The position numbers were made by a program, and so were the translations under genes. Source: Thioalbus denitrificans (GTDB lineage Bacteria > Pseudomonadota > Gammaproteobacteria > DSM-26407). Taken from it: a stretch of DNA of 64,000 bases. The stretch covers positions 364,650 to 428,649 of the forward strand of contig NZ_QPJY01000001.1 of NCBI RefSeq assembly GCF_003337735.1, given 5' to 3'. Below are positions 1 through 64,000 of the stretch, piece after piece. Numbering within the stretch: position 1 is the first letter of the stretch; the number at the start of each line of letters is the position of its first letter. The notes under the pieces are model-generated. The model saw nothing but the letters and a program-made list of their open reading frames with translations. It was not told the DNA's origin and searched no databases.

Positions 1-105
1 GCGTGGCAGGCGCTGGCGGCGGGCTGAAGGGCGGCGCCCCGGAACCGCCAGAGCGGCGAGGGTTCATTATCCGGGTTGACCGCCTGATGGCGGGGGCTGG
101 CCCGT

Positions 106-140
106 TTCCTCTTCCACGTCTTGGCGTCTTGGCGTTGAAC
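106..140. repeat. Orphan arm of a CGCCAAGA-type 9-nt repeat
   Basis: This stretch carries tandem copies of a unit reading TCTTGGCG on the plus strand (CGCCAAGA on the minus strand). The same unit builds the inverted-arm element at 9880-10030. No matching opposite arm is visible in the first 105 bases, so the partner may lie before the window or be lost. It sits about 70 bases upstream of folA. Confidence 0.55.
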
Positions 141-210
141 CGGGCGGCGGGGTGCGCGCGCGGGCGGTTTCTGGCAGGATGCCCGGGACCGCATTCGAGG
201 AGCCCGCCCC

Positions 211-717
211 ATGCTGATCTCCCTCATCGTCGCCATGGCCGAGGACCGCGCCATCGGCATCGAGAACCGCCTGCCCTGGCACCTGCCCGCGGATCTGCGC
301 CACTTCCGCGACACCACCATGGGCAGCCCCCTGATCATGGGGCGCCTCACCCACGAGTCCATCGGCCGGCCGCTGCCCGGGCGGCGCAACATCATCGTCA
401 GCCGCGACCCGGACTACCGCGCCGAGGGCTGCGAGGTGGTGGGGTCTGTGGAGGCCGCGCTGGCCGCGGCGGCGGGGGCCGGGGAGGTGTTCGTGATGGG
501 GGGTGCGAGCCTCTACGCCCAGCTCCTGCCCCGCTGCGACCGGCTCTACCTGACCCTGGTGGAGGGCAGCTTCACGGCCGACGCCTACTTCCCCGGGATC
601 GATCCGGGCGCGTGGCGCGAGATCGCCCGCGAGGATCACGCCCCCGACGCCGACAATCCCCATCCCTACAGCTTCCGGGTGCTGGAGCGGGTCGGGGCTT
701 CGGACAGGAAGGAATAG
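211..717 (+). CDS. folA: Dihydrofolate reductase
   Basis: Reduces 7,8-dihydrofolate to tetrahydrofolate with NADPH in the cytoplasm. The 168-aa length is normal for bacterial FolA. The N-terminus (MLISLIVAMAEDRAIG) is followed by the substrate-site segment LPWHLPADLRHF with the catalytic acidic residue. Next come the cofactor-binding segments LIMGRLTHESIG and GRRNIIVSRD, then VMGGASLYAQ. A GAGGAG ribosome site lies about 9 bases before the ATG. It closes the conserved lptD-surA-pdxA-rsmA-apaG-apaH-folA neighbourhood but reads towards apaH (convergent). Its TAG stop codon is part of the ACAGGATT repeat that follows. Confidence 0.97.
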   Translation: MLISLIVAMAEDRAIGIENRLPWHLPADLRHFRDTTMGSPLIMGRLTHESIGRPLPGRRNIIVSRDPDYRAEGCEVVGSVEAALAAAAGAGEVFVMGGASLYAQLLPRCDRLYLTLVEGSFTADAYFPGIDPGAWREIAREDHAPDADNPHPYSFRVLERVGASDRKE

Positions 718-743
718 ACAGGATTGACAGGATTTACGGGATT
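713..743. repeat. Orphan ACAGGATT-type arm starting at the folA stop codon
   Basis: Three degenerate copies of the 9-nt unit ACAGGATTT occur here, beginning AATAGACAGGATT. The TAG of that sequence is the folA stop codon. No inverted partner arm (AATCCTGT) is visible before apaH. The rest of 744-931 holds a REP-like palindrome and an ACTCG array and no gene. Confidence 0.75.
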
Positions 744-830
744 AAAAACAAAATTGGGGGCTGTCGCTCTGTCGGATGTGGTTCCCTCCGGGTGATTGAA
801 GCCACAGCCGGTCTCTTGCTCCCAACGACC

Positions 831-856
831 GTAGGAGCGGCTTCCAGCCGCGAACC
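831..856. repeat. REP-like palindrome
   Basis: The sequence GTAGGAGCGGCTTCCAGCCG followed by CGAAC can fold on itself through AGCGGCT and AGCCGC. It closely resembles the GTAGGAGCGGCTT...AGCCGCGA type of intergenic repeat known from pseudomonads and xanthomonads. It lies between folA and apaH, which converge, so it could end or stabilise either transcript. No transposase of the REP-associated type is visible nearby. Confidence 0.55.
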
Positions 857-891
857 GCTCCGGAGTCATCCCCGTCGACCGGCTGCTTGCG

Positions 892-922
892 CTCTCGCCA
901 CTCGAAACTCGGAACTCGCCAC
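892..922. repeat. ACTCG-type 7-nt tandem array
   Basis: Successive ACTCGAA, ACTCGGA and ACTCGCC units form a short 7-nt array just beyond the apaH stop. The same unit builds the inverted element at 56691-56762 between soeB and soeC. Only one arm is visible here. Confidence 0.6.
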
Positions 923-931
923 TGTCTGTTG

Positions 932-1771
932 TTACAGCCCCCTCCGCGGGTGCAGGGTCTCCGGGCACTGCAGGGTGGTCCGCCGCCCCGTCTCCAGCTC
1001 CAGCGCGGTGAGCTGTCCCCCCCAGATGCAGCCGCTGTCCAGCGGGTAGACGCCGGTATCCTCCACGTGCGCCAGGGCGAGGGTGGACCAGTGGCCGAAG
1101 AGGATGCGCAGGCCGGCGCTGGCGCGGCCGGGGACGTGGAACCAGGGCATGAGCCCCTTGGCCTGGGAGCCCGGCGGACCCTTCTCGGTGAGCTCCAGCC
1201 GGCCCTTGCGGTCGCAGTAGCGCAGGCGGGTGAAGCAGTTGGTGATGTAGCGCAGCCGCTCCCAGCCCTTCAGGCCGGTGTTCCAGCGATCGGGGCGGTT
1301 GCCGTACATGTGGGCGTAGAAGGCCCCGGCGTCGGGGCCGCGCAGCACCGCCTCCAGCTCCGCGGCGCAGCCCTGGGCGGTGGCGAGATCCCACTCGGGC
1401 GGCAGGCCGGCGTGCACCAGGGTGAAGCCGAGCCCGGGGTCGTGGTGGAGGAGGGGCCGGGCGGCCAGCCAGCCCAGCAGCTCGTCGCGATCCGGCGCCG
1501 CCAGGATGGCCGCCAGGGTGTCCTTCTTCTTCAGCCGGCCGTGATCGGCGGCGATGGCCAGCAGGTGCAGGTCGTGGTTGCCCAGCACGGTGACGGCGGC
1601 CGCGCCCAGGTCGCGGACGAAGCGCAGGGTCTCCAGGGAGCGGGGGCCGCGGTTCACCAGGTCGCCGGTGAACCAGACCCGGTCACGGGCCGGGTCGAAG
1701 CGGAGCTGGTCCAGCAGCCGCAGCAGGGGCTCGAGGCAACCCTGCAGGTCGCCGATGGCGTAGGTGGACAT
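932..1771 (-). CDS. apaH: Symmetrical bis(5'-nucleosyl)-tetraphosphatase
   Basis: Hydrolyses Ap4A to two ADP, removing a stress-linked dinucleotide. The 279-aa protein starts MSTYAIGDLQGC and has the metallophosphatase metal-binding motifs in order: GDLQGC, GDLVNRGP and LGNHDLHLL. The later histidine blocks LVHAGLPPEW and FGHWSTL are also present. Length matches the family. It follows the YjdF-like gene (stop 1816) by about 44 bases on the same strand, so apaG, the membrane gene and apaH probably form one operon. In E. coli apaG and apaH are directly adjacent; here a membrane protein gene separates them. Confidence 0.97.
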   Translation of the reverse strand: MSTYAIGDLQGCLEPLLRLLDQLRFDPARDRVWFTGDLVNRGPRSLETLRFVRDLGAAAVTVLGNHDLHLLAIAADHGRLKKKDTLAAILAAPDRDELLGWLAARPLLHHDPGLGFTLVHAGLPPEWDLATAQGCAAELEAVLRGPDAGAFYAHMYGNRPDRWNTGLKGWERLRYITNCFTRLRYCDRKGRLELTEKGPPGSQAKGLMPWFHVPGRASAGLRILFGHWSTLALAHVEDTGVYPLDSGCIWGGQLTALELETGRRTTLQCPETLHPRRGL

Positions 1772-1815
1772 GGGGCAACGCTACCGCACGGGCTGGCGGA
1801 TGGGAACCGCCGCCC

Positions 1816-2472
1816 TCAGGTTGCCGCCCCGCCGCCCGCCGGCAGCCGGGCGATCTCCCGGTCGTGCAGGCGGGCCAGGGCGATCTGGGCGGCGATGGCG
1901 CCGATCAGGGCCAGGAACATGTCCCACTGGGTGTCCCAGATATCGCCCTGGGTGGCCAGGAAGACCTCCGCCTCCTCGCCGGTCAGCAGCGCCACCCACC
2001 ACTCGATGAACTCGTAGCAGGCGCTGATGGAGAGGCAGATGCAGGCGACGATGAAGAACAGCCACTTGCCCGGCCGCAGGGGGGAGCGGCGCAGCAGGAT
2101 TTCGCGGGCGACGATGGCCGGCACGAACCCCTGCAGGAGGTGCCCGAGGCGGTCGTAGTAGTTGCGCTCCAGGTCCAGCGCCTGCTGCAGCCATTCGAAC
2201 AGCGGGTTGTCGGCGTAGGTGTAGTAGCCGCCCCAGATGAGCACCAGCGCATGGAGCGCCAGCAGTCGGTAGGCCAGCGGGGTGAAGGGAAAGGCGCGGT
2301 AGGTGGGCACCAGGAGGGCGATGCCGATCATCACCGGGAAGGTCTCCAGGAACCAGATCTGGTGCCCCGAGGCCGGCATCAGCCCGGTGAACGCCAGCAC
2401 CAGTCCCACGCCCGCCAGCAGCCAGCCGGGTTCACGGCGGCGCGGTTGCAGGGCGGCGGGCACGGTGGACAT
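1816..2472 (-). CDS. YjdF/DUF2238-family inner-membrane protein
   Basis: A 218-aa integral membrane protein of the DUF2238 (YjdF) family; the biochemical role is not known. I see about six hydrophobic segments. Family-like polar motifs lie between them: NYYDRLGHLLQGF, the acidic-aromatic CYEFIEWW, and GDIWDTQWDM near the C-terminus. The start was set at the ATG at 2472 (MSTVPAALQPRRREPG) because it leaves one base between this gene and apaG. A longer reading would run into apaG. It sits between apaG and apaH, a position that is empty in E. coli. Confidence 0.85.
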   Translation of the reverse strand: MSTVPAALQPRRREPGWLLAGVGLVLAFTGLMPASGHQIWFLETFPVMIGIALLVPTYRAFPFTPLAYRLLALHALVLIWGGYYTYADNPLFEWLQQALDLERNYYDRLGHLLQGFVPAIVAREILLRRSPLRPGKWLFFIVACICLSISACYEFIEWWVALLTGEEAEVFLATQGDIWDTQWDMFLALIGAIAAQIALARLHDREIARLPAGGGAAT

Positions 2473-2473
2473 C

Positions 2474-2857
2474 TCAGTGGAGCGTGTGGGGCAGGGAGAG
2501 GGTGAAGACGGGGATCTCGGCATCGAAGGTCACCCCGTCATCACCCACCATCTGGTAGGTGCCGTACATGCTGCCCACCGGGGTGTCGAGCAGGGTCCCG
2601 CTGGTGTAGCGGTAGGATTGCCCGGGCTCCAGGTAGGGCTGCTCGCCCACCACGCCCATGCCGCGCACCTCCTGGGTCTTGCCGTCGGCGTCGGTGATGA
2701 CCCAGTGGCGGCTGATGAGCTTGGCGCCCACGGTGCCCTGGTTGCGGAGGGTGATGGTGTAGGCGAAGGCGTAACGCGCGGCGCCCGGGTCCGACTGGTC
2801 GGCCAGGTAGGCGGTCTCCACGTTCACCTCGATGGTGTGGGCGGGGTCGTGACTCAT
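2474..2857 (-). CDS. apaG: ApaG protein
   Basis: A 127-aa ApaG, a single-domain fibronectin-like beta-sandwich protein whose biochemical role is unsettled; older work linked it to Co2+ resistance. The family signature is visible in RHWVITDADGKTQEVRGMGVVGEQP, listed here as RHWVITDADG and GVVGEQPYLEPG, and in GSMYGTYQMV. Length matches the family. It heads the apaG-yjdF-apaH group. In most gammaproteobacteria apaG directly follows rsmA. Here rsmA is 3.6 kb away and a MITE-like element (2893-3165) lies just upstream of apaG. Confidence 0.95.
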   Translation of the reverse strand: MSHDPAHTIEVNVETAYLADQSDPGAARYAFAYTITLRNQGTVGAKLISRHWVITDADGKTQEVRGMGVVGEQPYLEPGQSYRYTSGTLLDTPVGSMYGTYQMVGDDGVTFDAEIPVFTLSLPHTLH

Positions 2858-2892
2858 GACGGTCGGGGTCTCTCTGCGTTCTGTCGGTCTGC

Positions 2893-3165
2893 CTAGTGTA
2901 CTGCGTCACTCTTGGAGGTACTTTCAGAGCCCCCCGAAAGTGCCAGGACAAGGCGCAGTGCGCAGGCAATGGTTGTTTCCCTTGTCAAGCGCTGCAACGC
3001 GGTCATGGCGCTTTCGGGGGGCTCCCTGCGGGCGAGCCGTTGGCCGGCCATCTGCGGCGTTGCGCTTGCTTGAAAGGGGGCCTGCCATTCCTGCGCAAGC
3101 GCGCCTTGCATCTGACCGGCCAACGACTCGCTGAATGTGCCTCCAGGAGTGACGCAGTACACTAG
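2893..3165. mobile_element. MITE-like element with CTAG-bounded terminal inverted repeats
   Basis: Non-coding element of 273 bp. The left end reads CTAGTGTACTGCGTCACTC and the reverse complement of the right end reads identically for its first 19 bases. Similarity then continues imperfectly to about 38 bases. Inside is a second inverted pair, GAGCCCCCCGAAAG near 2929 and its complement near 3015. Both outer ends carry CTAG, which could be a 4-bp target duplication or a palindromic terminus. No transposase is present; the short ORFs inside are compositional. Related copies occur at 33522-33579 and 43958-44023. Confidence 0.75.
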
Positions 3166-3274
3166 TTGTACCCGCACAATAGCGGAAGGCGGGGAGGAAA
3201 TTAACCCGGAACATTGCGGGCCATAGCCCTTGTCCCGGTTGCGCCGCCGCAGCCTCCGGCCGATAGCCCTGGAA

Positions 3275-4258
3275 TCAATCGCCCCGGCCCGCCGCCAGCG
3301 CCGCGCCCAGCAGACCCACCTTCGGGTTGAGCACCACGTGGACGGGGATGCGCTCCATGAGCCCCGTCATCGGGCCCTTGGCGCGGAAGGCGGCGGTGAA
3401 CCCCCCGCCGGAGAGTGCCCCGATCAGGCGCGGGGCGATGCCGCCGGCCACGTACAGCCCGCCCCGCGGGATGCAGGCCAGGGCCAGGTTTCCGGCCTGG
3501 GCCCCGTAGGCGTGGACGAACAGCGCCAGCGCCTCCTGCGCCACCGGGTCGTGCCCCGCCGCGGCGCTCACCGCCGCCGCCGGATCCCCTTCCGCCGCCG
3601 CCCGTGCCAGCGCCGCGCCCGGGCGGGCCCCGCTCTCCACCAGCCAGTGGTAGATGGCGCCCAGGCCCGGTCCCGAGACCACGTGCTCCCAGCTGGCGCG
3701 GCCGTGCCGGGCGCGCAGCCAGCGCCACAGGTCGGCCTGGCGCTCGTCGGCGGGGGCGAAGTCGGCGTGGCCGAGCTCGCTGCCGAGCACCGTGTGGCCG
3801 CCGCCGGAGCGGGGGGCGAGGATGGCGTGGCCGAGGCCGGTGCCCGCGCCGATGACCGCCCGCACGCCCCGCGGGCGCGGCTCGCCCGGCTGCAGCGTGT
3901 GGAGATCCTCCGGCGCCAGTGCGGCGATGCCGTGGGCCACGGCGCTGAAGTCGTTGATGAGCCGCACCGGGGCGCCCGCCTGCCTGGCGAGGGCCACGGG
4001 ATCGAGCACCCAGGGCAGGTTGGTGACCTTCACCTTCTCGCCGCCCACCGGGCCGGCCACGCCCAGGCAGGCCGCGGCGGGCTCCGGTTGCCCGGCGTCC
4101 GCCAGCCGGGCGAGGAAGTCCGCGAGCAGGGGTGCGAATTCGGGCCACTCGCCGCTGGGGTAGCGCCGCTCCACGAGGGGCTCCACCCCGGTGCCCTCCA
4201 CCCGGGCCAGGGTCAGCAGGGTCTTGGTGCCGCCGATGTCGCCCGCGAGCACGATCAT
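3275..4258 (-). CDS. glk: Glucokinase
   Basis: Phosphorylates glucose to glucose 6-phosphate with ATP. The 327-aa protein is of the E. coli Glk type. It has the N-terminal ATP-binding DIGGTKTLLTL, the catalytic-Asp segment LINDFSAVAHG, and VIGAGTGLGHA and GSELGHADFAP. Near the C-terminus are GGLYVAGGIAPRL and LLGAALAA. Its ATG overlaps the stop codon of the 6-phosphogluconolactonase gene (ATGA), so the two are co-translated. Together they feed glucose into the pentose phosphate or Entner-Doudoroff route; no zwf or edd is visible in the window. Confidence 0.95.
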   Translation of the reverse strand: MIVLAGDIGGTKTLLTLARVEGTGVEPLVERRYPSGEWPEFAPLLADFLARLADAGQPEPAAACLGVAGPVGGEKVKVTNLPWVLDPVALARQAGAPVRLINDFSAVAHGIAALAPEDLHTLQPGEPRPRGVRAVIGAGTGLGHAILAPRSGGGHTVLGSELGHADFAPADERQADLWRWLRARHGRASWEHVVSGPGLGAIYHWLVESGARPGAALARAAAEGDPAAAVSAAAGHDPVAQEALALFVHAYGAQAGNLALACIPRGGLYVAGGIAPRLIGALSGGGFTAAFRAKGPMTGLMERIPVHVVLNPKVGLLGAALAAGRGD

Positions 4259-5001
4259 GGCCGGGTCTCCTCCAGTCCCGCGGCGGCCGCCGCGTCCAGG
4301 TACCAGGTCACCTCGCCGGCCGGCGCGAGCCGCTGCACCGGCAGACCCGCCGGGTCGTGGGGGGTGGCCAGGGCGCGGGCCACCGCCGGGGCCTTGTCCG
4401 CGCCGGTGACGATGAACATCAGGTGGCGCGCGGCCTCCAGCAGCGGCCGGGTGAGGCTGACGCGCCAGGCCTTGAGCCGGTCCACGTAGACCGCCGCCGC
4501 GGGGCGCTCGGTCTCGCTGAGGATGCAGCTGCCGGGGAACAGCGAGGCGGTGTGGCCGTCGGGGCCCATGCCCAGCACCGCCAGGTCGAGGCGGGGCATG
4601 CCGCCGGCCGCGGCGGGCAGGCGCGCGGCCAGCGTGCGGGCATAGGCGTGGGCCGCCCGGCGGCAGTCCGCGGGGCTGCAGAGGATGGGGTGGATATGCC
4701 CGGGGGCGATGGGCACCCGGTCGAACAGGGTCTCGCGGGCCATGCGGTAGTTGCTTTCCGGGTCGTCCGGCGGGACGCAGCGCTCGTCGCCGAACCAGGC
4801 CTCAACCGCCGCCCAGGGCGGGGGCGGCGCCGCCGCGGCCAGTGCCGCGTGGAGCCGCCGCGGCGTACTGCCCCCGGAGAGCGCCACGTGAAAGACGCCC
4901 TGTTCGGACACGGCCTCCCGCGCCAGGCGCAGCCAGTTGCGGGCCGCGGCCGCGGCGACGGCGTCGGGGTCCTTCTCGATGACGATCCGGGGGCGGTTCA
5001 C
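4255..5001 (-). CDS. pgl: 6-phosphogluconolactonase
   Basis: Hydrolyses 6-phosphogluconolactone to 6-phosphogluconate. The protein is 248 aa, the DevB/SOL-type length. Motifs are ALSGGSTPRRL, WFGDERCVPPDDPESNYRM and GMGPDGHTASLFPG. The reading frame is open much further upstream, but I chose the GTG at 5001. It gives MNRPRIVIEKDP, has AGGAGG seven bases before it, and matches the family length. Extending it would overlap the divergent HbpS-like gene. The stop overlaps the glk start by 4 bases. Confidence 0.93.
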   Translation of the reverse strand: MNRPRIVIEKDPDAVAAAAARNWLRLAREAVSEQGVFHVALSGGSTPRRLHAALAAAAPPPPWAAVEAWFGDERCVPPDDPESNYRMARETLFDRVPIAPGHIHPILCSPADCRRAAHAYARTLAARLPAAAGGMPRLDLAVLGMGPDGHTASLFPGSCILSETERPAAAVYVDRLKAWRVSLTRPLLEAARHLMFIVTGADKAPAVARALATPHDPAGLPVQRLAPAGEVTWYLDAAAAAGLEETRP

Positions 5002-5181
5002 GGCGACCCTCCTCGCGCTTGTTGGATTCCCTGCAGCGGCTGCGGGCGGTGGGATGTCCCGCCCGGCTCCGGCCGGCCCCGCCCGCGGGGCGTGCCGGCG
5101 CGGGCTGACAATTGCCGGGGTTTGGCATATGTTCAGAACAGTGGTTCCGAACCCGAGTCCACGATGGAGGAGCATAACAAG

Positions 5182-5694
5182 ATGAGCATGAATTTGCCCC
5201 GCGCCGCAGCGCTCGGCCTCGTTCTCGCCGCCGTTGCCGCCATGCCCGCCCGCGCCGCCGATCCGCTGACCGTCTCGGTCAAGCGGCTCAGCATGGAGAC
5301 CGCCGTGCGCATCGCCCGGGCCGCGGTCGAGGCCTGCCGCGCCGAGGGCGTGCAGGTGGCGGTCACCGTGGTGGACCGCGGCGGGCATCCCCAGGCGGTG
5401 CTGCGCGACACCCTGGCCCCGGATGTGACCCTCAACATCAGCCGCCAGAAGGCCTACACGGCCATGTCCTTCAACGCGCCGCTCTCCAGCATGGAGGATC
5501 GCTTCACCGCCCCCTTCTCGGTGGGCAAGGTGGACGGCCTGGTCTTCTCCGCCGGCGGCCTGCCCATCGAGGTGGGCGGCATCATCTACGGCGGTATCGG
5601 GGTCAGCGGCGCGCCCTCGGGCGAGCAGGACGAGCGCTGTGCCATGGCGGGGCTCAATGCGGTCAGGGACGACCTGGAGATGGCCGGGCTCTAA
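5182..5694 (+). CDS. Secreted GlcG/HbpS-family (DUF336) heme-binding-like protein
   Basis: A 170-aa protein with an N-terminal signal peptide (hydrophobic ALGLVLAAVAAMPARAAD) followed by a single GlcG/HbpS domain. The domain shows the typical helix LSMETAVRIARAAVEACR, then VAVTVVDRGGHPQAVLR, ISRQKAYTAMSF and the glycine-rich GGLPIEVGGIIYGGIGVSG. Members bind heme or act as accessory sensors; many are uncharacterised. The ATG at 5182 was chosen because GGAGGAG lies about ten bases before it. An in-frame ATG at 5164 would include the ribosome site. A 70-aa gene follows after 18 bases. Confidence 0.88.
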   Translation: MSMNLPRAAALGLVLAAVAAMPARAADPLTVSVKRLSMETAVRIARAAVEACRAEGVQVAVTVVDRGGHPQAVLRDTLAPDVTLNISRQKAYTAMSFNAPLSSMEDRFTAPFSVGKVDGLVFSAGGLPIEVGGIIYGGIGVSGAPSGEQDERCAMAGLNAVRDDLEMAGL

Positions 5695-5712
5695 CCCGGC
5701 AAGGAGGCGACG

Positions 5713-5925
5713 ATGTACCTGAAGGACAAGCGTAGTGGTGACGCAGTGGAGATCCTCGACCTGCAGGCCCTGTTCGATCCCTCCCAGGGGCAGGTGAACG
5801 GCCGGTTCCATGCCGGGGAGGAGATGCAGGACCCGGCCGCATTCTCCAAGTCGGAGCTGGGCTTTCCCTCCGGCGAGGACCTGCCGCGCTGCTGGACCGA
5901 TCCGGCCTACCGCAGCGGCGGTTGA
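5713..5925 (+). CDS. Small conserved acidic protein, function unknown
   Basis: A 70-aa soluble protein of unknown function. A strong AAGGAGG lies eight bases before the ATG, and the gene sits 18 bases behind the HbpS-like gene, which together argue that it is real. The sequence begins MYLKDKRSGDAVEILDLQALF and has the central block VNGRFHAGEEMQDPAAFSKSE. It ends in an aromatic/Cys segment, LPRCWTDPAYR. It has no membrane segment or signal peptide. I recall similar short proteins in sulfur-oxidising gammaproteobacteria, sometimes labelled acetyltransferase without a visible catalytic domain; that label is not supported by anything here. Confidence 0.7.
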   Translation: MYLKDKRSGDAVEILDLQALFDPSQGQVNGRFHAGEEMQDPAAFSKSELGFPSGEDLPRCWTDPAYRSGG

Positions 5926-5958
5926 GCCCGCCGGCGGGAGCGGGGTGGCCCCGGCGGC

Positions 5959-6396
5959 TCAGATCCTGACCGCGAGGACGTCGCAGCCGACGCCGTGGAG
6001 CACGGCGTTGGCGGTGGAGCCGAGCAGCAGGGCGAGGCCGTGGCGGCCGTGGCTGCCGATGACGATGAGGTCGATGCCCTGCTCCTCGGCCACCCGCAGG
6101 ATCTCGGCCTTGGTGGATCCCACCTCCACGTGCCGGTCGGCCGCGGCCACGCCGAGGCTCTCGCCCAGGGCGTCCATCTGCTCCCGGGCGGCGGCGACCA
6201 GCTTGTTCTCCAGGTCGAGATCCTCGGGCATGATGAGGTCGCCCGCATACTCCATGGCGACGTATTCGACCACGTGAATCAGGCTCAGGCGCGCCCCGTA
6301 GCGCTCGGTGAGATCCCGGGCGCGGGCGGCGAGCGCCTCGCTCTCGGGCGATAGATCGGTGGCCAGCAGCAGGTGGGTGTAGGCTTCGGCTTGCAT
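5959..6396 (-). CDS. Universal stress protein (UspA family)
   Basis: A 145-aa cytoplasmic single-domain Usp. It has the N-terminal strand YTHLLLATDLSPESEALA and the C-terminal nucleotide-binding signature IVIGSHGRHGLALLLGSTAN, typical of ATP-binding Usps (G-2x-G-9x-G-S/T). The last strand is CDVLAVRI. An upstream GTG at 6411 would add five residues, but neither start has a clear ribosome site, so the ATG at 6396 is kept. It lies 29 bases downstream of rsmA on the same strand and may be co-transcribed with it. Confidence 0.93.
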   Translation of the reverse strand: MQAEAYTHLLLATDLSPESEALAARARDLTERYGARLSLIHVVEYVAMEYAGDLIMPEDLDLENKLVAAAREQMDALGESLGVAAADRHVEVGSTKAEILRVAEEQGIDLIVIGSHGRHGLALLLGSTANAVLHGVGCDVLAVRI

Positions 6397-6425
6397 CGAT
6401 GGGCGACTCACGGAATTTGGGGTTT

Positions 6426-7202
6426 TCAGTCGAGAGTATTGCTGATGCGGGCGTACTGTTCCAGCGACAGGTTCTCCGGCCGCAGGCCCGTGTCGATCCC
6501 GAGCGCCTCGATGGCGGCGGGCTCCACCAGCCCCTTGAGGGCGTTGCGCAGGGTCTTGCGGCGGCGGGTGAAGGCCTGGGCCACCACCTGCTCCAGCCGG
6601 CGCGGGTCGTTCACCGCCACCGGCGGAACCGCGTGGGGCGTCAGCCGCACCACCGCGGAGTCCACCTTCGGCGGCGGCGTGAAGGCCCCCGGCCCCACCC
6701 GGAACAGCGGCTCCACCCGGCAGTGGAACTGCACCATGATGCCGAGCCGCCCGTAGGCGTCCTCGCCGGGTCCCGCGGCGAGGCGGTCCACCACCTCCTT
6801 CTGCAGCATGAACAGGCAGTCGCGGATGCGGTGGGCCTGGCCGATGAGGTGGAAGATGAGCGGCGTGGAGACGTTGTAGGGCAGGTTGCCGAACACCCGC
6901 AGGGGCGGCCCGTCGCCCGCCAGCGCCGCGAAGTCGAACTTCAGGGCGTCGGCCTGGTGCACCACCAGCTCGCCCAGCCCGGCGCAGCTCTCCCGCAGGT
7001 GGGGAATCACGTCCCGGTCCAGCTCCACCACCTCCACCCGGCCCGCCAGCGGGAGCACCTCCCGGGTCAGCGCCCCGAGCCCCGGCCCGATCTCCACCAG
7101 CCGCTCGCCCGGCCCGGGGTCCAGCGCCGTCACGATGCGCCGGAGCACGCCCGGGTCGTGGAGGAAGTGCTGGCCGAATCTTTTCCTGGGACGGTGGTTC
7201 AA
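6426..7202 (-). CDS. rsmA: 16S rRNA (adenine(1518)-N(6)/adenine(1519)-N(6))-dimethyltransferase
   Basis: Dimethylates two adjacent adenosines in the 3' hairpin of 16S rRNA during small-subunit maturation, using SAM. The 258-aa protein has the KsgA N-terminus RPRKRFGQHFLHD, the SAM-binding EIGPGLGALT, the acidic VVELDRD and the catalytic NLPYNVSTPL. The C-terminal domain with RRRKTLRNALKG is also present. In the ancestral cluster it follows pdxA directly; here a Cache-domain gene separates them, and rsmA is followed by usp rather than apaG. Confidence 0.97.
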   Translation of the reverse strand: MNHRPRKRFGQHFLHDPGVLRRIVTALDPGPGERLVEIGPGLGALTREVLPLAGRVEVVELDRDVIPHLRESCAGLGELVVHQADALKFDFAALAGDGPPLRVFGNLPYNVSTPLIFHLIGQAHRIRDCLFMLQKEVVDRLAAGPGEDAYGRLGIMVQFHCRVEPLFRVGPGAFTPPPKVDSAVVRLTPHAVPPVAVNDPRRLEQVVAQAFTRRRKTLRNALKGLVEPAAIEALGIDTGLRPENLSLEQYARISNTLD

Positions 7203-7392
7203 GGGGTCGTCCTGATGTTCGTCGTCTGGTTCATGCGTATTTCAGGGGGCAAATCCGGGTCGCCATGGAGATGGGGGGTGCCGGGGCTGCGTGCGGAGTC
7301 GTGCCCGGGCGCTGTCCGAGGTGTGCGCCGAACGGCGACGCATCCGGAGCCGGAGCGATGGACGATTGTATGCCGGTGGGCGCCACTTCCGG

Positions 7393-8361
7393 CTAACCGC
7401 ACGCCTTGGGGGCCGTGGATGCCCCCAGCCAGAAGCCGATATCCTTGTCGAGGAACTCCTTCCAGGGCATGTAGTGGGAGCCGTCGCAGGAGAAGGTCAG
7501 TCCGACCAGGCCGTTGAATATGTTGAGTATCCCGGAGCGCAGGTAGATGATCTCGTCCATGTAGCGCAGCTCCCGGAAGCCCTGCAGGATGCGGGGGATC
7601 GCAGCGGCCGGAATGTCGGCGTCCGCGGGGTAGTCGCGCCGCGGGTAGGCCAGGCAGAGATCCGGGTCGGAGAGGTCATCGATGCCGTGGATGCGGAAGC
7701 GGTACGGGTCGTCCATGGACCAGAGGGTGGCGCGGGAGCTGGAGAAGTGCAGCTTCATGTGGAAGACGCCGTTCACCGTGATCAGTTCGGTGAGCAGGTC
7801 CAGCACCATGTCGATGCGTTCGTCCAGAGGACTGGTCACCCGCTCCTGGTAGAAGAGTCCGGAGCGGATGGCGGGGTCGCCCTTGAGCTGCATCCAGTGC
7901 CCCGGCTGCCGGTACAAGGCCTGCGTGGCGGGCAGCTCGCGCAGGTCGAAGTCCGCTCCCAGGTAGCCCAGCAGACGGCCGTCCTCTCCCCGGATGATCT
8001 GCACCGCGGTCAGCGACGGACGGCGGGAGTTGCGGCTGATGTAGGCATCCGAGAGGGAGAAGGTGTTGCCGGCGAGGGCCTCCGCCAGGTAGGGGCGATC
8101 GCTCCGGTCGCGCCCGTAGTGCGACTCCAGCAGGCCGGCGCGGGAGGCGTTGGAAGTGATCTGCAGGGCCCGGTCATCCAGCAGGTAGAGGTACTTGCAG
8201 TAGGGCAGTTCCGCCAGTCCCTCCATGAGCCGTCTCTCGAGGGTCCGCCGATCCGGCCAGGCAAGCCGGCAGTCGTCCGCCAGCAGGGCCAGCGATGAGG
8301 AGAGCCAGCCCTTGAGGATGCTGCGCTGGCGGTCGATGGATGCCTGCAGGGTCGCGTTCAT
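7393..8361 (-). CDS. PDC/Cache-type sensory domain protein without output domain
   Basis: A 322-aa protein built around a Cache (PDC) ligand-sensing fold. Recognisable parts are the segment SRAGLLESHYGRDRSDRPYL, then NTFSLSDAYISRNSRRPSLT and VQIIRGEDGRLLGYLGADFD. No histidine kinase, GGDEF, methyl-accepting or transmembrane segment is visible, so it appears cytoplasmic and output-less. I took the ATG at 8361 (MNATLQASIDRQ); the longer frame adds a low-complexity Arg/Pro stretch. It sits between pdxA and rsmA on the same strand. What it senses is unknown. Confidence 0.75.
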   Translation of the reverse strand: MNATLQASIDRQRSILKGWLSSSLALLADDCRLAWPDRRTLERRLMEGLAELPYCKYLYLLDDRALQITSNASRAGLLESHYGRDRSDRPYLAEALAGNTFSLSDAYISRNSRRPSLTAVQIIRGEDGRLLGYLGADFDLRELPATQALYRQPGHWMQLKGDPAIRSGLFYQERVTSPLDERIDMVLDLLTELITVNGVFHMKLHFSSSRATLWSMDDPYRFRIHGIDDLSDPDLCLAYPRRDYPADADIPAAAIPRILQGFRELRYMDEIIYLRSGILNIFNGLVGLTFSCDGSHYMPWKEFLDKDIGFWLGASTAPKACG

Positions 8362-8655
8362 GTCCGTCGGATGGGCCTGCCTGTGCGGTGCCGGTCGTGG
8401 CGGAAATCGACGGCCGCGTCCTCTGGCCCCCGTCATCGGAAGTCCGGTGCGCCCGCGCTGCCGGCGGCACCCGTCCCCTTGCGTCCCCGCCGCGCGTGGC
8501 CGGCCGGGAAATCGCCCGGTCAGCCGGAATCCGCTGCGGCACGGCGGCCCGCGCGGGCGGCGGCTGTGAGCGCGATCTTCTGTCGCCCGGCGTGGGTTGT
8601 CAACGCGGCGGGGGCCGGCGTGGCATGTCCGCGGGGAGTCGGGAGGCTTCCCCCG
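8362..8655. other. GC-rich intergenic region without gene
   Basis: About 290 bases between pdxA and the Cache gene. It is very GC-rich. I see no convincing ORF, repeat arm or terminator; the reading frames that cross it are shadows of the flanking genes. Confidence 0.5.
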
Positions 8656-9648
8656 TCACCGCGAGTGGCGGGCCATCTCCAGGGCGGTGGCGAGGGCGAC
8701 CTGCAGGCTGCCGGGGTCGGCGCGGCCGCTGCCGGCCAGATCCAGCGCGGTGCCGTGGTCCACGGAGGTGCGGATGATGGGCAGGCCCAGGGTGACGTTC
8801 ACGGCGCGGCCGAAGCCCTTGTACTTGAGCACGGGCAGGCCCTGGTCGTGGTACATGGCCAGCACCGCGTCGGCCCCCGCCAGGTGGCGGGGCGTGAACA
8901 GGGTGTCGGCCGGCAGCGGTCCCTCGAGCCGGATGCCTTCGGCGGCGAGGCGCTCGAGCACCGGCGTGATGACTTCGATCTCCTCCCGGCCCAGGTGGCC
9001 GCCCTCGCCGGCGTGGGGATTCAGGCCGCAGACCAGGATGCGCGGATCGGCCAGGCCGAAGCGCCCGCGGAGGTCGCCGTGCAGGACCCGGATGACCCGC
9101 TCCAGCCGCTCCGGGGTGATGGCGTCGGCCACCTCCCGCAGGGGCAGGTGGGTGGTGGCCAGCGCCACCCGCAGTCCCTCGGTGGCGAGCATCATCACCA
9201 CCTGGGCGGTGCCGGTGAGCGCCTGCAGGAACTCGGTGTGGCCGGAGAAGGGGATGCCCGCCTCGTTGATGATGCCCTTGTGGACGGGGCCGGTCACCAG
9301 GGCGGCGAACGCGCCGGCCTCGCAGCCGCGTGCCGCGCGCTCCAGGGTCTCCAGCACGTAGGGGGCGTTGGCCGGGTCGAGGCGGCCGGCCACGGCCGGC
9401 GCGCGCAGGGGCACCGGCAGCACCCGCAGGGTCCCGGGCCGATGCGCTTGCGGCGGGTCGCCGGGGGTGTGCTCCAGCAGCTCCAGCGGCAGGCCGAGCC
9501 GTTGGGCCCGCTCGGCCAGCAGCGCCGGATCCGCCGCCGCCACCACCTCCGCCGGCAGCGCCCGCTGGGCCGCCTGCACGGCCAGATCGGGCCCGATCCC
9601 GGCCGGCTCGCCGGGCGTGAGGACAATGCGCAGGGGGTTCGTGGTCAT
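8656..9648 (-). CDS. pdxA: 4-hydroxythreonine-4-phosphate dehydrogenase
   Basis: NAD-dependent step in DXP-dependent pyridoxal 5'-phosphate synthesis. The 330-aa protein starts [20 protein letters not shown] and shows the metal-binding histidine motifs [19 protein letters not shown] and [14 protein letters not shown]. The late segment [20 protein letters not shown] is also present. Length is normal. It follows surA in the conserved cluster, but two repeat elements (9659-9871 and 9880-10030) now fill the surA-pdxA gap. Confidence 0.97.
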
Positions 9649-9658
9649 GGGGCGGTCG

Positions 9659-9871
9659 TTAATAGACAGGATTTACAGGATTGTCAGGATTATTGCATTG
9701 TGCATCTGGTATCGGGTTCGAGACAGATGCTTGGGCGTCGGTGACTGGTTTGGATGCCAGCAGGTCTCTGGCAGGATGCGTGGCGCTCATTCCTGCCGGC
9801 GAGAAGGGCGAATCCACGGCTGACAGCCTTTCTTCCCGAATCCTGTCAATCCGGTAAATCCTGTCTATTAA
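9659..9871. repeat. ACAGGATT-type inverted-arm repeat element
   Basis: The left arm at 9659-9691 reads TTAATAGACAGGATTTACAG and continues through three 9-nt units. The right arm at 9839-9871 is its inverted copy, ending AAATCCTGTCTATTAA. About 147 bases of unrelated sequence lie between the arms. No gene is present. It lies directly upstream of pdxA. Confidence 0.85.
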
Positions 9872-9879
9872 CCCAGATT

Positions 9880-10030
9880 TTTCTCGCCAAGATCGCCAAG
9901 AACGCCAAGGTTAAGAATGATCACGACCTTATGAATTGAGCATCGAGCATCGTCTTGTACGAGGGCCGCTGCAGTATAAGACCGTCAATCCTTTGTTTTC
10001 CCGGCGTTCTTCGCGTCTTGGCGAGAGACT
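9880..10030. repeat. CGCCAAGA-type inverted-arm repeat element
   Basis: The left arm has CGCCAAGAT, CGCCAAGAA and CGCCAAGG units (9884-9910). The inverted right arm GGCGTTCTTCGCGTCTTGG lies at 10003-10021. Roughly 90 bases, including an AT-richer stretch, lie between. The element stands tail-to-head with the ACAGGATT element before it and ends about 40 bases before the surA stop. Confidence 0.8.
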
Positions 10031-10068
10031 TACGAAAAATTGGGGCTAGAAAGGCTTTCTGGAGCCCG

Positions 10069-11382
10069 TCACTCGTCCAGGCGGAGCTCCACGTAGGCCT
10101 CGTCGCGCATGCGGCGCAGCCAGGTCTCGGTCTCCTCCTCGGCCTTGCGCTTGCGGATCGCCTCGGCGGCGCGGCTGCGCTGGTACTCGAGGGTGTCGTC
10201 CTGCTGGCGCCGCTCCAGGACCTGGATGATGTGCCAGCCGAAGCGGGTGTGGAAGGGCTGGCTCACCTGGCCGGGCTGGAGATCGTTCATCGTCTGCTCG
10301 AATTCGGGCACCAGGTCGCCGGGCTTGACCCAGCCCAGGTCGCCGCCGTTGGTGGCGCTGCCCAGGTCCTCGGAGTTGGAGCGGGCCAGGTCGGCGAAGT
10401 CCGAGCCGCCCACGATGCGTTCGCGCAGCTGTTCCAGCCGCACCCGCGCGTCGTCCTGGGAGACCACCTCGCTGGTCTTGATGAGGATGTGCCGGGCATG
10501 GGTCTGGGTGATCACGTGGCGATCCCCGCCCCGGCGGTCGATCAGCTTGATGATGTGGAAGCCGCTGGGGCTGCGGATGGGGCCGGCCAGTTCGCCCGGC
10601 GCCATGCTCGCCACCGTCTCGGAGAAGAGGATCGGGACCTCGCCCATCTTGCGCCAGCCCAGGTCGCCGCCCTCGAGGGCCTGCTGACCGCTGGAGACAG
10701 ATACCGCGGTCTGGCGGAAGTCGGCGCCCTCGTTCAGCGACTTGAGGGTGTCGCGGGCCTTCTGCTCGGCCTGCTGGATCACCTCCGGGGATGCGGCGTC
10801 GGGCACGGCGATGAGGATGTGGCCCAGGTGGTACTCGGTATCGTCGCCGCCGCGGGTCGCCTGGTTGGCCAGGAAGTTGTCGATCTCCTGCGGGGTGACG
10901 TTGATCTGGTTGATGATCTGGCGCTGGCGCAGCCGGCCGATGATCATCTCGTTGCGGATGTCCTCGCGGAAGCGGTTGAAATTGTAGCCGTCCCGCTCGA
11001 GCACGGCGCGGAAATCGCTGAGGCTCAGGTTGTTCTGCTTGGCCAGGCTGGCGATGGCCCGGTTGAGGCTGTCGTCGTCCACCTTGACCCCGGTGCTGGC
11101 GGCCACCTGCAGCTGCAGCCGTTCCATCACCAGGTTTTCGAGCACCTGGCGGGTGATCGTCTCCTGCGCCGGCAGCTTGGTGTTGTTCTGCCGCAGCTGC
11201 TCCATCACCAGGCGCAGCTTGCGCTTGAGCTCGCTCATCATGATGACGTCGTCGTTCACCACGGCGACGATTCGATCGATCTCCTGGACCGACTGGGCCT
11301 GGGCGGCGCCGGGCTGGGCCGCCAGCCACAGCGCGGGGGCAATCAGGCAGGAGAGCAGGAGGTTACGCAGGAAAGACTTCAT
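10069..11382 (-). CDS. surA: Periplasmic chaperone / peptidyl-prolyl isomerase SurA
   Basis: Escorts unfolded outer-membrane proteins, including LptD, across the periplasm. The 437-aa protein has a signal peptide (LLLSCLIAPALWLAAQP ending AQAQ) and the SurA N-domain beginning IDRIVAVVNDDVIMMSELK. Two parvulin domains follow: the first around YHLGHILIAVPDA to GGDLGWRKMGE, the second around THARHILIKTSEV to GGDLGWVKPGDLVPEFE. A C-terminal helix packs against the N-domain. It starts six bases after the lptD stop, so the two are one operon, as in E. coli and Pseudomonas. Confidence 0.97.
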   Translation of the reverse strand: MKSFLRNLLLSCLIAPALWLAAQPGAAQAQSVQEIDRIVAVVNDDVIMMSELKRKLRLVMEQLRQNNTKLPAQETITRQVLENLVMERLQLQVAASTGVKVDDDSLNRAIASLAKQNNLSLSDFRAVLERDGYNFNRFREDIRNEMIIGRLRQRQIINQINVTPQEIDNFLANQATRGGDDTEYHLGHILIAVPDAASPEVIQQAEQKARDTLKSLNEGADFRQTAVSVSSGQQALEGGDLGWRKMGEVPILFSETVASMAPGELAGPIRSPSGFHIIKLIDRRGGDRHVITQTHARHILIKTSEVVSQDDARVRLEQLRERIVGGSDFADLARSNSEDLGSATNGGDLGWVKPGDLVPEFEQTMNDLQPGQVSQPFHTRFGWHIIQVLERRQQDDTLEYQRSRAAEAIRKRKAEEETETWLRRMRDEAYVELRLDE

Positions 11383-11388
11383 GGATGG

Positions 11389-14004
11389 TTACCAGGTGGT
11401 CGGGTCGTCGGGATTGACCGAGTAGCCAAGAATACCATGCTCCAGGAGGTTGCTGATGGAGTTGCCCACCCGCGTCAGTCCCTTGAGCTCGAGCTGGAGG
11501 TAGAGCGCGTTGTTGCTCTCCTCGTCCAGGTCGTTCACGTAGTGGCGGGCCACCAGGCGCAGGGCCCAGCAGCAGCTGCCGTATTCGAACCCGGCAAAGG
11601 CGTCCAGGGTGCGCCGGTCCTCGATGGAGTAGTTCCACCGGCCCACCACGCTCCAGTTGGGGTTCAGCGGCCAGAGCAGCGAGGCGTCGGTCTGCTCCAG
11701 GGTCTCGTCGATATCCTTGCGCAGGCGGTAGGCCAGGTTGAGGATGCGCCGGTTGTCGGGCTGGTAGTGGAACTGCAGCGTGCCGCGGCGCATGTCGTTC
11801 TCGTCGGTGTTCCACTGCAGGCCGCCGCGGGCGTACCAGGCGTCGCTCAAGCGGTAGTCGACTTCGCCCACCAGGTCCGAGGTTCCGCTGTCCTCCGCCG
11901 GCGCGCCGGTCTCCAGGCCCACCTCGCGGTCGCTGAAGTAGAACACGCTGCCCAGCCCGGCGCGCAGCCGCTCGCGGCCGTCGGCGTTGTCCAGCACCCG
12001 GCTGGTGAGGGCGAGGGTCAGCTGGTTGGCGTCGCCCACCCGGTCGCGGCCGCTGAAGCGGTTGTCGCGGAACAGCTGCTCGAAGCTGAAGTCGAGGGCG
12101 GCGCTGTCGAACACCGGGATGTCGTCCTGGTTCTCGTTGGGGACGTAGAGGTAGTAGAGCCGCGGCTCCAGGGTCTGGGTGTAGTCGCCGCCGTCCCAGG
12201 CCAGGGGGCGCTCGAAGAACAGTCCGCCGTCCAGGCTCAGCACCGGCAGGGCGCGGGTGGTGCTGTCGGGGTAGACCCCGTCGGGGTCGTCGAGGCTGTA
12301 GCCCGTGTAGCGGTACTTCGCGCTGGGGGTGAGGAACCAGGCGGCGCCGGCCAGGGGCAGGCTCAGGCCCGGCTCCAGGTCCACGCGCTGGCCGGTGACC
12401 AGGGACTCGTGGTCGAAGCGGGTGTACTCGGCGCGCAGCGAGGTGCGCAGGGTGCCGGCGATTTCCGGCAGGGCGCCCCGGAACAGCAGCTGGGGCATCC
12501 GGTCGTAGGGGCGCTCGTCCGGGCCGAGGGTCTCGTCCACGGTCTGGAACGACTGGGCCCGGCCCAGCACCGACCAGTAGGTGCTGTCGTAGCGCAGGTC
12601 CGCGCGCCGGTCGAGATGGGTGGTGCTGGTGAGATTGATGCCGTTGCCCAGGTCGCGGAAGTACTGCTCGTCGGAGACGTAGTTCAGGTCCACGTCGGTG
12701 CTCCAGCCGGGAGCGAAGACGCCCTGGTGCTGGTAGCTCAGCAGCTCGCGGTGATCGCCGAACTCGTTGTCGTGGGGGAGCACCTCGGCGGTGACCTGCC
12801 CGCCCTGGCCCTCCAGCAGGTAGCGGAACTCGCCCTGGACCTGCAGTCCGCGCCGGCTCATGAGGCGCGGGGTCAGGGTGGCGTCGTAGCTGGGCGCCAG
12901 GTTGATGTAGTAGGGGACGCTCAGGTCCAGCCCGGTCGCCTCGGAGGTGCCGAAGGTGGGGACCAGGAAGCCGGTGTGGCGCTTGTCGTCGATGGGGAAG
13001 CTCAGGTACGGCCAGTAGAAGATGGGCACATCCTTGAAGTCCACCTTCACCTGGCGGGCCTCGCCGCGGCCGGTGGCCGGATCGAGCTTCACCTCGCCGG
13101 CGCTCAGCTCCCAGTCGGGGCGCCCGGGATCGCAGGTGGTGTAGGTGGCCTCCTTCAGCACCACCACGTCCCCGCTGCGCAGCTCGGCGCGCTCGGCGCG
13201 GCCGCTGGCATGGAGGCCGGGCAGCTCGTAGCTCGCCTGCTCCAGCTCGCCGGTGCGCTCGTCGAGGCGCAGCCGGGCGCGTTCGGCCGCCACCGCGAAG
13301 CCGGGCTCGGAGTAGCGCACGCCCCCCTCGGCCTCGAACCGGTTCTCGGCGCGCCACACGGTGACCTGGCTGGCCTGCAGGTGGCGATCGCCCTGGGTCA
13401 GCCGGACCTCGCCCTCGAGCCGATCCTCGCCATCCTGGGTGGAGCGGACGCGGTCGGCGCTCACCTCGATGGGCAGGTCCGACGTGGAGGCGGCCGACCC
13501 CGGCCGGAAGGTTCCGGGGGCGCTGCTCACCGCGCACAGCGCCCAGGGGTCGCGGCCGCCGGGCCCCGCATCGGCGGTGGCGACGGCCGTGGAGGCCGGA
13601 CGCAGGGGAGGGGGGGTTCGCCGGGCGACGGCGGGCGCCGCCGCGCCCTCGTCGCGCCCGCCGGCCGAGGGCCGGGCGGCCGGTTCCGGGGCCGGTTCAC
13701 GCGCCGGCGCCGGCCGCTCCCGGGCGGGTGCGGCGCCGGTGGCAGAGGGTGTCGATGGCCCGGGCGGGGCCGGCGTGGCCGCGGGCGCCGGCATGGCGGC
13801 GGGCATGGCGGGCTCCGCTCCCGCGCAGACCCACTTGCCGCCGGCTTCCTGCCGGCAGTCCCAGGGGGAGGCCGCTTCGGCGGCCTGGAGCGCCAGGCCC
13901 GGGTAGCAGGCGAGGAGAATGGAGATCGTGATGGGCGACAGCCCGGGCTTGGTCGTGTTCACGTGCGCCGCATGATCAGGGTTAGAAGCCCGATAAAATC
14001 GCAC
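11389..14004 (-). CDS. lptD: LPS-assembly protein LptD
   Basis: Outer-membrane beta-barrel that inserts LPS into the outer leaflet together with LptE. Up to 871 aa. It has a hydrophobic signal (PITISILLACYPGLALQAAEA), a Pro/Ala-rich linker, an OstA-like beta-jellyroll domain (DLPIEVSADRVRSTQDGEDR) and a long C-terminal barrel. The disulfide cysteines are visible: an N-terminal pair in SPWDCRQEAGGKWVCAG and the adjacent C-terminal pair in EYGSCCWALRL. The ATG at 14004 is the longest start. A GTG at 13962 (VNTTKPGLSP) gives a more compact signal peptide and is equally possible. It is divergent from the cyclase-like gene. Confidence 0.96.
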   Translation of the reverse strand: MRFYRASNPDHAAHVNTTKPGLSPITISILLACYPGLALQAAEAASPWDCRQEAGGKWVCAGAEPAMPAAMPAPAATPAPPGPSTPSATGAAPARERPAPAREPAPEPAARPSAGGRDEGAAAPAVARRTPPPLRPASTAVATADAGPGGRDPWALCAVSSAPGTFRPGSAASTSDLPIEVSADRVRSTQDGEDRLEGEVRLTQGDRHLQASQVTVWRAENRFEAEGGVRYSEPGFAVAAERARLRLDERTGELEQASYELPGLHASGRAERAELRSGDVVVLKEATYTTCDPGRPDWELSAGEVKLDPATGRGEARQVKVDFKDVPIFYWPYLSFPIDDKRHTGFLVPTFGTSEATGLDLSVPYYINLAPSYDATLTPRLMSRRGLQVQGEFRYLLEGQGGQVTAEVLPHDNEFGDHRELLSYQHQGVFAPGWSTDVDLNYVSDEQYFRDLGNGINLTSTTHLDRRADLRYDSTYWSVLGRAQSFQTVDETLGPDERPYDRMPQLLFRGALPEIAGTLRTSLRAEYTRFDHESLVTGQRVDLEPGLSLPLAGAAWFLTPSAKYRYTGYSLDDPDGVYPDSTTRALPVLSLDGGLFFERPLAWDGGDYTQTLEPRLYYLYVPNENQDDIPVFDSAALDFSFEQLFRDNRFSGRDRVGDANQLTLALTSRVLDNADGRERLRAGLGSVFYFSDREVGLETGAPAEDSGTSDLVGEVDYRLSDAWYARGGLQWNTDENDMRRGTLQFHYQPDNRRILNLAYRLRKDIDETLEQTDASLLWPLNPNWSVVGRWNYSIEDRRTLDAFAGFEYGSCCWALRLVARHYVNDLDEESNNALYLQLELKGLTRVGNSISNLLEHGILGYSVNPDDPTTW

Positions 14005-14164
14005 AGAATGGGCATGGCTTCAAATGGAGCCGGTCACGCGCTTGCGCTGGAGGCCGGTCCATGCCATTGATCCGGCAACCGGCCCGGCCGGCGGAATGAC
14101 CTGGAGAACGACCGTGTGGTGGCAGCCCCCCCGACAACCTGCCTTCTGCCTGTTCCGGCCGCGG

Positions 14165-16393
14165 ATGCCGTTCTTTCCGTTGGCGTCGTTCCAGCGCGGC
14201 ATCGACAACATCCGCATCGACGTCTCCCTGAGCCCCCTGTTCACCCAGCTGGCGCGGAGCCTGGCCGCGAGCCTGCTCAGCCAGCAGGCCGCCTCGGTGC
14301 GCAAGCAGATCCGGGTGGCGGGGGCGGTGCGCCATGACCTGGAGGCGTTCCGGGAGTCCTATGCCAGCATGCTGGAGGCGGCCATCCACCGCGCCCGGGT
14401 GGAGGAGCAGCACAACCTCCTGGCCCTCATGCAGCTGGCGGTCATCAAGTTCGTCACCGAGCTGGTCATCCTGGAGCTCGGCCAGTTCATCCATGAGCTC
14501 AAGGTCTCCCTGAGCGGCACCCGGCCGGAGCAGGTGGAGAAGTCCACCCAGCTCTACGACCGCGTGGTCTGGCTGACCAAGAACCAGGCGCGGATCCGCT
14601 ACACCGTCACGCGGATGATGCTGCAGCAGCTCTACAAGGTGGAGAAGGGCGGTCTCGGGGAACTGCAGGCGGCCCTGCTCGGGGGGCGCCGGGTGGTGCC
14701 GGCCAGCGTCTTCACCAACCCGCTGCTCCAGGCCGGCGCCCCCATCAGCGACGAGATCCTGCTCAAGCACTACGTGCTCATCGGCAACCGCGTGGATGAC
14801 CGCAACAGCCTGGCCGCGCTCCGCGGCCTGATGCGGCGCGCCTTCGCCGACCTCCATACCTCGGACTGTCAGCCCTGCCCCGTCACCTATGTCGGCTCGG
14901 ACGGCCTGGAGCCCATCCCGCCGGTGGAGCTCGTGGCCGAGGACGTGGAGGTGCCGGGCTGGTGGGAGGCGCCGGAGAACATGGACATTCTCCTGAACCG
15001 GGAGCGCTACCAGGAATACGCCACCCAGCTGCGCCAGCGGGGTCGCGCCGGGGAGCACGGCGTGCTGCCCCAGGTGGAGGCGCACCTGCGCTTCCAGCGG
15101 GCCCAGCTCGACAACATCGAGATCCTGCTGCGGGAGACGGGGCTGAAGTACGACGTGCTCGCCAACCACGAGCTGCGCACGCTGTACAACGACTTTTCCG
15201 AGTGGGTCAATCCCCAGCTTCTCTACCAGTACCTGGTGGGCGGGCGCCAGGCCCGCAACGTGTTGCAGAAGATCCGGGTGCTGGTGCGGGAAGGGGAGCC
15301 GGGCCTGCTCATGCGCCGCCTGGAGGATGCCGCCCGCCGGGTCCGGCGCCAGGCCCGGCGCAAGAGCCCGGTGCGGGTCCTGCACTACCTGAAGGAGCTG
15401 GCGGCCTACCAGCGCGACCTGCACCAGTATGACGTGGTGCAGGAGGCGATGAAGGGCATCAACCTGCTGGAGGAGCCCAACGACCTGCGCCTGTCCCGGG
15501 GCAACAACCGCCTCTACGAGTTCACCACGCTGGACGAGGAGCCGGGCGCGCGGCACGTCATCCGCACCCACACGGTGCTGAAGGCCGATGTGCGCGGCTC
15601 CACCCGGGTGACCGCCGAGCTCCTGCGCCACGGGCTCAACCCGGCGAGCCACTTCGACTCCAACTTCTTCGCCCCGATCCGCGAACTGCTCGATCCCTTC
15701 GGCGCGGCCAAGGTGTTCATCGAGGGCGACGCGGTGATCCTGGCCATCTTCGAGAGCGAGGGGGACGCCGGGAACTGGCTCAGCGTCGCGCGCGCCTGCG
15801 GCCTGGCCCAGAGCATGCTGCAGGTGGTGGCCATGCACAATCGCAAGAACCGGACCCACCGGCTGCCGCTGCTGGAGTTCGGCATCGGCATCGCCTACGC
15901 GCCCGAGCCGCCCGCCTTCCTCTACGACGGGGAGCAGCCGATCATGATCTCGTCGGCCATCGGGCGGGCCGATCGCCTCTCCTCCTGCGCCTGGGGGCTG
16001 CGGGCCCACTATCCGGGCGGCGGGGTGCCCCGCAACCCCGTGGCGGTGTTCGAGATCGACGAGCAGGCCCTCAGCGAGCCCCAGTTCGGCGGCAAGGGCG
16101 AGCGCTACGCCCGCTACAACATCAACGGCATCGCCCTGGACGAGGCGGCATTCGAGAAGCTGCGCTCGGAGATCGACCTCAAGCGGGTCACCCTCGATGT
16201 CTACGGCAGCGGCAAGCCGGCGGTCTTCTACCTGGGGCGCTATCCCCAGACCACCGGGGTGCTGCGCCGGCTGGCGGTGCGCGAGGGCAGGGTCCGCTCC
16301 CTGCGCGAGCCGGAGCGGGAGACCGGCCGGTTCTACTACGAGGTGGTGACCAACCCGAAGCTCCTGGAGCTGCTGGACAGCTTCTTCTACTGA
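14165..16393 (+). CDS. Large protein with C-terminal class III cyclase-like domain
   Basis: About 742 aa from the ATG at 14165; in-frame ATGs at 14096 and 14024 are possible and none has a clear ribosome site. The first ~450 residues are mainly helical and Arg/Leu/Gln-rich without a recognised domain. From about residue 465 there is a nucleotide-cyclase-like segment. HTVLKADVRGSTRVTAEL resembles the first metal-binding strand, and KVFIEGDAVILAIFE resembles the second metal-binding loop. The purine-specifying residues cannot be assigned by eye, so activity is uncertain. It is divergent from lptD and 150 bases before amgK. Its role is unknown. Confidence 0.7.
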   Translation: MPFFPLASFQRGIDNIRIDVSLSPLFTQLARSLAASLLSQQAASVRKQIRVAGAVRHDLEAFRESYASMLEAAIHRARVEEQHNLLALMQLAVIKFVTELVILELGQFIHELKVSLSGTRPEQVEKSTQLYDRVVWLTKNQARIRYTVTRMMLQQLYKVEKGGLGELQAALLGGRRVVPASVFTNPLLQAGAPISDEILLKHYVLIGNRVDDRNSLAALRGLMRRAFADLHTSDCQPCPVTYVGSDGLEPIPPVELVAEDVEVPGWWEAPENMDILLNRERYQEYATQLRQRGRAGEHGVLPQVEAHLRFQRAQLDNIEILLRETGLKYDVLANHELRTLYNDFSEWVNPQLLYQYLVGGRQARNVLQKIRVLVREGEPGLLMRRLEDAARRVRRQARRKSPVRVLHYLKELAAYQRDLHQYDVVQEAMKGINLLEEPNDLRLSRGNNRLYEFTTLDEEPGARHVIRTHTVLKADVRGSTRVTAELLRHGLNPASHFDSNFFAPIRELLDPFGAAKVFIEGDAVILAIFESEGDAGNWLSVARACGLAQSMLQVVAMHNRKNRTHRLPLLEFGIGIAYAPEPPAFLYDGEQPIMISSAIGRADRLSSCAWGLRAHYPGGGVPRNPVAVFEIDEQALSEPQFGGKGERYARYNINGIALDEAAFEKLRSEIDLKRVTLDVYGSGKPAVFYLGRYPQTTGVLRRLAVREGRVRSLREPERETGRFYYEVVTNPKLLELLDSFFY

Positions 16394-16542
16394 GTGGAAT
16401 TCCGGGCCCGCCGGCCCGGCTCAGGTCCGACCGGCGCCGACCCCGCCCACCTCGCCGCAGCCATCCCTTTGCGCGCCCAGCGCGGGTGCGAGAGAATCCT
16501 CCACTTCCCGATTGCCACCGCCACCGCTGGAGAGACGAACCG

Positions 16543-17538
16543 ATGACCGATCGCCTGGAGGCCCTGCGCGGCTGGCTGCACGCCGAGGCGGGCCTGCCGG
16601 AGCGCTGCGAGCTGGTGCCCGCATCGGGTGATGCCAGCTTCCGCCGCTATTTCCGCGTCACCTGGGACGGGCGCAGCGCCATCGCCATGGATGCGCCGCC
16701 GGAGAAGGAGGACAGCCGCCCGTTCCTGCACATCGCCGCCCTGCTGCACGGCTTCGGGCTCAATGTTCCCGAGGTGCTGGCGGCGGACGCCGGACGGGGC
16801 TTCGCGCTGCTCGGCGATCTGGGCGATCGCCAGTACCTGGGCGCCCTGGGCCCGGAAACGGTGGAGCGGCTCTATGGCGATGCCCTGGGCGCCCTGCTGA
16901 CCCTGCAGGTGCACGGGCCCACCGAGCCGGGCCCGGTGCCGGCCTACGACCGGGGGCTGCTGCTGCGCGAGATGGCCCTGTTCCCGGACTGGCTGCTGGA
17001 GCGCCACCTGGGCCTGGAGCTGGGCGAGGGGGCGCGCGCGGCGCTGGGCGAGGCCTTCGAGCTGCTGACCGCGGCCGCCCTGGAGCAGCCCCGGGTGCTG
17101 GTCCACCGCGACTACCACTCCCGCAACCTGATGCTCACCCCGCGCAACAACCCCGGCATCCTCGACTTCCAGGACGCCGTGGTGGGTCCGGTCACCTACG
17201 ACCTGGTCTCCCTGCTGCGGGACTGCTACGTCGCCTGGCCGCGGGAGGCGGTGGAGGCGTGGGCGCTGGGCTACCACGACCTGGCGCTGCAGTCCGGCGT
17301 GCTGCGGGAGGAGGATCCGGAGCGGTTCCTGCACTGGTTCGACCTGATGGGCGTACAGCGCCACCTCAAGGCCGCCGGCATCTTCGCCCGCCTGCTCCAC
17401 CGCGACGGCAAGCAGGGCTACCTCAAGGACGTGCCCCGCACCGTGGGCTACATCCGCGCGGTCGCCCCCCGCCACCGCGGACTGCGCGAGCTCGCCGCGT
17501 TCCTGGAACGGGACGTGGTGCCGCGCCTGGCAGGCTGA
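16543..17538 (+). CDS. amgK: N-acetylmuramate/N-acetylglucosamine 1-kinase AmgK
   Basis: An aminoglycoside-phosphotransferase-fold sugar kinase that makes MurNAc 1-phosphate in the cell-wall recycling route. 331 aa from the ATG at 16543, with GGAGAG about eight bases before it. Kinase motifs are PASGDASFRRYFRV near the N-terminus, the catalytic loop LVHRDYHSRNLML and the metal-binding GILDFQDAVVGPVTYDL. The next gene, murU, supplies the following step, and both lie beside lptD as in Pseudomonas. Confidence 0.92.
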   Translation: MTDRLEALRGWLHAEAGLPERCELVPASGDASFRRYFRVTWDGRSAIAMDAPPEKEDSRPFLHIAALLHGFGLNVPEVLAADAGRGFALLGDLGDRQYLGALGPETVERLYGDALGALLTLQVHGPTEPGPVPAYDRGLLLREMALFPDWLLERHLGLELGEGARAALGEAFELLTAAALEQPRVLVHRDYHSRNLMLTPRNNPGILDFQDAVVGPVTYDLVSLLRDCYVAWPREAVEAWALGYHDLALQSGVLREEDPERFLHWFDLMGVQRHLKAAGIFARLLHRDGKQGYLKDVPRTVGYIRAVAPRHRGLRELAAFLERDVVPRLAG

Positions 17539-17555
17539 GGCCGGACGCTTGACCC

Positions 17556-18368
<813 letters not shown>

Positions 18369-18395
18369 CTCCGTCCCGCCGGTGTGATTGTTGGC

Positions 18396-18482
18396 AAACG
18401 CCAGGACGCAGGGAAGGGCCATTGACCGCGGGACGGCTGAGGTAGGGGCATGGCCGTTGTCGGGTCGTCCTTGGCGTTGAAT
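18396..18482. repeat. Possible short CGCCA-type inverted repeat
   Basis: AACGCCAGGAC near 18397 is matched in inverted form by GTCCTTGGCGTT near 18468, leaving about 60 bases between. The unit resembles the CGCCAAGA family but each arm has only one or two units, so this is a weaker case. It lies between the convergent murU and the TatD-associated radical SAM gene. Confidence 0.4.
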
Positions 18483-18511
18483 CCCGCATGCGCTGAGCCC
18501 GTCAGCGGCGC

Positions 18512-19114
18512 TCAGCCCACCACGTCGAGGTGGCGGGCGCGGAACTTCACGCCCAGGGACTCGGCCAGGCGCCGGCAGGCCTCGATGTCCACCCCCTCCA
18601 GGCCGTCGATGGCGGTGGCGGTGACCTCGGGGATCCAGCGCGGGGCCTCGCGCAGGAACGCCAGCAGGGCGGCGTAGGAGCCGGGCAGCTGGGGCTGGCA
18701 GTGACGGTTGTAGGTGGCCTCGTCCTGGGCGTTGAGGGAGACCGACAGGGCGTCCACCCGGCCGGCCATCTCCGGCAGCACGTTGCGCTTGTGCACCAGG
18801 TTGGCCAGGCCGTCGGTGTTGACCCGCACCCGCCCGCCATGGGCCTTGATGTGGTCGGCCACCGCCAGCAGGGTCCGCAGGCGCAGGGTGGGCTCGCCGT
18901 AGCCGCAGAACACCACTTCGCGGTAGCGGGCGGGATCGCCCACCGCGGCCACCAGCTCCTCCACCTCCGGCCGGTGATCGAGGCTCAGGTCGTAGCCCCG
19001 GACCTCCAGGCTGCCCTGGGTCTTGGGGCAGAACTCGCACACCAGGGTGCAGCGGTCGGTGATGCTGAGATAGAGGTTGTCGTGAATGGGGTAGGCGATG
19101 GTCTGGGCGTTCAT
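18512..19114 (-). CDS. TatD family-associated radical SAM protein
   Basis: A 200-aa compact radical SAM enzyme. It starts [20 protein letters not shown] and has the cluster motif CTLVCEFC (Cx3Cx2C) and the SAM-binding glycine segment [13 protein letters not shown]. The strand [14 protein letters not shown] follows. These match the radical SAM family that is fused to or adjacent to TatD nucleases in other genomes. No tatD is next to it here. Substrate unknown. Confidence 0.85.
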
Positions 19115-19225
19115 GGCCCTATTCTACCTCCTGGGGCAGCCCTTCGGGGAGGCCGGCGCGGGCGGATCGCACCCGGTAAAATCACACGGATTCCGGTAGA
19201 ATGCGCGGATTCCGGGATCGTGAGG

Positions 19226-19852
19226 ATGGGTGCGGTGGCGAGCAGCAACGTGGTTTGGCATCACGCGACGGTCACGCGCGAGCGGCGCGAGCGGCTGAAT
19301 CGGCACCGCAGCGTGAACCTGTGGTTCACCGGGCTGTCCGGGGCCGGCAAATCCACCATCGCCCATGCCCTGGAGGAGGAGCTGTACCGCCGCGGCTGCC
19401 GCACCTTCGTCCTCGACGGCGACAATGTCCGCCACGGACTGTGCGCGGATCTGGGCTTCAGCGACGAGGACCGGCGCGAGAACATCCGCCGCATCGGCGA
19501 GATGGTAAAGCTGTTCCTCAACGCCGGGGTGATCGCGCTCACCGCATTCATCTCTCCCTTCCGCGACGATCGCCAGCGGGTGCGGGAGCTGCTGGGCGAG
19601 GGCGATTTCATCGAGGTCTATTGCCGCTGCAGCCTGGACGTGTGCGAGCAGCGCGACGTCAAGGGGCTCTACCAGCGCGCCCGCGCCGGCGAGATCCCCC
19701 ACTTCACGGGCATCTCCTCGCCCTACGAGGAGCCGGAGGCGCCCGAGGTGGTGGTGGAGACCGACACCCGGAGCCTGGAGGCCTGCGTGGACCAGCTGGT
19801 GGGGTACCTCGAGCAGCGGGGTGTTCTCGAGCCGCTGGAAGCGATCGTCTGA
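19226..19852 (+). CDS. cysC: Adenylylsulfate (APS) kinase
   Basis: Phosphorylates APS to PAPS with ATP. 208 aa from the ATG at 19226. The P-loop GLSGAGKS is followed by the APS-binding [22 protein letters not shown] and [16 protein letters not shown], and later [17 protein letters not shown]. It stands alone without cysDN. It precedes a UDP-sugar dehydrogenase and an epimerase on the same strand, so PAPS may serve sulfation of a surface polysaccharide rather than assimilation; that is inference. The short upstream gap contains two TAAAAT/TAGAAT-like boxes. Confidence 0.95.
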
Positions 19853-19909
19853 GCCCGGCGCCCGTGTCTGCCCATCCGGCCTGAGTCCCTCACATCCAGG
19901 AGGTCCCCT

Positions 19910-21226
19910 ATGGAGCTGGTCGCAGTCGTTGGCCTGGGTTACGTGGGGCTGCCGCTGGCGGTGGCCTTCGGCCGGCAGCGCAGGACCCTCGGCTTCGATA
20001 TCGATCCGGTAAAGCTGGCGCGCTACCGGGCCGGCGAGGATCCCACCGGCGAGGTGGGCGGCGAGGAGCTGCGCAAGGCCGTCCAGCTGGAATACACCCA
20101 CGATCCCGCCGCCCTGCGCGAGGCCGACCTGGTGGTGGTGGCGGTGCCCACCCCCATCGACGCCGCGCGCCAGCCCGACCTGACCCCCCTCATCGGCGCC
20201 TGCCGCACGGTGGGCCGCAACCTCAAGCCCGGGGCGGTGGTGATCTTCGAGTCCACCGTCTACCCCGGCTGCACCGAGGAGGTCTGCGTGCCCATCCTCG
20301 AGCAGGAGTCGGGCTATACCTGGTCCGCCCGTCCGGAACGGAACACGGAGCACGGAGCACGGAACACGTTCTCCGTCGGCTACTCCCCGGAGCGGGTGAA
20401 CCCGGGCGACCGGGTCCACCGGCTGGAGAGCATCGTGAAGGTGGTCTCGGGGGACGGCCCGGAGACCCTGGAGCGGGTGGACGCCCTCTACCGGGGCATC
20501 ATCACCGCCGGGCTGCACCGGGCCTCGGGCATCCGGGTGGCGGAGGCGGCGAAGGTGATCGAGAACACCCAGCGGGACCTGAACATCGCGCTGATGAACG
20601 AGCTGGCGCTGATCTTCGACCGGCTGGGGATCGACACGCTGGAGGTGCTGGAGGCGGCGGGGACGAAGTGGAACTTCCTGCCCTTCCGGCCCGGGCTGGT
20701 GGGCGGACACTGCATCGGGGTGGACCCCTACTACCTGACCTACAAGGCCGAGACGCTGGGCTACCACCCGCAGGTGATCGTGGCCGGGCGGCGCATCAAC
20801 GACGGCATGGGCGCCTACATCGCGGGCCAGGCGGTTAAACACCTGATCCGCTCGGGAAGCTGCGTGATGGGCGCCCGGGTCAACGTCCTGGGGCTGACCT
20901 TCAAGGAGGACTGCCCGGATCTGCGCAACTCCAGGGTGGTGGACGTCATCAGCGAGCTGCGCGACTACGGCTGCCAGGTGGCGGTCCATGATCCGATGGC
21001 CGACCCGGAAGAGGCCCGCCGCGAATACGGCCTGGAGCTGACCCCCTGGGAGGCGCTCGCCCCGGCCGACGCGGTGGTGGTCGCGGTGGCCCACCGGGAC
21101 TACCGCGAACGGCCCCTGGACGAGTTCGACAGCGTGCTGAAGCCGGGCGGCTGCCTCATCGACGTGAAGGGCATCCTCGATCGCGAGGCCGCCGCGGCCA
21201 TGGGCTGGCCGCTGTGGCGACTCTGA
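19910..21226 (+). CDS. Nucleotide-sugar dehydrogenase (TviB/WbpO-like) with in-frame repeat insert
   Basis: Oxidises a UDP-HexNAc (or UDP-glucose) C6 to the uronic acid with NAD. 438 aa with an N-terminal Rossmann GLGYVGLPLAVAFGRQ. The segment EYTHDPAALREADLVVVAVP is followed by IFESTVYPGCTEEVC, the central helix TQRDLNIALMNELA and the catalytic-Cys loop GGHCIGVDPYYLTY. The C-terminal domain has FKEDCPDLRNSRVVD. Between SGYTW and FSVGYSPERVNPGD lies an extra Arg/Glu/Asn-rich stretch coded by four tandem 7-nt units (20340-20367). Substrate choice between GlcNAc and GalNAc forms cannot be made from sequence alone. It probably works with the epimerase 26 bases downstream. Confidence 0.92.
   Translation: MELVAVVGLGYVGLPLAVAFGRQRRTLGFDIDPVKLARYRAGEDPTGEVGGEELRKAVQLEYTHDPAALREADLVVVAVPTPIDAARQPDLTPLIGACRTVGRNLKPGAVVIFESTVYPGCTEEVCVPILEQESGYTWSARPERNTEHGARNTFSVGYSPERVNPGDRVHRLESIVKVVSGDGPETLERVDALYRGIITAGLHRASGIRVAEAAKVIENTQRDLNIALMNELALIFDRLGIDTLEVLEAAGTKWNFLPFRPGLVGGHCIGVDPYYLTYKAETLGYHPQVIVAGRRINDGMGAYIAGQAVKHLIRSGSCVMGARVNVLGLTFKEDCPDLRNSRVVDVISELRDYGCQVAVHDPMADPEEARREYGLELTPWEALAPADAVVVAVAHRDYRERPLDEFDSVLKPGGCLIDVKGILDREAAAAMGWPLWRL
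20340..20367. repeat. GGARCAC 7-nt tandem array inside a coding gene
   Basis: Four perfect-length 7-nt units (GGAACAC, GGAGCAC, GGAGCAC, GGAACAC) lie within the sugar-dehydrogenase reading frame. They encode part of an insert (about RNTEHGARNT) at a loop where relatives go directly into the VGYSPER motif. The frame stays open. The composition is unlike the surrounding codons. Confidence 0.8.
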
Positions 21227-21252
21227 AACCATAGCAAGCAGGGATTGTGCAC

Positions 21253-22269
21253 ATGAAGATTCTGATCACCGGCGCCGCCGGATTCATCGGTTCCACCCTC
21301 GCGCTGCGGCTGCTGGCCCGCGGCGACACGGTGGTGGGCGTCGACAACCTCAACGACTACTACGACGTGAGCCTGAAGGAGGCGCGGCTGGACCGCTGCC
21401 GGGCCCACGCCGGTTTCCGCTTCGAGCGCCTGGACATCGCCGATCGCCCCGCCATGGAGCGGCTGTTCCGGGAGGAGGGCTTCGACGCGGTGATGAACCT
21501 GGCCGCCCAGGCCGGGGTGCGCTACTCCATCGAGAACCCCAGCGCCTACGTGGACGCCAACCTGGTGGGTTTCGGCAATATCCTGGAGGGGTGCCGCCAC
21601 AGCGGGGTGAAGCACCTGGTGTTCGCCTCCTCCAGCTCGGTGTACGGGGCCAACACGAAGCTGCCCTTCTCCGAGCACCACAACGTGGACCACCCGGTGT
21701 CGCTGTACGCGGCCACCAAGAAGGCCAACGAGCTGATGGCCCACAGCTACGCCCACCTCTACGGGCTCGCCTGCACGGGGCTGCGCTTCTTCACCGTCTA
21801 CGGGCCGTGGGGCCGGCCGGACATGGCGCTGTTCAAGTTCACCAAGGGGATCCTGGAGGGCACGCCGATCCCGGTGTTCAACGAGGGGCGGATGATCCGG
21901 GACTTCACCTACATCGACGACATCGTGGAGGGGGTGGTGCGGGTCATCGACACCCCGGCGGCGCCGGACCCGGCCTGGAGCGGCGAGGCGCCGGACCCGG
22001 CCACCAGCTACGCGCCGTTCCGGGTGTTCAACATCGGCAACAACCAGCCGGTGGAGCTGCTGCGCTACATCGAGGTGCTGGAGGCGTGCCTGGGTCGGAA
22101 GGCGCGGATGGACCTGCTGCCGATGCAGCCGGGGGACGTCTCCGCCACCATGGCCGACACCGCCGAGCTGGAGCGGGCGGTGGGCTTCCGCCCCGCCACC
22201 ACGGTGGAGGAGGGGGTGGCGAAGTTCGTGGAGTGGTATCGGGAGTACTATGGTGTGCGTGAGGCGTGA
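21253..22269 (+). CDS. NAD-dependent epimerase, UDP-glucuronate 4-epimerase type
   Basis: A 338-aa extended SDR epimerase that likely interconverts UDP-glucuronate and UDP-galacturonate or the HexNAcA equivalents. The NAD site is [17 protein letters not shown]. Next come the characteristic [19 protein letters not shown], the catalytic [16 protein letters not shown] and [15 protein letters not shown], and [19 protein letters not shown] at 21247 would add two residues; the ATG at 21253 is preferred. The last codons and the TGA stop lie inside a GCGTGAG tandem array. Confidence 0.92.
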
Positions 22270-22298
22270 GGCGTGAGGCGTGAGGCGTGAGGCGTGAG
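22257..22298. repeat. GCGTGAG 7-nt tandem array across a stop codon
   Basis: Six consecutive GCGTGAG units begin in the last codons of the epimerase gene and run past its TGA (22267-22269), which is itself created by the repeat. There is no inverted arm before djlA. Confidence 0.9.
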
Positions 22299-22352
22299 GC
22301 GTTCAGGCCGCCGGGTGCGGCGTGATGGTCCGGTTCCATTGAGGATGAGCTG

Positions 22353-23153
22353 ATGAGCTGGTGGGGCAAGCTGGCGGGCGGGGCCTTCGGGTTCATGATG
22401 GGCGGCCCCCTGGGCGCGCTGCTGGGCGTCGCCCTGGGGCACCAGTTCGACCGCGGGGTGAGCTCGGTCCGCTCCGGGCTGGAGGAGCAGTTCGAGCCCG
22501 GCGCCCAGGAGCGGGTGCAGATGGTCTTCTTCACCGCCGCCTTCTCGGTGATGGGGCACCTGGCCAAGGCCGACGGCCGGGTCTCCGAGGACGAGATCCG
22601 GCTGGCGCGCCAGGTGATGGAGCGCATGGGGCTGGGCGGGGAGCAGCGCCGCCTGGCCATGGAGCTTTTCAACGAGGGCAAGCAGCCCGGCTTCGATCTC
22701 GACGCGGTGCTGGACCAGTTCCGCCAGGAGTGCCGGCGCCGGGTCAACCTGATCCGCATGTTCGTGGAGATCCAGCTGGCCGCCGCGCTGGCCGACGGCG
22801 AGATGCATCCCGCCGAACGCCGGATCCTGCTCCACATCTGCGAACGGCTCGGCTTTCCCCGCTTCGCCTTCGAGCAGCTGGAGCGCATGGCCCGGGCCGG
22901 CACCCGCTACGACCACCAGGCGGCTCCGGGCAGCCGCGGCCGCAGCCTGGAGGATGCCTATGCCATCCTCGGGGTGGAGGCCGGGGCCACGGATGCGGAG
23001 GTGAAGAAGGCCTACCGCCGCCTGATGAGCCAGCACCATCCCGACAAGCTGGTGTCCCGGGGGCTGCCCGAGGAGATGATGAAGGTGGCCACCGAGAAGA
23101 CCCAGGAGATCAAGGCCGCCTATGAGCAGGTGAAGGCGGCGCGGGGGATGTGA
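22353..23153 (+). CDS. djlA: Membrane-anchored co-chaperone DjlA
   Basis: A DnaJ-like protein anchored in the inner membrane that stimulates DnaK ATPase. The 266-aa protein has a Gly-rich N-terminal membrane segment (GGAFGFMMGGPLGALLGVALG) and a TerB-like helical middle, including FFTAAFSVMGHLAKADGRVS. The C-terminal J domain runs from LEDAYAILGVEAGAT to the HPD motif in SQHHPDKLVS. In E. coli djlA lies beside lptD; here it is 8 kb away after inserted sugar and radical SAM genes. Confidence 0.95.
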   Translation: MSWWGKLAGGAFGFMMGGPLGALLGVALGHQFDRGVSSVRSGLEEQFEPGAQERVQMVFFTAAFSVMGHLAKADGRVSEDEIRLARQVMERMGLGGEQRRLAMELFNEGKQPGFDLDAVLDQFRQECRRRVNLIRMFVEIQLAAALADGEMHPAERRILLHICERLGFPRFAFEQLERMARAGTRYDHQAAPGSRGRSLEDAYAILGVEAGATDAEVKKAYRRLMSQHHPDKLVSRGLPEEMMKVATEKTQEIKAAYEQVKAARGM

Positions 23154-23182
23154 CCGGGCCGCCCGGTCGTTGTCCTGGAACC

Positions 23183-24283
23183 ATGAACATGCCTGAACAG
23201 CTTTCCAGCCGCAGTCTTGCCCTGGTCCTGGCCGCCCTCCTGGGGCTGGCCCCGGTTCAGGCCCGTGCCGAGGCGCCGGCCACCCCGACGGCCGATCCGC
23301 GCCAGTCCTGGACCGTCAGCTTCACCCTCGAGAACGACCTGTTCGCCGAAACCGACCAGGCCTACACCAATGGCGTCGGCGTCAGCTGGATTTCCCCGGA
23401 CACCAGCGACTATCTCAACGATCCCAACATGCCCGCCTGGGTGCGCTGGGTGAACCGGGAGCTGGAGTGGCTCCACGGCGGGCTGACCGGCGACGCTGCG
23501 TTGCAGCGCAACCTGGTCATCAGCCTGGGGCAGAAGATGTTCACCCCCGCCGATCCCGTCCCCACGGCGCTCATCGAGGACGACCGTCCCTACGCCGGCT
23601 GGCTCTACCTCGGCTTCGGCTACCATGCCCGCAGCCGGCTGCGCATGGACTCCCTGGAGTTGAACCTGGGGGTGGTGGGACCCTCGTCCCTGGCCGAGGA
23701 GGCGCAGAATTTCATCCACGACCTGCGCGGGTTCGAGCGCTTCAACGGCTGGGACAACCAGCTCTCCGACGAGCCCGGGGTGCAGCTCATCTACGAGCTC
23801 AAGCGGCAACTGCTGCCGGACTGCATCCTGCCCGTGGGAATGGAGTGCGACCTGATCGGCCACGCCGGCTTCAGCCTCGGCAACGTGGCCACCTACCTCA
23901 ACGCCGGCGGCGAGTTCCGCCTCGGCTGGGACATCCCCGCGGACTTCGGCACCTCCTCCCTGCGTCCCGGGGGCAGCAACAGCGCGCCCAGCTCCCGCTG
24001 GGATCCGCGCCTGCGCGAACTCCCCTTCGGCGGCATCCACGCCTTTGTCTCCCTCGACGGCCGCCTGGTGGGGCGCGACATCACGCTGGACGGCAACACC
24101 TTCGAGGACAGCCACTCGGTGGACAAGCGCTACCTGGTGGGCGATGCCGCCGTGGGCGTGAGCGGCCTGTTCTACGGCTTCAAGCTCTCCTTCGCCCGGG
24201 TCTTCACCAGCCAGGAGTTCGAGGGCCAGGACGATCCCCACACCTACGGCTCCGTCTCCCTCTCCTACAGCCGGCCGTTCTGA
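23183..24283 (+). CDS. lpxR: Lipid A deacylase LpxR-family outer-membrane protein
   Basis: 366 aa. The signal peptide (RSLALVLAALLGLAPVQARAEA) is followed by a DUF2219 beta-barrel. Family motifs are SFTLENDLFAETDQAYTNGV, which carries the conserved N-D residues, and LIEDDRPYAGWLYLGFG. The C-terminal strand GSVSLSYSRPF ends in Phe as expected for a barrel. LpxR removes the 3'-acyloxyacyl chain of lipid A in Salmonella; the same role here is inferred. The ATG at 23183 was chosen for the signal peptide, 29 bases after djlA. Placement near lptD and djlA fits an envelope gene group. Confidence 0.88.
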   Translation: MNMPEQLSSRSLALVLAALLGLAPVQARAEAPATPTADPRQSWTVSFTLENDLFAETDQAYTNGVGVSWISPDTSDYLNDPNMPAWVRWVNRELEWLHGGLTGDAALQRNLVISLGQKMFTPADPVPTALIEDDRPYAGWLYLGFGYHARSRLRMDSLELNLGVVGPSSLAEEAQNFIHDLRGFERFNGWDNQLSDEPGVQLIYELKRQLLPDCILPVGMECDLIGHAGFSLGNVATYLNAGGEFRLGWDIPADFGTSSLRPGGSNSAPSSRWDPRLRELPFGGIHAFVSLDGRLVGRDITLDGNTFEDSHSVDKRYLVGDAAVGVSGLFYGFKLSFARVFTSQEFEGQDDPHTYGSVSLSYSRPF

Positions 24284-24286
24284 TTT

Positions 24287-24568
24287 CTCACCACAAAGAC
24301 GTTCACCGCGAAGGCACGAAGGGAAAAAGACCAAAGATCTTGTATCCGCAGATTACGCAGATTACGCCGATTGGTTTGTTGCTGTCGGGGTTCCCAACAG
24401 AAAATCCCCCGCCTGTGGCTTGAGCTGAATGTTCAGCCCTTACCGGCCTGGTTGGAATGTGACTTCACTCCCTGCCCCGCCAGGCGGTACCGGAAAATCT
24501 GCGTAATCTGTGTAATCTGCGGATAGTTGTCATTCTTTTATTTTTATCTTCGTGCCTTCGTGGTGAAT
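24287..24568. repeat. Nested inverted-arm elements: CACGAAG outside, CGCAGATTA inside
   Basis: The outer left arm (24287-24322) has CACCACAAAGA, CACCGCGAAGG and CACGAAGGG units. The outer right arm (24547-24568) is the inverted TCTTCGTGCCTTCGTGGTGA. Inside it the inner left arm TATCCGCAGATTACGCAGAT starts at 24343, and the inner right arm GTAATCTGTGTAATCTGCGG ends at 24522. The inner loop is about 120 bases. No gene lies between lpxR and the convergent copD-like gene. Confidence 0.88.
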
Positions 24569-24598
24569 CGAAACGGCGCTCGGGGATCTGGCCCGGGG

Positions 24599-25051
24599 TC
24601 AGAGGAGGTAGCGGCCGGTGCCGCCGAGGACGGAGGTGACGAGCCCGAGCACCAGGTTGGTGGCGATGAGGCGGCGGATCATGGCCAGGTGGGGCGCGGC
24701 GGCGGGGATGTCGCCGGCGTCCACGGCCCGGCCCAGGCGGCGGTAGGGGGCGAACCAGAGGTAGGCGAAGATGGCCGCCATCACCAGCCCGAGGCCGGAC
24801 ATGATGTGCACGTGCAGGCCGGCCTTGCCCTGGAAGGCCACCAGGAAGATCCAGTAGCCGGTCACGAGGAGGATCGCCACCGACGCCCAGACCCAGGGGA
24901 AGAAGCCGGCGAAGACCCGGCGCATGAGGGGCAGGCGCAGGGGCGGTTCCAGCAGCGCGTTGGCGGCCGGGCGCAGCGCCATGTGGGCGAAGAACATGCC
25001 GCCCACCCAGATGATGGCGGCGAGCAGGTGCAGGGCAATGGCGATGGTCAT
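24599..25051 (-). CDS. CopD-family integral membrane protein
   Basis: 150 aa with four or so membrane helices. The first holds the CopD-like pattern HLLAAIIWVGGMFFAHMALR; later ones are WVWASVAILLVTGYWIFLV, HIMSGLGLVMAAIFAYLWF and TNLVLGLVTSVLGG. Conserved histidines in helix 1 and in HVHIMSG could bind heme or copper, but no copC partner is present. The start is fixed by GGAGGACCC directly before the ATG at 25051. Function is uncertain. Confidence 0.8.
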   Translation of the reverse strand: MTIAIALHLLAAIIWVGGMFFAHMALRPAANALLEPPLRLPLMRRVFAGFFPWVWASVAILLVTGYWIFLVAFQGKAGLHVHIMSGLGLVMAAIFAYLWFAPYRRLGRAVDAGDIPAAAPHLAMIRRLIATNLVLGLVTSVLGGTGRYLL

Positions 25052-25235
25052 GGGTCCTCCTTGGCTCGATCCGGCGCCGGCGGGGGTGCCGGCTCCGGCC
25101 CTATTCTGACCAGCGCGCTCAGGAAGTCCAGCGGCGGAGGCTGCAATGCGCCCCCGGTTGCGGTAAATTCTCCGGTTCACGTGCCCGCGTGCGGGCCGAA
25201 ATACAACCATCAGCGAGATTTGGAGAGTCAAGAAC

Positions 25236-25928
25236 ATGGCCGAGAACCTCATCGCCCCCTCCATCCTGTCGGCGGATTTCGCACGGCTCGGCCAGGAGGT
25301 GGAGAACGTGCTGGCGGCCGGGGCCGACATCGTGCACTTCGACGTGATGGACAACCATTACGTTCCCAACCTGACCATCGGCCCGCTGGTGTGCGAGGCG
25401 CTGCGCAAGCACGGCGTCACCGCGCCCATCGACGTGCACCTGATGGTCAAGCCGGTGGATCGCATCATCCCCGACTTCGCCAAGGCCGGCGCCACTTACA
25501 TCACCTTCCACCCGGAGGCCTCCGAGCACGTGGACCGGACCCTGCAGCTGATCCAGGGCGAGGGCTGCAAGGCGGGCCTGGTGTTCAACCCGGCCACCCC
25601 CCTGGACGTGCTCAAGTACGTCATCGACAAGGTGGACATGGTGCTGCTGATGTCGGTGAACCCCGGCTTCGGCGGCCAGAGCTTCATCATGAGCGCCCTG
25701 GACAAGCTGCGCGAGGCGCGGGCCATCATCGACGCCAGCGGCCGTGACATCCGGCTGGAGATCGACGGCGGGGTGAAGGTGGACAACATCCGCGCCATCG
25801 CCGAGGCCGGCGCCGACACCTTCGTGGCCGGCTCCGCCATCTTCGGCGCCGGCAAGGACGGCGACCCCAACCGCTACGACAGCGTCATCGCCGCCATGCG
25901 CGCGGAGCTGGCCCAGGCCGGGAAATAG
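25236..25928 (+). CDS. rpe: Ribulose-phosphate 3-epimerase
   Basis: Interconverts ribulose 5-phosphate and xylulose 5-phosphate in the Calvin and pentose phosphate cycles. The 230-aa TIM barrel has [16 protein letters not shown], the metal-binding [14 protein letters not shown] and DVHLMVKP, the flexible loop [12 protein letters not shown] and the catalytic-Asp strand [12 protein letters not shown]. Given the RuBisCO gene later in the window, it likely serves CO2 fixation as well. Confidence 0.97.
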
Positions 25929-25935
25929 CTTTTTG

Positions 25936-26106
25936 TTATCCGCAGATTACGCAGATTACGCCGATTGGTATGAGGGAAACCTTGTTCGCGTCGGTGTCCC
26001 GCCGCTCCGGGCTGGAGGGCCCTCCAGCAGGAGCGCCGGCCGGGGGGCAGGCCGGGTTGCCATCCGGTTCCTTCAGGAATCGGTGTAATCTGCTTAATCT
26101 GCGGAG
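25936..26106. repeat. CGCAGATTA-type inverted-arm repeat element
   Basis: The left arm TTATCCGCAGATTACGCAGA starts at 25936 with three 9-nt units. The inverted right arm GTGTAATCTGCTTAATCTGC ends near 26104. The loop of about 110 bases holds a GC-rich palindromic stretch (GCTGGAGGGCCCTCCAGC). It separates rpe from gph. Confidence 0.85.
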
Positions 26107-26148
26107 AGAAATGGTTTTTTCGCTTTTTTTGGGATTGAGAAACAGACG

Positions 26149-26829
26149 ATGAGCCTGAAACGCCCGCAGATGGTGCTGCTGGACCTGGACGGTACGCTGG
26201 TGGACAGCGTGCCGGACCTGGCCGCGAGCGTGGACTGGATGATGGGCGAGCTGGGGCTGCCCGCCTGCGGCGAGACGCGGGTGCGCGACTGGGTCGGCAA
26301 CGGGGTGGAGCGGCTGGTGATGCGCGCCCTCACCGGCGAGCTCTGGGCCGATCCGCCGGAAGAGGCGTTCGCGCGCGCCCTGCCGCTGTTCCGCACCGCC
26401 TACACCGAGCACAACGGCCGCCACAGCCGCCTCTTCCCCGGCGTGGCCGGCGGGCTCGAGTACCTGCGCGGGGCGGGCTACCGGCTCGGCTGCGTCACCA
26501 ACAAGGCCGAGGCCTTCACCCTGCCCCTGCTGCGGGCGCTGGGCATCGACGGTTACTTCGGCATCGTGGTCAGCGGCGACACCCTGCCGCAGAAGAAGCC
26601 CGATCCCGCGCCGCTGCTCCACGCCGCCGAACGGCTCGGCGTGGCCCCGGCCCGGGCGCTGATGGTGGGCGACTCGGAGCACGACGTGAAGGCGGCCCGG
26701 GCGGCGGGGTTCCAGGTGGCGTGCGTCAGCTACGGCTACAACCACGGCCGCGACATCGCCACCGCCCAACCGGATGCCGTGGTGGATTCCCTCGAGCAAC
26801 TGCGCACCCTGCTGGAGGCGGCGGCCTGA
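26149..26829 (+). CDS. gph: Phosphoglycolate phosphatase
   Basis: HAD-superfamily hydrolase that removes phosphate from 2-phosphoglycolate, the product of RuBisCO oxygenation. 226 aa with motif I LLDLDGTLVDSVPDL, motif II CVTNKAEAF, motif III QKKPDPAPLLHAAERLG and motif IV MVGDSEHDVKAARAAG. The rpe-gph-trpE order is a known gammaproteobacterial arrangement. The gene is separated from rpe by the repeat element. Confidence 0.95.
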   Translation: MSLKRPQMVLLDLDGTLVDSVPDLAASVDWMMGELGLPACGETRVRDWVGNGVERLVMRALTGELWADPPEEAFARALPLFRTAYTEHNGRHSRLFPGVAGGLEYLRGAGYRLGCVTNKAEAFTLPLLRALGIDGYFGIVVSGDTLPQKKPDPAPLLHAAERLGVAPARALMVGDSEHDVKAARAAGFQVACVSYGYNHGRDIATAQPDAVVDSLEQLRTLLEAAA

Positions 26830-26858
26830 ACATGAACGACCGCACGGAGAGCGCCCCG

Positions 26859-26897
26859 ATGTGGCGCCTGGACAAGCGATGGCGATGGCGTTGCTGA
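26859..26897 (+). CDS. Candidate Trp-rich leader peptide upstream of trpE
   Basis: A short frame starting at the ATG at 26859, eight bases after GGAG, encodes MWRLDKRWRWRC and then stops. Three of 12 residues are Trp. An in-frame ATG at 26832 would make it 21 aa. It ends 42 bases before trpE. The composition is what a trp-operon leader needs. However, I see no Rho-independent terminator between it and trpE, so classical attenuation is not shown. It could act by ribosome stalling or be accidental. Confidence 0.4.
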   Translation: MWRLDKRWRWRC

Positions 26898-26939
26898 CGC
26901 AGTGCCCCTTCGTTCGTCCCCTTTTCCGTGAGGTGAGTC

Positions 26940-28436
<1,497 letters not shown>

Positions 28437-28446
28437 GGGCACGACC

Positions 28447-29028
28447 ATGCTGCTGATGATCGACAACTACGACTCCTTCACCTACAACCTGGTGCAGTAC
28501 TTCGGCGAGCTGGGCGCCCAGGTTCAGGTCTACCGCAACGACCAGATCACGCTGGAGGCGATCGAGGCGCTGGCACCCGCCCACCTGGTCATCTCCCCCG
28601 GCCCCTGCACCCCCCGCGAGGCGGGCATCTCGGTGGCGGCGATCCGCCACTTCGCCGGGCGCATCCCGATCCTGGGGGTCTGCCTGGGGCACCAGAGCAT
28701 CGGCGAGGCCTTCGGCGGCAAAATCGTGCACGCCCGGGAGGTGATGCACGGCAAGACCTCGCTGATCCATCACACCGACACCGGGGTGTTCCACGGCCTC
28801 GACAACCCCTTCGAGGCCACCCGCTACCACTCTCTGGTCATCGAGCGGGCGAGCCTGCCGGAGTGCCTGGAGATCACCGCCTGGACCGCCGATGCGTCCG
28901 GCGCGATGGACGAAATCATGGGGGTCCGCCACCGCGAGCTGCCGGTGCAGGGCGTGCAGTTCCACCCCGAATCCATCCTCACCCGCCACGGCCACGACCT
29001 CCTGCGCAACTTTCTGGAGGGGGTTTGA
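28447..29028 (+). CDS. trpG: Anthranilate synthase component II (glutamine amidotransferase)
   Basis: Hydrolyses glutamine and passes ammonia to TrpE. The 193-aa class I amidotransferase starts [19 protein letters not shown] and has the nucleophile loop [17 protein letters not shown]. The catalytic His-Glu pair lies in [15 protein letters not shown] frequent second role in 4-amino-4-deoxychorismate synthesis (PabA) is possible because no separate pabA is seen. A CACGAAG repeat element separates it from trpD. Confidence 0.96.
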
Positions 29029-29043
29029 GCTGGTCGTTTTCAA

Positions 29044-29190
29044 ATTCTCACCACGAAGGCACGAAGGACGCGAAGATCAAGAAGAAGAACACCATAAGAG
29101 CGCCCATGGCGCTTGGCGGGTTGTCGAAGACAGATGCTGATTTCAGCTATCTTCTGCTTTTCTTCGTGATCTTCGTGACTTCGTGGTGAA
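29044..29190. repeat. CACGAAG-type inverted-arm repeat element
   Basis: The left arm TTCTCACCACGAAGGCACGA and following units (CACGAAGGA, CGCGAAGAT) cover 29044-29082. The inverted right arm TCTTCGTGATCTTCGTGACT starts at 29161 and continues into TCGTGGTGAA. The loop is about 80 bases. It is inserted within the trp gene group, between trpG and trpD. Confidence 0.88.
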
Positions 29191-29216
29191 CCGGTACTGA
29201 TTCAGGGGGAAACAAC

Positions 29217-30245
29217 ATGGACATGCAGGGTGCGATTCGGGCGGTGACCGAGCACCGCAACCTCACCCACGAGGAGATGGTGGAGGTGATGCGCCTCATC
29301 ATGACCGGGGAGGCGACGCCGGCGCAGATCGGCGGGTTCCTCATCGGCCTGCGCATGAAGGGCGAGACGGTGGCCGAGATCGCCGCCGCGGCCCAGGTGA
29401 TGCGCGAACTGGCCACCCGGGTGGCGGTGGACGAGCCGCACCTGGTGGACACCTGCGGGACGGGGGGCGACGCCGCCCACACCTTCAATATCTCCACCAC
29501 CGCCGCCTTCGTGGCCGCCGCCGCCGGGGCGCACGTGGCCAAGCACGGCAACCGCTCCGTCTCCAGCAGCACCGGCAGCGCCGACGTGCTGGAGGCCGGC
29601 GGGGTGCGCCTGGAGCTCTCCCCGGAGCAGGTGGCGGGCGCCATCCACGAGGTGGGGGTCGGCTTCATGTTCGCCCCCATGCACCACGGCGCCATGCGCC
29701 ACGCCATCGGCCCGCGCCGGGAGATGGGGGTGCGCACCCTGTTCAACCTGCTGGGACCGCTGACCAACCCCGCCGGGGCGCCCAACCAGCTGCTGGGCGT
29801 CTTCAGCCGGCAGTGGGTGGAGCCGGTGGCCGAGGTGCTGCACTTCCTCGGCAGCCACCACGTGCTGGTGGTGAATGCCGAGGACGGCCTCGACGAGATC
29901 AGCATCGGCGCCCCCACCTACGTGGCGGAGCTGAAGGACGGGCAGGTCAGCACCTACACCATCACTCCCGAGGAGTTCGGCCTCGAGCGCTCGCCGCTGG
30001 AGGGCATCCGGGTCCACGACGCCGCCGGGAGCCTCGCCATGATGCGCTCGGTGCTGGACAACCAGCCCGGGCCGGCCCGGGATATCGTGGCGCTCAATGC
30101 CGGCGCCGCCGTCTACGTGGCGGGCCTGGCCGGGAGCCTGAAGCAGGGCGTGGAGCTGGCGCTGGCGGCCATCGCCAGCGGCGAGGCCCAGCATCGCCTC
30201 GAGGCGCTGGTGGACTACACCGCGCGCGTGGCGGTCTCCTCATGA
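29217..30245 (+). CDS. trpD: Anthranilate phosphoribosyltransferase
   Basis: Joins anthranilate to PRPP, second step of tryptophan synthesis. 342 aa with the PRPP-binding loop [18 protein letters not shown], then [20 protein letters not shown] and [14 protein letters not shown]. The C-terminal lobe holds [19 protein letters not shown]. The ATG has an AGGGGGAAA ribosome site. Its stop overlaps the trpC start (ATGA), indicating translational coupling. Confidence 0.97.
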
Positions 30246-31048
30246 GCGGCGACACCCCGGATATCCTGCGCCGGATCCTGGCGCGCAAGGCCGAGGAGGT
30301 GGCGGAGCGCTCCGGGCGCGTCGCCCTGGACGCGCTGCGCGGCCGGGTCGCCGGCGCCCCCGCGGCGAGGGACTTCGTGGGCGCCCTGCGCGGGCGCATC
30401 GCGGCGGGCCAGCCCGGGGTGATCGCCGAGATCAAGAAGGCCTCGCCCAGCAAGGGCGTCCTGCGCGCGGAGTTCCACCCGGCGGAGATCGCCGCCAGCT
30501 ACGCCCGCGGCGGGGCGGCCTGCCTGTCGGTGCTCACCGACGTGGATTTCTTCCAGGGCGCCGACGCCTACCTGCAGGAGGCGCGGGCGGCCTGCGCGCT
30601 GCCGGTGCTGCGCAAGGATTTCATGATCGACCCCTACCAGGTCTACGAGGCGCGGGTGCTGGGGGCCGACTGCATCCTGCTCATCGCCGCCGCCCTGGAC
30701 GATGCACGAATGCACGGCCTTGCGGAGCTGGCCCGGGACCTGGGCATGGCGGTGCTGGTGGAGGTGCACGACGCCGCCGAGCTGGAACGGGCGCTCGCCC
30801 TGGATACGCCCCTGGTGGGCATCAACAACCGCGATCTGCGCACCTTCGAGACCCGGCTGGAAACCACCCTGGAGCTGCTCGATCGCATCCCGGACGACCG
30901 CATCGTGGTCACCGAGAGCGGCATCCTCGACCCCGCCGACGTGGCGCGGATGCGCGAACACGGCGTCAACGCCTTCCTGGTGGGCGAGGCCTTCATGCGC
31001 GCCGAGGACCCGGGCGAGCGCCTGGCGGCGCTGTTCGGGATCGGGTAA
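30242..31048 (+). CDS. trpC: Indole-3-glycerol phosphate synthase
   Basis: Forms indoleglycerol phosphate from CdRP. 268 aa, single-function TrpC of normal length; trpF is not fused and not seen in the window. TIM-barrel motifs are [64 protein letters not shown] and VVTESGIL. It starts four bases inside trpD. Downstream it is bounded by repeat elements. Confidence 0.97.
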
Positions 31049-31053
31049 GGCCT

Positions 31054-31323
31054 GGAATAGACAGGATTCACAGGATTTACAGGATAAGGACCAAAGGCGA
31101 TTAACCGCAGATTACGCTGATTGTGCAGATTGTTCGTGGAGCTGGAGAGCCGGTTGCCTGAACCTGTATTCTGCCGTTCCGGGCCGAAGGGCGTCTCAGG
31201 GAGGCGGTTCAAAGCGACGCAGCCGCCTGCTGGACCGGCGGCCACGGGGCCAAGCGCGACAAGCGGTTCGGAGGAGCAGTCCGCGACCATGAATCCGGTC
31301 AATCGTGTAAATCCTGTCTATTT
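31054..31323. repeat. ACAGGATT-type inverted-arm element with an inner CGCAGATTA arm
   Basis: The outer left arm AATAGACAGGATTCACAGGA starts at 31055 with three units. The outer right arm (31293-31323) is AATCCGGTCAATCGTGTAAA followed by TCCTGTCTATT. Immediately inside the left arm is a CGCAGATTA-type arm (31102-31131) that lacks an inverted partner. The outer right arm ends five bases before the ATG of the YkgJ-like gene. Confidence 0.82.
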
Positions 31324-31327
31324 CAAT

Positions 31328-31582
31328 ATGAACTGCCGGCCCGGCTGCGCGGCGTGCTGCATCGCGCCTTCCATCTCCTCGCCGATTCCCGGCATGCCCC
31401 AGGGCAAGCCGGCGGGGGTGGCGTGCGTGCAGCTGGACGGGGATCTGCGCTGCCGGCTCTTCGGCCGCCCGGAGCGACCGCGGGTCTGCGGCGGCCTGCG
31501 GCCGTCGGCGGAGATGTGCGGGGAGGATGCGGAAGCCGCCCGGGCGGGCCTGGCGCTGCTGGAGGCGCTGACCGCGCCTTGA
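31328..31582 (+). CDS. YkgJ-family cysteine-cluster protein
   Basis: 84 aa with the YkgJ (UPF0153-type) cysteine pattern: CRPGCAACC near the N-terminus, then [20 protein letters not shown] and EMC further on. These probably ligate a metal ion or cluster; function is unknown. No ribosome site is present because a repeat arm ends five bases upstream of the ATG. It may therefore be translated poorly or as a leaderless message. The short length is usual for this subfamily. Confidence 0.75.
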
Positions 31583-31585
31583 TGT

Positions 31586-31844
31586 AAATGGACAGGATTT
31601 ACAGGATTGATCTGTTTGACCGCAGATTACGCAGATTCAAGTTAAAGAGCAGGAGAGGCCGTGGTTCAGCCGGGACACCCGGGCCAGGTCACTGGGGGGA
31701 TGGCCCCACCCCTTTCACAGACGCCCGGGGTTGCCACTGCACGTCTACCGTGTCTCCAAATAATCTGCGTAAATCAGCGTAATCTGCGGTTAACAGGTTT
31801 TTTGTTTTTTTCTCCTGTACATCCGGTTAATCCTGTCAATTTAA
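31586..31844. repeat. Nested inverted-arm elements: ACAGGATT outside, CGCAGATTA inside
   Basis: The outer left arm AAATGGACAGGATTTACAGG is at 31586, and the outer right arm TTAATCCTGTCAATTTAA ends at 31844. Inside are the inner left arm GACCGCAGATTACGCAGATT at 31618 and the inner right arm AATCTGCGTAAATCAGCGTA continuing to TCTGCGGTTAA (31793). The layout mirrors 24287-24568 with a different outer family. It fills the gap between the convergent ykgJ-like and crp genes. Confidence 0.88.
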
Positions 31845-31852
31845 CAAAACGA

Positions 31853-32488
31853 TCAACGCGGCTGGAACACCACGATGGTCTTGCCGTGGGCGGTGATGAG
31901 GCCCTGCTCCTCGAGGCTCTTGAGCACCCGGCCCACCATCTCGCGGGAGCAACCCACGATGCGGCCCAGCTCCTGGCGGGTGACGCGGATCTGGATGCCG
32001 TCGGGGTGGGTCATGGCGTCGGGTTCGTGGCACAGGTCGAGCAGGGCGCGGGCCACGCGGCCGGTGACGTCCATGAAGGCCAGGTCGCTCACCTTGCGGC
32101 TGGTGTTGCGCAGGCGCAGGGCCATCTGCGAGGCGAGCTGGAACAGGATCTCCGGGTCGTCGGTCACCAGCTTGCGGAAGTTGCTGTAGCTGATGAGGGC
32201 CACCTCGCAGGCGGTCTTGGCCCGGATCCAGGCGCTGCGGTTGGCCTCTTCCTGGAACAGGCCCATCTCGCCGAAGAAGTCGCCGGGATTGAGGTAGGCG
32301 AGGATGATCTCGCGACCGTTCGGATCCTCGATGAGAACGCTTACCGAACCCTGGAGAATGAAGTAGAGCGTGTCGGGCTTGTCCCCGGCGCGAATGATGG
32401 TGTGCTTCGCCCCGTAGCGCCGACGATGGCAATGGCTGAGAAAACGCTGGATGGCGTTGTCGGCTGGATTGTCGCCCGGTTGCGCCAT
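31853..32488 (-). CDS. crp: cAMP receptor protein (Crp/Vfr)
   Basis: A 211-aa transcription regulator. The N-terminal cyclic-nucleotide domain has [33 protein letters not shown] and the cAMP-contact segment [19 protein letters not shown]. The latter is nearly identical to E. coli CRP and Pseudomonas Vfr. The C-terminal helix-turn-helix is [25 protein letters not shown]. It is divergent from the osmC-like gene, like crp-yhfA in E. coli, and near trpC and speD as vfr is in Pseudomonas. Confidence 0.95.
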
Positions 32489-32617
32489 GTTGTTGTGTCT
32501 CCAAGAGTTGCAATCGACGAGAGTATGCCACAGCCTCGATAGGGGCTTCCATGACTATGGCATGGCGGCAGGATGGCTGTGCTAAGCTTCCGCCTTCTGC
32601 AGGCGGAGGAGAGGATC

Positions 32618-33040
32618 ATGGAGGCGCGGATCAAATGGGTGGAGGGGGCCACCTTCGTGGGCGAGTCCGGCAGCGGGCACGCGGTGGTGATGGACGGTCC
32701 CCCCGACATGGGCGGGCGCAACCTGGGCGTGCGCCCGATGGAGATGGTGCTGCTGGGCATGGGCGGTTGTACCGCCTTCGATGTCGTGCACATCCTGAAA
32801 AAGGCGCGCCAGCCGGTGACCGACTGCGTGGTGGAGCTCAACGCCGATCGGGCCGAGGCCGAGCCCAAGGTCTTCACCCGCATCCATGCCCACTTCATCG
32901 TCACCGGCGCGGGCCTCAAGGAGGCCCAGGTGGCCCGGGCCATCCAGCTCTCGGCCGAAAAGTACTGCTCCGCCTCCATCATGCTCGGCGCCACCGCCGA
33001 GATTACCCACGACTACGAAATCCGCGCCGCGGGCGCCTGA
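32618..33040 (+). CDS. OsmC-family protein
   Basis: 140 aa, OsmC/Ohr fold of the YhfA type. The conserved helix LGMGGCTAFDVVHILKKAR holds the first peroxidatic-type Cys, and AIQLSAEKYCSASIMLGATA holds the second. These two cysteines usually reduce organic hydroperoxides. The ATG at 32618 was chosen for GGAGGAGAGG just upstream; a longer reading from 32573 lacks this. Divergent from crp. Confidence 0.9.
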   Translation: MEARIKWVEGATFVGESGSGHAVVMDGPPDMGGRNLGVRPMEMVLLGMGGCTAFDVVHILKKARQPVTDCVVELNADRAEAEPKVFTRIHAHFIVTGAGLKEAQVARAIQLSAEKYCSASIMLGATAEITHDYEIRAAGA

Positions 33041-33077
33041 GCCCGATGTCGTGGGCCGGCGCCGGGGAGGGAATGGC

Positions 33078-33482
33078 ATGAGCACGCCCCCGGACCATCT
33101 GGGCATGCGCCACCTGGCCCTGCAGGTGCGGGATCTCGCCGCCTGCGAGGCCTTCTACACCGGGCTCCTGCGGCTGCGGGTGGAGTGGCGTCCCGATCCG
33201 GACAACGTCTACCTGACCTCCGGCAACGACAGCCTCGCCCTGCACCGGGTGCCCGACCCGGCCGCACCGCCCGCGGGGCAGCGGCTCGACCATCTCGGTT
33301 TCATCCTCCCCGATCCCGCCGCGGTGGATGCCTGGCACGGGTATCTGCTGGCCCGCGGCGTGAAGATGCGCGCCGGGCCCCGTACCCACCGCGACGGGGC
33401 CCGCAGCTTCTACTGCGAGGACCCGGAAGGGAACGTGGTGCAGATGATTTATCATCCCCCTTTGGCCCCTGATCGTGGATAA
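33078..33482 (+). CDS. VOC-family (glyoxalase-like) protein
   Basis: 134 aa with two beta-alpha-beta-beta-beta halves of the vicinal oxygen chelate fold. The first metal ligand is in GMRHLALQVRDLAACEAFYT. Others follow in RLDHLGFILPDP, and the C-terminal SFYCEDPEGNVVQMIYHPP carries the conserved Glu. The substrate is unknown; a lactoylglutathione lyase role is not established. It follows osmC after 37 bases and is probably co-transcribed. Confidence 0.88.
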   Translation: MSTPPDHLGMRHLALQVRDLAACEAFYTGLLRLRVEWRPDPDNVYLTSGNDSLALHRVPDPAAPPAGQRLDHLGFILPDPAAVDAWHGYLLARGVKMRAGPRTHRDGARSFYCEDPEGNVVQMIYHPPLAPDRG

Positions 33483-33521
33483 TTGCGCCCGCCGGCAGGA
33501 ATTCCCCCTTAGCGGTTGCTG

Positions 33522-33579
33522 GTGTACTGTTTCACTCTTGGAGGGCTCTGAAAGCACCTCCAAGAGTGAAACAGTACAC
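33522..33579. mobile_element. Minimal MITE hairpin with perfect 23-bp stem
   Basis: GTGTACTGTTTCACTCTTGG plus AGG at 33522-33544 is repeated as an exact reverse complement at 33557-33579, leaving a 12-bp loop. The stem matches the terminal repeat of the element at 2893-3165 apart from TT for GC within the repeat. This looks like two ends brought together with the interior lost. It lies between the VOC gene and speD and could also act as a transcription terminator. Confidence 0.8.
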
Positions 33580-33723
33580 TAGTGCAGGGGGAGCGTGCCG
33601 GTACCGATCCTGCGGGTGGGTCAGCCCCCTCGCCGGTAGTGTTTCACCGCAGTCGCGGGGCGGATGGCGTCCAGGGACTTACCGGGCGTTGTTTCAAGGT
33701 CCCTGCATCGGGAGGGTTCGAGG

Positions 33724-34545
33724 TTGGCCAAGACATCCAGAAAGCTGAAGCTCTACGGCTTCAACAATCTGACCAAGTCGCTCAGTTTCAACATCTACGA
33801 CATCTGCTACGCGCCCACGCCCAAGCAGCGGCGCGAGTACATCGAGTACATCGACGAGGTATACAACGCCAAGCGCCTGACCCAGATCCTGACGGATGTG
33901 GCCAACATCATCGGCGCCAACATCCTCAATATCGCCCGCCAGGACTACGAGCCCCAGGGCGCCAGCGTCACCATCCTCATCTCCGAGGAGCCGCTGGCCT
34001 CCGAGCAGCTCTCCAACACCGAGGCGCCGGGACCGATTCCGGAAACCGTGCTGGCGCACCTGGACAAGAGCCACATCACGGTCCACACCTATCCCGAGAG
34101 CCATCCCGAGGACGGCATCAGCACCTTCCGCGCCGATATCGATGTCTCCACCTGCGGACGCATCTCGCCGCTGAAGGCCCTGAACTACCTGATCCACGCC
34201 CTGGAGTCGGATATCGTCTACATGGACTACCGGGTGCGGGGCTTCACCCGGGACATCTCCGGCAAGAAGCACTTCATCGACCACAAGATCAACTCCATCC
34301 AGAACTTCCTGTCCCGGGACACCCGCGACCGGTACCAGATGATCGACACCAACGTCTACCAGGAGAACATCTTCCACACCAAGATGATCCTGAAGGACTT
34401 CGATCTCAACAACTACCTGTTCGGAATGGAGAAGGAGGATCTCTCGGTGCGCGAGGTGCAGCGCATCAAGAAGCTGCTGCGCTGGGAGATGCTGGAGATC
34501 TTCTATGGCCGCAACATGAACAAGCTGCCGAAGTTCATGGATTGA
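33724..34545 (+). CDS. speD: S-adenosylmethionine decarboxylase, E. coli type
   Basis: Makes decarboxylated SAM, the aminopropyl donor for spermidine. About 273 aa. The proenzyme cleaves itself at the Lys-Ser of [16 protein letters not shown], so Ser becomes the pyruvoyl group. Other family blocks are [39 protein letters not shown] and [20 protein letters not shown]. The frame opens further upstream, but the TTG at 33724 ([13 protein letters not shown]) has GGGAGGG about seven bases ahead and fits the family N-terminus. An ATG at 33664 is the alternative. Confidence 0.94.
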
Positions 34546-34559
34546 ATCCCGCCGGAACG

Positions 34560-34590
34560 AAAAAGCCCGGCCGAGACGGCCGGGCTTTTT
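34560..34590. terminator. Bidirectional Rho-independent terminator
   Basis: A five-A run, the 9-bp stem GCCCGGCCG/CGGCCGGGC with an AGA loop, and a five-T run lie 15 bases after the speD stop. The A run on the other side makes it usable for the convergent DsrE-like gene too. Confidence 0.95.
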
Positions 34591-34608
34591 CATTTTCGCC
34601 GCCGGGCT

Positions 34609-35049
34609 TCAGGGGCGCACGTAGGCGTAGCCCTGCTCCTGCAGCTCCATGATGCGGGTGACCCCCGCGGGAACCACCTTGACCCCTTCGGTGAGCTCCG
34701 GCATCTTGCCGGTCTTCTTCTCGATGCCCTTCATGGTGTTGTTGCAGGCGCTGAAGGTGATGTCCTGCATGGCCAGGCTCTGCACCCGGCCGGACAGTTC
34801 GTTCTCCCGGGTGAGCATGCCGAGGCCGGGGCCGTAGGCGACGATCTCGATCTCCACGTTGTCCATGCCGAGATCCTTCTGCAGGTTCACGGCGTTGTTC
34901 ATCGCGATGGTCTGGGTCTGGGGATCGTCGGTGCTGACCTGGATCACCAGCTTGTGGGGCTTGCCCTCGGCAAAGGCCGGCAGGGCGACAGCCACGGTGA
35001 GCAGGGCGGCGAGAAGCAGGCGGGTTAGGGCGACGCTGTTGCGGGTCAT
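34609..35049 (-). CDS. Periplasmic DsrE-family sulfur-relay-like protein
   Basis: 146 aa. A signal peptide (LLLAALLTVAVALPAFAEG) is followed by a DsrE/F-fold domain: HKLVIQVSTDDPQTQTIAMN, VEIEIVAYGPGLGMLT and the single conserved Cys in FSACNNTMKGIEKK. Cytoplasmic DsrE proteins carry persulfides in sulfur oxidation; this exported form could bind sulfane sulfur or metal in the periplasm. AAGGAGAG precedes the ATG. It shares a terminator with speD. Confidence 0.85.
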   Translation of the reverse strand: MTRNSVALTRLLLAALLTVAVALPAFAEGKPHKLVIQVSTDDPQTQTIAMNNAVNLQKDLGMDNVEIEIVAYGPGLGMLTRENELSGRVQSLAMQDITFSACNNTMKGIEKKTGKMPELTEGVKVVPAGVTRIMELQEQGYAYVRP

Positions 35050-35315
35050 GGTTCAACTCTCCTTCCATCAGGCGGTGGGACCGTTCCGGGCTTCTGTCGG
35101 CGCAGGATAACGGTGGTCAATCGGAAACCGCGTTACCGGCGCCCGGCAAGGGGCGCGGCCACCCGGTCGCCGCTGTCAGTAGACCAGCAAACTCGGTGCC
35201 ATCTTTCCGGGTTTTGCAACCTGTTGATTTGTATTCTTATTGATTTCCGCACCGGGAAGGCGTGCGGCAATCTGCAATAGGCGGAGTTGCAGATTGAAAC
35301 CGCGGGACGGCTGCT

Positions 35316-35960
35316 TCAGAGATGATAGGCGGTGCGGGTCATCACCCTGGAAACCAGCCCCATGAGGCGGCGCACGGGCTCGGGCAGGGGGGCCGCACCG
35401 GCTTCCAGGGCGGTGTCGGCGTGGCGGGCCTCGTCCTCGCGCATCCGTTCCAGGATGGCGCGGCTGCGTCCGTCGCCGGGCGGCAGCTGGGCCAGGTGGT
35501 CGTCGAGGTGCCTCACCACCTGGCGCTCGGTCTCCACCACGAAGCCCAGGCTCCACTTGTCCCCGGCCCAGCCGGCGAAGGCGCCGATGGCCAGCGAGCC
35601 GGCATACCAGGCCGGGTTGAGCCAGCTCTTGTGGCTGCCGAGCTCCGCCAGGCGCTGCTCGCACCAGAGCAGGTGATCGTTCTCCTCCTGCGCCGCCCGC
35701 GCCATCCGGTCGCGGACCCCCGGCAGCCGGGCGGTCAGGGCCTGGCCCTGGTAGAGAGCCTGGGCGCAGACCTCGCCGGCATGGTCGACCCGCATCAGGC
35801 CGGCCGCGTGGCTCCGTTCGCCCTCGGTCAGCTCCGCATCGGGAACGGCGCCGGCGGGATTGGTGCGCTCGGTGGCGCGCGGGCGGCCGAACAGGGTGCG
35901 CAGCCCCTGGTCGAGCTCCATCAGCAGGCGGTCGGGAAAGCTGTAGTGGCGGTGTCTCAT
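35316..35960 (-). CDS. coq7: 3-demethoxyubiquinol 3-hydroxylase (O2-dependent)
   Basis: Diiron monooxygenase for the C6 hydroxylation of the ubiquinone ring. 214 aa. Diiron ligands are visible in [46 protein letters not shown] and [12 protein letters not shown]. Membrane-associating helices include [17 protein letters not shown]. The speD-coq7 closeness resembles Pseudomonas. It needs O2 and so complements the O2-independent UbiTUV set later in the window. Confidence 0.95.
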
Positions 35961-36044
35961 GGCGGCATCGGCGGCGGTTCGGTTTCGGCTTCCGCTCCCG
36001 GAACGTTAACATGCACCCCGGGACGGGCGGACAGGATAGAGAAG

Positions 36045-36452
36045 ATGATAACCCATCTGAGCGTCAGCGCGCGGGGCCAGGGACTGGTGGAGTTCACCGG
36101 CCAGGTGGAGGCGGCCGTGCGCGAATCGGGCATCCGCGAGGGGCTCTGCACCCTGTTCCTGCAGCACACCTCCGCCAGCCTGATCATCCAGGAGAACGCC
36201 GACCCCTCGGCCCGTCGCGATCTCGAGCGCTGGCTCGACCGCCTGGTGCCGGAGGGGGACGCCCTCTACAGCCATACCCTCGAGGGCGCCGACGACATGC
36301 CCGCCCACATCAAGGCCGTCCTCACCGCCGTCAGCCTCTCCATCCCCGTCACCGGCGGCCGCCTGGCGCTCGGCACCTGGCAGGGCGTCTACCTCTGGGA
36401 GCACCGCCACGCCGCCGGCCCGCGCCGGGTGGTGGTGCACATCGGGGAGTGA
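36045..36452 (+). CDS. YjbQ-family protein (secondary thiamine-phosphate synthase)
   Basis: 135 aa of the UPF0047/YjbQ family. Conserved blocks are LFLQHTSASLIIQENADPSA, LEGADDMPAHIKAVLTAVS, GRLALGTWQGVYLWEHR and the C-terminal RRVVVHIG. E. coli YjbQ has weak thiamine-phosphate synthase activity; the physiological role is unclear. The start at ATG 36045 gives MITHLSVSARGQG. Divergent from coq7. Confidence 0.92.
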   Translation: MITHLSVSARGQGLVEFTGQVEAAVRESGIREGLCTLFLQHTSASLIIQENADPSARRDLERWLDRLVPEGDALYSHTLEGADDMPAHIKAVLTAVSLSIPVTGGRLALGTWQGVYLWEHRHAAGPRRVVVHIGE

Positions 36453-36461
36453 GGGCTCGTT

Positions 36462-36716
36462 TGAATAGACAGGATTCACAGGACAAAGGACAAAGACCGG
36501 TTATCCGCAGATTACGCGGATTACGCAGATTAATGGTTTGATGGGCGACGGGCAGGGGAAAGATCCGGGTACGGATCTGTTCATGAGATTGCCCCGTCAG
36601 AAGCGGGGACAGCGGCAGATGCGCTGGTAGAGTTCCGGCGTCACCAGGTGACCCCGGCATGGTCCCGAATAGAGCGTCTTACTTACGTCCTGTTAATCCT
36701 GTAAATCCTGTCTAAA
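36462..36716. repeat. ACAGGATT-type inverted-arm element with an inner CGCAGATTA arm
   Basis: The outer left arm GAATAGACAGGATTCACAGG starts at 36463. The outer right arm TCCTGTTAATCCTGTAAATC, continuing CTGTCTAAAC, ends near 36716. Right after the outer left arm sits a three-unit CGCAGATTA arm (36500-36532) without an inverted partner, the same layout as at 31054-31323. It lies between yjbQ and the convergent moaA. Confidence 0.83.
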
Positions 36717-36733
36717 CAAACGTCTTTCAACAA

Positions 36734-37720
36734 TCAGCCGCCGGTCTGGGACATGAAGCGGACCACCTGGCCGGGGGTCTCGTTGAAGGTGTGGCGTTCG
36801 GGCTTGCGGGCGATGGCCGCGGCCACGGCCGAGCGCAGTTCCGCGTCGTCCGCGCCGGCGCGCAGCAGCGGGCGCAGCTCCACCCGGTGGTCCTGGCCCA
36901 GGCACAGGTAGAGGGTGCCGTCCACTCCCAGGCGGACGCGGTTGCAGGTGTCGCAGAAGTGCTGGGACAGGGGGGTGATGAAGCCGATGCGGAGATCGGT
37001 GCCCTCCACCTGCACGTAGCGGGCCGGTCCGCCGCCGTTCATCACCGCCGGCAGCAGCCGGTAGTGGCGTTCGAGGCGCTCGCGCACCTCCCCGAGATCC
37101 ACGTAGTGGGCGCCTGCCGCGCTGCCGGTGGCGCCTACCGGCATGGTTTCGATGAAGCGCAGGGTGAAACCGTTGTCGAGGCAGAAGGCCACCATGGCCT
37201 CCACCTCGTCGAGGTTGATGCCGCGCATCGCCACCATGTTGATCTTGATGGGTTCGAAGCCGGCCCGACGGGCGGCGTCGAGCCCCTCCAGCACCCGCCG
37301 CAGCTGCCCGCCGCCGGTGATGTCGTGGAAGCGATCCGCGCGCAGGGTGTCGAGGCTCACGTTCAGGCGGGTCACGCCCGCACGGCGGAGGGGGGCGGCC
37401 AGCCGCGCCAGCCGCATGCCGTTGGTGCTCAGGGAAAGGTCCTCGATACCCGGCAGGGCGGCGAGGCGGCCGGCAATCCGCGGCAGGTCGCGGCGCAGGA
37501 GCGGTTCGCCGCCGGTGAGGCGGACCCGGCGCACGCCCAGTCGGGCGAAGGCGCCCGTCACCCGCTCGATCTCCCCGGCGGTCAGCCAGTGCTCCGGCGT
37601 CTCGTAGTCGGAGAACCCCTTCGGCATGCAGTAGAAGCAGCGCAGGTCGCAGCGGTCCGTCAGTGACAGGCGCAGGTACTCGACGCGGCGTCCAAAGGGA
37701 TCGAGCAGTGGCGTATCCAT
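36734..37720 (-). CDS. moaA: GTP 3',8-cyclase
   Basis: Radical SAM enzyme for the first step of molybdenum cofactor synthesis. 328 aa with the N-terminal cluster motif CDLRCFYCMPKGF, the SAM-binding VRLTGGEPLLRRDLP and LSLSTNGMRLA. The second-cluster cysteines lie in QHFCDTCNRVRLGVDGTLYL with a following C. The C-terminus ends in the functional Gly-Gly. The cofactor is needed by the SoeA-type molybdoenzyme in this window. Confidence 0.96.
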   Translation of the reverse strand: MDTPLLDPFGRRVEYLRLSLTDRCDLRCFYCMPKGFSDYETPEHWLTAGEIERVTGAFARLGVRRVRLTGGEPLLRRDLPRIAGRLAALPGIEDLSLSTNGMRLARLAAPLRRAGVTRLNVSLDTLRADRFHDITGGGQLRRVLEGLDAARRAGFEPIKINMVAMRGINLDEVEAMVAFCLDNGFTLRFIETMPVGATGSAAGAHYVDLGEVRERLERHYRLLPAVMNGGGPARYVQVEGTDLRIGFITPLSQHFCDTCNRVRLGVDGTLYLCLGQDHRVELRPLLRAGADDAELRSAVAAAIARKPERHTFNETPGQVVRFMSQTGG

Positions 37721-37795
37721 GGGTTCTATCTAGCAGGTGGCGTGGTTGCGGTCCTTGACCTGGAACAAGTCGCGGGGTGCGTCATGCGTGTTGGT

Positions 37796-37831
37796 GAAAC
37801 GCCACGGCGCGAAGAGGCGAAGACGCCAAGG
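37796..37831. repeat. Orphan CGCCAAG/CGAAG-type arm
   Basis: A degenerate array (GAAACGCCACGGCGCGAAGA then GGCGAAGACGCCAAGG) of the 9-nt type lies between moaA and the HDAC-like gene. No inverted partner was found. Confidence 0.5.
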
Positions 37832-37907
37832 CCGCCCGGCCGCTGCTGGACAGGGGTGCCGGTGCCTGACCGGCGGGCAGGCCGCGTGGCGCCATCCCGG
37901 CACCACG

Positions 37908-38831
37908 TCAGACCCCGGACAGCTCCTTCAGGTGCGCGGTCACGCTGCGGCCGAGCGCGTGGAGCTCGTAGCCGCCCTCGAGGGTGGAGACCACGCGGCC
38001 CCCGGCATGGGTCTCGGCCAGTTGCAGCAGTTGGCGGGTGACCCAGGCGTAGTCGGGTTCGGTCAGGCGCAGGTCCGCCATGTCGTCGTCACGATGGGCG
38101 TCGAAGCCGGCGGAGATGAAGATCATCTCGGGGCGGAAAATCTCCAGGTTCGGCAGCCACACGTCCATGACCGCCTCGCGGAACCTGGCCCCCGAGGCGC
38201 CGGGTGGCAGGGGGCAGCTGATGATGTTGCGCCCGGTGGGCTCGTGGCCGCTGTAGGGGAACAGGGGGTGCTGGAAGGTGGAGCAGAGCATCACCCGCGG
38301 GTCGTGCTGGAAGATATCCTCGGTGCCGTTGCCGTGATGGACGTCGAAGTCGATGACGGCCACCCGCTCCAGTTCGTGGATCTCAAGGGCATGGGCGGCG
38401 CCCACGGCGACGTTGTTGTAGAAGCAGAAGCCCATGGCCTTGCTGCGCTCGGCATGGTGGCCGGGTGGCCGCACGGCGCAGAAGGCGTTCTGGACCACGC
38501 CGGCCATGACCAGGTCCACCGCCTTGATCACCGCGCCCGCCGCCAGCCGCGCGGCCCGCAGGGTGTGGGGGGTGAGGATGGTGTCGCGGTCGATCTGTAC
38601 CGTGCTGTTGCGCGGCGACTGGGCGTCGAGCATGGCCAGGTAGCCCGGGGTGTGCACCCGCAGCAGCTGCTCCCGGGTGGCCTCGGAGGCATCGTGATGG
38701 TACAGCACGCCGTGGATGCCGGAAGCCAGCAGCTGGTCCTGGATGGCGCCCAGGCGGCCGGGGCACTCGGGGTGGATCTCGCCCATGTCGTGGAGCTGGC
38801 AGTCGTCATGGGTGATGAAGGCGGTGGGCAT
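37908..38831 (-). CDS. Histone deacetylase-family (acetylpolyamine amidohydrolase-like) protein
   Basis: A 307-aa arginase/deacetylase-fold Zn hydrolase. Motifs are RPPGHHAERSKAMGFCFYNN (catalytic His-His), VIDFDVHHGNGTEDIF with Zn ligands, and FISAGFDAHRDDDMADL. In bacteria such enzymes deacetylate polyamines or other small amides. The nearby speD is compatible with polyamine chemistry but not proof of it. The ATG at 38831 (MPTAFITHDDCQLHD) is preferred to an upstream TTG at 38846. Confidence 0.92.
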   Translation of the reverse strand: MPTAFITHDDCQLHDMGEIHPECPGRLGAIQDQLLASGIHGVLYHHDASEATREQLLRVHTPGYLAMLDAQSPRNSTVQIDRDTILTPHTLRAARLAAGAVIKAVDLVMAGVVQNAFCAVRPPGHHAERSKAMGFCFYNNVAVGAAHALEIHELERVAVIDFDVHHGNGTEDIFQHDPRVMLCSTFQHPLFPYSGHEPTGRNIISCPLPPGASGARFREAVMDVWLPNLEIFRPEMIFISAGFDAHRDDDMADLRLTEPDYAWVTRQLLQLAETHAGGRVVSTLEGGYELHALGRSVTAHLKELSGV

Positions 38832-38923
38832 GGGCGTACTCGGCAAGATCGGCGATGACTCAAGATTAATCGAATCTTCAATCCCGGATAAACAGGCATT
38901 GTGACCCGTCCCGGCAGTACAGA

Positions 38924-38953
38924 CAAAAAAAACGGGGCCCCTCAGGGCCCCGC
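38924..38953 (-). terminator. Rho-independent terminator of fccAB
   Basis: On the minus strand, a CGGGGCCC/GGGCCCCG stem with TGAG loop is followed by eight T, 25 bases after the fccB stop. Confidence 0.93.
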
Positions 38954-38977
38954 CGGTTACGACAAGCCGTGCGGCGG

Positions 38978-40273
38978 TCAGCCGAAGGTGTCGTGGGTGA
39001 TGTTGTTGAACCAGCTGTGGGCGAAGGTGACCTCGCGCTTGAGCATCTCCTCGGAGGCGTCGCCCGGGGTCAGCCCGCCGGCGCCTTCCACGGAGGCGAT
39101 CTTGCCGTCGTCGCCGAGGCGGTAGACGGCGGCCACCGAGATGCCGTGATCCTTGCCCACGATGCTGTAGCAGGTATTCACGTAGGAGGGCTGGCCCGGC
39201 TCCTTGCCATTGAGCAGGTCCACCACCGCCGCGGCGCAGACCTTGGCCTCGGAGTTGGCGGCGTAGCCCGACTTGGGCAGCGGGGAGGCGATGCTGGCGT
39301 CACCCACTACGTGGATCCCGGCATGGACGGTGGACTCGAAGGTCTTCGGGTTCACCGGGCACCAGCCGGAGTCGTCCGTGAGCCCGGCGGTCTGGGCGAT
39401 GGTGCCCGCCCGCTGGGCCGGAATGATGTTGATGACATCACCCTTGTAGCTCTCCACGGCCGCCTGCAGGGTCATGCTGCCGGCATCGAAGGACTCCACC
39501 TTGCCGCCGGCGGCGCCGGAGATCCATTCGATCATGGAGTTGTCGGTGCCGTAGCCGTAGAACTTCTTCCAGCCCGCGGTGAACAGCCCCTGCTTGGAGA
39601 ACTTGTCCTTCGGGTCGAGGATGAGCACCTTCGACTTCGGCTTGTTGTTCTTCAGGTAGTGGGCGATGAGGCTGGCCCGCTCGTAGGGCCCGGGGGGGCA
39701 GCGGAAGGGATTCGGCGGGGCGACGATGACCACGGTGCCGCCGTCGGGCATGGCTTCCAGCTGCTTGCGCAGGGTGACGGTCTGCGGACCGGCCTTCCAG
39801 GCGTGGGGGACGGTCTCGGCCACCTCGGCGCTGTAGCCGGGCACGCTGTCGTAGAGCAGGCTGATGCCGGGAGCCACGATGCAGCGATCGTAGCTCAGGG
39901 TCTGGCCGCCGGCGGTGGTCACGGTCCGGGCGGCCGGGTCGATGGCGGTGACCGAATCCTTGACCACGTTCACGCCGTGGCCCTTCAGGCCGTCATAGGT
40001 GAAGCGGATGGAGTCGATGCTGCGCTCCCCGGCCAGCACCTCGTTGCTCATGAAGCAGGTGTGGTAGTCGGCATTGGGCTCGACCAGGGTCACCTCGACG
40101 CTGGAGTCGGCCATGCGGATGTACTTGGCCGCGGTGGTGCCACCGATGCCGCCACCCACGATGACCACCTTCTTGCCGGCGGCGCCCACGATCTGCGGAA
40201 ACCCCACCACCATGCCGGCCACGGCGGCACTGCCGGTGAGTTTGATGAAATCACGACGATTGAATTTGCTCAT
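38978..40273 (-). CDS. fccB: Sulfide dehydrogenase (flavocytochrome c) flavoprotein subunit
   Basis: Oxidises sulfide to sulfur in the periplasm and passes electrons to FccA. 431 aa with a Tat signal ([16 protein letters not shown]), an FAD-binding [19 protein letters not shown] and the Cys that carries covalent FAD in [17 protein letters not shown]. The redox-active cysteines lie in [14 protein letters not shown] and [13 protein letters not shown]. The C-terminal FCSD-flavin domain is complete. Start at the ATG at 40273. It follows fccA by 19 bases and ends at a strong terminator. Confidence 0.96.
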
Positions 40274-40292
40274 CCTTTCTTCTCCCCCGCGC

Positions 40293-40883
40293 TCACTTCT
40301 GGCTGCCGTAGTAGTTGACCAGGGCCTCGACACCGGCTTCGCCCTGATCGGCCTGCAGCTTCTCCATCTGGCGCCGCATTTTCTTCGGCGTCTCGCGGCG
40401 TTCGTTGGCGAAGTCGTCGAGCGCATAGTCGAGGTAGGTCATCCACTGACCGGCCAGGATGCCGCCCTCGTCGGCCTTCGTGCCGCCGTCCTCGTGGCAC
40501 TTCTCACAGTACTTCTTGTGCAGCTTGCGGCCGAAATCCGCCTTTTCGGCATCGTGGGCCTGGGCCTGGCGCAGGAAGGGCTTGTCGGAGAAGAAATCGG
40601 CCATGGCCTTGATCTCCTCGTCGGTGTAGCCCTTGGCGATACGGGTCATGATGGTGGATTCCCGCTCACCGTTCTTGTAGGACGTCATCGTGTCCACGAA
40701 GTACTCCGGGGTGATCCCGGCGATGGTGGGAGTGGCGGGCCCCATGCTGGAGCCGTTGGTGCCGTGGCACCCGGCGCAGGTGTTGCCCAGCATCTGTCCG
40801 GACGGCATGTCGGCCGCCTGGGCCGTGGCGCCGAACGCCAGCCCTCCGAGCAGTAGCAGGCTGCTGATGGCTTTGTACCCCAT
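40293..40883 (-). CDS. fccA: Sulfide dehydrogenase cytochrome subunit (diheme)
   Basis: 196 aa. A signal peptide ([18 protein letters not shown]) is followed by two cytochrome c domains with CAGCH and CEKCH heme motifs, matching the diheme FccA of purple sulfur bacteria. Distal Met candidates lie in each half. It receives electrons from FccB. It is first in the fccAB operon; GGAGGAA stands seven bases before the ATG. Confidence 0.94.
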
Positions 40884-41264
40884 GTTTCCTCCTTAGCGAG
40901 TCGTGCATTGCCGCTTCGGGCGTCATGTCCGTTGGCGGCATTATTGTGGACCGGTTCTCCCCGGTCGGTGGTTGTGCGGAGCGGTCAACGAACCGTTCCG
41001 CCTGCTCACTTTCAGATTCCGCTCCGCTCATGGAGCGAGCGGGAAGTCGAAATACCCATGCAATCAGCAGGCCAAATTGCCGTGACCGGTTGCCATCGCG
41101 CCACCGGGCGGCTTTGGACTCTGGCGCTTGCCCATGTCGGTCCGGGATTGTCACAAAATCGGCCATATGTCATCTGACACTTCATGACATTACTGCCGCA
41201 ATCTGGCAGGTGTCAGGCTTTGTGTCAGGTTCCGGCTTTCCCCGCCGACCGTTCCCACCCGGTC
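40884..41264. promoter_or_regulatory. fccAB upstream region with a TGTCA/TGACA cluster
   Basis: 381 bases without a gene between fccA and the ankyrin gene. Between 41149 and 41227 there are six TGTCA or TGACA pentamers: 41149, the palindrome TGTCATCTGACA at 41168-41179, 41185, 41211 and 41223. This density in about 80 bases of GC-rich DNA suggests an operator. It is about 270-340 bases from the fccA start, and I could not pick a convincing promoter. The small ORFs across this stretch look accidental. Confidence 0.35.
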
Positions 41265-42227
41265 CTAGCGGGTGGCCGCAGGGGCGTTGCGCAGGAGGTT
41301 CGCCACCGCGTCGTGCCCGGCGCGCGCGGCGAGATCGAGCGCCGTGTGGCCGCTGTGATCCCGGTTTCCGGTGGGCACGCCGAGGCGCAGCAGCAGTTGC
41401 ACCGCCTCCAGGTGGCCGTGCCGCGCCGCCTCCATGAGCGGCGTGACGCCGTTCTCGTCGGCCAGTCCCGCCGGGGCGCCCGCGGCGACCAGGAGTTCCA
41501 TGACATCGGCGTGGCCGCGGCTGGCGGCCCAGATGAGGGCGCTGGCGCCGTCGTTGTCGAGCAGGGTGGCGTCGGCGCCGCCCTCGAGGAGGGTGCCGAC
41601 CACCTCGGGATGGCCGTTCTCCGCCGCCAGGAACAGGGCGGTGGCGCCATTGTGATCACGGCTGTTGGGTTCGGCGCGGCCGGCGAGCAGGGCGCGGACC
41701 ACATCCACGTGCCCCTTGGCGGCGGCCCCCATCAGGGCCGTCTGGCCGTCCTTGTCCCGGGCCCCCGTGTCGGCACCCATGAAGATGAGCTGCCGGACCA
41801 GCAGCTCGTGGCCCTGGCGGGCGGCGATCATCAGCGAATCCCAGCCGGAGCGGGTGCGGTCGTGGACATTGGCCCCATGGTGCAGGAGCAGGGCGGCCAC
41901 GCCGGGGTGGTTGAACTCCGCGGAGAAGGTGAGCGCGGTGCAGCCGGCGACGGTGCGGGCGTTGACATCGGCGCCGCGCCTCACCAGGTAGGCCACCACG
42001 CGCACGTTGCCCTCCTCGGCGGCGCGCATCAGCGCGGTCTTGCCGAACTTGTTCTTGCCGTTGATATCGGCGCCGCGGTCCACCAGGTCGCGCACCTCGT
42101 CGATATCGCCGATGAAGGCGGCGTCCCGCAGCGCGATGCCCAGCGGGTCGCCGGATTCGTCCTGGGCACCCGCCGCGCCCGGCAGGACGAGCGCAAGCGC
42201 GAGCAGCATGACGTTCCATGGTCTCAT
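41265..42227 (-). CDS. Secreted ankyrin-repeat protein
   Basis: 320 aa. A signal peptide (VMLLALALVLPGAAGAQD) is followed by about eight ankyrin repeats of 33 residues, each with the TALMxAA...GHxxVVxxLL pattern, for example KTALMRAAEEGNVRVVAYLV and QTALMGAAAKGHVDVVRALL. It presumably works in the periplasm as a protein-binding scaffold. It is followed by fccAB and preceded by a NapC-type cytochrome gene, all on the minus strand, which suggests but does not prove a role with these electron carriers. Confidence 0.9.
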   Translation of the reverse strand: MRPWNVMLLALALVLPGAAGAQDESGDPLGIALRDAAFIGDIDEVRDLVDRGADINGKNKFGKTALMRAAEEGNVRVVAYLVRRGADVNARTVAGCTALTFSAEFNHPGVAALLLHHGANVHDRTRSGWDSLMIAARQGHELLVRQLIFMGADTGARDKDGQTALMGAAAKGHVDVVRALLAGRAEPNSRDHNGATALFLAAENGHPEVVGTLLEGGADATLLDNDGASALIWAASRGHADVMELLVAAGAPAGLADENGVTPLMEAARHGHLEAVQLLLRLGVPTGNRDHSGHTALDLAARAGHDAVANLLRNAPAATR

Positions 42228-42251
42228 GGTCGGACTTCTCCCGTTGGCGGT

Positions 42252-42851
42252 TCAGTTGCCGGCGGCCGCGGGCTCGTCGGGCTCCAGTGGCTCCTCGTGG
42301 GCGATGCCCGTATGGCAGTCGATGCAGGTCTGGCCCTCGTCGAGCGCCTTTTCATGCTTGCTGCGGGCCGAGCGCCCCTGGAGGCTGAGGTCCATCCGCT
42401 CGAAGGCGTGGCAGTTGCGGCATTCGCGCGAGTTGGATGCCTTCATCTTCGCCCACACCCGGGAGGCCATGTCCCAGCGGTGGGCCTCGTACTTCTCGGG
42501 CGTGTCGATGGTGCCGATGATCTCGTGGTAGATGTCCTTCGCCGCGAGGATCTTCGCCTTCATCTTGGGAAAGAAGGGCTTCGGAACATGGCAGTCGGCG
42601 CAGCCGACCGTGGCGCCCACCCGGCCCAGGTAGTGGGGGGTCTCCTTGAACTCCTCGAAATTGGTCTGCATGGAGTGGCAGGAGACGCAGAACTCGGTCC
42701 GGTTGGTGGCTTCCAGTACGGTCATGAAGCCGCCGAAGAACAGGGCCCCGGCCAGGAACGCCAGGAGTGCGACGACCAGCAGGCGCTTGCGGGTGAAGGT
42801 AAACGTACGGCGTTTCTCGATCGGGCTGTTGGGTTCAGCCATATTCTCCAT
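42252..42851 (-). CDS. NapC/NirT-family tetraheme cytochrome c
   Basis: 199 aa with one N-terminal membrane anchor (LLVVALLAFLAGALFFGGFM) and four CxxCH motifs: CVSCH, CADCH, CRNCH and CIDCH. This is the layout of quinol dehydrogenases that link the quinone pool to periplasmic reductases. No dedicated reductase gene sits next to it; the partner is unknown. An ATG at 42842 would drop three residues. The stop is 24 bases before the ankyrin gene start, so the two are likely co-transcribed. Confidence 0.9.
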   Translation of the reverse strand: MENMAEPNSPIEKRRTFTFTRKRLLVVALLAFLAGALFFGGFMTVLEATNRTEFCVSCHSMQTNFEEFKETPHYLGRVGATVGCADCHVPKPFFPKMKAKILAAKDIYHEIIGTIDTPEKYEAHRWDMASRVWAKMKASNSRECRNCHAFERMDLSLQGRSARSKHEKALDEGQTCIDCHTGIAHEEPLEPDEPAAAGN

Positions 42852-43046
42852 CTCCCCCCGGGACGGCGGCTGCGGTGCGGCAGGACCGTCCGGTTATTGT
42901 TTGTCGTTGTCGTTGTATGGCGGGCAGGCGCCCGCCGCAGTCCTGCAAGAAAATTGCCAGAACGAAACTGTCCCTACAAGTGTTGTGATAATTATTCCGG
43001 GGTGCGCGGGCGCCAGGCGTGGCCCGGCCGGCGCGGCGGGGCGGTG

Positions 43047-43955
43047 TCAGGTCCGGGCGGATCCGGCGGTGCCGCGCACGCGTTCGTGGTAGCGGGCGCG
43101 GTAGAGCAGGCGGGGCGGGTGGCCGGGGAGATCCTCGAAGCCGGCCCGATCGTGGAGCACGTTGTTGCTCAGCAGCCCCATACCCGACTCCAGCCGGGCG
43201 CGGAAAATGGCCGGGTGGTCGCTGGCGAGGAGGCGTTCGAGGCAGGCGACGGCCTCGCGCAGCACCGCCTCGTCGCGCCAGCGGATGTTGTGGCGGCGGG
43301 CGGTGTAGCGCATGTGGAGCGCCCCCTCCGGGGTGAGGGAGAAGACCGGCCCGGTGACCTCGGCGCGGGCCACCGCTCCGTTCTCCTCGCGGGCCGGTAT
43401 GGACATGGCCTGCGGATGCATGAGCGCCGCGATGTAGGCGGGGTCGCAGTCGCGCAGGTGGATGTAGGCGATCTCCGGGTCCAGCAGCGCGTTTCCGCCG
43501 CCCCGGGCGGCGGGATGCACGCAGTGCAGCAGCAGGCCGCGCACCTGGCGGCCGGGCGGGTTGTAGTAGCCGTCGGTGTGCCAGCGGATGGGGCGATCGG
43601 TGTAGGGGATGTAGCCCGGCCGCGCCCCGGTCCGGCTGACGGCGAGCGGGGTGATGGCGTCCTCGTCGGCGAGCCAGTTGTGATCGAGGTGGAGCAGGCC
43701 GAACTGCCGGCCCAGCGCCGCGGGTATGGACTTGTCCGGATCGGCGCCGCAGCGGCTCGCGTAGACGGCCATGTTGGCCCGGCGGCAGCGTTCCAGCAGG
43801 GCGTCGTGCTCGGCGGCGGTGAGGCTGCGCGGATCGCGCACCTCCACCACCAGCTCCTCCAGCCGGACCGGGTGGTCGGCGAGCTTGCGATCCCGCCAGG
43901 CACGGTAGGCGTCGGGTTGATGGAGGTCGAAGTGGCTGGTGGAGTCGGGGTTCAT
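43047..43955 (-). CDS. TauD/TfdA-family Fe(II)/2-oxoglutarate-dependent dioxygenase
   Basis: 302 aa. The iron-binding facial triad is visible as the HTD of IRWHTDGYYNPP and the distal His in LSNNVLHDRAGFED. The 2-oxoglutarate-binding Arg is likely in the C-terminal PPRLLYRARYHERV. Such enzymes hydroxylate diverse substrates; taurine is only one option and nothing here identifies the substrate. Downstream is a 195-base gap to the cytochrome gene. A MITE fragment lies at its start. Confidence 0.88.
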   Translation of the reverse strand: MNPDSTSHFDLHQPDAYRAWRDRKLADHPVRLEELVVEVRDPRSLTAAEHDALLERCRRANMAVYASRCGADPDKSIPAALGRQFGLLHLDHNWLADEDAITPLAVSRTGARPGYIPYTDRPIRWHTDGYYNPPGRQVRGLLLHCVHPAARGGGNALLDPEIAYIHLRDCDPAYIAALMHPQAMSIPAREENGAVARAEVTGPVFSLTPEGALHMRYTARRHNIRWRDEAVLREAVACLERLLASDHPAIFRARLESGMGLLSNNVLHDRAGFEDLPGHPPRLLYRARYHERVRGTAGSART

Positions 43956-43957
43956 GG

Positions 43958-44023
43958 CGCTTTCAGGGGCTCTCGTCAGGCAATTTGCTGGAATGTGCCT
44001 TCAGGAGTGACGCCGTACACTAG
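43958..44023. mobile_element. Truncated MITE copy (right end)
   Basis: Only the right terminus is present: the reverse complement begins CTAGTGTACGGCGTCACTCC and continues GAAGGCACATTCCAGC. It is joined to an interior-like GGCGCTTTCAGGGGCTCTCG, which matches the internal region of the 2893-3165 element. It lies just upstream of the dioxygenase start. Confidence 0.65.
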
Positions 44024-44045
44024 CAGAGCCGGCGGCTTCGCCATG

Positions 44046-44059
44046 TTGATCCAGGTCAA
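44046..44059. promoter_or_regulatory. FNR-type box upstream of the radical SAM-ubiU-ubiV genes
   Basis: TTGATCCAGGTCAA matches the FNR/CRP-family consensus TTGAT-N4-ATCAA at nine of ten positions. It lies 128 bases before the first gene of the unit, in the only gap large enough for its promoter. Confidence 0.6.
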
Positions 44060-44186
44060 TTACTCGACCCCCCGGCTATGGAAAGGTTGTCCATCCGCCA
44101 GGGCAGGTCCCAGGAGAGCCGTTAAGCGTCCGTAGCGCAGCGATTCCGTCGCCCTGTCCCTGGGTTGTCAATGCTGAGGAATCGCC

Positions 44187-45146
44187 GTGGCGCTGTCGGA
44201 TCGCGTGCACACCCTGGGTCAGGACCTGCTGCGCCGCTACGGCGAGCGGGTGCACAAGCTCGCCATCAACGCCGGCTTCACCTGCCCCAACCGGGACGGC
44301 AGCAAGGGCCGCGGCGGCTGCACGTTCTGCAACAACGTCTCCTTCAGCCCCAACGCCCGGCAGGAGCCGGCCATCGCCGCCCAGCTGGCGGCGGGACGGG
44401 CGGTGCTGGCGAGGCGCACCGGGGCCCGGCGGTTCATCGCCTACTTCCAGGCCTACACCAACACCTACGACGAGGTGGATCGGCTGGCCCGGCTCTACGG
44501 CGAGGCGCTGGCGGAGCCGGACGTGGTGGGGCTGTCGGTGGGAACCCGGCCCGACTGCGTCCCCGACGCGGTCCTGGACCTGCTCGCCGGCTACCAGGCC
44601 GAGGGACGGGAGGTGTGGCTGGAGCTGGGGCTGCAGTCGGCCTTCGACGAGACCCTGGCGCGGGTGAACCGGGGTCACGGCTTCGCGGAATACCGCCAGG
44701 CGGTGCGGGCCGCCCAGCTGCGCGGCCTGAAGGTCTGCACCCATCTCATCGTGGGGCTGCCCGGCGAGAGCGGCTGGCACGCGCACCAGACCCTGGAGCG
44801 GGTCCTGGAGCTGGGGGTGGAAGGGCTCAAGCTGCACCCCCTGCACGTGGTGAGGAACACCCTGCTGGCGCACCAGTGGCGCCGGGGGGGCTACCGGCCG
44901 CTGGCGCTGGAGGAGTATGTCGCCATCGCCGCCGACCTGGTGGAGCGGACCCCGCCGGAGGTGGTCTGGCACCGGCTCACGGGCACCGCCTCGCGGGACA
45001 TCCTCCTGGCCCCCGGGTGGTGCGCCCGCAAGTGGGCGGTGCTGAACGCCGTCGAGGCGGAGCTGGCCCGGCGCGACAGCCGCCAGGGCGCGGCCCTGGT
45101 CCCGGGGCATGTCCGCCACGGCGGACTGGCCCGGGCCGGTAACTGA
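44187..45146 (+). CDS. TIGR01212-family radical SAM protein (YhcC-like)
   Basis: A 319-aa radical SAM protein of the YhcC/TIGR01212 type. The cluster motif has the family's long spacing, CPNRDGSKGRGGCTFCNN. Other blocks are FIAYFQAYTNTYDEV, GLSVGTRPDCVPDAVLDLL and VWLELGLQSAFDETL. The substrate is unknown. It starts with GTG at 44187, preceded by GAGGAA. It leads the unit with ubiU and ubiV and has an FNR-type box upstream. Confidence 0.9.
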   Translation: MALSDRVHTLGQDLLRRYGERVHKLAINAGFTCPNRDGSKGRGGCTFCNNVSFSPNARQEPAIAAQLAAGRAVLARRTGARRFIAYFQAYTNTYDEVDRLARLYGEALAEPDVVGLSVGTRPDCVPDAVLDLLAGYQAEGREVWLELGLQSAFDETLARVNRGHGFAEYRQAVRAAQLRGLKVCTHLIVGLPGESGWHAHQTLERVLELGVEGLKLHPLHVVRNTLLAHQWRRGGYRPLALEEYVAIAADLVERTPPEVVWHRLTGTASRDILLAPGWCARKWAVLNAVEAELARRDSRQGAALVPGHVRHGGLARAGN

Positions 45147-45172
45147 CATCGCAAGAGGTACGGAACAGGAAC

Positions 45173-46168
45173 ATGGAACTCGTCTGCCCCGCCGGCAATC
45201 TGCCGTCCCTGAAGGCCGCCGTGGACAACGGCGCCGATGCCGTCTACATGGGCTTCCGGGACGATACCAACGCGCGCCACTTCGCCGGGCTGAATTTCAC
45301 GCCCGAGAAGATGCACGAGGGCATCCGCTACGCCCGCCAGCGCGGTCGGCGGGTGTTCCTGGCCCTGAACACCTTTCCCCAGCCCGGCGGCTGGGACCGC
45401 TGGCGGGCGGCGGTGGACCGGGCCGCCGAGCTGGGCGTGGACGCCCTCATCATCGCTGACCTCGGGGTGCTGGACTATGCCGCCGAGCGCTGGCCGGAGC
45501 TCGCCCGCCACCTCTCCGTGCAGGGCTCGGCCACCAACTACGAGGCGCTGCGTTTCTATCAGCGCCATTTCGGCATCCGCCGGGTGGTGGTGCCGCGGGT
45601 GCTGTCCCTGCCCCAGGTGGCGCACCTGGTGGAGAACAGCCCGGTGGAGGTGGAGGTATTCGGCTTCGGCAGCCTGTGCGTGATGGTGGAGGGGCGCTGC
45701 CTGCTCTCCTCCTACGCCACCGGCCAGTCGCCCAACACCTACGGCGCCTGCTCCCCGGCCCACGCGGTGGAGTGGCGGGAGATCGGCCAGGGCCTCGAGA
45801 CCCGCCTCGGCGGGGTGCTGATCGAGCGCTACGGGGAGGGCGAGAACGCGGGCTATCCCACCCTCTGCAAGGGTCGCTTCCGGGTCGGACAGGACACCTT
45901 CCATGCCATCGAGGAGCCCACCAGCCTCAACACCCTGGAGCTGCTGCCGCAGCTGGTGGCCGCCGGCGTGGCGGCGGTGAAGATCGAGGGGCGCCAGCGC
46001 AGCCCGGCCTACGTGGCCCAGGTGACGCGGGTCTGGCGCGCCGCCATGGACGCCTGTGCCCGCGACCCGGAGCGCTACCACAGCCGCCCCGAGTGGGATG
46101 CCGAGCTGGCGCGGGTGTCCGAGGGCGCGCAGACCACCCTCGGCGCCTACCACCGCCCGTGGCAGTGA
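45173..46168 (+). CDS. ubiU: O2-independent ubiquinone biosynthesis protein UbiU (U32 family)
   Basis: With UbiV and UbiT, supports ring hydroxylation of ubiquinone precursors without O2. The 331-aa U32 protein starts MELVCPAGNLPSLKAAVDNG. It carries the four cluster-ligating cysteines in SLCVMVEGRCLLSS, NTYGACSPAHAVEW and YPTLCKGRF. It was formerly called YhbU and misnamed a peptidase. It lies 26 bases behind the radical SAM gene. Its TGA stop is the start of a GTGAGGGG-type repeat. Confidence 0.95.
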   Translation: MELVCPAGNLPSLKAAVDNGADAVYMGFRDDTNARHFAGLNFTPEKMHEGIRYARQRGRRVFLALNTFPQPGGWDRWRAAVDRAAELGVDALIIADLGVLDYAAERWPELARHLSVQGSATNYEALRFYQRHFGIRRVVVPRVLSLPQVAHLVENSPVEVEVFGFGSLCVMVEGRCLLSSYATGQSPNTYGACSPAHAVEWREIGQGLETRLGGVLIERYGEGENAGYPTLCKGRFRVGQDTFHAIEEPTSLNTLELLPQLVAAGVAAVKIEGRQRSPAYVAQVTRVWRAAMDACARDPERYHSRPEWDAELARVSEGAQTTLGAYHRPWQ

Positions 46169-46238
46169 GGGGTTGCGAGTGAGGGGTGAGGAGAGAGGGG
46201 TGAGGGGTTCCTCGCTCCTAACGCCTCACTCCTCACCA
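46165..46238. repeat. GTGAGG-type inverted-arm repeat starting at the ubiU stop
   Basis: The left arm GTGAGGGGTTGCGAGTGAGG and following GTGAGG units run from 46165, using the ubiU stop TGA. The inverted right arm AACGCCTCACTCCTCACC ends near 46238. It separates ubiU from ubiV. Confidence 0.8.
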
Positions 46239-46288
46239 ACTCCCACGCTACCCTCGTCACCATCACAACCAACTTCTCCGAGCCTTCC

Positions 46289-47194
46289 ATGAAATCTCCC
46301 AAGCTTTCACTCGGCCCCATCCTCTACTACTGGCCCCGCGAGCAGGTGTTCGACTTCTATGCCGAGGCGGCGGAGTGGCCGGTGGACATCGTCTACCTGG
46401 GCGAGGCGATCTGCTCCAAGCGTCGCCTGGTGCGCACGGAGGACTGGCTGGAGCTGGCGCAGCGGCTGGAGGCGGCCGGCAAGACGGCGGTGCTCTCCAC
46501 CCTGACGCTGCTGGAGGCGGAGTCGGAGCTCATCAGTCTGCGCCGTATCTGCAGCGACGGCCGGTTCATGGTGGAGGCCAACGACCTGGGCGCGGTGAAT
46601 CTGCTGGAGGGGCGGCCCTTCGTTACCGGTCCGTCGGTGAACGTCTACAATCAGCGCACCCTGGCGCGGTTGGCGGCCCTGGGCCTGAAACGCTGGGTGC
46701 TGCCGGTGGAGCTCTCCCGGGACACCCTGGCGGAGATGCAGGCGGCCCGCCCGGAAGGGGTGGAGACGGAGGTGTTCGCCTGGGGGCGGCTGCCCCTGGC
46801 CTACTCGGCCCGCTGCTTCACCGCGCGGGCCCACAACCTGCCCAAGGACGACTGCCAGTACCGCTGCCTCGACTACCCCGACGGACTGACCCTCTCCACC
46901 CAGGAGGACCAGCGCTTCCTCGCCCTCAACGGCATCCAGACCCAGTCGGCCCAGACCTTCAGTCTCCTGGGGCAGCTGCCGGATCTGCAGCGCCTGGCCG
47001 TGGACGTGCTGCGCATCAGCCCCCAGTCACGGGGCACCGGGCAGGTGGTGGCCGCCTTCCGGGAGTGCCTGGAGGGGCGGCGCGATCCGGTGCAGGCCGC
47101 CGCCGCGCTGGAGGCGCTGATGCCGGCCGGGCCCTGTGACGGGTACTGGTTCGGGGAGTCGGGGATGGTCGCCCATGGGGGCGGGGCGGTCTAG
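46289..47194 (+). CDS. ubiV: O2-independent ubiquinone biosynthesis protein UbiV (U32 family)
   Basis: Partner of UbiU; the two form a heterodimer, each with a [4Fe-4S] cluster. The 301-aa protein begins [20 protein letters not shown]. The cluster cysteines appear in [12 protein letters not shown] and in [20 protein letters not shown] with a following C. It was formerly YhbV. It is on the same strand as ubiU, 120 bases downstream with the repeat between. Confidence 0.95.
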
Positions 47195-47323
47195 CGGCGC
47201 CGCTGGAAGGCGCGGCGTCTGGGCGCGGTCGCGCCGGCAGGGGGGGGTGACAGCGCCGGCGGCTGGACCGGAAAGCGGGCAGGCGCCGGCGGATGGCCGC
47301 GCCCGCCCGGTCCCCCGGACTGT

Positions 47324-47422
47324 TCAGTGGGCCGCGGAGGCCAGGAACAGGATGTAGCCGGCGTAGAGAACGCCCAGCACGGGGATCATGGGGATGATGG
47401 GCAGGGCGGCGAGCTTCTTCAT
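47324..47422 (-). CDS. 32-aa single-pass membrane peptide
   Basis: A small gene with AGGAGAT seven bases before the ATG. It encodes two lysines after the initiator Met and then a nearly uninterrupted hydrophobic helix containing IIPMIPVLGVLYAGYILFLA, ending SAAH. The shape (positively charged N-terminus, one helix, small polar tail) is that of small membrane subunits or regulators of larger complexes. A sigma70-like promoter lies at 47550-47577. I do not recognise the family. It lies between ubiV and ubiT and converges on ubiV. Confidence 0.6.
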   Translation of the reverse strand: MKKLAALPIIPMIPVLGVLYAGYILFLASAAH

Positions 47423-47549
47423 GGCAGATCTCCTGGTTTCCAGTAGTGGGGTTCGGGTGGGTTGCTTGTTATGATCCAGCCTCTCTGCGGACGCTGGTGG
47501 CCGCCCCGACCGGTTCTGTCCTGCCCAGGCGATCCAGATAATCCCGAAT

Positions 47550-47577
47550 ATTCTACTAAGCTACTGCTCCAGGTCAA
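47550..47577 (-). promoter_or_regulatory. Sigma70-like promoter for the 32-aa membrane peptide
   Basis: On the minus strand TTGACC (47577-47572) and TAGAAT (47555-47550) are separated by 16 bases. The predicted start lies about 120 bases before the small gene. The same TTGACCTGGAGCA overlaps a weak FNR-like half site. Confidence 0.5.
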
Positions 47578-47605
47578 TACCCGACCAAAAAGCCCTATTA
47601 TTATT

Positions 47606-47653
47606 GCGTGAATGCGTGAATGCGTGAATGCGTGAATGCGTGAATGCGTGAAT
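47606..47653. repeat. GCGTGAAT 8-nt tandem array
   Basis: Six perfect copies of GCGTGAAT, followed by a broken copy (GCGTGGGG), lie between the small membrane gene's promoter and ubiT. No inverted arm is present. The rest of 47423-47763 holds no gene besides this array and the promoter. Confidence 0.95.
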
Positions 47654-47763
47654 GCGTGGGGCCGGATTATCCGGTCAGATGGGGCTTGTCGCTGATTGGC
47701 GTGCGTACGTGAGCGGTTGGCGGCGCCGTTTACCATCGCCCGTCACCATGGGCGCTGCAGGTC

Positions 47764-48243
47764 TCAGGCGAAGCGTTCGAACAGGCGGGAGGCGCGTTCG
47801 AGGGTACCCATGAGGGGCTGCAGCCGCTCGGGGGGCTCGTAGGCGTCGAGGAAGTTCTTCACGTAGAGTCCCAGCTCGGTGTCGCCGCCCAGGCGCAGCC
47901 GCCGGTTGAAGAACAGGGTGTCCGGGTCCTCGCGCCGACTGGCCAGCAGCAGGAAGTCGTAGGTGTCGCCCTCGATGGTGAGATCGTGGGGGCGGCGCTC
48001 GTCGGCGGGACGCAGCCGGCCCCGTTCGAGGGTGAAGCAGAGCCGCAGGCGCAGGTCGTTGACCCGGATCCGCACCACCCGACCCTCCAGGAACTCCAGC
48101 TCGCCATCGCGCAGGGCGGTGGCGAAGATCCGGTTCAGGGCCAGGCACACCGTGGTGCTGTGGGTGGCGGTGGGCACCAGCCCCACCGGGAAGGTGAGCA
48201 GGCGCGACAGGCGCGGGGGCGGTTTGCGGGTCTGCATGTCCAT
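47764..48243 (-). CDS. ubiT: Ubiquinone biosynthesis accessory factor UbiT (SCP2 domain)
   Basis: Lipid-binding SCP2-fold protein needed for O2-independent ubiquinone synthesis. 159 aa from the ATG at 48243 (MDMQTRKPPPRLSRLL). It has the hydrophobic CLALNRIFATAL, then LEFLEGRVVRIRVNDLRLRL, HDLTIEGDTYDFLLLASRRE and FFNRRLRLGGDTELGLYVKN. The last two blocks are typical of YhbT. The open frame upstream belongs to no protein. A perfect FNR box lies 38 bases upstream. Confidence 0.92.
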   Translation of the reverse strand: MDMQTRKPPPRLSRLLTFPVGLVPTATHSTTVCLALNRIFATALRDGELEFLEGRVVRIRVNDLRLRLCFTLERGRLRPADERRPHDLTIEGDTYDFLLLASRREDPDTLFFNRRLRLGGDTELGLYVKNFLDAYEPPERLQPLMGTLERASRLFERFA

Positions 48244-48280
48244 AGGCAGGGGTTTATGACACGGCGACATCGGGAAGGCA

Positions 48281-48294
48281 TTGATCCCGATCAA
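48281..48294. promoter_or_regulatory. Perfect FNR-type box upstream of ubiT
   Basis: TTGATCCCGATCAA is an exact match to TTGAT-N4-ATCAA. It lies 38 bases before the ubiT ATG and touches the sirB2 stop codon. The symmetrical site could be bound by FNR/Anr or another family member. Confidence 0.75.
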
Positions 48295-48680
48295 TGGATG
48301 CCGAGAGGAAAGGGATCGCGGGTGAGGGCGACGGCCACGATGTAGCCGAAGGTGGCCAGGGCGGCCACCCAGAATCCGATCCGGATCCGTCGGCTGCGGC
48401 CGCGCCGCAGGGCGATGCTGCCGAGGATGATGTAGACCAGCAGCCCGGTCACCTTGGCGGTGAGCCAGTCGTGCACCCCGGGGTACTGGTGGCTCAGCAG
48501 CGCCAGGGCGACGGCGCTGGCCAGCAGCAGGGTATCCACCACGTGCGGGGCGACGCGCACCCAGCGCCGGTCCAGCAGCGCCGAGCCGCGCATCATCCAG
48601 GCACCGCGTACCACGAACCCGGTCAGGGAGAGGATGACGCAGGTGACATGGACACCCTTCAGGGCCAGGTAGAGGCTCAT
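48291..48680 (-). CDS. SirB2-family membrane protein
   Basis: 129 aa with four membrane helices. It begins MSLYLALKGVHVTCVILSLTG and continues GVHDWLTAKVTGLLVYIILGS and RIRIGFWVAALATFGYIVAV. The pattern matches SirB/SirB2. Conserved histidines in helices 1 and 2-3 (KGVHV, APHVVD, LSHQY) suggest heme binding, which is inference. The start overlaps the end of the NnrS-like gene by four bases. Confidence 0.88.
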   Translation of the reverse strand: MSLYLALKGVHVTCVILSLTGFVVRGAWMMRGSALLDRRWVRVAPHVVDTLLLASAVALALLSHQYPGVHDWLTAKVTGLLVYIILGSIALRRGRSRRIRIGFWVAALATFGYIVAVALTRDPFPLGIH

Positions 48681-50023
48681 GCCGCGGGAATCTCCCCGGC
48701 GGCGGGAGCCAGCAGCTGCCGATTGACGCGCCGGTAGCGCCGGGCGGCCCGCCCCAGCCCGAATCCGAGCAGCCCCCAGGAGGCGGCCAGGGCCAGCCCG
48801 GCCGGCCGGCTCGCCAGCGCCGGCCACAGCGGCGCCAGGGCCAGGAGTCCCAGCCCCGCAACATAGATGCGCAGCTGCCAGCGGGTGGTGCGCTCGGGCA
48901 GCAGCTCGCGCAGGTTGGGCACGGACACCTCCACCCGGCCCAGGGCGAGCTGGCGGTTCTGCAGATGGAACCAGGCCAGGAAGGGAACGATCTTGATCAT
49001 CATGCCGTTGAGGATGGGCACGGCGAAGCCGAGCAGGTAGCTCCCGCCCAGCCACAGGGGGTAGGCGGGATGGGCGGCGAACCCGGGCCATACCCGCCCC
49101 GCCAGCCACAGCGTCACCGCAATGGCGAGGCCCGCCAGTCCCAGCCGCCACCAGGCGAGGCCGGCATCGGGCAGGGGCCGGCGCCGACGCTTCTGCAGCC
49201 GCACCGTGAAGGCCGCGAACAGCAGCAGGGCGGCGCCGGCGGTCGCGGCGGCGGAGACCGGCAGGGCCGATGGGATCCGCTCCGCCGCGGCCAGCCGGTA
49301 GAGCACGCTCCACAGCAGGAGCAGGGCGAACAGGGCGGTGGTGAGGTGGCGGCGCAGCCGGAGCGGATACTCCGGCGTGAGCTGGAACATGGGCAGGGCC
49401 TGGTAGGCCACGCCCAGCACCAGCAGTCCCACCCAGCCCAGCAGCCCCCAGGCCAGGTGGACGTCGGTGAGCGAGCGCAGGAACAGCAATCCCGGGATTC
49501 CGCCCCAGAACAGCGCCAGCCCGACGCCCAGGGTCGCGGTGACGGCCAGGGCGATGACCGCCAGGCGCATGGCCACCACGGTCGGGTTGGCGCTCCCGGC
49601 CCGGGCCAGGCCCCACCCCAGTGCAGTGACGAATACCAGGAACGCGCTGCCCAGCAGGGCGGCGGCGGCCAGCGACCAGGGCCCGCCGTCGGCCAGGAAG
49701 CCGATGGCCAGCGCCAGCGTGCCGCCGCCCAGCAGCAGGTGGGTGACGCGCCCGACGGCCACCGCGCCGAGGACCCGGGTGCCGGCCAGTACCGGGAGCA
49801 TCTGCAGCAGCGCCCCGCACATGGCCTGGGTCACGAGGCCGAGGGTGATCAGGTGGGTGAAGGCGAGCACGCCGGGGGTCCAGCGTCCGGCCAGCAGCGC
49901 CGGTCCCTGCAGGGCCAGCAGCAGCCCCGCCAGGACCCCGAACAGGGGGGCGGAGAGCAGGAACCGGAACGGAACCGAGATGGGTGGCGCCTGGTCCAGC
50001 GAGAGATTGCCCGGAAACAGCAT
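48677..50023 (-). CDS. NnrS-like polytopic membrane protein
   Basis: 448 aa with about twelve membrane helices and several buried His/Met residues, e.g. GVLAFTHLITLGLVTQAMCG, LLQMLPVLAGTR, SLTDVHLAWGLLGWVG and KIVPFLAWFHLQNRQLALG. It resembles heme/copper-containing membrane proteins of the NnrS and cytochrome-oxidase-I-like type found near denitrification and NO-response genes, but I cannot assign a reaction. It overlaps sirB2 and lies just after the DUF2249 gene. Confidence 0.7.
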   Translation of the reverse strand: MLFPGNLSLDQAPPISVPFRFLLSAPLFGVLAGLLLALQGPALLAGRWTPGVLAFTHLITLGLVTQAMCGALLQMLPVLAGTRVLGAVAVGRVTHLLLGGGTLALAIGFLADGGPWSLAAAALLGSAFLVFVTALGWGLARAGSANPTVVAMRLAVIALAVTATLGVGLALFWGGIPGLLFLRSLTDVHLAWGLLGWVGLLVLGVAYQALPMFQLTPEYPLRLRRHLTTALFALLLLWSVLYRLAAAERIPSALPVSAAATAGAALLLFAAFTVRLQKRRRRPLPDAGLAWWRLGLAGLAIAVTLWLAGRVWPGFAAHPAYPLWLGGSYLLGFAVPILNGMMIKIVPFLAWFHLQNRQLALGRVEVSVPNLRELLPERTTRWQLRIYVAGLGLLALAPLWPALASRPAGLALAASWGLLGFGLGRAARRYRRVNRQLLAPAAGEIPAA

Positions 50024-50047
50024 GCTCGGCCTCTGAATCCCGGCGGA

Positions 50048-50317
50048 TCAGGTGCGTCGGGCGGGCATGGCGTCCTCCGCCAGGCGGTCGCCGTCGCGCC
50101 AGATGTAGACCTCGACGCCGTTCGTGTCGTCGATGTCCGTATGCCAGCGGAAACCGGCCTGTTCCAGCAGCGGATAGGCGAGCAGGGGTTCCCGATGGAG
50201 CCTGACATGCAGGAAGTCGCCGGGCCGCACCCCGGGCAGTTCGCCGAGGATGCGCTCGAGGGGTTCCGGGGGCATCAGTTCGGAGAGATCCATGAACCTT
50301 TCCATCGCCGCGCCCAT
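50048..50317 (-). CDS. DUF2249-domain protein
   Basis: 89 aa of the DUF2249 family, a small TusA-like alpha/beta fold common beside hemerythrin and NO-related genes. Visible blocks are LSELMPPEPLERILGELPGV, GDFLHVRLHREPLLAYPLLE and FRWHTDIDDTNGVEVYIWR. An internal ATG at 50305 (MERFMDLSELMPPEP) is an alternative start. It lies three bases behind the hemerythrin gene, so the two are one unit with the NnrS-like and SirB2 genes. Confidence 0.83.
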   Translation of the reverse strand: MGAAMERFMDLSELMPPEPLERILGELPGVRPGDFLHVRLHREPLLAYPLLEQAGFRWHTDIDDTNGVEVYIWRDGDRLAEDAMPARRT

Positions 50318-50320
50318 CGC

Positions 50321-50755
50321 TCAGACAGCGTCCATCTGCGACAGCACCTGCTCCATGCTGTCCTGCAGGGCGCGGTCGGCCATCGGGTAGAGCATCTGTT
50401 CCTCCTTGGCATTGTGCTGCTGCATCACGATGAGCAGGGTCTCGGACAGGCCCAGGTAGCGGTCCCGGTCCCGGGCGGTGATGGCCGTGGCCATGTCCTC
50501 CTTGAGCTGGCGCATCTGGCCGTGTTCCATGCGCATCACCCGGGTGGGACCCATGGTCTGCCCGGTGCGGGCCTCGTATTCGGGGAACATCACCTCTTCC
50601 TCCATGCGGAAATGGTGCTCCAGGGCGTCATGGAAGGCATTGAAGGCGCTTTCGCCGGTCAGCCAGTCGCCCTGGGCGACAGCGGTTTCGGCCTCGGCGA
50701 ACAGGGAGTCGCAGCGCTGGTGATCGTCACCCAGGACCTGGCTGATGGTGTGCAT
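50321..50755 (-). CDS. Hemerythrin-domain protein
   Basis: 144 aa with the diiron ligand pattern of hemerythrin: LGDDHQRCDSLF, FHDALEHHFRMEEEVMFPEY, MRMEHGQMRQL and QQHNAKEEQMLYPMADRA. Candidates for function are O2, NO or iron handling, as in YtfE/RIC-type proteins. It is much shorter than YtfE and lacks the N-terminal ScdA domain. The start at ATG 50755 is chosen over 50839 because the extension would cover the FNR-like box at 50820. Confidence 0.9.
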   Translation of the reverse strand: MHTISQVLGDDHQRCDSLFAEAETAVAQGDWLTGESAFNAFHDALEHHFRMEEEVMFPEYEARTGQTMGPTRVMRMEHGQMRQLKEDMATAITARDRDRYLGLSETLLIVMQQHNAKEEQMLYPMADRALQDSMEQVLSQMDAV

Positions 50756-50819
50756 TGGCAACCTCGTGCGGATTGGAAGGATTCGCTGCCAACGGTAACG
50801 GCAGAGGCGCCCGGCGTGT

Positions 50820-50833
50820 TTGACCTTCATCAA
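50820..50833. promoter_or_regulatory. FNR/Dnr-type box upstream of the hemerythrin unit
   Basis: TTGACCTTCATCAA matches TTGAT-N4-ATCAA at nine of ten positions. It lies 65 bases before the hemerythrin ATG, a spacing that fits an activated promoter for the hemerythrin-DUF2249-NnrS-like-SirB2 unit. Confidence 0.6.
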
Positions 50834-50890
50834 GCCCATTAATGTGCCCCGGGCGGGTGCCGGGAGGCTCCGGCCCGAGCGTATATTCCC

Positions 50891-51064
50891 ACAAATTTGT
50901 TGCGGTAGTTCACGGAATTTGTTAAGTCTTTGTGGGCGTCCGGAGCCCTGCTAGCGGCGGCGGCGCAGCGCAGGATGCGCGGTGCAGTGGTCCGCGAACC
51001 TGTGACAATTGGCGTGAAGCGGAAATAAAAAGCGAATAACGAGTTGAAAAAACAACAATTCGCT
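50891..51064. promoter_or_regulatory. Upstream region of the heptaheme cytochrome gene
   Basis: This AT-richer gap holds the palindrome ACAAATTTGT (50891) and two AATTTGTT direct repeats at 50894 and 50916, 22 bases apart (two helical turns). Nearer the gene is an imperfect hairpin, AGCGAAT at 51031 with ATTCGCT at 51058. The last lies 35 bases before the ATG and could sit in the leader. A GTGACA and ATAAAA pair 17 bases apart near 51003 is a weak promoter guess. Confidence 0.35.
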
Positions 51065-51098
51065 CCGCTCACACTGCAATCCAGATGGAGGAGGGGTT

Positions 51099-53540
51099 AT
51101 GAAGCTACGCTACGTGGTAATACCCGCCCTCGTGCTCGCGGTGGGGGTTGCCTGCAGCCCCAGGCACACGGGGGAGGGCGCGGCCGGCATGGCCGCGCCG
51201 AGCGCCGGGACAGCGGCAAACACCGGGGTCGGCAAGGACGGCCCGAACAAGCCCAAGAACGACTACAACATCAGCATCAACTACGAGCTGGGCATGCACT
51301 GCACCGGCTTCGACTTCAGCTACTGCTGCGTCCTGCCGCCGTACAATTCCATCCAGGCCCAGGTCATCAAGACCGCCCGCGGCGACAAGAAGTGGCCGGA
51401 GGTGGTGGAGGCCGACCCCGAGGACCACACGGTGCTCAAGGATGGCCGCAAGCGGTTCAAGCTGGCCTACGGCCACATCGACAACACCTACTCCGAGGGC
51501 TCCAAGCTCGCCTACTGGAACGTGCCCTATGACGTGAACGGCGACGGCAAGTACGGCGACAACGAGAATGTCGCCAACGCCTACTTCACCCACCTCTACG
51601 TCTACAAGGATCTCAAGGGCACCAACCCCAAGGGCACCAGCAAGGACAGCGAGAAGCTGTTCGTGGGCATGCAGATCCCGGTGCCCCAGGACAACGGCCC
51701 CGCCGGCGCCGCCGCGCCGAGCCCGATGAAGGGCGGCTTCCTGCACTACACCGGCGAGGAGGGCACCATCGTCTACACCAAGTCCCCGGTGCTCGACAAT
51801 GTGCCCATCGTGCTCACCAACCCGGGCATCTGGGATGCCCTGGGCCTGCCGCTCACGCCGTTCAACGACAGCGCCGCGGCCAAGAACCCGCTGACCCTGG
51901 TGGAGAGCGACATCCAGCCGTTCCAGGAGGCCTGGGTGAGCCTGCTGGATGCGGATTCCGGCGAGCCGGTGATCGACAGCCACACCGGCAAGCCGGTGAC
52001 CTTCGTCGGCACCAACCCCATCGACATCCCCAACTGCGCCAACTGCCACGCCAGCAAGACGGCCAACGGCAGCAAGTACAACCTCTACAAGGGGGAGTAC
52101 GCCTTCTGGAAGGGGCTCGGGGCCAGTGACTGGATCGCCAGCCTGAAGGCCACCTCCGTCTCCATCCTGGAGATGCACGACGACAAGAACGGCACCAGCT
52201 TCCTGAAGAACTACCGCCAGGGCACCCGCGACATCACCAACCGCCTGGGCCGCGACCCGGTGCTGTGCCAGAAGTGTCATGCCGACAACGTCATCGGCGT
52301 GCTCGCCTCGAAGAAGATGAAGAACAAGAGCGGCAAGGAGATCCAGGTGCCGCCGCTCACCCAGGCGATCCACACGGTGCACCAGACCAAGGCGCCGCTG
52401 CCCGATGCCGAGGGGCGCACCGCCAGCTGCCAGGGCTGCCACCCGGCCCACCGCCAGGACGGCAAGATGGACGATTACCCCATCACCAAGGACGGCAAGA
52501 ACGCCTATGCCGAGGGTGACAACCGCGATGCCTCCGGCGGCTGCTACGTGGGCCGCGACGTGCACGCCAACCGCAACAAGGACAAGGACGGCGCCGGCAC
52601 CAAGGAGTACCTCAACCCGGTGGGGCAGTGGCTGCAGGCCAACGTCTCCGGCATCGGCAACGGCAAGGGCGGCAAGGGCCTGTGGTGCACCAACTGCCAC
52701 AACCAGCTCTCCCGCGAACTCTACCAGCGCGACAACCTGGAGAACGCCTTCAAGCAGACCGGCCAGACGCTGCGCGACAAGCCGCTCAGCGAAATCGCCG
52801 CGGCCATCGGCGTGAGCCAGCGTGAGCTGGAGGAGAAGTACCTCGATCCGAAAGTGGTGCTCAACGGCAAGGGCGAGGATACCCCCGGCAAGTCCGGCAT
52901 CCTCCTCACCTGGGCCGAGAAGCGCACCGTGCCGGACATCGCCGTCATCGCCCTGCAGGGCAACGGTCCGCTGGTCTCCAAGGATGCCGACGGCGACATC
53001 AACGTCTCCATCCTGTCGGCCAACCCGGCGGTGGATCCCGCCTCCCTCAAGCTGCCCAAGGGCGCCACCGGCGCCGCCGCGGTGCCCTATGACGCCGCCA
53101 CCCATGGCCGCGACTACTGGCTCTCGCCCGGTGCTCCCCACTGCGCCGACTGCCATGCCGCGCCCTTCGTGGAGGGCCAGGGCGGGGTGGCCTATCCCAT
53201 CAACCAGCCCGGCAAGTACAGCCTGATGCGCTACTCCAAGGGCCATGCGGGACTGGCCTGCCAGACCTGCCACGAGTCCATCCACGGGCTCTACCCGGTG
53301 ACCTCCGATACGGACGTCACCAGCTACCGGCAGGCGGCCCAGTACAATCCCGATGGGTCCCACGGACCGCTGAAGTGCGCCTCCTGCCATGTGACCAACA
53401 AGGCCGGGGTCCCGCTCATCGCCGATGACGAGGAGCACGTCTGGGAGGGCAAGCCCATCCTGAAGGACTTCGAGGCGGCGGTTGCGTGGATGCACGCCAG
53501 TGCGCCCGATCTGGGTGGCAAGATCCCGGATCTCGACTAG
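51099..53540 (+). CDS. Heptaheme c-type cytochrome, probable lipoprotein
   Basis: 813 aa. An N-terminal hydrophobic signal ends in VGVAC, a probable lipobox, so the protein may be lipid-anchored. Seven CxxCH motifs are present: CANCH (about residue 313), CQKCH (390), CQGCH (444), CTNCH (530), CADCH (682), CQTCH (721) and CASCH (760). The first 300 residues lack hemes and form a beta-rich region with an odd Cys cluster, MHCTGFDFSYCCVLPPYN. I do not recognise a characterised relative. PpiC and TlpA-type genes follow, and a terminator-like hairpin lies at 53556. Role in extracellular or periplasmic electron transfer is inference. Confidence 0.88.
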   Translation: MKLRYVVIPALVLAVGVACSPRHTGEGAAGMAAPSAGTAANTGVGKDGPNKPKNDYNISINYELGMHCTGFDFSYCCVLPPYNSIQAQVIKTARGDKKWPEVVEADPEDHTVLKDGRKRFKLAYGHIDNTYSEGSKLAYWNVPYDVNGDGKYGDNENVANAYFTHLYVYKDLKGTNPKGTSKDSEKLFVGMQIPVPQDNGPAGAAAPSPMKGGFLHYTGEEGTIVYTKSPVLDNVPIVLTNPGIWDALGLPLTPFNDSAAAKNPLTLVESDIQPFQEAWVSLLDADSGEPVIDSHTGKPVTFVGTNPIDIPNCANCHASKTANGSKYNLYKGEYAFWKGLGASDWIASLKATSVSILEMHDDKNGTSFLKNYRQGTRDITNRLGRDPVLCQKCHADNVIGVLASKKMKNKSGKEIQVPPLTQAIHTVHQTKAPLPDAEGRTASCQGCHPAHRQDGKMDDYPITKDGKNAYAEGDNRDASGGCYVGRDVHANRNKDKDGAGTKEYLNPVGQWLQANVSGIGNGKGGKGLWCTNCHNQLSRELYQRDNLENAFKQTGQTLRDKPLSEIAAAIGVSQRELEEKYLDPKVVLNGKGEDTPGKSGILLTWAEKRTVPDIAVIALQGNGPLVSKDADGDINVSILSANPAVDPASLKLPKGATGAAAVPYDAATHGRDYWLSPGAPHCADCHAAPFVEGQGGVAYPINQPGKYSLMRYSKGHAGLACQTCHESIHGLYPVTSDTDVTSYRQAAQYNPDGSHGPLKCASCHVTNKAGVPLIADDEEHVWEGKPILKDFEAAVAWMHASAPDLGGKIPDLD

Positions 53541-53555
53541 TCGGTCATTCCGGCC

Positions 53556-53588
53556 GGGGCGGGGCCTGCGGGCTCCGCCCCACCTTTT
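53556..53588 (+). terminator. Probable terminator after the heptaheme cytochrome
   Basis: GGGGCGG pairs with CCGCCCC with an inner GCC/GGC extension across one mismatch, followed by ACCTTTTCC. The T run is short, so readthrough into ppiC is possible. Confidence 0.55.
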
Positions 53589-53706
53589 CCGCGCCGGGCA
53601 GCCGCCCTGCGCATCTTCACGGCCTGTTTGCCTGCCCGCATCCGCCACCGTTCACGACCTCAGGCTCGGATGCGGCGGAAACGGGCAGGGCTGGAGCGAA
53701 TCATCG

Positions 53707-54981
53707 ATGATGAATGCAAAGCAACGAATCGGCCGCCGGCTGGCGGCACTGCTGTTCGCGGCGGCGTTCGCCGCACCGGCGGCCGCCCAGGTGCTGGTCA
53801 CCGTGGGCGACTACCCGATCACCGGCAAGGCGCTGGAGGAGGCGCTGTCCAGTTCGCCTTTCGCCACCCAGTTCCCCGCCATGGACGAGGCCGACCAGGC
53901 CTACCTGCGCGGCGACCTGCTCAAGCGCCTGGTGGCCTCGCGTCTGCTCTATCTCGAGGCCAAGTCGCAGGGCCTCGATGTGAGCGAGGCGTTCCGGCGG
54001 GAGCTCGCCGAGTACCGCATCGCGCTGCTGTACCGGGCCGCCATGGATCGCCTGCGCGCGGCGGTGGCCCTTCCCGAGCAGACCGCCGAGGAGCTGCGCG
54101 CCACCTATCAGGGTGACGCCGATGCCCTGGCCGCCGCCAGATCCCAGCTCCGGGGCGAGCAGTACCGGCTCCGGCGGGCGGAGTATCTGGCCGGGCTGCG
54201 CACTGCCGCCAAGGTGGTGGTGCACGACGACCGCGCCGCCTGGGGAGCGGCGCCGGAAACGGTGCTGGCCGAGGGGGAGGGCATTGCGGTCCGGGCCGGC
54301 GATCTCGATCTCGGCGCGGAGAGCGATACCCCGCCAGGCAACGAGCGGATGCGGGAGCTGCTCGATGAGCGCATCGACCTGCTGCTGGCCGCCCGCGATG
54401 CCGAGGCCGCCGGCGTGGACGTGGGCGAACGGCTCGAGGCGTTCCGCGCGGAGCGCCTGCCGGCACTGCAGATGGAGCGGATGGTGCGCACCTGGATTCC
54501 CGACGAGGGGGTGGTGCGGGACTACTACGCCTCGCACCAGGCGCTGGGCACCATCCCCGAGCGGCGCCGGGTGGGGCAGATCGTATTGGCCTCGCGGGCG
54601 GAGGCCGAGGCGCTGCGCAGCCGCATCCTCGCCGGCGAGAGCCTGTTCGAGCTGGCCCGGGAACACTCCATCGACACCTACGGCAGGGAGCATGCCGGGG
54701 ACATGGGCTGGCTCAAGGCGGGCACCGGGATGCCGGAGCTGGAGCAGGCGCTGGCCGAACTGCCCGACAACCAGGTCAGCGCGGTGGTGGAGTCGCCGAA
54801 GGGCTTCCACCTGCTCATGGTCACCGACCGCCGCCCGGGCCGCCAGCTGGAGTACGGCGAGGCGCGCGACCGGGTGAGCCAGGCGCTGGTGGCCGAGCGG
54901 ATGGCCGCCTACTTCGAGGAGCTGCAGTCGCGCTATGCGGTGGAATGGACGCTGCCGCTGCAGCAGGATGCGCCGCAGTGA
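53707..54981 (+). CDS. Periplasmic PpiC-type peptidyl-prolyl isomerase (SurA-like)
   Basis: 424 aa. A signal peptide (LAALLFAAAFAAPAAAQ) is followed by an N-terminal SurA-like helical region with VLVTVGDYPITGKALEE and a long charged middle. One parvulin domain covers about residues 280-370, from RRVGQIVLASRAEAEALRSR to GDMGWLKAGTGMPELEQALA and VVESPKGFHLLMVTDRRPG. ATGs at 53707 and 53710 are both possible. It overlaps the TlpA-like gene by four bases. Paired with that gene, it may help fold or mature the upstream heptaheme cytochrome. Confidence 0.88.
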   Translation: MMNAKQRIGRRLAALLFAAAFAAPAAAQVLVTVGDYPITGKALEEALSSSPFATQFPAMDEADQAYLRGDLLKRLVASRLLYLEAKSQGLDVSEAFRRELAEYRIALLYRAAMDRLRAAVALPEQTAEELRATYQGDADALAAARSQLRGEQYRLRRAEYLAGLRTAAKVVVHDDRAAWGAAPETVLAEGEGIAVRAGDLDLGAESDTPPGNERMRELLDERIDLLLAARDAEAAGVDVGERLEAFRAERLPALQMERMVRTWIPDEGVVRDYYASHQALGTIPERRRVGQIVLASRAEAEALRSRILAGESLFELAREHSIDTYGREHAGDMGWLKAGTGMPELEQALAELPDNQVSAVVESPKGFHLLMVTDRRPGRQLEYGEARDRVSQALVAERMAAYFEELQSRYAVEWTLPLQQDAPQ

Positions 54982-55496
54982 GGCGCGGGCTGATCCGGCG
55001 GGTGGTCCTGGTGGCCGCCCTGTTCAGCTGCAACGGGTGGGCGGCGGCCGCCGGGCCGGCGGCCCCGCCCCTGAGCCTGCCCGACCTGGACGGTGCCAAC
55101 CACCGGCTCCAGGAGTGGCGCGGCTCGGTGCTGGTGGTGAATTTCTGGGCCAGCTGGTGCCCGCCGTGCATCCATGAGATCCCGGACCTCGTCCGCTTCC
55201 AGGCGCGTTACGCCGAACGGGGGCTGGTGGTGGTCGGGGTGGGGGTGGATGCCGTGCGCCCGCTGGGCAACGTGCGGCGCAGCCTCGGCATCAACTACCC
55301 CGTGCTGGTGCTGGACGAGGCCGACTCGCCCGCCCTGCTGGCCGAATGGGGCAATCACGACGGCTTCATCCCCTACACGGTGGTGGTGGACCGGGACGGG
55401 CGGGTGCGCTACACCCACCGCGGCGTGCTGGACGGGGAAACCTTCAACGAGCAGGTGGCGCCGCTGCTGGCAGGCAGCGGTGAAGGACAGGGCTGA
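54978..55496 (+). CDS. TlpA/ResA-like periplasmic thioredoxin
   Basis: 172 aa from the GTG at 54978, which overlaps the ppiC stop (GTGA). A short signal segment (RVVLVAALFSCNGWAAAAG) precedes a TlpA-type thioredoxin domain with the active site VVNFWASWCPPCIHEIPDLV. The cis-Pro region is GFIPYTVVVDRDGRVRYTHR. Such proteins reduce heme-binding CxxC pairs before heme attachment, which fits the upstream multiheme cytochrome. A longer ATG start at 54945 is less likely. Confidence 0.9.
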   Translation: MRRGLIRRVVLVAALFSCNGWAAAAGPAAPPLSLPDLDGANHRLQEWRGSVLVVNFWASWCPPCIHEIPDLVRFQARYAERGLVVVGVGVDAVRPLGNVRRSLGINYPVLVLDEADSPALLAEWGNHDGFIPYTVVVDRDGRVRYTHRGVLDGETFNEQVAPLLAGSGEGQG

Positions 55497-55512
55497 GACA
55501 GGGACAGGAGCT

Positions 55513-55597
55513 CAAGACTCGAACCACGAAGGACACGAGGCGCACGAAGTGACAGGCCAATTGGCCCTATCCATCCCTTCGTGTCCTTCGTGGTTTG
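55513..55597. repeat. Compact CACGAAG-type inverted-arm repeat
   Basis: The left arm has AACCACGAAGGACACGAGGC and GCACGAAGT (55522-55550). The inverted right arm CCTTCGTGTCCTTCGTGGTT ends at 55596. Only about 25 bases lie between, centred on the palindrome GGCCAATTGGCC. This is the smallest complete element in the window. It lies between the convergent tlpA-like and soeC genes and could act as a terminator. Confidence 0.85.
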
Positions 55598-55692
55598 GCT
55601 TGCAGTGGTGTTTTTGTTGACTCCGCCCCGGATACCGTTCCGCTGCCTCCGGGCGCCAGGGCCCCATCAGCGCCACATGAAGGCATGCTCCC

Positions 55693-56670
55693 TCACACGG
55701 CCTGGTAGTAGATGTTCTGCGGATGGCGGGCCTGGGCGAAGAACAGCCAGCGCTCGGCCAGCAGGCCCAGGTACTGGACCAGCAGGGCCAGCACCAGGGT
55801 GGTGCCGGAGGCCACGGTGAGCCCGAGGGCCAGGAGCACCACCGGCACGGCGAAGACCAGCACCAGCATGACCCACTTCACCGAGCGCAGGAAGGCGGCG
55901 GTCCGGCCGTGGAAGAACTCCCGGGTGTTGAAGGAGCCGCCCATGGCGCCCTGGGCGGTCTGCCGGATCTGGGCGTGGCGCACGCCGATGGCCGTCTGCG
56001 GGGTGGACTTGTGCTTGATGCGGGCATTGCGGATGAGGGTGGTGCCGCGGGTCGCCAGGGCCAGCAGGGTGAGGATGATGGCCCAGCCGCCGAAGAAGGT
56101 GGTGAGCGCCGGCGCGGTCCAGGCGGCGAACGCGGCGGCGGCGGTGAAGCCCGAGGCGCCGCCGAGCAGCACGAAGTTCACCACCGTCAGCGGCGTGGCC
56201 CACTCCTGCAGGAAGCGGATGCAGGCGTAGATCATGCCGGTGGCGAGGAACAGGGCGAAGCAGGCCAGGGTGGCCAGCGCGCCGACGATCAGCGTCAGGT
56301 GGATGGCGATGCCCTCGCCCACGGTGCCCAGTACCGGGTCCCAGCCCAGGTAGTGCAGCCCCCCGTAGAGGAAGGTGAGGCCCATGAAGGCGGGCAGCAC
56401 GATCACCTCCCGCGAGAGCCAGGAGGTGCGCCACTGGCTGGCGGAGCGCCAGGCCCGTTCCGGCCGGCCCAGGTGGAACACCGAGGCGACCAGTCCCAGG
56501 GCCAGGAACACCAGGGCCAGCCCGCTGCCCAGGCCGTAGAACAGGCGGTCGTCCTGGGGCGGAAGCACCTCCAGCACGGAGTAGATCTGGCCGCTGTAGA
56601 GCGCCAGGAACAGGCCCTGGCCGACGCCGATGAGGGTGGTCAGGAAGATGACGGAAAAGGCAGGATGCAT
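55693..56670 (-). CDS. soeC: Membrane anchor subunit of sulfite-oxidising enzyme (DmsC-type)
   Basis: 325 aa with eight membrane helices, DmsC family. It starts MHPAFSVIFLTTLIGVGQGL and has the conserved loop HLGRPERAWRSASQWRTSWL that contacts the quinone site, and helix LTLLALATRGTTLIRN. It anchors SoeAB to the cytoplasmic side of the membrane and passes electrons to quinone. The start at ATG 56670 is chosen because the longer frame runs through the repeat before it. It is separated from soeB by the ACTCG repeat. Confidence 0.88.
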   Translation of the reverse strand: MHPAFSVIFLTTLIGVGQGLFLALYSGQIYSVLEVLPPQDDRLFYGLGSGLALVFLALGLVASVFHLGRPERAWRSASQWRTSWLSREVIVLPAFMGLTFLYGGLHYLGWDPVLGTVGEGIAIHLTLIVGALATLACFALFLATGMIYACIRFLQEWATPLTVVNFVLLGGASGFTAAAAFAAWTAPALTTFFGGWAIILTLLALATRGTTLIRNARIKHKSTPQTAIGVRHAQIRQTAQGAMGGSFNTREFFHGRTAAFLRSVKWVMLVLVFAVPVVLLALGLTVASGTTLVLALLVQYLGLLAERWLFFAQARHPQNIYYQAV

Positions 56671-56690
56671 TCGTAAACTCCAGGTTCCAG

Positions 56691-56762
56691 TTTCGAGTGA
56701 CGAGTAGCGAGGTCTCGGATCCGGCGCTTCCCCTCGCAACTCGTCACTCGTTACTCGCAACT
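56691..56762. repeat. ACTCG-type inverted-arm repeat abutting the soeB stop
   Basis: The left arm TTTCGAGTGACGAGTAGCGA (56691) is mirrored by the right arm of CTCGTCACTCGTTACTCGCA ending at 56762. The 7-nt units are ACTCGTC, ACTCGTT and ACTCGCA. The right arm runs into the soeB stop codon (CTA on the plus strand, 56761-56763). It splits the soe operon between soeB and soeC. Confidence 0.82.
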
Positions 56763-57492
56763 ACCAGCTGGTGACGTCGTCCAGCGACGGCTCGTCGAGC
56801 GCCGGGCGCGGCCGCGGGGCCTCCTTCTTGAGCGGGTTGTCGACCCGCACCAGCTCGTCGTCGTGGATGCGCAGGCGGGTCTTGCGCCGGGGCAGGTAGT
56901 GGTTGGCCGGCTTGGTGCCCCACTCGGGCATCAGCTGGTAGCCGCCCTCCTCGCGGATCAGCACCGAGACCTCGGACTCCGGATCGTGCACGTCGCCGAA
57001 CAGCCGCGCGTTGGTGGGGCAGGCGAGCACGCACGAGGGCTTGCGCTCGCGCTCCGGCAGCGACTCGTCGTAGATGCGGTCCACGCACAGGGTGCACTTC
57101 TTCATCACCTTCTGCTGCTCGTCGATTTCGCGGGCGCCGTAGGGGCAGGCCCAGGAGCAGTACTTGCAGCCGATGCACTTGTCGTAGTCCACCAGCACGA
57201 TGCCGTCCTCGGGCCGCTTGTAGCTCGCGCCGGTGGGGCACACCGGCACGCAGGGCGGCTCCTCGCAGTGCAGGCAGGATTTCGGGAAATGCACCGTCTC
57301 GGTGTGCGGGTAGGCGCCCACCTCGAAGGTCTGCACCCGGTTGAAGAAGGTGCCGGTGGGATCGGCGTCGTAGGGGTTGCGGTCGGTCATGGGCCCGGCC
57401 AGCCCGGAGGTGTTCCACTCCTTGCAGCTGGTCACGCAGGCACTGCAGCCGACGCACACGTTCAGGTCGATAATCAGGGCGAGCTGGGTCAT
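56761..57492 (-). CDS. soeB: Iron-sulfur subunit of sulfite-oxidising enzyme
   Basis: 243 aa, DMSO-reductase-type ferredoxin subunit with four [4Fe-4S] sets: DLNVCVGCSACVTSCKEWN, CLHCEEPPCVPVCPTGAS, CIGCKYCSWACPYGARE, and KKCTLCVDRIYDE with the later CVLACPTNARL. No signal peptide, consistent with a cytoplasmic location. It carries electrons from SoeA to SoeC. It starts ten bases after the soeA stop. Confidence 0.93.
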   Translation of the reverse strand: MTQLALIIDLNVCVGCSACVTSCKEWNTSGLAGPMTDRNPYDADPTGTFFNRVQTFEVGAYPHTETVHFPKSCLHCEEPPCVPVCPTGASYKRPEDGIVLVDYDKCIGCKYCSWACPYGAREIDEQQKVMKKCTLCVDRIYDESLPERERKPSCVLACPTNARLFGDVHDPESEVSVLIREEGGYQLMPEWGTKPANHYLPRRKTRLRIHDDELVRVDNPLKKEAPRPRPALDEPSLDDVTSW

Positions 57493-57502
57493 ATCCGTCT
57501 CG

Positions 57503-60403
57503 TCACGCTTTTTTCAGCAGGTTCTTGAACAGGCCGGTGCCGGCGCGGTAGGCCAGCCACTTGCGCAGCCGCCTTGGGGTTCCCGGCAGGGGCTTCATGG
57601 CCTCGAACTGGGGGAAGGTCTCCCGGGGCTCGGCGGCCTCGGCCTTGTAGACGCGCACGCGCACGTCGTACCAGCCCGCCTGCCCGGTGACCGGGTCGGA
57701 GTTGGACAGGTGCTCGCCCTCGGCGCTGGCGGGCAGCTCCTCGGAGATGAGGTGGTTGAGCAGGAAGCCCTTGCGCGATTCGTTGGCCTTCGGGGCGAGG
57801 TTCCAGGCGCCGGCGGCCTTGCCGATGGCGTTCCAGGTCCACACCGTGCCCGGCTCCACCGCCTCGCTGAAGCGGCACATGCAGCGCACCTTGCCCCACT
57901 GGGACTCCACCCAGATCCAGTCCCCGTCCTCGAAGCCGTTGGCCCGGCCCACGCTGGGGTGCAGGTAGAGGTGGTTGTGGGCGTGGATCTGGCGCAGCCA
58001 GGCGTTCTGGGAGTCCCAGGAGTGGTACATGGCCATGGGGCGCTGGGTCACCGCGCTCAACGGGTAGGTGTGGCGGTCGGTGAGCTGGGTCTCCAGCGGC
58101 GCGAAATAGAACGGCAGCGGATCGAAATGGGTGTCGATACGCTTGCGCAGCCGCTCGGGGGGCTGCTTGCCCTGCAGCTTGCCGCGCGCGGCGAGGCGGA
58201 ACTTCTGCAGCACCTCGGAGTAGATGTGCACGTTGATGGGCTCGGCGTAGCGGGTCAGGCGGTGCTGCTGGGCCCAGTCGAGGTAGCCGCGGTTCCAGTT
58301 GCGCATGTACTGATAGGAGCGCGGCAGCTCGTAGTGGAACACGCAGTTGTTCTTGGCGTACATCTCCCACTGGCCGGGGTTGGGCTCGCCCTTCATGAAC
58401 TTCTCGCCGCCCGTGCCGCGCCAGCCGGCGAGGAAGCCGATGCCGGAGCCCGGCTCGGTCTCGTAGTTGACGATGAAGTCGGGGTAGTCGCGGTACTTGC
58501 GCCGGCCCTGCTCATCCACGAAGGCGGGCAGCTGCAGGCGCGAGCCGAGCTCGATGAGCACCTCCTGGAACGGCTTGCACTCGCCGGTGGGCGGCACCAC
58601 GGGGATGCGCACCGAGTCCACCGGTCCGTCGAACTCCGAGATGGGCCGGTCGAGCATGGACATCACGTCGTGGCGCTCGAGGTAGGTGGTGTCGGGCAGC
58701 ACCAGGTCGGCGAAGGCGGTCATCTCCGACTGGAAGGCGTCGCACACCACCAGGAACGGGATCTTGTACTCGCCGTTCCCGTCCTTGTCGTTGAGCATCT
58801 TGCGCACCTCCACCGTGTTCATGGTGGAGTTCCAGGCCATGTTGGCCATGAAGATCATCAGCGTGTCGATGGGGTAGGGATCGCCGCGCCAGGCGTTGGT
58901 GATGGCGTTGTGCATCAGCCCGTGCACCGACAGCGGGTATTCCCAGGAGAAGGCCTTGTCGATGCGCACCGGGTTGCCCTGCGCGTCCACGAACAGGTCG
59001 TCGGGCTCCGCCGGCCAGCCCAGCGCCATCCCCGCCAGCGGCGTGTTCGGCTGCACCGCCTCGGGTCCGCGCGGGGTCTTGGCGCAGGGCGGTATGGGGC
59101 GCGGGAACGGGGCCTTGTGGCGGAAGCCGCCGGGACGATCGATGGTGCCCAGGATGCTCATCAGGATGGCGAGCGCCCGGATGGTCTGGAAGCCGTTGGA
59201 GTGGGCCGCCAGTCCGCGCATGGCGTGGAAGGAGACCGGGTTGCCGGTGATGGACTCGTGGTCCTTCCCCCAGGCGTCGGTCCAGGCGATGGGCAGTTCG
59301 ATCTTCTGATCGCGGGCCATCACGCCCATCTCGTGGGCCAGCTTGCGGATGGTCTCCGCCGGAATCCCGGTGATCCTGGCCGCCCACTCCGGGGTGTAGT
59401 CCTTCACCCGTTCCACCAGCAGCTGGAAGGCGGGCTTCACCGGGGTGCCGTCGGCGAGCTGGAAGCTGCCGAGCAGGTAGGGATCGGCGTCCGCGCTGCG
59501 GTTGACTACCGCCCGGTCGCTGTTGCGATCCCACCAGAGCTTGTTCTGGGGGTCGAAGCAGCCCTCCTCCTCGGGCACCTCGGCGCGCACGAACATCCCC
59601 TCCTCGGTGCTCGCCTGGTCCAGGTTCACCAGCTCCGGGGCGTTGGTGTAGTTCACCAGGAACTCACGATCATAGAGGCCCTGGTTGATGATCTCGTTGA
59701 TCAGCGCCAGCAACAGCGCGCCGTCGGTGCCCGGCTTGATGGGGATCCAGTCATCGGCGATGGCGGCGTAGCCGGTGCGCACGGGGTTGATGGCGATGAA
59801 GCGCCCGCCGTTGCGCTTGAACTTCGACAGCGCCATCTTCATCGGGTTGGAGTGGTGATCCTCGGCGGTGCCGATCATGATGAACAGCTTGGAGCGTTCC
59901 AGGTCCGGGCCGCCGAACTCCCAGAAGGAGCCGCCGATGGTGTAGATCATGCCGGCGGCCATGTTCACCGAGCAGAAGCCGCCGTGGGCGGCGTAGTTGG
60001 GGGTGCCGAACTGCTTGGCGAACAGGCCGGTGAGAGCCTGCATCTGGTCGCGGCCGGTGAACAGGGCGAACTTCTTCGGGTCGCTGGCGCGGATCTTTCC
60101 CAGCCGCTCGGCCAGGATCTCGAAGGCCTGCTCCCAGGCGATGGGCTCGAACTTCGCATCGCCCCGCTCGGCGCCCTGCTTGCGCAGCAGCGGCCGGGTC
60201 AGGCGCGCCGGAGAGTACTGCTTCATGATGCCGGAGGAGCCCTTGGCGCAGATGACCCCCTGGTTGAGGGGGTGATCCGGGTTGCCCTCGATGTAGCGCA
60301 CCTCCCCGTCCTTGAGGGTGACGCGGATGCCGCAGCGGCAGGCGCACATGTAGCAGGTGGTGTTCTTCACCTCGGTGTTGGGCTGGCGGGCGGGGTCGCT
60401 CAT
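57503..60403 (-). CDS. soeA: Molybdopterin catalytic subunit of cytoplasmic sulfite-oxidising enzyme
   Basis: 966 aa of the DMSO-reductase family. The N-terminal [4Fe-4S] ligands are CYMCACRCGIRV and a Cys in GVICAKGSSG. Molybdopterin-binding blocks include ALFTGRDQMQALTG, FIMIGTAEDHHSNPMKMALS and DLVLPDTTYLERHDVMSM, and the C-terminal domain LHPSVGRANGFEDGDWIWVE is present. There is no Tat signal, as in SoeA of purple sulfur bacteria and unlike thiosulfate or polysulfide reductases. Gene order soeA-soeB-soeC and the sulfide dehydrogenase elsewhere support sulfite oxidation, though a sulfur or polysulfide substrate cannot be excluded. Confidence 0.88.
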   Translation of the reverse strand: MSDPARQPNTEVKNTTCYMCACRCGIRVTLKDGEVRYIEGNPDHPLNQGVICAKGSSGIMKQYSPARLTRPLLRKQGAERGDAKFEPIAWEQAFEILAERLGKIRASDPKKFALFTGRDQMQALTGLFAKQFGTPNYAAHGGFCSVNMAAGMIYTIGGSFWEFGGPDLERSKLFIMIGTAEDHHSNPMKMALSKFKRNGGRFIAINPVRTGYAAIADDWIPIKPGTDGALLLALINEIINQGLYDREFLVNYTNAPELVNLDQASTEEGMFVRAEVPEEEGCFDPQNKLWWDRNSDRAVVNRSADADPYLLGSFQLADGTPVKPAFQLLVERVKDYTPEWAARITGIPAETIRKLAHEMGVMARDQKIELPIAWTDAWGKDHESITGNPVSFHAMRGLAAHSNGFQTIRALAILMSILGTIDRPGGFRHKAPFPRPIPPCAKTPRGPEAVQPNTPLAGMALGWPAEPDDLFVDAQGNPVRIDKAFSWEYPLSVHGLMHNAITNAWRGDPYPIDTLMIFMANMAWNSTMNTVEVRKMLNDKDGNGEYKIPFLVVCDAFQSEMTAFADLVLPDTTYLERHDVMSMLDRPISEFDGPVDSVRIPVVPPTGECKPFQEVLIELGSRLQLPAFVDEQGRRKYRDYPDFIVNYETEPGSGIGFLAGWRGTGGEKFMKGEPNPGQWEMYAKNNCVFHYELPRSYQYMRNWNRGYLDWAQQHRLTRYAEPINVHIYSEVLQKFRLAARGKLQGKQPPERLRKRIDTHFDPLPFYFAPLETQLTDRHTYPLSAVTQRPMAMYHSWDSQNAWLRQIHAHNHLYLHPSVGRANGFEDGDWIWVESQWGKVRCMCRFSEAVEPGTVWTWNAIGKAAGAWNLAPKANESRKGFLLNHLISEELPASAEGEHLSNSDPVTGQAGWYDVRVRVYKAEAAEPRETFPQFEAMKPLPGTPRRLRKWLAYRAGTGLFKNLLKKA

Positions 60404-60499
60404 GGCTTGGTTCCTGACTGCGGGGGTGCTGTATTACAGGGGTTGCGAACTATACGCATCCGCATCCGAGTGGGCTAATCAACATTTTCAATATGCCCC

Positions 60500-60527
60500 A
60501 TAATATCGAAATATGCTGAATAACCAA
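60500..60527 (-). promoter_or_regulatory. Sigma70-like promoter for soeABC
   Basis: On the minus strand TTGGTT (60527-60522) and TATTAT (60505-60500) are 16 bases apart within the AT-rich part of the soeA-cbbR gap, about 90 bases before the soeA ATG. The rest of 60404-60601 shows no gene. Confidence 0.45.
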
Positions 60528-60601
60528 TATTTCCATTGGCATAGATCAAGGGAATTCCGCCCCGCCCGGTCCGGATCGGCTGCGGGCCCGGCCGGCGGCG
60601 C

Positions 60602-61531
60602 TCATTCCGCGGCCGGCGCCCGGGCGGGGCCGCTGCCGACCAGGCTGCCCGCCTCCTCGAAGACGAAGTCGCGGAATGCCAGCGCCACCGGCGACAGGCG
60701 CTTGCCCCGGCGGTGGACCAGGTACCAGTGGCGGGGAATGGGGAAGGCTTCGGCCCTGAGCACCACCAGGCGGCCGGTCTCCAGCTCCAGCTCCAGGGTG
60801 TGGATGGAGACGATGCCCAGCCCCATTCCCACCTCCACGGCGCGCTTGATGGCCTCGTTGCTGGAGAGCTCCATGCCGGTGCGCAGCTTGACCCCGCGGC
60901 TGGCGAAGTGGCGCTCCATGGCGATGCGGGTGCCGGAACCCTCCTCGCGCACCACGAAGGCCTCCTGCTGCAGCCGCTCCCAGCTCACCTCGTCCGCGCC
61001 GGCCAGCGGGTGGTCGGGGGCGGCAATCACCACCAGCGGGTTGTCCATGAACGGCTCCGCCTCCAGGTCCAGCGACTCGGGTGGGCGGCCCATGATGACG
61101 AGGTCCTTCTCGTTGGCCTCCAGCGCCCGCAGCAGGCCTTCGCGGTTGGTCACCTCGAGGCTGAAGCTGATGCCCGGGTAACGGCGGCAGAAGGCGGCGA
61201 GCAGGCGGGTGGCGAAGTAGTTGGCGGTGCTCGCCACCGCGATGCGCAGCCGCCCGCGCCGAATCCCCTTGAGACTCTCCAGCACCTCCTCGGTCTCCTC
61301 CAGCTGCAGGGCGATGGCGCGGCTGGTCTGGTGCAACTCCTGGCCGGCCTCGGTGAGGAAGGTGCGCTTGCCCATCTGCTCGAACAGCGGCAGGCCGACG
61401 CTCTCCTCCAGCTGCTTGATCTGCATGGAGACCGCCGGCTGGGTCAGGTGCAGCTCCTCGGCGGCGCGGGTGTAGCTGAGGTGGCGGGCGACCGCTTCGA
61501 AGACGCGGAGTTGGCGCAGGGTGACGTGCAT
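60602..61531 (-). CDS. cbbR: LysR-family regulator, CbbR type
   Basis: 309 aa. The N-terminal winged helix (TLRQLRVFEAVARHLSYTRA and LHLTQPAVSMQIKQLEESVG) is followed by a linker and an effector domain, including GRLRIAVASTANYFATRLLA and FVVREEGSGTRIAMERHF. The sequence resembles CbbR activators of Calvin-cycle operons, and a RuBisCO gene lies 1.2 kb away. It is divergent from purC, not from cbbL, and followed on its own strand by soeABC, so regulation of either set is possible. Confidence 0.9.
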   Translation of the reverse strand: MHVTLRQLRVFEAVARHLSYTRAAEELHLTQPAVSMQIKQLEESVGLPLFEQMGKRTFLTEAGQELHQTSRAIALQLEETEEVLESLKGIRRGRLRIAVASTANYFATRLLAAFCRRYPGISFSLEVTNREGLLRALEANEKDLVIMGRPPESLDLEAEPFMDNPLVVIAAPDHPLAGADEVSWERLQQEAFVVREEGSGTRIAMERHFASRGVKLRTGMELSSNEAIKRAVEVGMGLGIVSIHTLELELETGRLVVLRAEAFPIPRHWYLVHRRGKRLSPVALAFRDFVFEEAGSLVGSGPARAPAAE

Positions 61532-61691
61532 AACTCTTACCTTATGGTTTCAATCCAAATTTCCAAATGTGAATTATGCGCTATTTCGGGAATAATGGCT
61601 CCCGGTCCGATGCCCCCGGGCGCGCTTTTTCCCGCGAGCTCCGGTGTGGCTGCTGCTAAAATTATGGTTTACCTACGGAGACCCATCGATC

Positions 61692-62576
61692 ATGGCGGAC
61701 ACCCTCTATGAGGCTGGCCTGAAGAGCCTGCCGCTCGTTCACCAGGGCAAGGTCAGGGACAGCTACGCGGTGGATGACGAGCATCTGCTCATCGTCACCA
61801 GCGACCGGCTTTCGGCCTTCGACGTGGTGCTTCCCACCCCCATCCCGGGCAAGGGCCGGGTGCTGACGGCCCTGTCCAACTTCTGGTTCGAGCGCCTCGG
61901 CCACGTGGTGCCCAACCACCTCGCCGACCTGCCCCTGGAGCAGGCGCTGCCGGATCCGGAGGAGCGGGCCCGGGTGGAAGGGCGCGCCATCGTGGTCCAG
62001 CGCCTCAAGCCGCTGCCGGTGGAGGCCATCGTGCGCGGCTACCTCATCGGCTCCGGCTGGAAGGAGTACCGCCAGACCGGCGGGGTATGCGGCATCCCCC
62101 TGCCGTCGGGCCTGCGCATGGCGGACCGCCTGCCCGAGCCCATCTTCACCCCCTCCACCAAGGCCGCGGTGGGCGAGCACGACGAGAATATCGATTTCCA
62201 GCAGACCGTGGCGCTGCTGGGCGAGAAGCTGGCGGCCCAGGTCCGCGACGTGAGCCTGAGCCTCTATGCCGAGGCGGCCGCCTACGCCCTGGAGCGCGGC
62301 ATCATCATCGCCGACACCAAGTTCGAGTTCGGGCTGGACGAGGCGGGCCGCCTGATCCTCATCGACGAGGCCCTCACCCCTGACTCCTCCCGCTTCTGGC
62401 CGGCCGATACCTATGCGCCCGGCAGCAGCCCGGCCAGCTTCGACAAGCAGTATGTGCGTGATTACCTCGAGACCCTGGACTGGGACAAGCGGGCGCCCGG
62501 ACCCGAATTGCCCGAGGAGGTGGCCCGGAAGACGGCCGAGAAGTACGAGGAGGCCCTGCGGCGGCTCACCCAGTGA
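61692..62576 (+). CDS. purC: Phosphoribosylaminoimidazole-succinocarboxamide synthase
   Basis: Joins aspartate to CAIR in purine synthesis with ATP. 294 aa of the longer SAICAR synthase form. Motifs are [80 protein letters not shown] and [17 protein letters not shown] stands 11 bases before the ATG at 61692. It lies between cbbR and cbbL, where these two are usually neighbours. Confidence 0.96.
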
Positions 62577-62584
62577 GGAAGAAT

Positions 62585-62653
62585 GATAAGTAAATACTTA
62601 TCCATATAATCATAATTATTTAGTTAACTTTATGGGTTTTGCGTTGCTATAGT
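62585..62653 (+). promoter_or_regulatory. cbbL promoter and probable CbbR operator
   Basis: An unusually AT-rich stretch follows purC. It contains the inverted repeat GATAAGT-AAAT-ACTTATC (62585-62602), TAATCATAATTA (62608-62619) and AGTTAACT (62622-62629). All show the T-N11-A symmetry LysR proteins prefer. TTAACT (62624) and TATAGT (62648) with an 18-base gap form a plausible promoter overlapped by the last palindrome. Confidence 0.55.
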
Positions 62654-62662
62654 CCTCTCACA

Positions 62663-62713
62663 CGGTGGCGAGCCACCGCGGATTCATGACTCCTCCGCCT
62701 GCGGGCGGAGGAG
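62663..62713 (+). promoter_or_regulatory. Two consecutive hairpins in the cbbL leader
   Basis: The first stem is CGGTGGC/GCCACCG with a two-base loop (62663-62678). The second is CTCCTCCGCC/GGCGGAGGAG with loop TGCG (62690-62713). Both fall between the predicted transcription start and the ribosome site TGGAGGAA. The CTCCTCC arm could also pair with that ribosome site. No T-run follows, so they are not simple terminators. Confidence 0.6.
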
Positions 62714-62740
62714 TTAAAACAACGATCTGGAGGAACGGTC

Positions 62741-64000
62741 ATGGCGAAAACCTACAGCGCGGGCGTCAAGGAATACCGCGAAACGTACTGGATGCCCGAG
62801 TACACCCCCAAGGACACCGACATTCTGGCGTGCTTCAAGATTACCCCCCAGGCCGGGGTGCCCCGTGAAGAGGCGGCCGCGGCCGTGGCGGCGGAATCCT
62901 CCACCGGCACCTGGACCACCGTGTGGACCGACCTCCTCACCGATCTCGACTACTACAAGGGCCGCGCCTACGCCATCGAGGATGTGCCGGGCAACGACGA
63001 GGCCTTCTATGCCTTCATCGCCTACCCCATCGATCTCTTCGAAGAGGGTTCGGTGGTGAACGTGTTCACCTCCCTGGTGGGCAACGTGTTCGGCTTCAAG
63101 GCCGTGCGCGCCCTGCGCCTGGAGGACGTGCGCTTCCCCATCGCCTACGTGATGACCTGCAACGGTCCGCCCCACGGCATCCAGGTGGAGCGCGACATCA
63201 TGAACAAGTACGGCCGTCCGCTGCTGGGCTGCACCATCAAGCCCAAGCTGGGCCTGTCGGCCAAGAACTACGGCCGCGCCGTCTACGAGTGCCTGCGCGG
63301 CGGTCTCGATTTCACCAAGGACGACGAGAACGTCAACTCCCAGCCGTTCATGCGCTGGCGCCAGCGGTTCGACTTCGTCATGGACGCCATCCACAAGGCG
63401 GAGCAGGAGACCGGCGAGCGCAAGGGCCACTACCTGAACGTGACCGCGCCCACCCCGGAGGAGATGTACAAGCGTGCGGAGTACGCCAAGGAGATCGGCG
63501 CGCCCATCATCATGCACGACTACATCACCGGCGGCTTCTGCGCCAACACGGGCCTGGCCCAGTGGTGCCGGGACAACGGCCTGCTGCTCCACATCCACCG
63601 CGCCATGCACGCGGTGCTGGACCGCAACCCCAACCACGGCATCCACTTCCGCGTGCTGACCAAGATCCTGCGCCTGTCCGGCGGTGATCACCTGCATACC
63701 GGCACCGTGGTGGGCAAGCTCGAGGGCGACCGCGAGTCCACCCTGGGCTGGATCGACCTGCTGCGCGACTCCTACATCAAGGAAGACCGCAGCCGCGGCA
63801 TCTTCTTCGACCAGGACTGGGGCTCCATGCCCGGCGCCTTCGCCGTGGCCTCCGGCGGCATCCACGTCTGGCACATGCCGGCGCTGGTGACCATCTTCGG
63901 TGACGACGCCGTGCTGCAGTTCGGTGGCGGCACCCTGGGCCACCCGTGGGGCAACGCGGCCGGCGCCGCGGCCAACCGCGTGGCGCTCGAGGCCTGCGTC
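62741..64000 (+). CDS. cbbL: RuBisCO form I large subunit (3' end beyond window)
   Basis: Fixes CO2 onto ribulose 1,5-bisphosphate. 420 codons are present to the window edge, without a stop; full proteins are about 470 aa. Start [19 protein letters not shown] with TGGAGGAA before the ATG. Catalytic parts are [16 protein letters not shown] (proton-abstracting Lys), [17 protein letters not shown] (carbamylated Lys), [13 protein letters not shown] and loop 6 [16 protein letters not shown]. The sequence is of the bacterial form IA type. cbbS would be expected just beyond the window. Confidence 0.97.

Follow-up and report, generated by a model that had tools for sequence, protein, structure and literature searches.

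Nested inverted-repeat arrays of Thioalbus denitrificans as putative composite mobile elements associated with GxxExxY genes

At positions 24287-24568 of the 64,000-nucleotide stretch of the Thioalbus denitrificans genome analysed in this work (hereafter called the window), an inverted-repeat element with both of its arms lies wholly inside the loop of another such element, built of CACGAAG units. The first-pass annotation of this DNA listed three further cases in which the same family was the inner one, and ascribed the fixed order either to successive insertion with a target preference or to a composite unit, and not to random slippage. The question is thus how one repeat family came to be enclosed by another, and what might move or rearrange the resulting nests.

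Arm families and the order of their nesting

Three arm families were considered, labelled A (CACGAAG), G (ACAGGATT) and R (CGCAGATTA). The arms of all of them are inverted and consist of head-to-tail 8-9-bp units, mostly 2-5 per arm, and the gene-less elements are intergenic cassettes of about 120-300 bp which have the inverted arrays as their ends. The 4.14-Mb genome contains 347 matches of the R 18-mer and 302 of the G 18-mer (both with at most 3 mismatches), and because the same patterns read backwards occur only 1 and 0 times, respectively, a chance origin of the R and G arms is excluded; for the A 17-mer (at most 2 mismatches) 164 matches were counted, the backwards-read pattern giving 2. 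In 1.15 Mb of this genome, a sample which was picked around the matches and from which the element density is not to be read, 150 paired elements were identified, i.e., many short, intergenic, palindromic elements, those of the window lying between ORFs. No Rfam family matched window positions 24000-37000, and a literature search with the repeat words returned nothing relevant.

A further inverted family, near CTAGTGTACTGYKTCACTCTTGGAGG, was noted at window positions 2893-3165 and 33519-33582; one of its members is a palindrome with a 12-nt loop and one has a 203-nt interior holding more inverted repeats.

All four cases listed by the first-pass annotation were recovered (Table 1). At 24287-24568, the A arms enclose the complete pair of R arms, and a degenerate CACAAAG unit is present directly outside the left outer A arm, at 24292. 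The same nesting with G outside was found at 31585-31843, and in the elements 31053-31325 and 36458-36722 a left R arm lies inside the G arms, no right R arm being found in either of them.

Table 1. Arms, elements and enclosed genes (positions are those of the window unless marked as own genome)
Feature	Position	Strand
Left outer A arm, CACGAAG units	24302..24328	+
Left inner R arm, CGCAGATTA units	24343..24372	+
Core of A(R) nest	24373..24495	.
Right inner R arm	24496..24525	-
Right outer A arm	24541..24567	-
Left outer G arm of G(R) nest, ACAGGATT units	31585..31607	+
Left inner R arm of G(R) nest	31616..31637	+
Right inner R arm of G(R) nest	31772..31793	-
Right outer G arm of G(R) nest	31821..31843	-
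Left G arm, element with one R arm	31053..31085	+
Single R arm directly inside left G arm	31104..31135	+
Right G arm of element 31053-31325	31293..31325	-
Left G arm, element with one R arm	36458..36483	+
Single R arm directly inside left G arm	36504..36533	+
Right G arm of element 36458-36722	36697..36722	-
G element, inner arms not detected	9658..9872	.
R-variant element, CCGCAGATTTGCGTTGATT arms	17557..17699	.
R element; different R-type element at same site in sister species	25939..26105	.
A element; 100% identical in sister species	29048..29189	.
Short A element	55520..55595	.
Intact GxxExxY gene inside A arms	C1:721731-722078, own genome	
Intact GxxExxY gene inside G arms	C2:711945-712271, own genome	
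Intact GxxExxY gene inside R-variant arms	C2:734509-734850, own genome	

The inside/outside order proved to be fixed, as had been claimed. Within the 1.15-Mb sample all 61 nested pairs followed one order and none was reversed, which clearly departs from equal frequencies of the two orders; there were 31 A(R), 23 G(R) and 7 A(G) nests, with A outside, G in the middle and R innermost. In a looser scan of adjacent arms on the same strand, the order A>R was counted 54 times, G>R 30 times, A>G 9 times and G>A 3 times, and at least one of the last-named is an interleaved arrangement (A+ G+ A- G-). R was innermost in 84 of 84 arm pairs and never outside. Inner arms were also present in most of the ca. 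230-bp A elements that had seemed to be plain; they are of the R variant CCGCAGATTGGCGTTGATTGACGTTGATT. In the genome of the sister species, G001, 18 A(R), 10 G(R) and 2 A(G) nests were found and none with a reversed order.

The nested A..R pattern was also found in Bacteroidota, Planctomycetota, Chloroflexota, Nitrospirota and Verrucomicrobiota, as well as in cyanobacteria, WOR-3, Omnitrophota and others; since the search demanded the A..R order, these matches attest the presence of the pattern and not a bias of its order. At places in other phyla that were unselected by the search pattern, A>R was observed 8 times versus 3 times for R>A. The strict order is therefore limited to this genus, and elsewhere there is a bias.

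Two unusual arrangements were noted in other hosts. In Flavobacterium sp. CF108 (L211:4260-4311 and the next 230 bases) a triple nest is present, composed, from the outside in, of a CACGAAG-type arm, CACAGATTA arms and CACGAATTA/CACAAATTT arms, and in an Anaerolineales MAG (L186:3835-4164) a nested arm pair occurs three times with an exact spacing of 145 bp, as if an element had been amplified head to tail.

Composite units and changes between sister species

The linkers between outer and inner arms bear directly on the choice between a composite unit and successive insertion. The linkers of the 31 A(R) nests have a median length of 28 bp on either side, and those of both sides follow one A-rich consensus, roughly CACGAAGAAAAGGCAAAGACTGTTTAACC. 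The left linkers align with a score of 8.3 to right linkers of other elements, 7.7 to their own and -2.8 to shuffled ones; insertion of R at arbitrary points of an A loop therefore does not fit. Furthermore, A(R) copies with near-identical cores retain both arm layers. In the case of G(R), an R arm was detected on one side only in 20 of the 23 nests, which thus are not explained by simple insertion of a complete R element.

For the comparison with G001, whose genome is a 510-contig assembly, the flanks served to match 51 sites (89-100% identity); 48 of these, with flank identities of 90-100%, were of comparable length. At 24 of these 48 sites the core is the same (often identical), at 7 it is the same and inverted, and at 17 the contents are different. 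The inverted cores, which means an opposite orientation of the interior in related genomes, show 83-98% identity to the reverse complement, and at the four of these seven sites that were inspected the reverse-complement alignment is unbroken from outer arm to outer arm, including linkers and inner arms, which places the inversion breakpoints at the outermost A or G arms. Some of the flips could be choices of the G001 assembly, despite the 2-17% divergence of the inverted cores.

At the 17 sites with different contents, the outer arms of A(R) and G(R) elements are still recognisable and mostly belong to the same family, and the R-only elements at such sites mostly have other R-type arms too. 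In the window, the core of the A(R) nest is replaced in the sister species, where the outer arms are the same and the inner arms are R-type, and at the G(R) nest the G arms are common to both species and the interior is not. As the outer arms are stable at shared sites, capture of R elements inside A and G elements is favoured over later acquisition of outer arms. Random slippage is excluded as the source of the order, in line with the first-pass annotation, yet the arms do change their length between the species by whole 9-bp units, e.g., at C4:36584 and at 31053, where the left G arm of the sister species is one unit shorter.

Sequential insertion with a target preference, in which R elements enter A and G elements and each nest arises independently, would account for the fixed order and for conserved outer arms around different interiors at shared sites. 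Nevertheless, it would have to explain linkers of one consensus and similar short lengths which are not arbitrary fragments of A loops, composites with the same core that recur at several sites with both layers, and the mostly one-armed G(R) nests, and we consider it quite unlikely. The composite unit, directly supported for A(R) by the common linkers, the joint inversion and the two-layer copies, is the alternative that stood; successive insertion may be retained as the origin of the composites, given the conserved outer arms and changing interiors, and we found no locus at which one species has just the outer element and the other has gained a clean insertion within it.

A presence/absence difference was observed for the A(R) element C7:102508, which is absent in G001, where its flanks join as GACGGGG/TGAATCCCGCG, and which has a near-copy 3.2 kb away. 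At this single empty site no clear target-site duplication was found, and the terminal TGAA of the element is present in the empty site as well; insertion and loss are indistinguishable there. No insertion specific to the sister species turned up at the 40 sites for which the sample contains both flanks; the G001 contigs were chosen largely for holding arms, and the sample therefore gives no estimate of the share of empty sites. Pairs of elements with similar cores lie within 6.5 kb of each other in 10 of 23 cases; over all pairs of elements it is 68 of 10,878 (p 5e-17). This suggests that elements are copied mainly to sites a few kb off.

GxxExxY genes enclosed by the arrays

Two protein families, GxxExxY (PF13366) and PF05635, were chosen for testing in view of where such repeats occur. 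The 12 genomes tested all have the nested pattern; PF13366 was found in every one of them and PF05635 in 10. In T. denitrificans, one intact GxxExxY gene was found within arms of each family (Table 1), so that A, G and R all have a candidate trans-acting enzyme; the three proteins score 134-146 bits against TIGR04256 (cut-off 35) and 125-143 bits against PF13366 (cut-off 22). Genes of this family lie between inverted 8-10-bp arrays in many phyla. Of 299 separately drawn genomes of the host phylum, 57 have the gene, and nearly all of the loci with enough flank (n=29) are placed between such arrays. Inverted flanking arrays scoring at least 14 were found at 47 of the 54 GxxExxY genes examined in other genomes, the control scores having a median of 9 and, bar one outlier per control set, not exceeding 13; summed over these 54 loci, the repeat period is 9-10 bp. 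In the open-access literature no link of TIGR04256/PF13366 to repeats was found, the family being mentioned only once per paper.

The alignment of GxxExxY proteins revealed conserved residues E27, Y30, D67, E77, K79, Q91 and Y95, of which K79 is invariant and E27, D67 and E77 are at least 90% conserved. They fit a PD-(D/E)XK active site, and the protein is a predicted nuclease. No solved relative was found by sequence search. In the structure model (mean pLDDT 93.5) the best folds indicated by Foldseek were alkaline and lambda exonucleases and a Cas4-like protein; these structural matches are weak (best E 1.3e-3) and consistent with a putative PD-(D/E)XK nuclease fold.

When arm types were placed on a tree of 38 GxxExxY proteins, 5 changes were required (the minimum being 4), whereas shuffled labels needed 15.7 on average and never, in 200 shuffles, as few as 5; the types were read from the arm sequences, partly by eye, with 4 rows excluded from the count. 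The same arm word groups proteins of unrelated hosts, and several types may occur in one host; judging from these sequences, arm type tracks the protein clade and not the host. For instance, one clade (YAIIGAAMxVH...NFG) with R-type arms joins L309 (Methylophaga) with L304, L308, L319, L322, L327 and L428, its hosts being Methylophaga, Chloroflexota, Lentisphaeria, Planctomycetota and Bacteroidota, so arm word and protein seem to move as a pair. The usually adjacent genes fabD and fabG of Sphingomonas parapaucimobilis are separated by a GxxExxY gene that has A-type arms.

Between the A-type gene and its counterpart in G001, 4 of 369 bases differ, and the R-type gene is represented in G001 by a truncated, decayed remnant. 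R-arm matches number 91 in 3.0 Mb of G001 versus 347 in 4.14 Mb here, and this one case, from an incomplete genome, agrees with a dependence of the arms on the gene. Some relatives have the gene and few R arms, their own arms being of other types.

It might be argued that the arrays are passive inverted repeats, flipped, converted and resized by host recombination and replication slippage, with the GxxExxY genes as passengers. With their 30-60 bp the arms could be substrates of homologous or short-repeat recombination, inversion and conversion are possible without a dedicated enzyme, and in the arm-rich genome G048 (same class, rated 100% complete) about 25 R-arm matches were counted and no PF13366 gene was detected. 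However, the match of arm type and protein clade extends across phyla, the gene lies within arrays in nearly all cases examined, all three arm families here enclose an intact copy, and a complete A(R) copy present here is missing in the sister species; we therefore regard passive repeats as an unlikely explanation.

A homing-type selfish gene, i.e., a nuclease cutting gene-free array alleles, repair of which copies the gene-bearing allele, with the gene-less copies as targets, would agree with the single small nuclease gene within its own recognition-like array and with one site carrying either the gene or its decayed remnant. However, intact gene copies number 3, gene-less sites hundreds, and no gene is carried by the exchanged contents, which makes homing very unlikely.

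Two other origins were considered and rejected. Gene-less and gene-bearing elements have the arms alone in common, and on this account the former are not deletion products of the latter, as MITEs may be. A phage origin was dismissed in view of the absence of GxxExxY from 50,697 phage records and the occurrence of the nested pattern in only 3 viral contigs; given this scarcity, the elements are chromosomal.

At PF05635 (four-helix-bundle) genes the repeat period is a clear 7 bp. Several 7-bp arrays were noted in the material. The window contains an inverted 7-bp array element of CGAGTGA units (56682-56762), and four PF05635 genes of the same genome (C1:430354-430668, C1:820291-820605, C2:672495-672803 and C5:217119-217421) lie by 7-bp arrays (CCGGTGG, GTGATGG, GTGTTCC and GGTGAGG), one of these genes beginning 1.7 kb beyond the window end. 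At the intergenic site C4:44370-44530 (L106:9350-9515), T. denitrificans has TTTTCAG 7-bp repeats and a palindrome, TTTAATTCGGGGACAGTTTACTTATTTCC, and the sister species has GTGATGC-type 7-bp repeats instead.

Proposed mechanism and relation to known systems

The reading that we favour, with a probability of roughly 0.6, is that the nests are copies of composite, gene-less, REPIN-like elements with invertible interiors, served in trans by GxxExxY nucleases. An A(R) unit possesses two-layer arms, i.e., an A array, an A-rich linker and an R array. We infer both the action of the nuclease on the arms and the order of assembly: the PD-(D/E)XK enzyme would recognise its own array and cut at or near it, acting in trans as RAYT would for REPINs, and repair between inverted or nearby arrays would result in inversion, gain or loss of units, replacement of contents and new local copies. 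Recombination would be located at the outermost arms, the interior being flipped, exchanged or copied, mostly a few kb away. An R-type element may have been captured early in the genus inside A and G ends, the composites having then multiplied as units, and nesting would equip a single cassette with the ends of two enzymes. With about even chances, there may be two parallel, phylum-spanning classes of mobile or invertible DNA, namely GxxExxY proteins with 8-10-bp arrays (one word per clade) and four-helix-bundle proteins (23S rRNA IVP-type) with 7-bp arrays, the nested cassettes carrying the ends of two enzymes.

REPIN-RAYT systems comprise hundreds of short intergenic palindromic elements with ends that correspond to the flanking sequences of a rare, presumably trans-acting gene. 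Here, too, there are hundreds of elements with ends like the flanks of a rare gene. However, the genes inside the arms belong to PF13366/TIGR04256, with a putative PD-(D/E)XK fold, and not to the HUH tyrosine (Y1) transposases, of which RAYT is one; the element ends are head-to-tail 8-9-bp units and not REP hairpins with a GTAG-type foot; and the tandem 8-10-bp arm arrays, the inverting interiors and the nests are further differences. MITEs are small gene-less elements with terminal inverted repeats, such as were found on the small gene-less elements described here, which differ in sharing their arms alone with the gene-bearing element and in having arrays of variable unit number; at the single empty site no clear target duplication was seen. 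Invertons, in turn, are stretches of DNA between inverted repeats that occur in both orientations in related genomes, as was observed at 7 of the 48 shared sites; here, in contrast, there are hundreds of sites with arrays as ends, and the contents are also replaced and copied.

Paired arrays of the same anatomy were described in Geobacter metallireducens as class 1-3 'global regulator binding sites', with three tandem 8-9-bp units (consensus TCTCCGTS[Y]), forming opposite-strand pairs at a variable distance and accompanied by 7-bp and 8-bp classes (PMC2700814); there, they were read as regulator sites, without a linked gene family or movement. The GGGAATC heptamer arrays of Xanthomonas, with many convergent inverted pairs, were studied as quadruplex repeats and reported to be generally not associated with mobile elements (PMC4692102); they resemble the arrays presented here in the convergent inverted pairs and differ in the 7-bp units. 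No link of the Geobacter or Xanthomonas arrays to GxxExxY or four-helix-bundle genes was found in the open-access literature, and earlier work elsewhere is possible. As binding of IHF/HU-like proteins was proposed for the very similar paired arrays of G. metallireducens (PMC2700814), the elements might be regulatory or nucleoid-protein sites, which would suit their intergenic location near neighbouring ORFs in the window and their anatomy, as in the Geobacter 'class 2' sites. Such sites leave inversion, content replacement, local copies, enclosed nuclease genes and the match of arm and protein unexplained, and we attach hardly any probability to them.

The results suggest a widespread, undescribed kind of mobile DNA. 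If true, the elements served by GxxExxY nucleases would provide a testable function for two very widespread, functionally uncharacterised families, GxxExxY and four-helix-bundle proteins, the recognition code being directly testable because the arm word and the protein clade match. They may also explain multicopy intergenic repeats called regulator sites or quadruplex repeats in genome papers, and would constitute a route by which short intergenic stretches are inverted, exchanged and copied locally at hundreds of sites of one genome.

Follow-up and report, generated by a model that had tools for sequence, protein, structure and literature searches.

This locus raises the question of what a large multiheme cytochrome does in Thioalbus denitrificans and which of the surrounding genes belong with it. 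The cytochrome, here CYT7, is encoded in a 64,000-nucleotide stretch of DNA, called the window below, and faces a hemerythrin unit across a divergent control region. A sequence-only reading had joined both sides into one redox island. The features around CYT7 are as follows.

48677-50023, minus strand: polytopic membrane protein, read earlier as "NnrS-like", accompanying the hemerythrin and the DUF2249 protein
50048-50317, minus strand: DUF2249 protein (Pfam match, PF10006), accompanying the hemerythrin
50321-50839, minus strand: hemerythrin (Pfam match, PF01814), its real start probably at 50755
50820-50833, plus strand: FNR-type box TTGACCTTCATCAA in the control region shared by CYT7 and the divergent hemerythrin unit
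51099-53540, plus strand: CYT7, heptaheme c-type cytochrome (ORF and motif reading)
53710-54981, plus strand: PpiC/SurA-type parvulin foldase, 423 aa (Pfam rotamase match)
54978-55496, plus strand: TlpA/ResA-type thiol-disulfide oxidoreductase with WCPPC (Pfam Redoxin/AhpC-TSA match)

CYT7 has 813 aa with seven CXXCH motifs at residues 313, 390, 444, 530, 682, 721 and 760, and none in residues 1-312, the heme-free N-terminal domain. Its lipobox ends at C19, and the Thioalbus denitrificans protein is probably a lipoprotein. The ORF, the CXXCH count and the lipobox reading all bear out the earlier description of a probable lipoprotein with seven hemes and a heme-free N-terminal half. Among 25 orthologues read by eye, about 15 have a lipobox, none with Asp at +2, and about 10 have a plain signal peptide without it.

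An alignment of 28 orthologues with 61-80% identity gives the traits of the heptaheme family, all of them present in CYT7: seven CXXCH in fixed positions, the YELGMHCTGFDF motif, C76-C77 and C482. The LGMHC motif at residues 64-68, within the heme-free domain, is invariant. C76-C77 are kept in the orthologues and C482 is conserved throughout the superfamily. More than seven non-proximal His are also conserved, so low-potential bis-His hemes are plausible.

Judged from these sequences, the LGMHC motif marks a superfamily that has not been described, and CYT7 makes up its seven-heme clade. Its sister clade, separated with 100/100 support, consists of nine-heme cytochromes that are homologous end to end at 21-29% identity and share the LGMHC motif and the C482 position. 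They differ in having nine hemes and lacking C76-C77, and no PpiC or TlpA was seen beside them in seven loci inspected. Searches of Pfam, NCBIfam and the PDB turned up neither a family entry for this superfamily nor a solved relative.

A structure predicted from the 28 close orthologues reached a mean pLDDT of only 45, and adding the nine-heme relatives raised it to 67.7 with a pTM of 0.78. Foldseek of this model against the PDB gave nothing at E ≤ 0.001; the best fold matches were beta-sandwich DNA-binding and p53-like domains with TMq of ~0.1. No PDB chain matched significantly in phmmer and profile searches. In the open-access literature we found no heptaheme cytochrome like this one described or tested, though it may be described elsewhere. 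The earlier remark that CYT7 is not a known enzyme holds, as characterised enzymes were unmatched in the family, PDB sequence and fold searches.

The hemerythrin side is partly as had been described. Pfam matches agree with the hemerythrin, DUF2249 and SirB2 (PF04247) genes, but neither Pfam nor NCBIfam gives any match that would make the membrane protein NnrS-like. The island had been drawn at 50321-55496, which excludes both the membrane protein gene and SirB2 (together 48291-50023). Its 343-base control region is correct if the hemerythrin starts at 50755, but it measures 259 bases from the listed ORF start at 50839. The FNR-type box is genuine: the window has three such sites versus 0.02 expected, and the one at 50820-50833 is conserved in a same-genus genome. 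It could act on the hemerythrin unit, on CYT7 or on both.

The divergent arrangement and the common control region with its box, kept within the genus, would suit a single co-regulated redox system of the hemerythrin and cytochrome units. The neighbourhood survey, set beforehand as the refuting test, speaks against it. None of the hemerythrin, DUF2249, membrane protein and SirB2 genes was found in the other-genus CYT7 loci examined, and hemerythrin-DUF2249-membrane protein forms a three-gene module without CYT7 in all 18 of 18 other-genus loci. We therefore reject the island and consider one joint system highly improbable. The hemerythrin unit stands beside CYT7 by chance juxtaposition and is not part of its module, while co-regulation of the two within this genus alone is possible.

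The genes on the other side of CYT7 are its conserved companions. Among 40 related CYT7 loci, similarity revealed PpiC in 33 and TlpA in 23; genes in these loci were called by a simple codon-usage script, and the key ones alone were checked with Pfam and NCBIfam. This conservation agrees with the earlier pairing of a foldase and a thioredoxin with the cytochrome. The TlpA start is probably GTG 54978, overlapping the PpiC stop, rather than the listed ATG at 54945. PpiC would assist folding of the large CYT7, and TlpA would hold its conserved extra cysteines or its heme-site cysteines in the reduced state.

CYT7 tracks dissimilatory sulfur oxidation. The dsrA gene is present in 26 of the 30 CYT7-bearing genomes and dsrA or aprA in 28, the other two being methanotroph-like bins. 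Within a draw of 274 Gammaproteobacteria, a single class of phylogenetically non-independent genomes, dsrA occurs in 9/10 CYT7 genomes versus 84/264 others (Fisher p = 3e-4), and in 23/27 versus 70/247 for the whole LGMHC superfamily (p = 1e-8). CYT7 is present in only 9 of the 93 dsrA-positive genomes of the draw and is therefore dispensable for the dsr pathway. Its carriers belong to Proteobacteria, Nitrospinota and Acidobacteriota and include intracellular tubeworm symbionts.

This association is the dominant one of CYT7 and had been missed in the sequence-only reading.

Sulfur genes also adjoin CYT7 directly. It sits behind dsrC-dsrMKJOP or dsrC in Nitrospinota, next to an sHdr-like cluster in Acidobacteria, and next to sat-aprBA and a Soe-like enzyme in Gallionellaceae, where locus L009 reads aprAB-sat-c4-NirT-CYT7-PpiC-TlpA-SoeABC-like-SulP. 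CYT7 follows dsrH-N-C-MKJOP in L025 and dsrC in L029. Adjacent to it are TusA and DsrE-like genes in L027 and L028, and TusA/DsrE-like/LbpA-like/HdrCBA-like genes in L034. In the Methylococcales locus L023, COX2, COX1, a diheme cytochrome c, CYT7 and PpiC all run in one direction, and CYT7 starts 2-5 bases past the diheme cytochrome stop.

A close parallel in gene content is the flavocytochrome c sulfide dehydrogenase locus, comprising a NirT-type four-heme cytochrome, an ankyrin protein, FccA and FccB. The window has a complete one, ~8 kb from CYT7:

38978-40426, minus strand: FccB, flavocytochrome c sulfide dehydrogenase flavoprotein
40293-40883, minus strand: FccA-like diheme cytochrome c, with a homologue near CYT7 in ~14/40 related loci
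41265-42227, minus strand: ankyrin-repeat protein with signal peptide, near CYT7 in 8/40 related loci
42252-42851, minus strand: NapC/NirT tetraheme quinol-dehydrogenase-type cytochrome, ~8 kb from CYT7 here and near it in 9/40 related loci

The FccA-like, ankyrin and NirT genes occur in part of the CYT7 loci, and several loci, among them those of many gammaproteobacteria, have all three as a set without FccB. Overall, diheme cytochromes of FccA or c4 type and a NirT tetraheme cytochrome are frequent neighbours of CYT7. FccB was near CYT7 in 0/40 related loci, which have CYT7-PpiC-TlpA in its place; CYT7 itself lacks a flavoprotein domain. The corresponding places of this gene row in Allochromatium vinosum are taken by Alvin_1095-1092 (four-heme cytochrome, uncharacterised protein, FccA and FccB), whose expression increases roughly 28- to 175-fold on pyrite (PMC11267869).

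Other multiheme systems resemble CYT7 in single traits. The MccA/SirA octaheme sulfite reductases are large multiheme cytochromes of sulfur chemistry with a peptidyl-prolyl isomerase in the operon, and CYT7 likewise has a conserved PpiC directly downstream. However, they have eight hemes including an unusual CX15-17CH site and NrfCD-type partners, whereas CYT7 has seven CXXCH, no CX11-17CH and NirT in its loci; phmmer and profile searches of PDB chains gave no similarity between them. Like MtrC, OmcA and UndA, CYT7 is a putative multiheme lipoprotein with a beta-rich heme-free part, and we take its C68-X8-C77 to resemble their CX8C motif. It differs in its single heme-free N-terminal part, its seven hemes and the lack of a porin partner. 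MtrC, MtrF and OmcA gave no PDB sequence match, and Foldseek found OmcA (4lmh) only at E 1.5. PF22113 matches CYT7 just under the curated cut-off, and this match is generic because the same model matches NirT and the octaheme HAO-type cytochrome described below.

Most likely CYT7 works as an oxidoreductase or an electron hub, either in the periplasm or anchored to a membrane, and we infer its substrate and direction. Tentatively, and with somewhat less than even confidence, we read it as a heptaheme cytochrome dedicated to dissimilatory sulfur oxidation, periplasmic and often lipid-tethered to a membrane. The substrate bound by the heme-free LGMHC domain would be a reduced form of sulfur, for instance sulfide, polysulfide or sulfane sulfur. 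The seven hemes would carry the electrons to a diheme cytochrome, which would hand them to a terminal oxidase or, by way of NirT, to the quinone pool. CYT7 would play for its substrate the part that FccB plays for sulfide in flavocytochrome c. The gene row of L023 suits such outward flow. Counted against it, quinol oxidation is the usual activity of NapC/NirT proteins and would fit CYT7 as a reductase, and the exact FNR-type boxes upstream of CYT7 in 4/28 loci suggest low-oxygen expression.

The strongest rival, though unlikely, has electrons running the other way, from quinol through NirT and the FccA-like diheme cytochrome to CYT7. CYT7 would then be a terminal reductase acting on sulfur (elemental or stored), polysulfide, tetrathionate or some other oxidised compound, and might serve to mobilise stored sulfur. 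Sulfur-storing dsr-bearing bacteria must activate their stored sulfur, and the plausible low-potential hemes, the FNR-type boxes and the NirT neighbours fit this direction. Yet most CYT7 loci have no adjacent NirT, the operon-like row in Methylococcales includes a terminal oxidase, and the CYT7 sequence matches no solved multiheme reductase.

Appreciably less probable is a place for CYT7 on the outer surface, where it would exchange electrons with minerals or other cells as a conduit or as a nanowire subunit, with PpiC as the foldase for its assembly. The OmcS nanowire with its osc companion cluster combines a multiheme cytochrome and a PpiC-type foldase, and the CYT7-PpiC pair is reminiscent of OmcS/OscH. 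The common lipobox lacking Asp at +2 is in keeping with this role, as are the larger multiheme cytochromes of A. vinosum, whose expression is enhanced on pyrite (PMC11267869). The sequence-only reading had offered an outer-surface carrier as one possibility and a reductase for an N- or S-oxide, which is conceivable, as another. The orthologues without lipobox weaken the outer-surface carrier, as does the genome itself with 0 matches in a PF11854 search for an MtrB/PioB porin; none was recognised next to any CYT7. Intracellular tubeworm symbionts also carry CYT7, and OmcS, OmcE and OmcZ were absent from the matches when the PDB was searched by sequence and, with the model above, by fold. A role in nitrogen or other chemistry, tied to sulfur indirectly through facultatively anaerobic sulfur oxidisers, is similarly improbable. 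L016 and L024, which have an octaheme cytochrome from the HAO-type Pfam family close to CYT7, point that way, as do the methanotroph-like bins and the FNR-type boxes, but no nitrogen-oxide gene common to the CYT7 loci was recognised, and dsr, sHdr-like and apr genes directly adjoin CYT7 in three phyla.

A bolder form of the sulfur-oxidation reading, which we hold doubtful, makes CYT7 a previously unknown periplasmic sulfur-compound oxidoreductase whose catalytic centre lies within or close to the LGMHC domain. It would be matured by its own PpiC and TlpA, be common to Proteobacteria, Nitrospinota and Acidobacteriota, and possibly supply a redox step, so far missing, that links periplasmic sulfur or sulfur in store to the cytoplasmic Dsr or sHdr pathway. 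Electron and sulfur-atom transfer between these compartments is still poorly understood. CYT7 is a concrete candidate for that step, being conserved at 60-80% identity across three phyla of sulfur oxidisers and placed behind dsrMKJOP in one and by an sHdr-like cluster in another. The same protein delimits a superfamily of multiheme cytochromes with seven- and nine-heme clades, and it is an example of a cytochrome accompanied by a foldase-thioredoxin cassette of its own.

The window further carries a SoeABC-like complex next to the CYT7 unit:

55693-60403, minus strand: SoeABC-like complex
55693-56670, minus strand: DmsC-type anchor
56761-57492, minus strand: 4Fe-4S subunit
57503-60403, minus strand: molybdopterin subunit

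We rejected the Soe-like enzyme as an obligate partner of CYT7, since SoeA is in only 5/10 CYT7 genomes of the draw (p = 0.18). Apart from the window, SoeA adjoins CYT7 only in L009 among the 40 related loci, and L028 has a distant molybdopterin protein.

For CYT7, a seven-heme c-type cytochrome, the analysis shows a conserved gene, its heme sites, its companions and its sulfur context. The 4.1-Mb genome has one close relative found, a gammaproteobacterial MAG (L004/L035), and the window has a G+C content of 69%. The relevant features in the window are as follows.

38978-42851: flavocytochrome c sulfide dehydrogenase locus (NirT, ankyrin, FccA, FccB), complete
Strand opposite to CYT7: hemerythrin, DUF2249, polytopic membrane protein (48677-50023) and SirB2
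50820-50833: FNR-type box TTGACCTTCATCAA, conserved in a second genome of the same genus
51099-53540, + strand: CYT7, 813 residues, seven CXXCH all beyond residue 312, lipobox ending at C19
53710-54981, + strand: PpiC, 3' of CYT7
54978 (GTG) to 55496, + strand: TlpA, its start overlapping the PpiC stop

Elsewhere in the window, another parvulin-like ORF (10072-11388, - strand) resembles the PpiC of the CYT7 unit.

CYT7 is a real family and apparently an undescribed one. The 28 alignable sequences are 61-80% identical to the first, and all complete ones carry seven hemes in the same places. An invariant N-terminal stretch, YELGMHCTGFDF-x-YCC, holds three cysteines outside the heme motifs (C68, C76 and C77), and C482 is the fourth. 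PDB sequence searches gave marginal matches only, the predicted model (pTM 0.78) has no significant fold match in PDB, and Pfam returns generic multiheme models only; the MtrC/MtrF model scores below cut-off and matches also NirT and an octaheme cytochrome. Starting from a distant paralogue encoded in the same genome, we reached a sister family of nine-heme proteins. These are homologous to CYT7 over the full length (21-29% identity) and retain the LGMHC motif and the C482 position, but lack C76-C77. The two families split at 100/100 support in a maximum-likelihood tree. Since Gallionellaceae CYT7 falls among Chromatiaceae/Sedimenticola sequences and Acidobacteria CYT7 among Nitrospinota, transfer between lineages is likely from the tree placement. 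In the Lamellibrachia barhami symbiont (L030, 8001-10456), CYT7 is split into three matching stretches in different frames, by decay or sequencing error.

The sequence-only reading had placed the hemerythrin and cytochrome units in one possible island. We counted neighbours over 40 loci, drawn from 32 relatives' loci of a species-representative collection and nine further stretches (three from genomes already in the set), leaving out the same-genus fragment L035. PpiC was near CYT7 in 33 by similarity, with parvulin-like ORFs at its position in three more (L027, L028, L034); two of the remaining loci (L029, L033) stop at a contig end. TlpA was present in 23. None of the 40 carried hemerythrin, DUF2249, the membrane protein or SirB2, about 27 distinct loci having at least 4 kb upstream, and the hemerythrin unit adjoins CYT7 only in the same-genus locus (L035/L045). 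Conversely, its membrane protein, found in 28 of 274 Gammaproteobacteria, sits with hemerythrin and DUF2249 and without CYT7 in all 18 other-genus loci examined. Hence the island dissolves into two independent modules in ordinary juxtaposition, while the cytochrome-PpiC-TlpA grouping holds. The outcome that the sequence-only reading had itself named as refuting, a cytochrome mostly lacking these neighbours, was observed for the hemerythrin unit but not for PpiC and TlpA. The three-gene hemerythrin unit is widespread, though its membrane protein matches no Pfam or NCBIfam family.

CYT7 is strongly, and unexpectedly, tied to dissimilatory sulfur oxidation. Among the 274 Gammaproteobacteria, 10 carry CYT7 and 93 dsrA; dsrA occurs in 9 of the 10 (p = 3e-4) and in 23 of 27 genomes bearing either LGMHC family (p = 1e-8), both p-values being optimistic because the genomes are related. 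Counted by taxonomic family, dsrA occurs in 6 of the 7 that have CYT7. Of 30 genomes reached from CYT7 loci, 26 have dsrA, 24 aprA and 28 at least one, the two others being a Crenotrichaceae and a Methylococcales bin; in the Acidobacteria bin, aprA is accompanied by an sHdr-like cluster. The CYT7 family merits experiments. The neighbourhoods agree with these counts (some labels, among them dsrN, dsrJ, the DsrC of L029 and the ArsR regulator, are read from sequence, not from family search).

L025: dsrH, dsrN-like, dsrC, dsrM, dsrK, dsrJ-like, dsrO, NrfD-type dsrP, 264-aa protein, CYT7
L029: dsrC-type protein, CYT7
L027/L028: TusA and DsrE-like near CYT7
L034: CYT7, PpiC, TusA, two DsrE-like, GcvH/LbpA-like, ArsR-like regulator, HdrC-, HdrB-, HdrA-like
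L009 (Gallionellaceae): aprA, aprB, sat, diheme cytochrome, NirT, CYT7, PpiC, TlpA, SoeA-, SoeB-, SoeC-like, SulP

In L009, CYT7-PpiC-TlpA-SoeABC-like form one row adjoining sat-aprBA; as its CYT7 groups with Chromatiaceae sequences, this suggests transfer of a sulfur-oxidation cassette. A Soe-like enzyme of the same kind lies directly downstream of the CYT7 unit in the window, convergent.

In seven loci (L005, L011, L015, L031, L033, L069, L072), CYT7 adjoins NirT, a signal-peptide ankyrin protein, and FccA- and c4-type diheme cytochromes. This set matches the flavocytochrome c locus minus the flavoprotein, FccB being in none of the 40 related loci. The fcc locus in the window appears to hold the same genes as Alvin_1095-1092 of Allochromatium vinosum, where Alvin_1094 is the ankyrin protein. 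On pyrite, expression of Alvin_1092-1095 (FccB, FccA, an uncharacterised protein and a four-heme cytochrome) goes up roughly 28- to 175-fold, and the cytochromes of this species reportedly include one with seven hemes that lacks an annotated function (PMC11267869). Close to the nine-heme paralogue of the window's own genome (L074 on G000:C16, 6490-8961) is a cluster with cytochrome b561-like, DHC-type and two-component genes. It resembles Alvin_0020-0025, whose expression likewise increases on pyrite (PMC11267869).

Whether CYT7 oxidises reduced sulfur species or serves as a terminal reductase turns on the electron direction. NirT could work in either. In Methylococcales L023, the CYT7 start follows a diheme cytochrome gene by 2-5 bases behind COX2 and COX1, and such an oxidase operon suits CYT7 as an electron source. 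The oxidising role is a tentative choice, somewhat short of an even chance, and the reducing one is unlikely. Established families suggest that PpiC would be the folding helper, TlpA the thiol reductant, the diheme cytochromes the electron acceptors and NirT the link to quinone; more speculatively, the LGMHC domain might bind the substrate and electrons might flow outward from CYT7. An obligatory surface role is argued against, and membrane attachment may be helpful but not essential, because about 10 of 25 orthologues have no lipobox.

The L023 row (5202-12088: COX2, COX1, diheme cytochrome c, CYT7, PpiC) is operon-like; its genome gave no match to dsrA or aprA. An octaheme cytochrome is divergent from CYT7 in L016 (2780-4234) and L024 (4918-6330); the L016 copy is Pfam Multi-haem_cyto, HAO-type.

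FNR-type boxes upstream of CYT7 are exact in 4 of 28 loci and within one mismatch in 7, with 1.4 sites expected, a hint of low-oxygen expression in some lineages. The window has three perfect sites against 0.02 expected. FNR-type boxes at 44046-44059 and 48281-48294 lie by two U32-family proteins (45173-46168 and 46289-47194, + strand) and an SCP2-domain protein (47764-48174, - strand), which look like UbiU, UbiV and UbiT of oxygen-independent ubiquinone synthesis.
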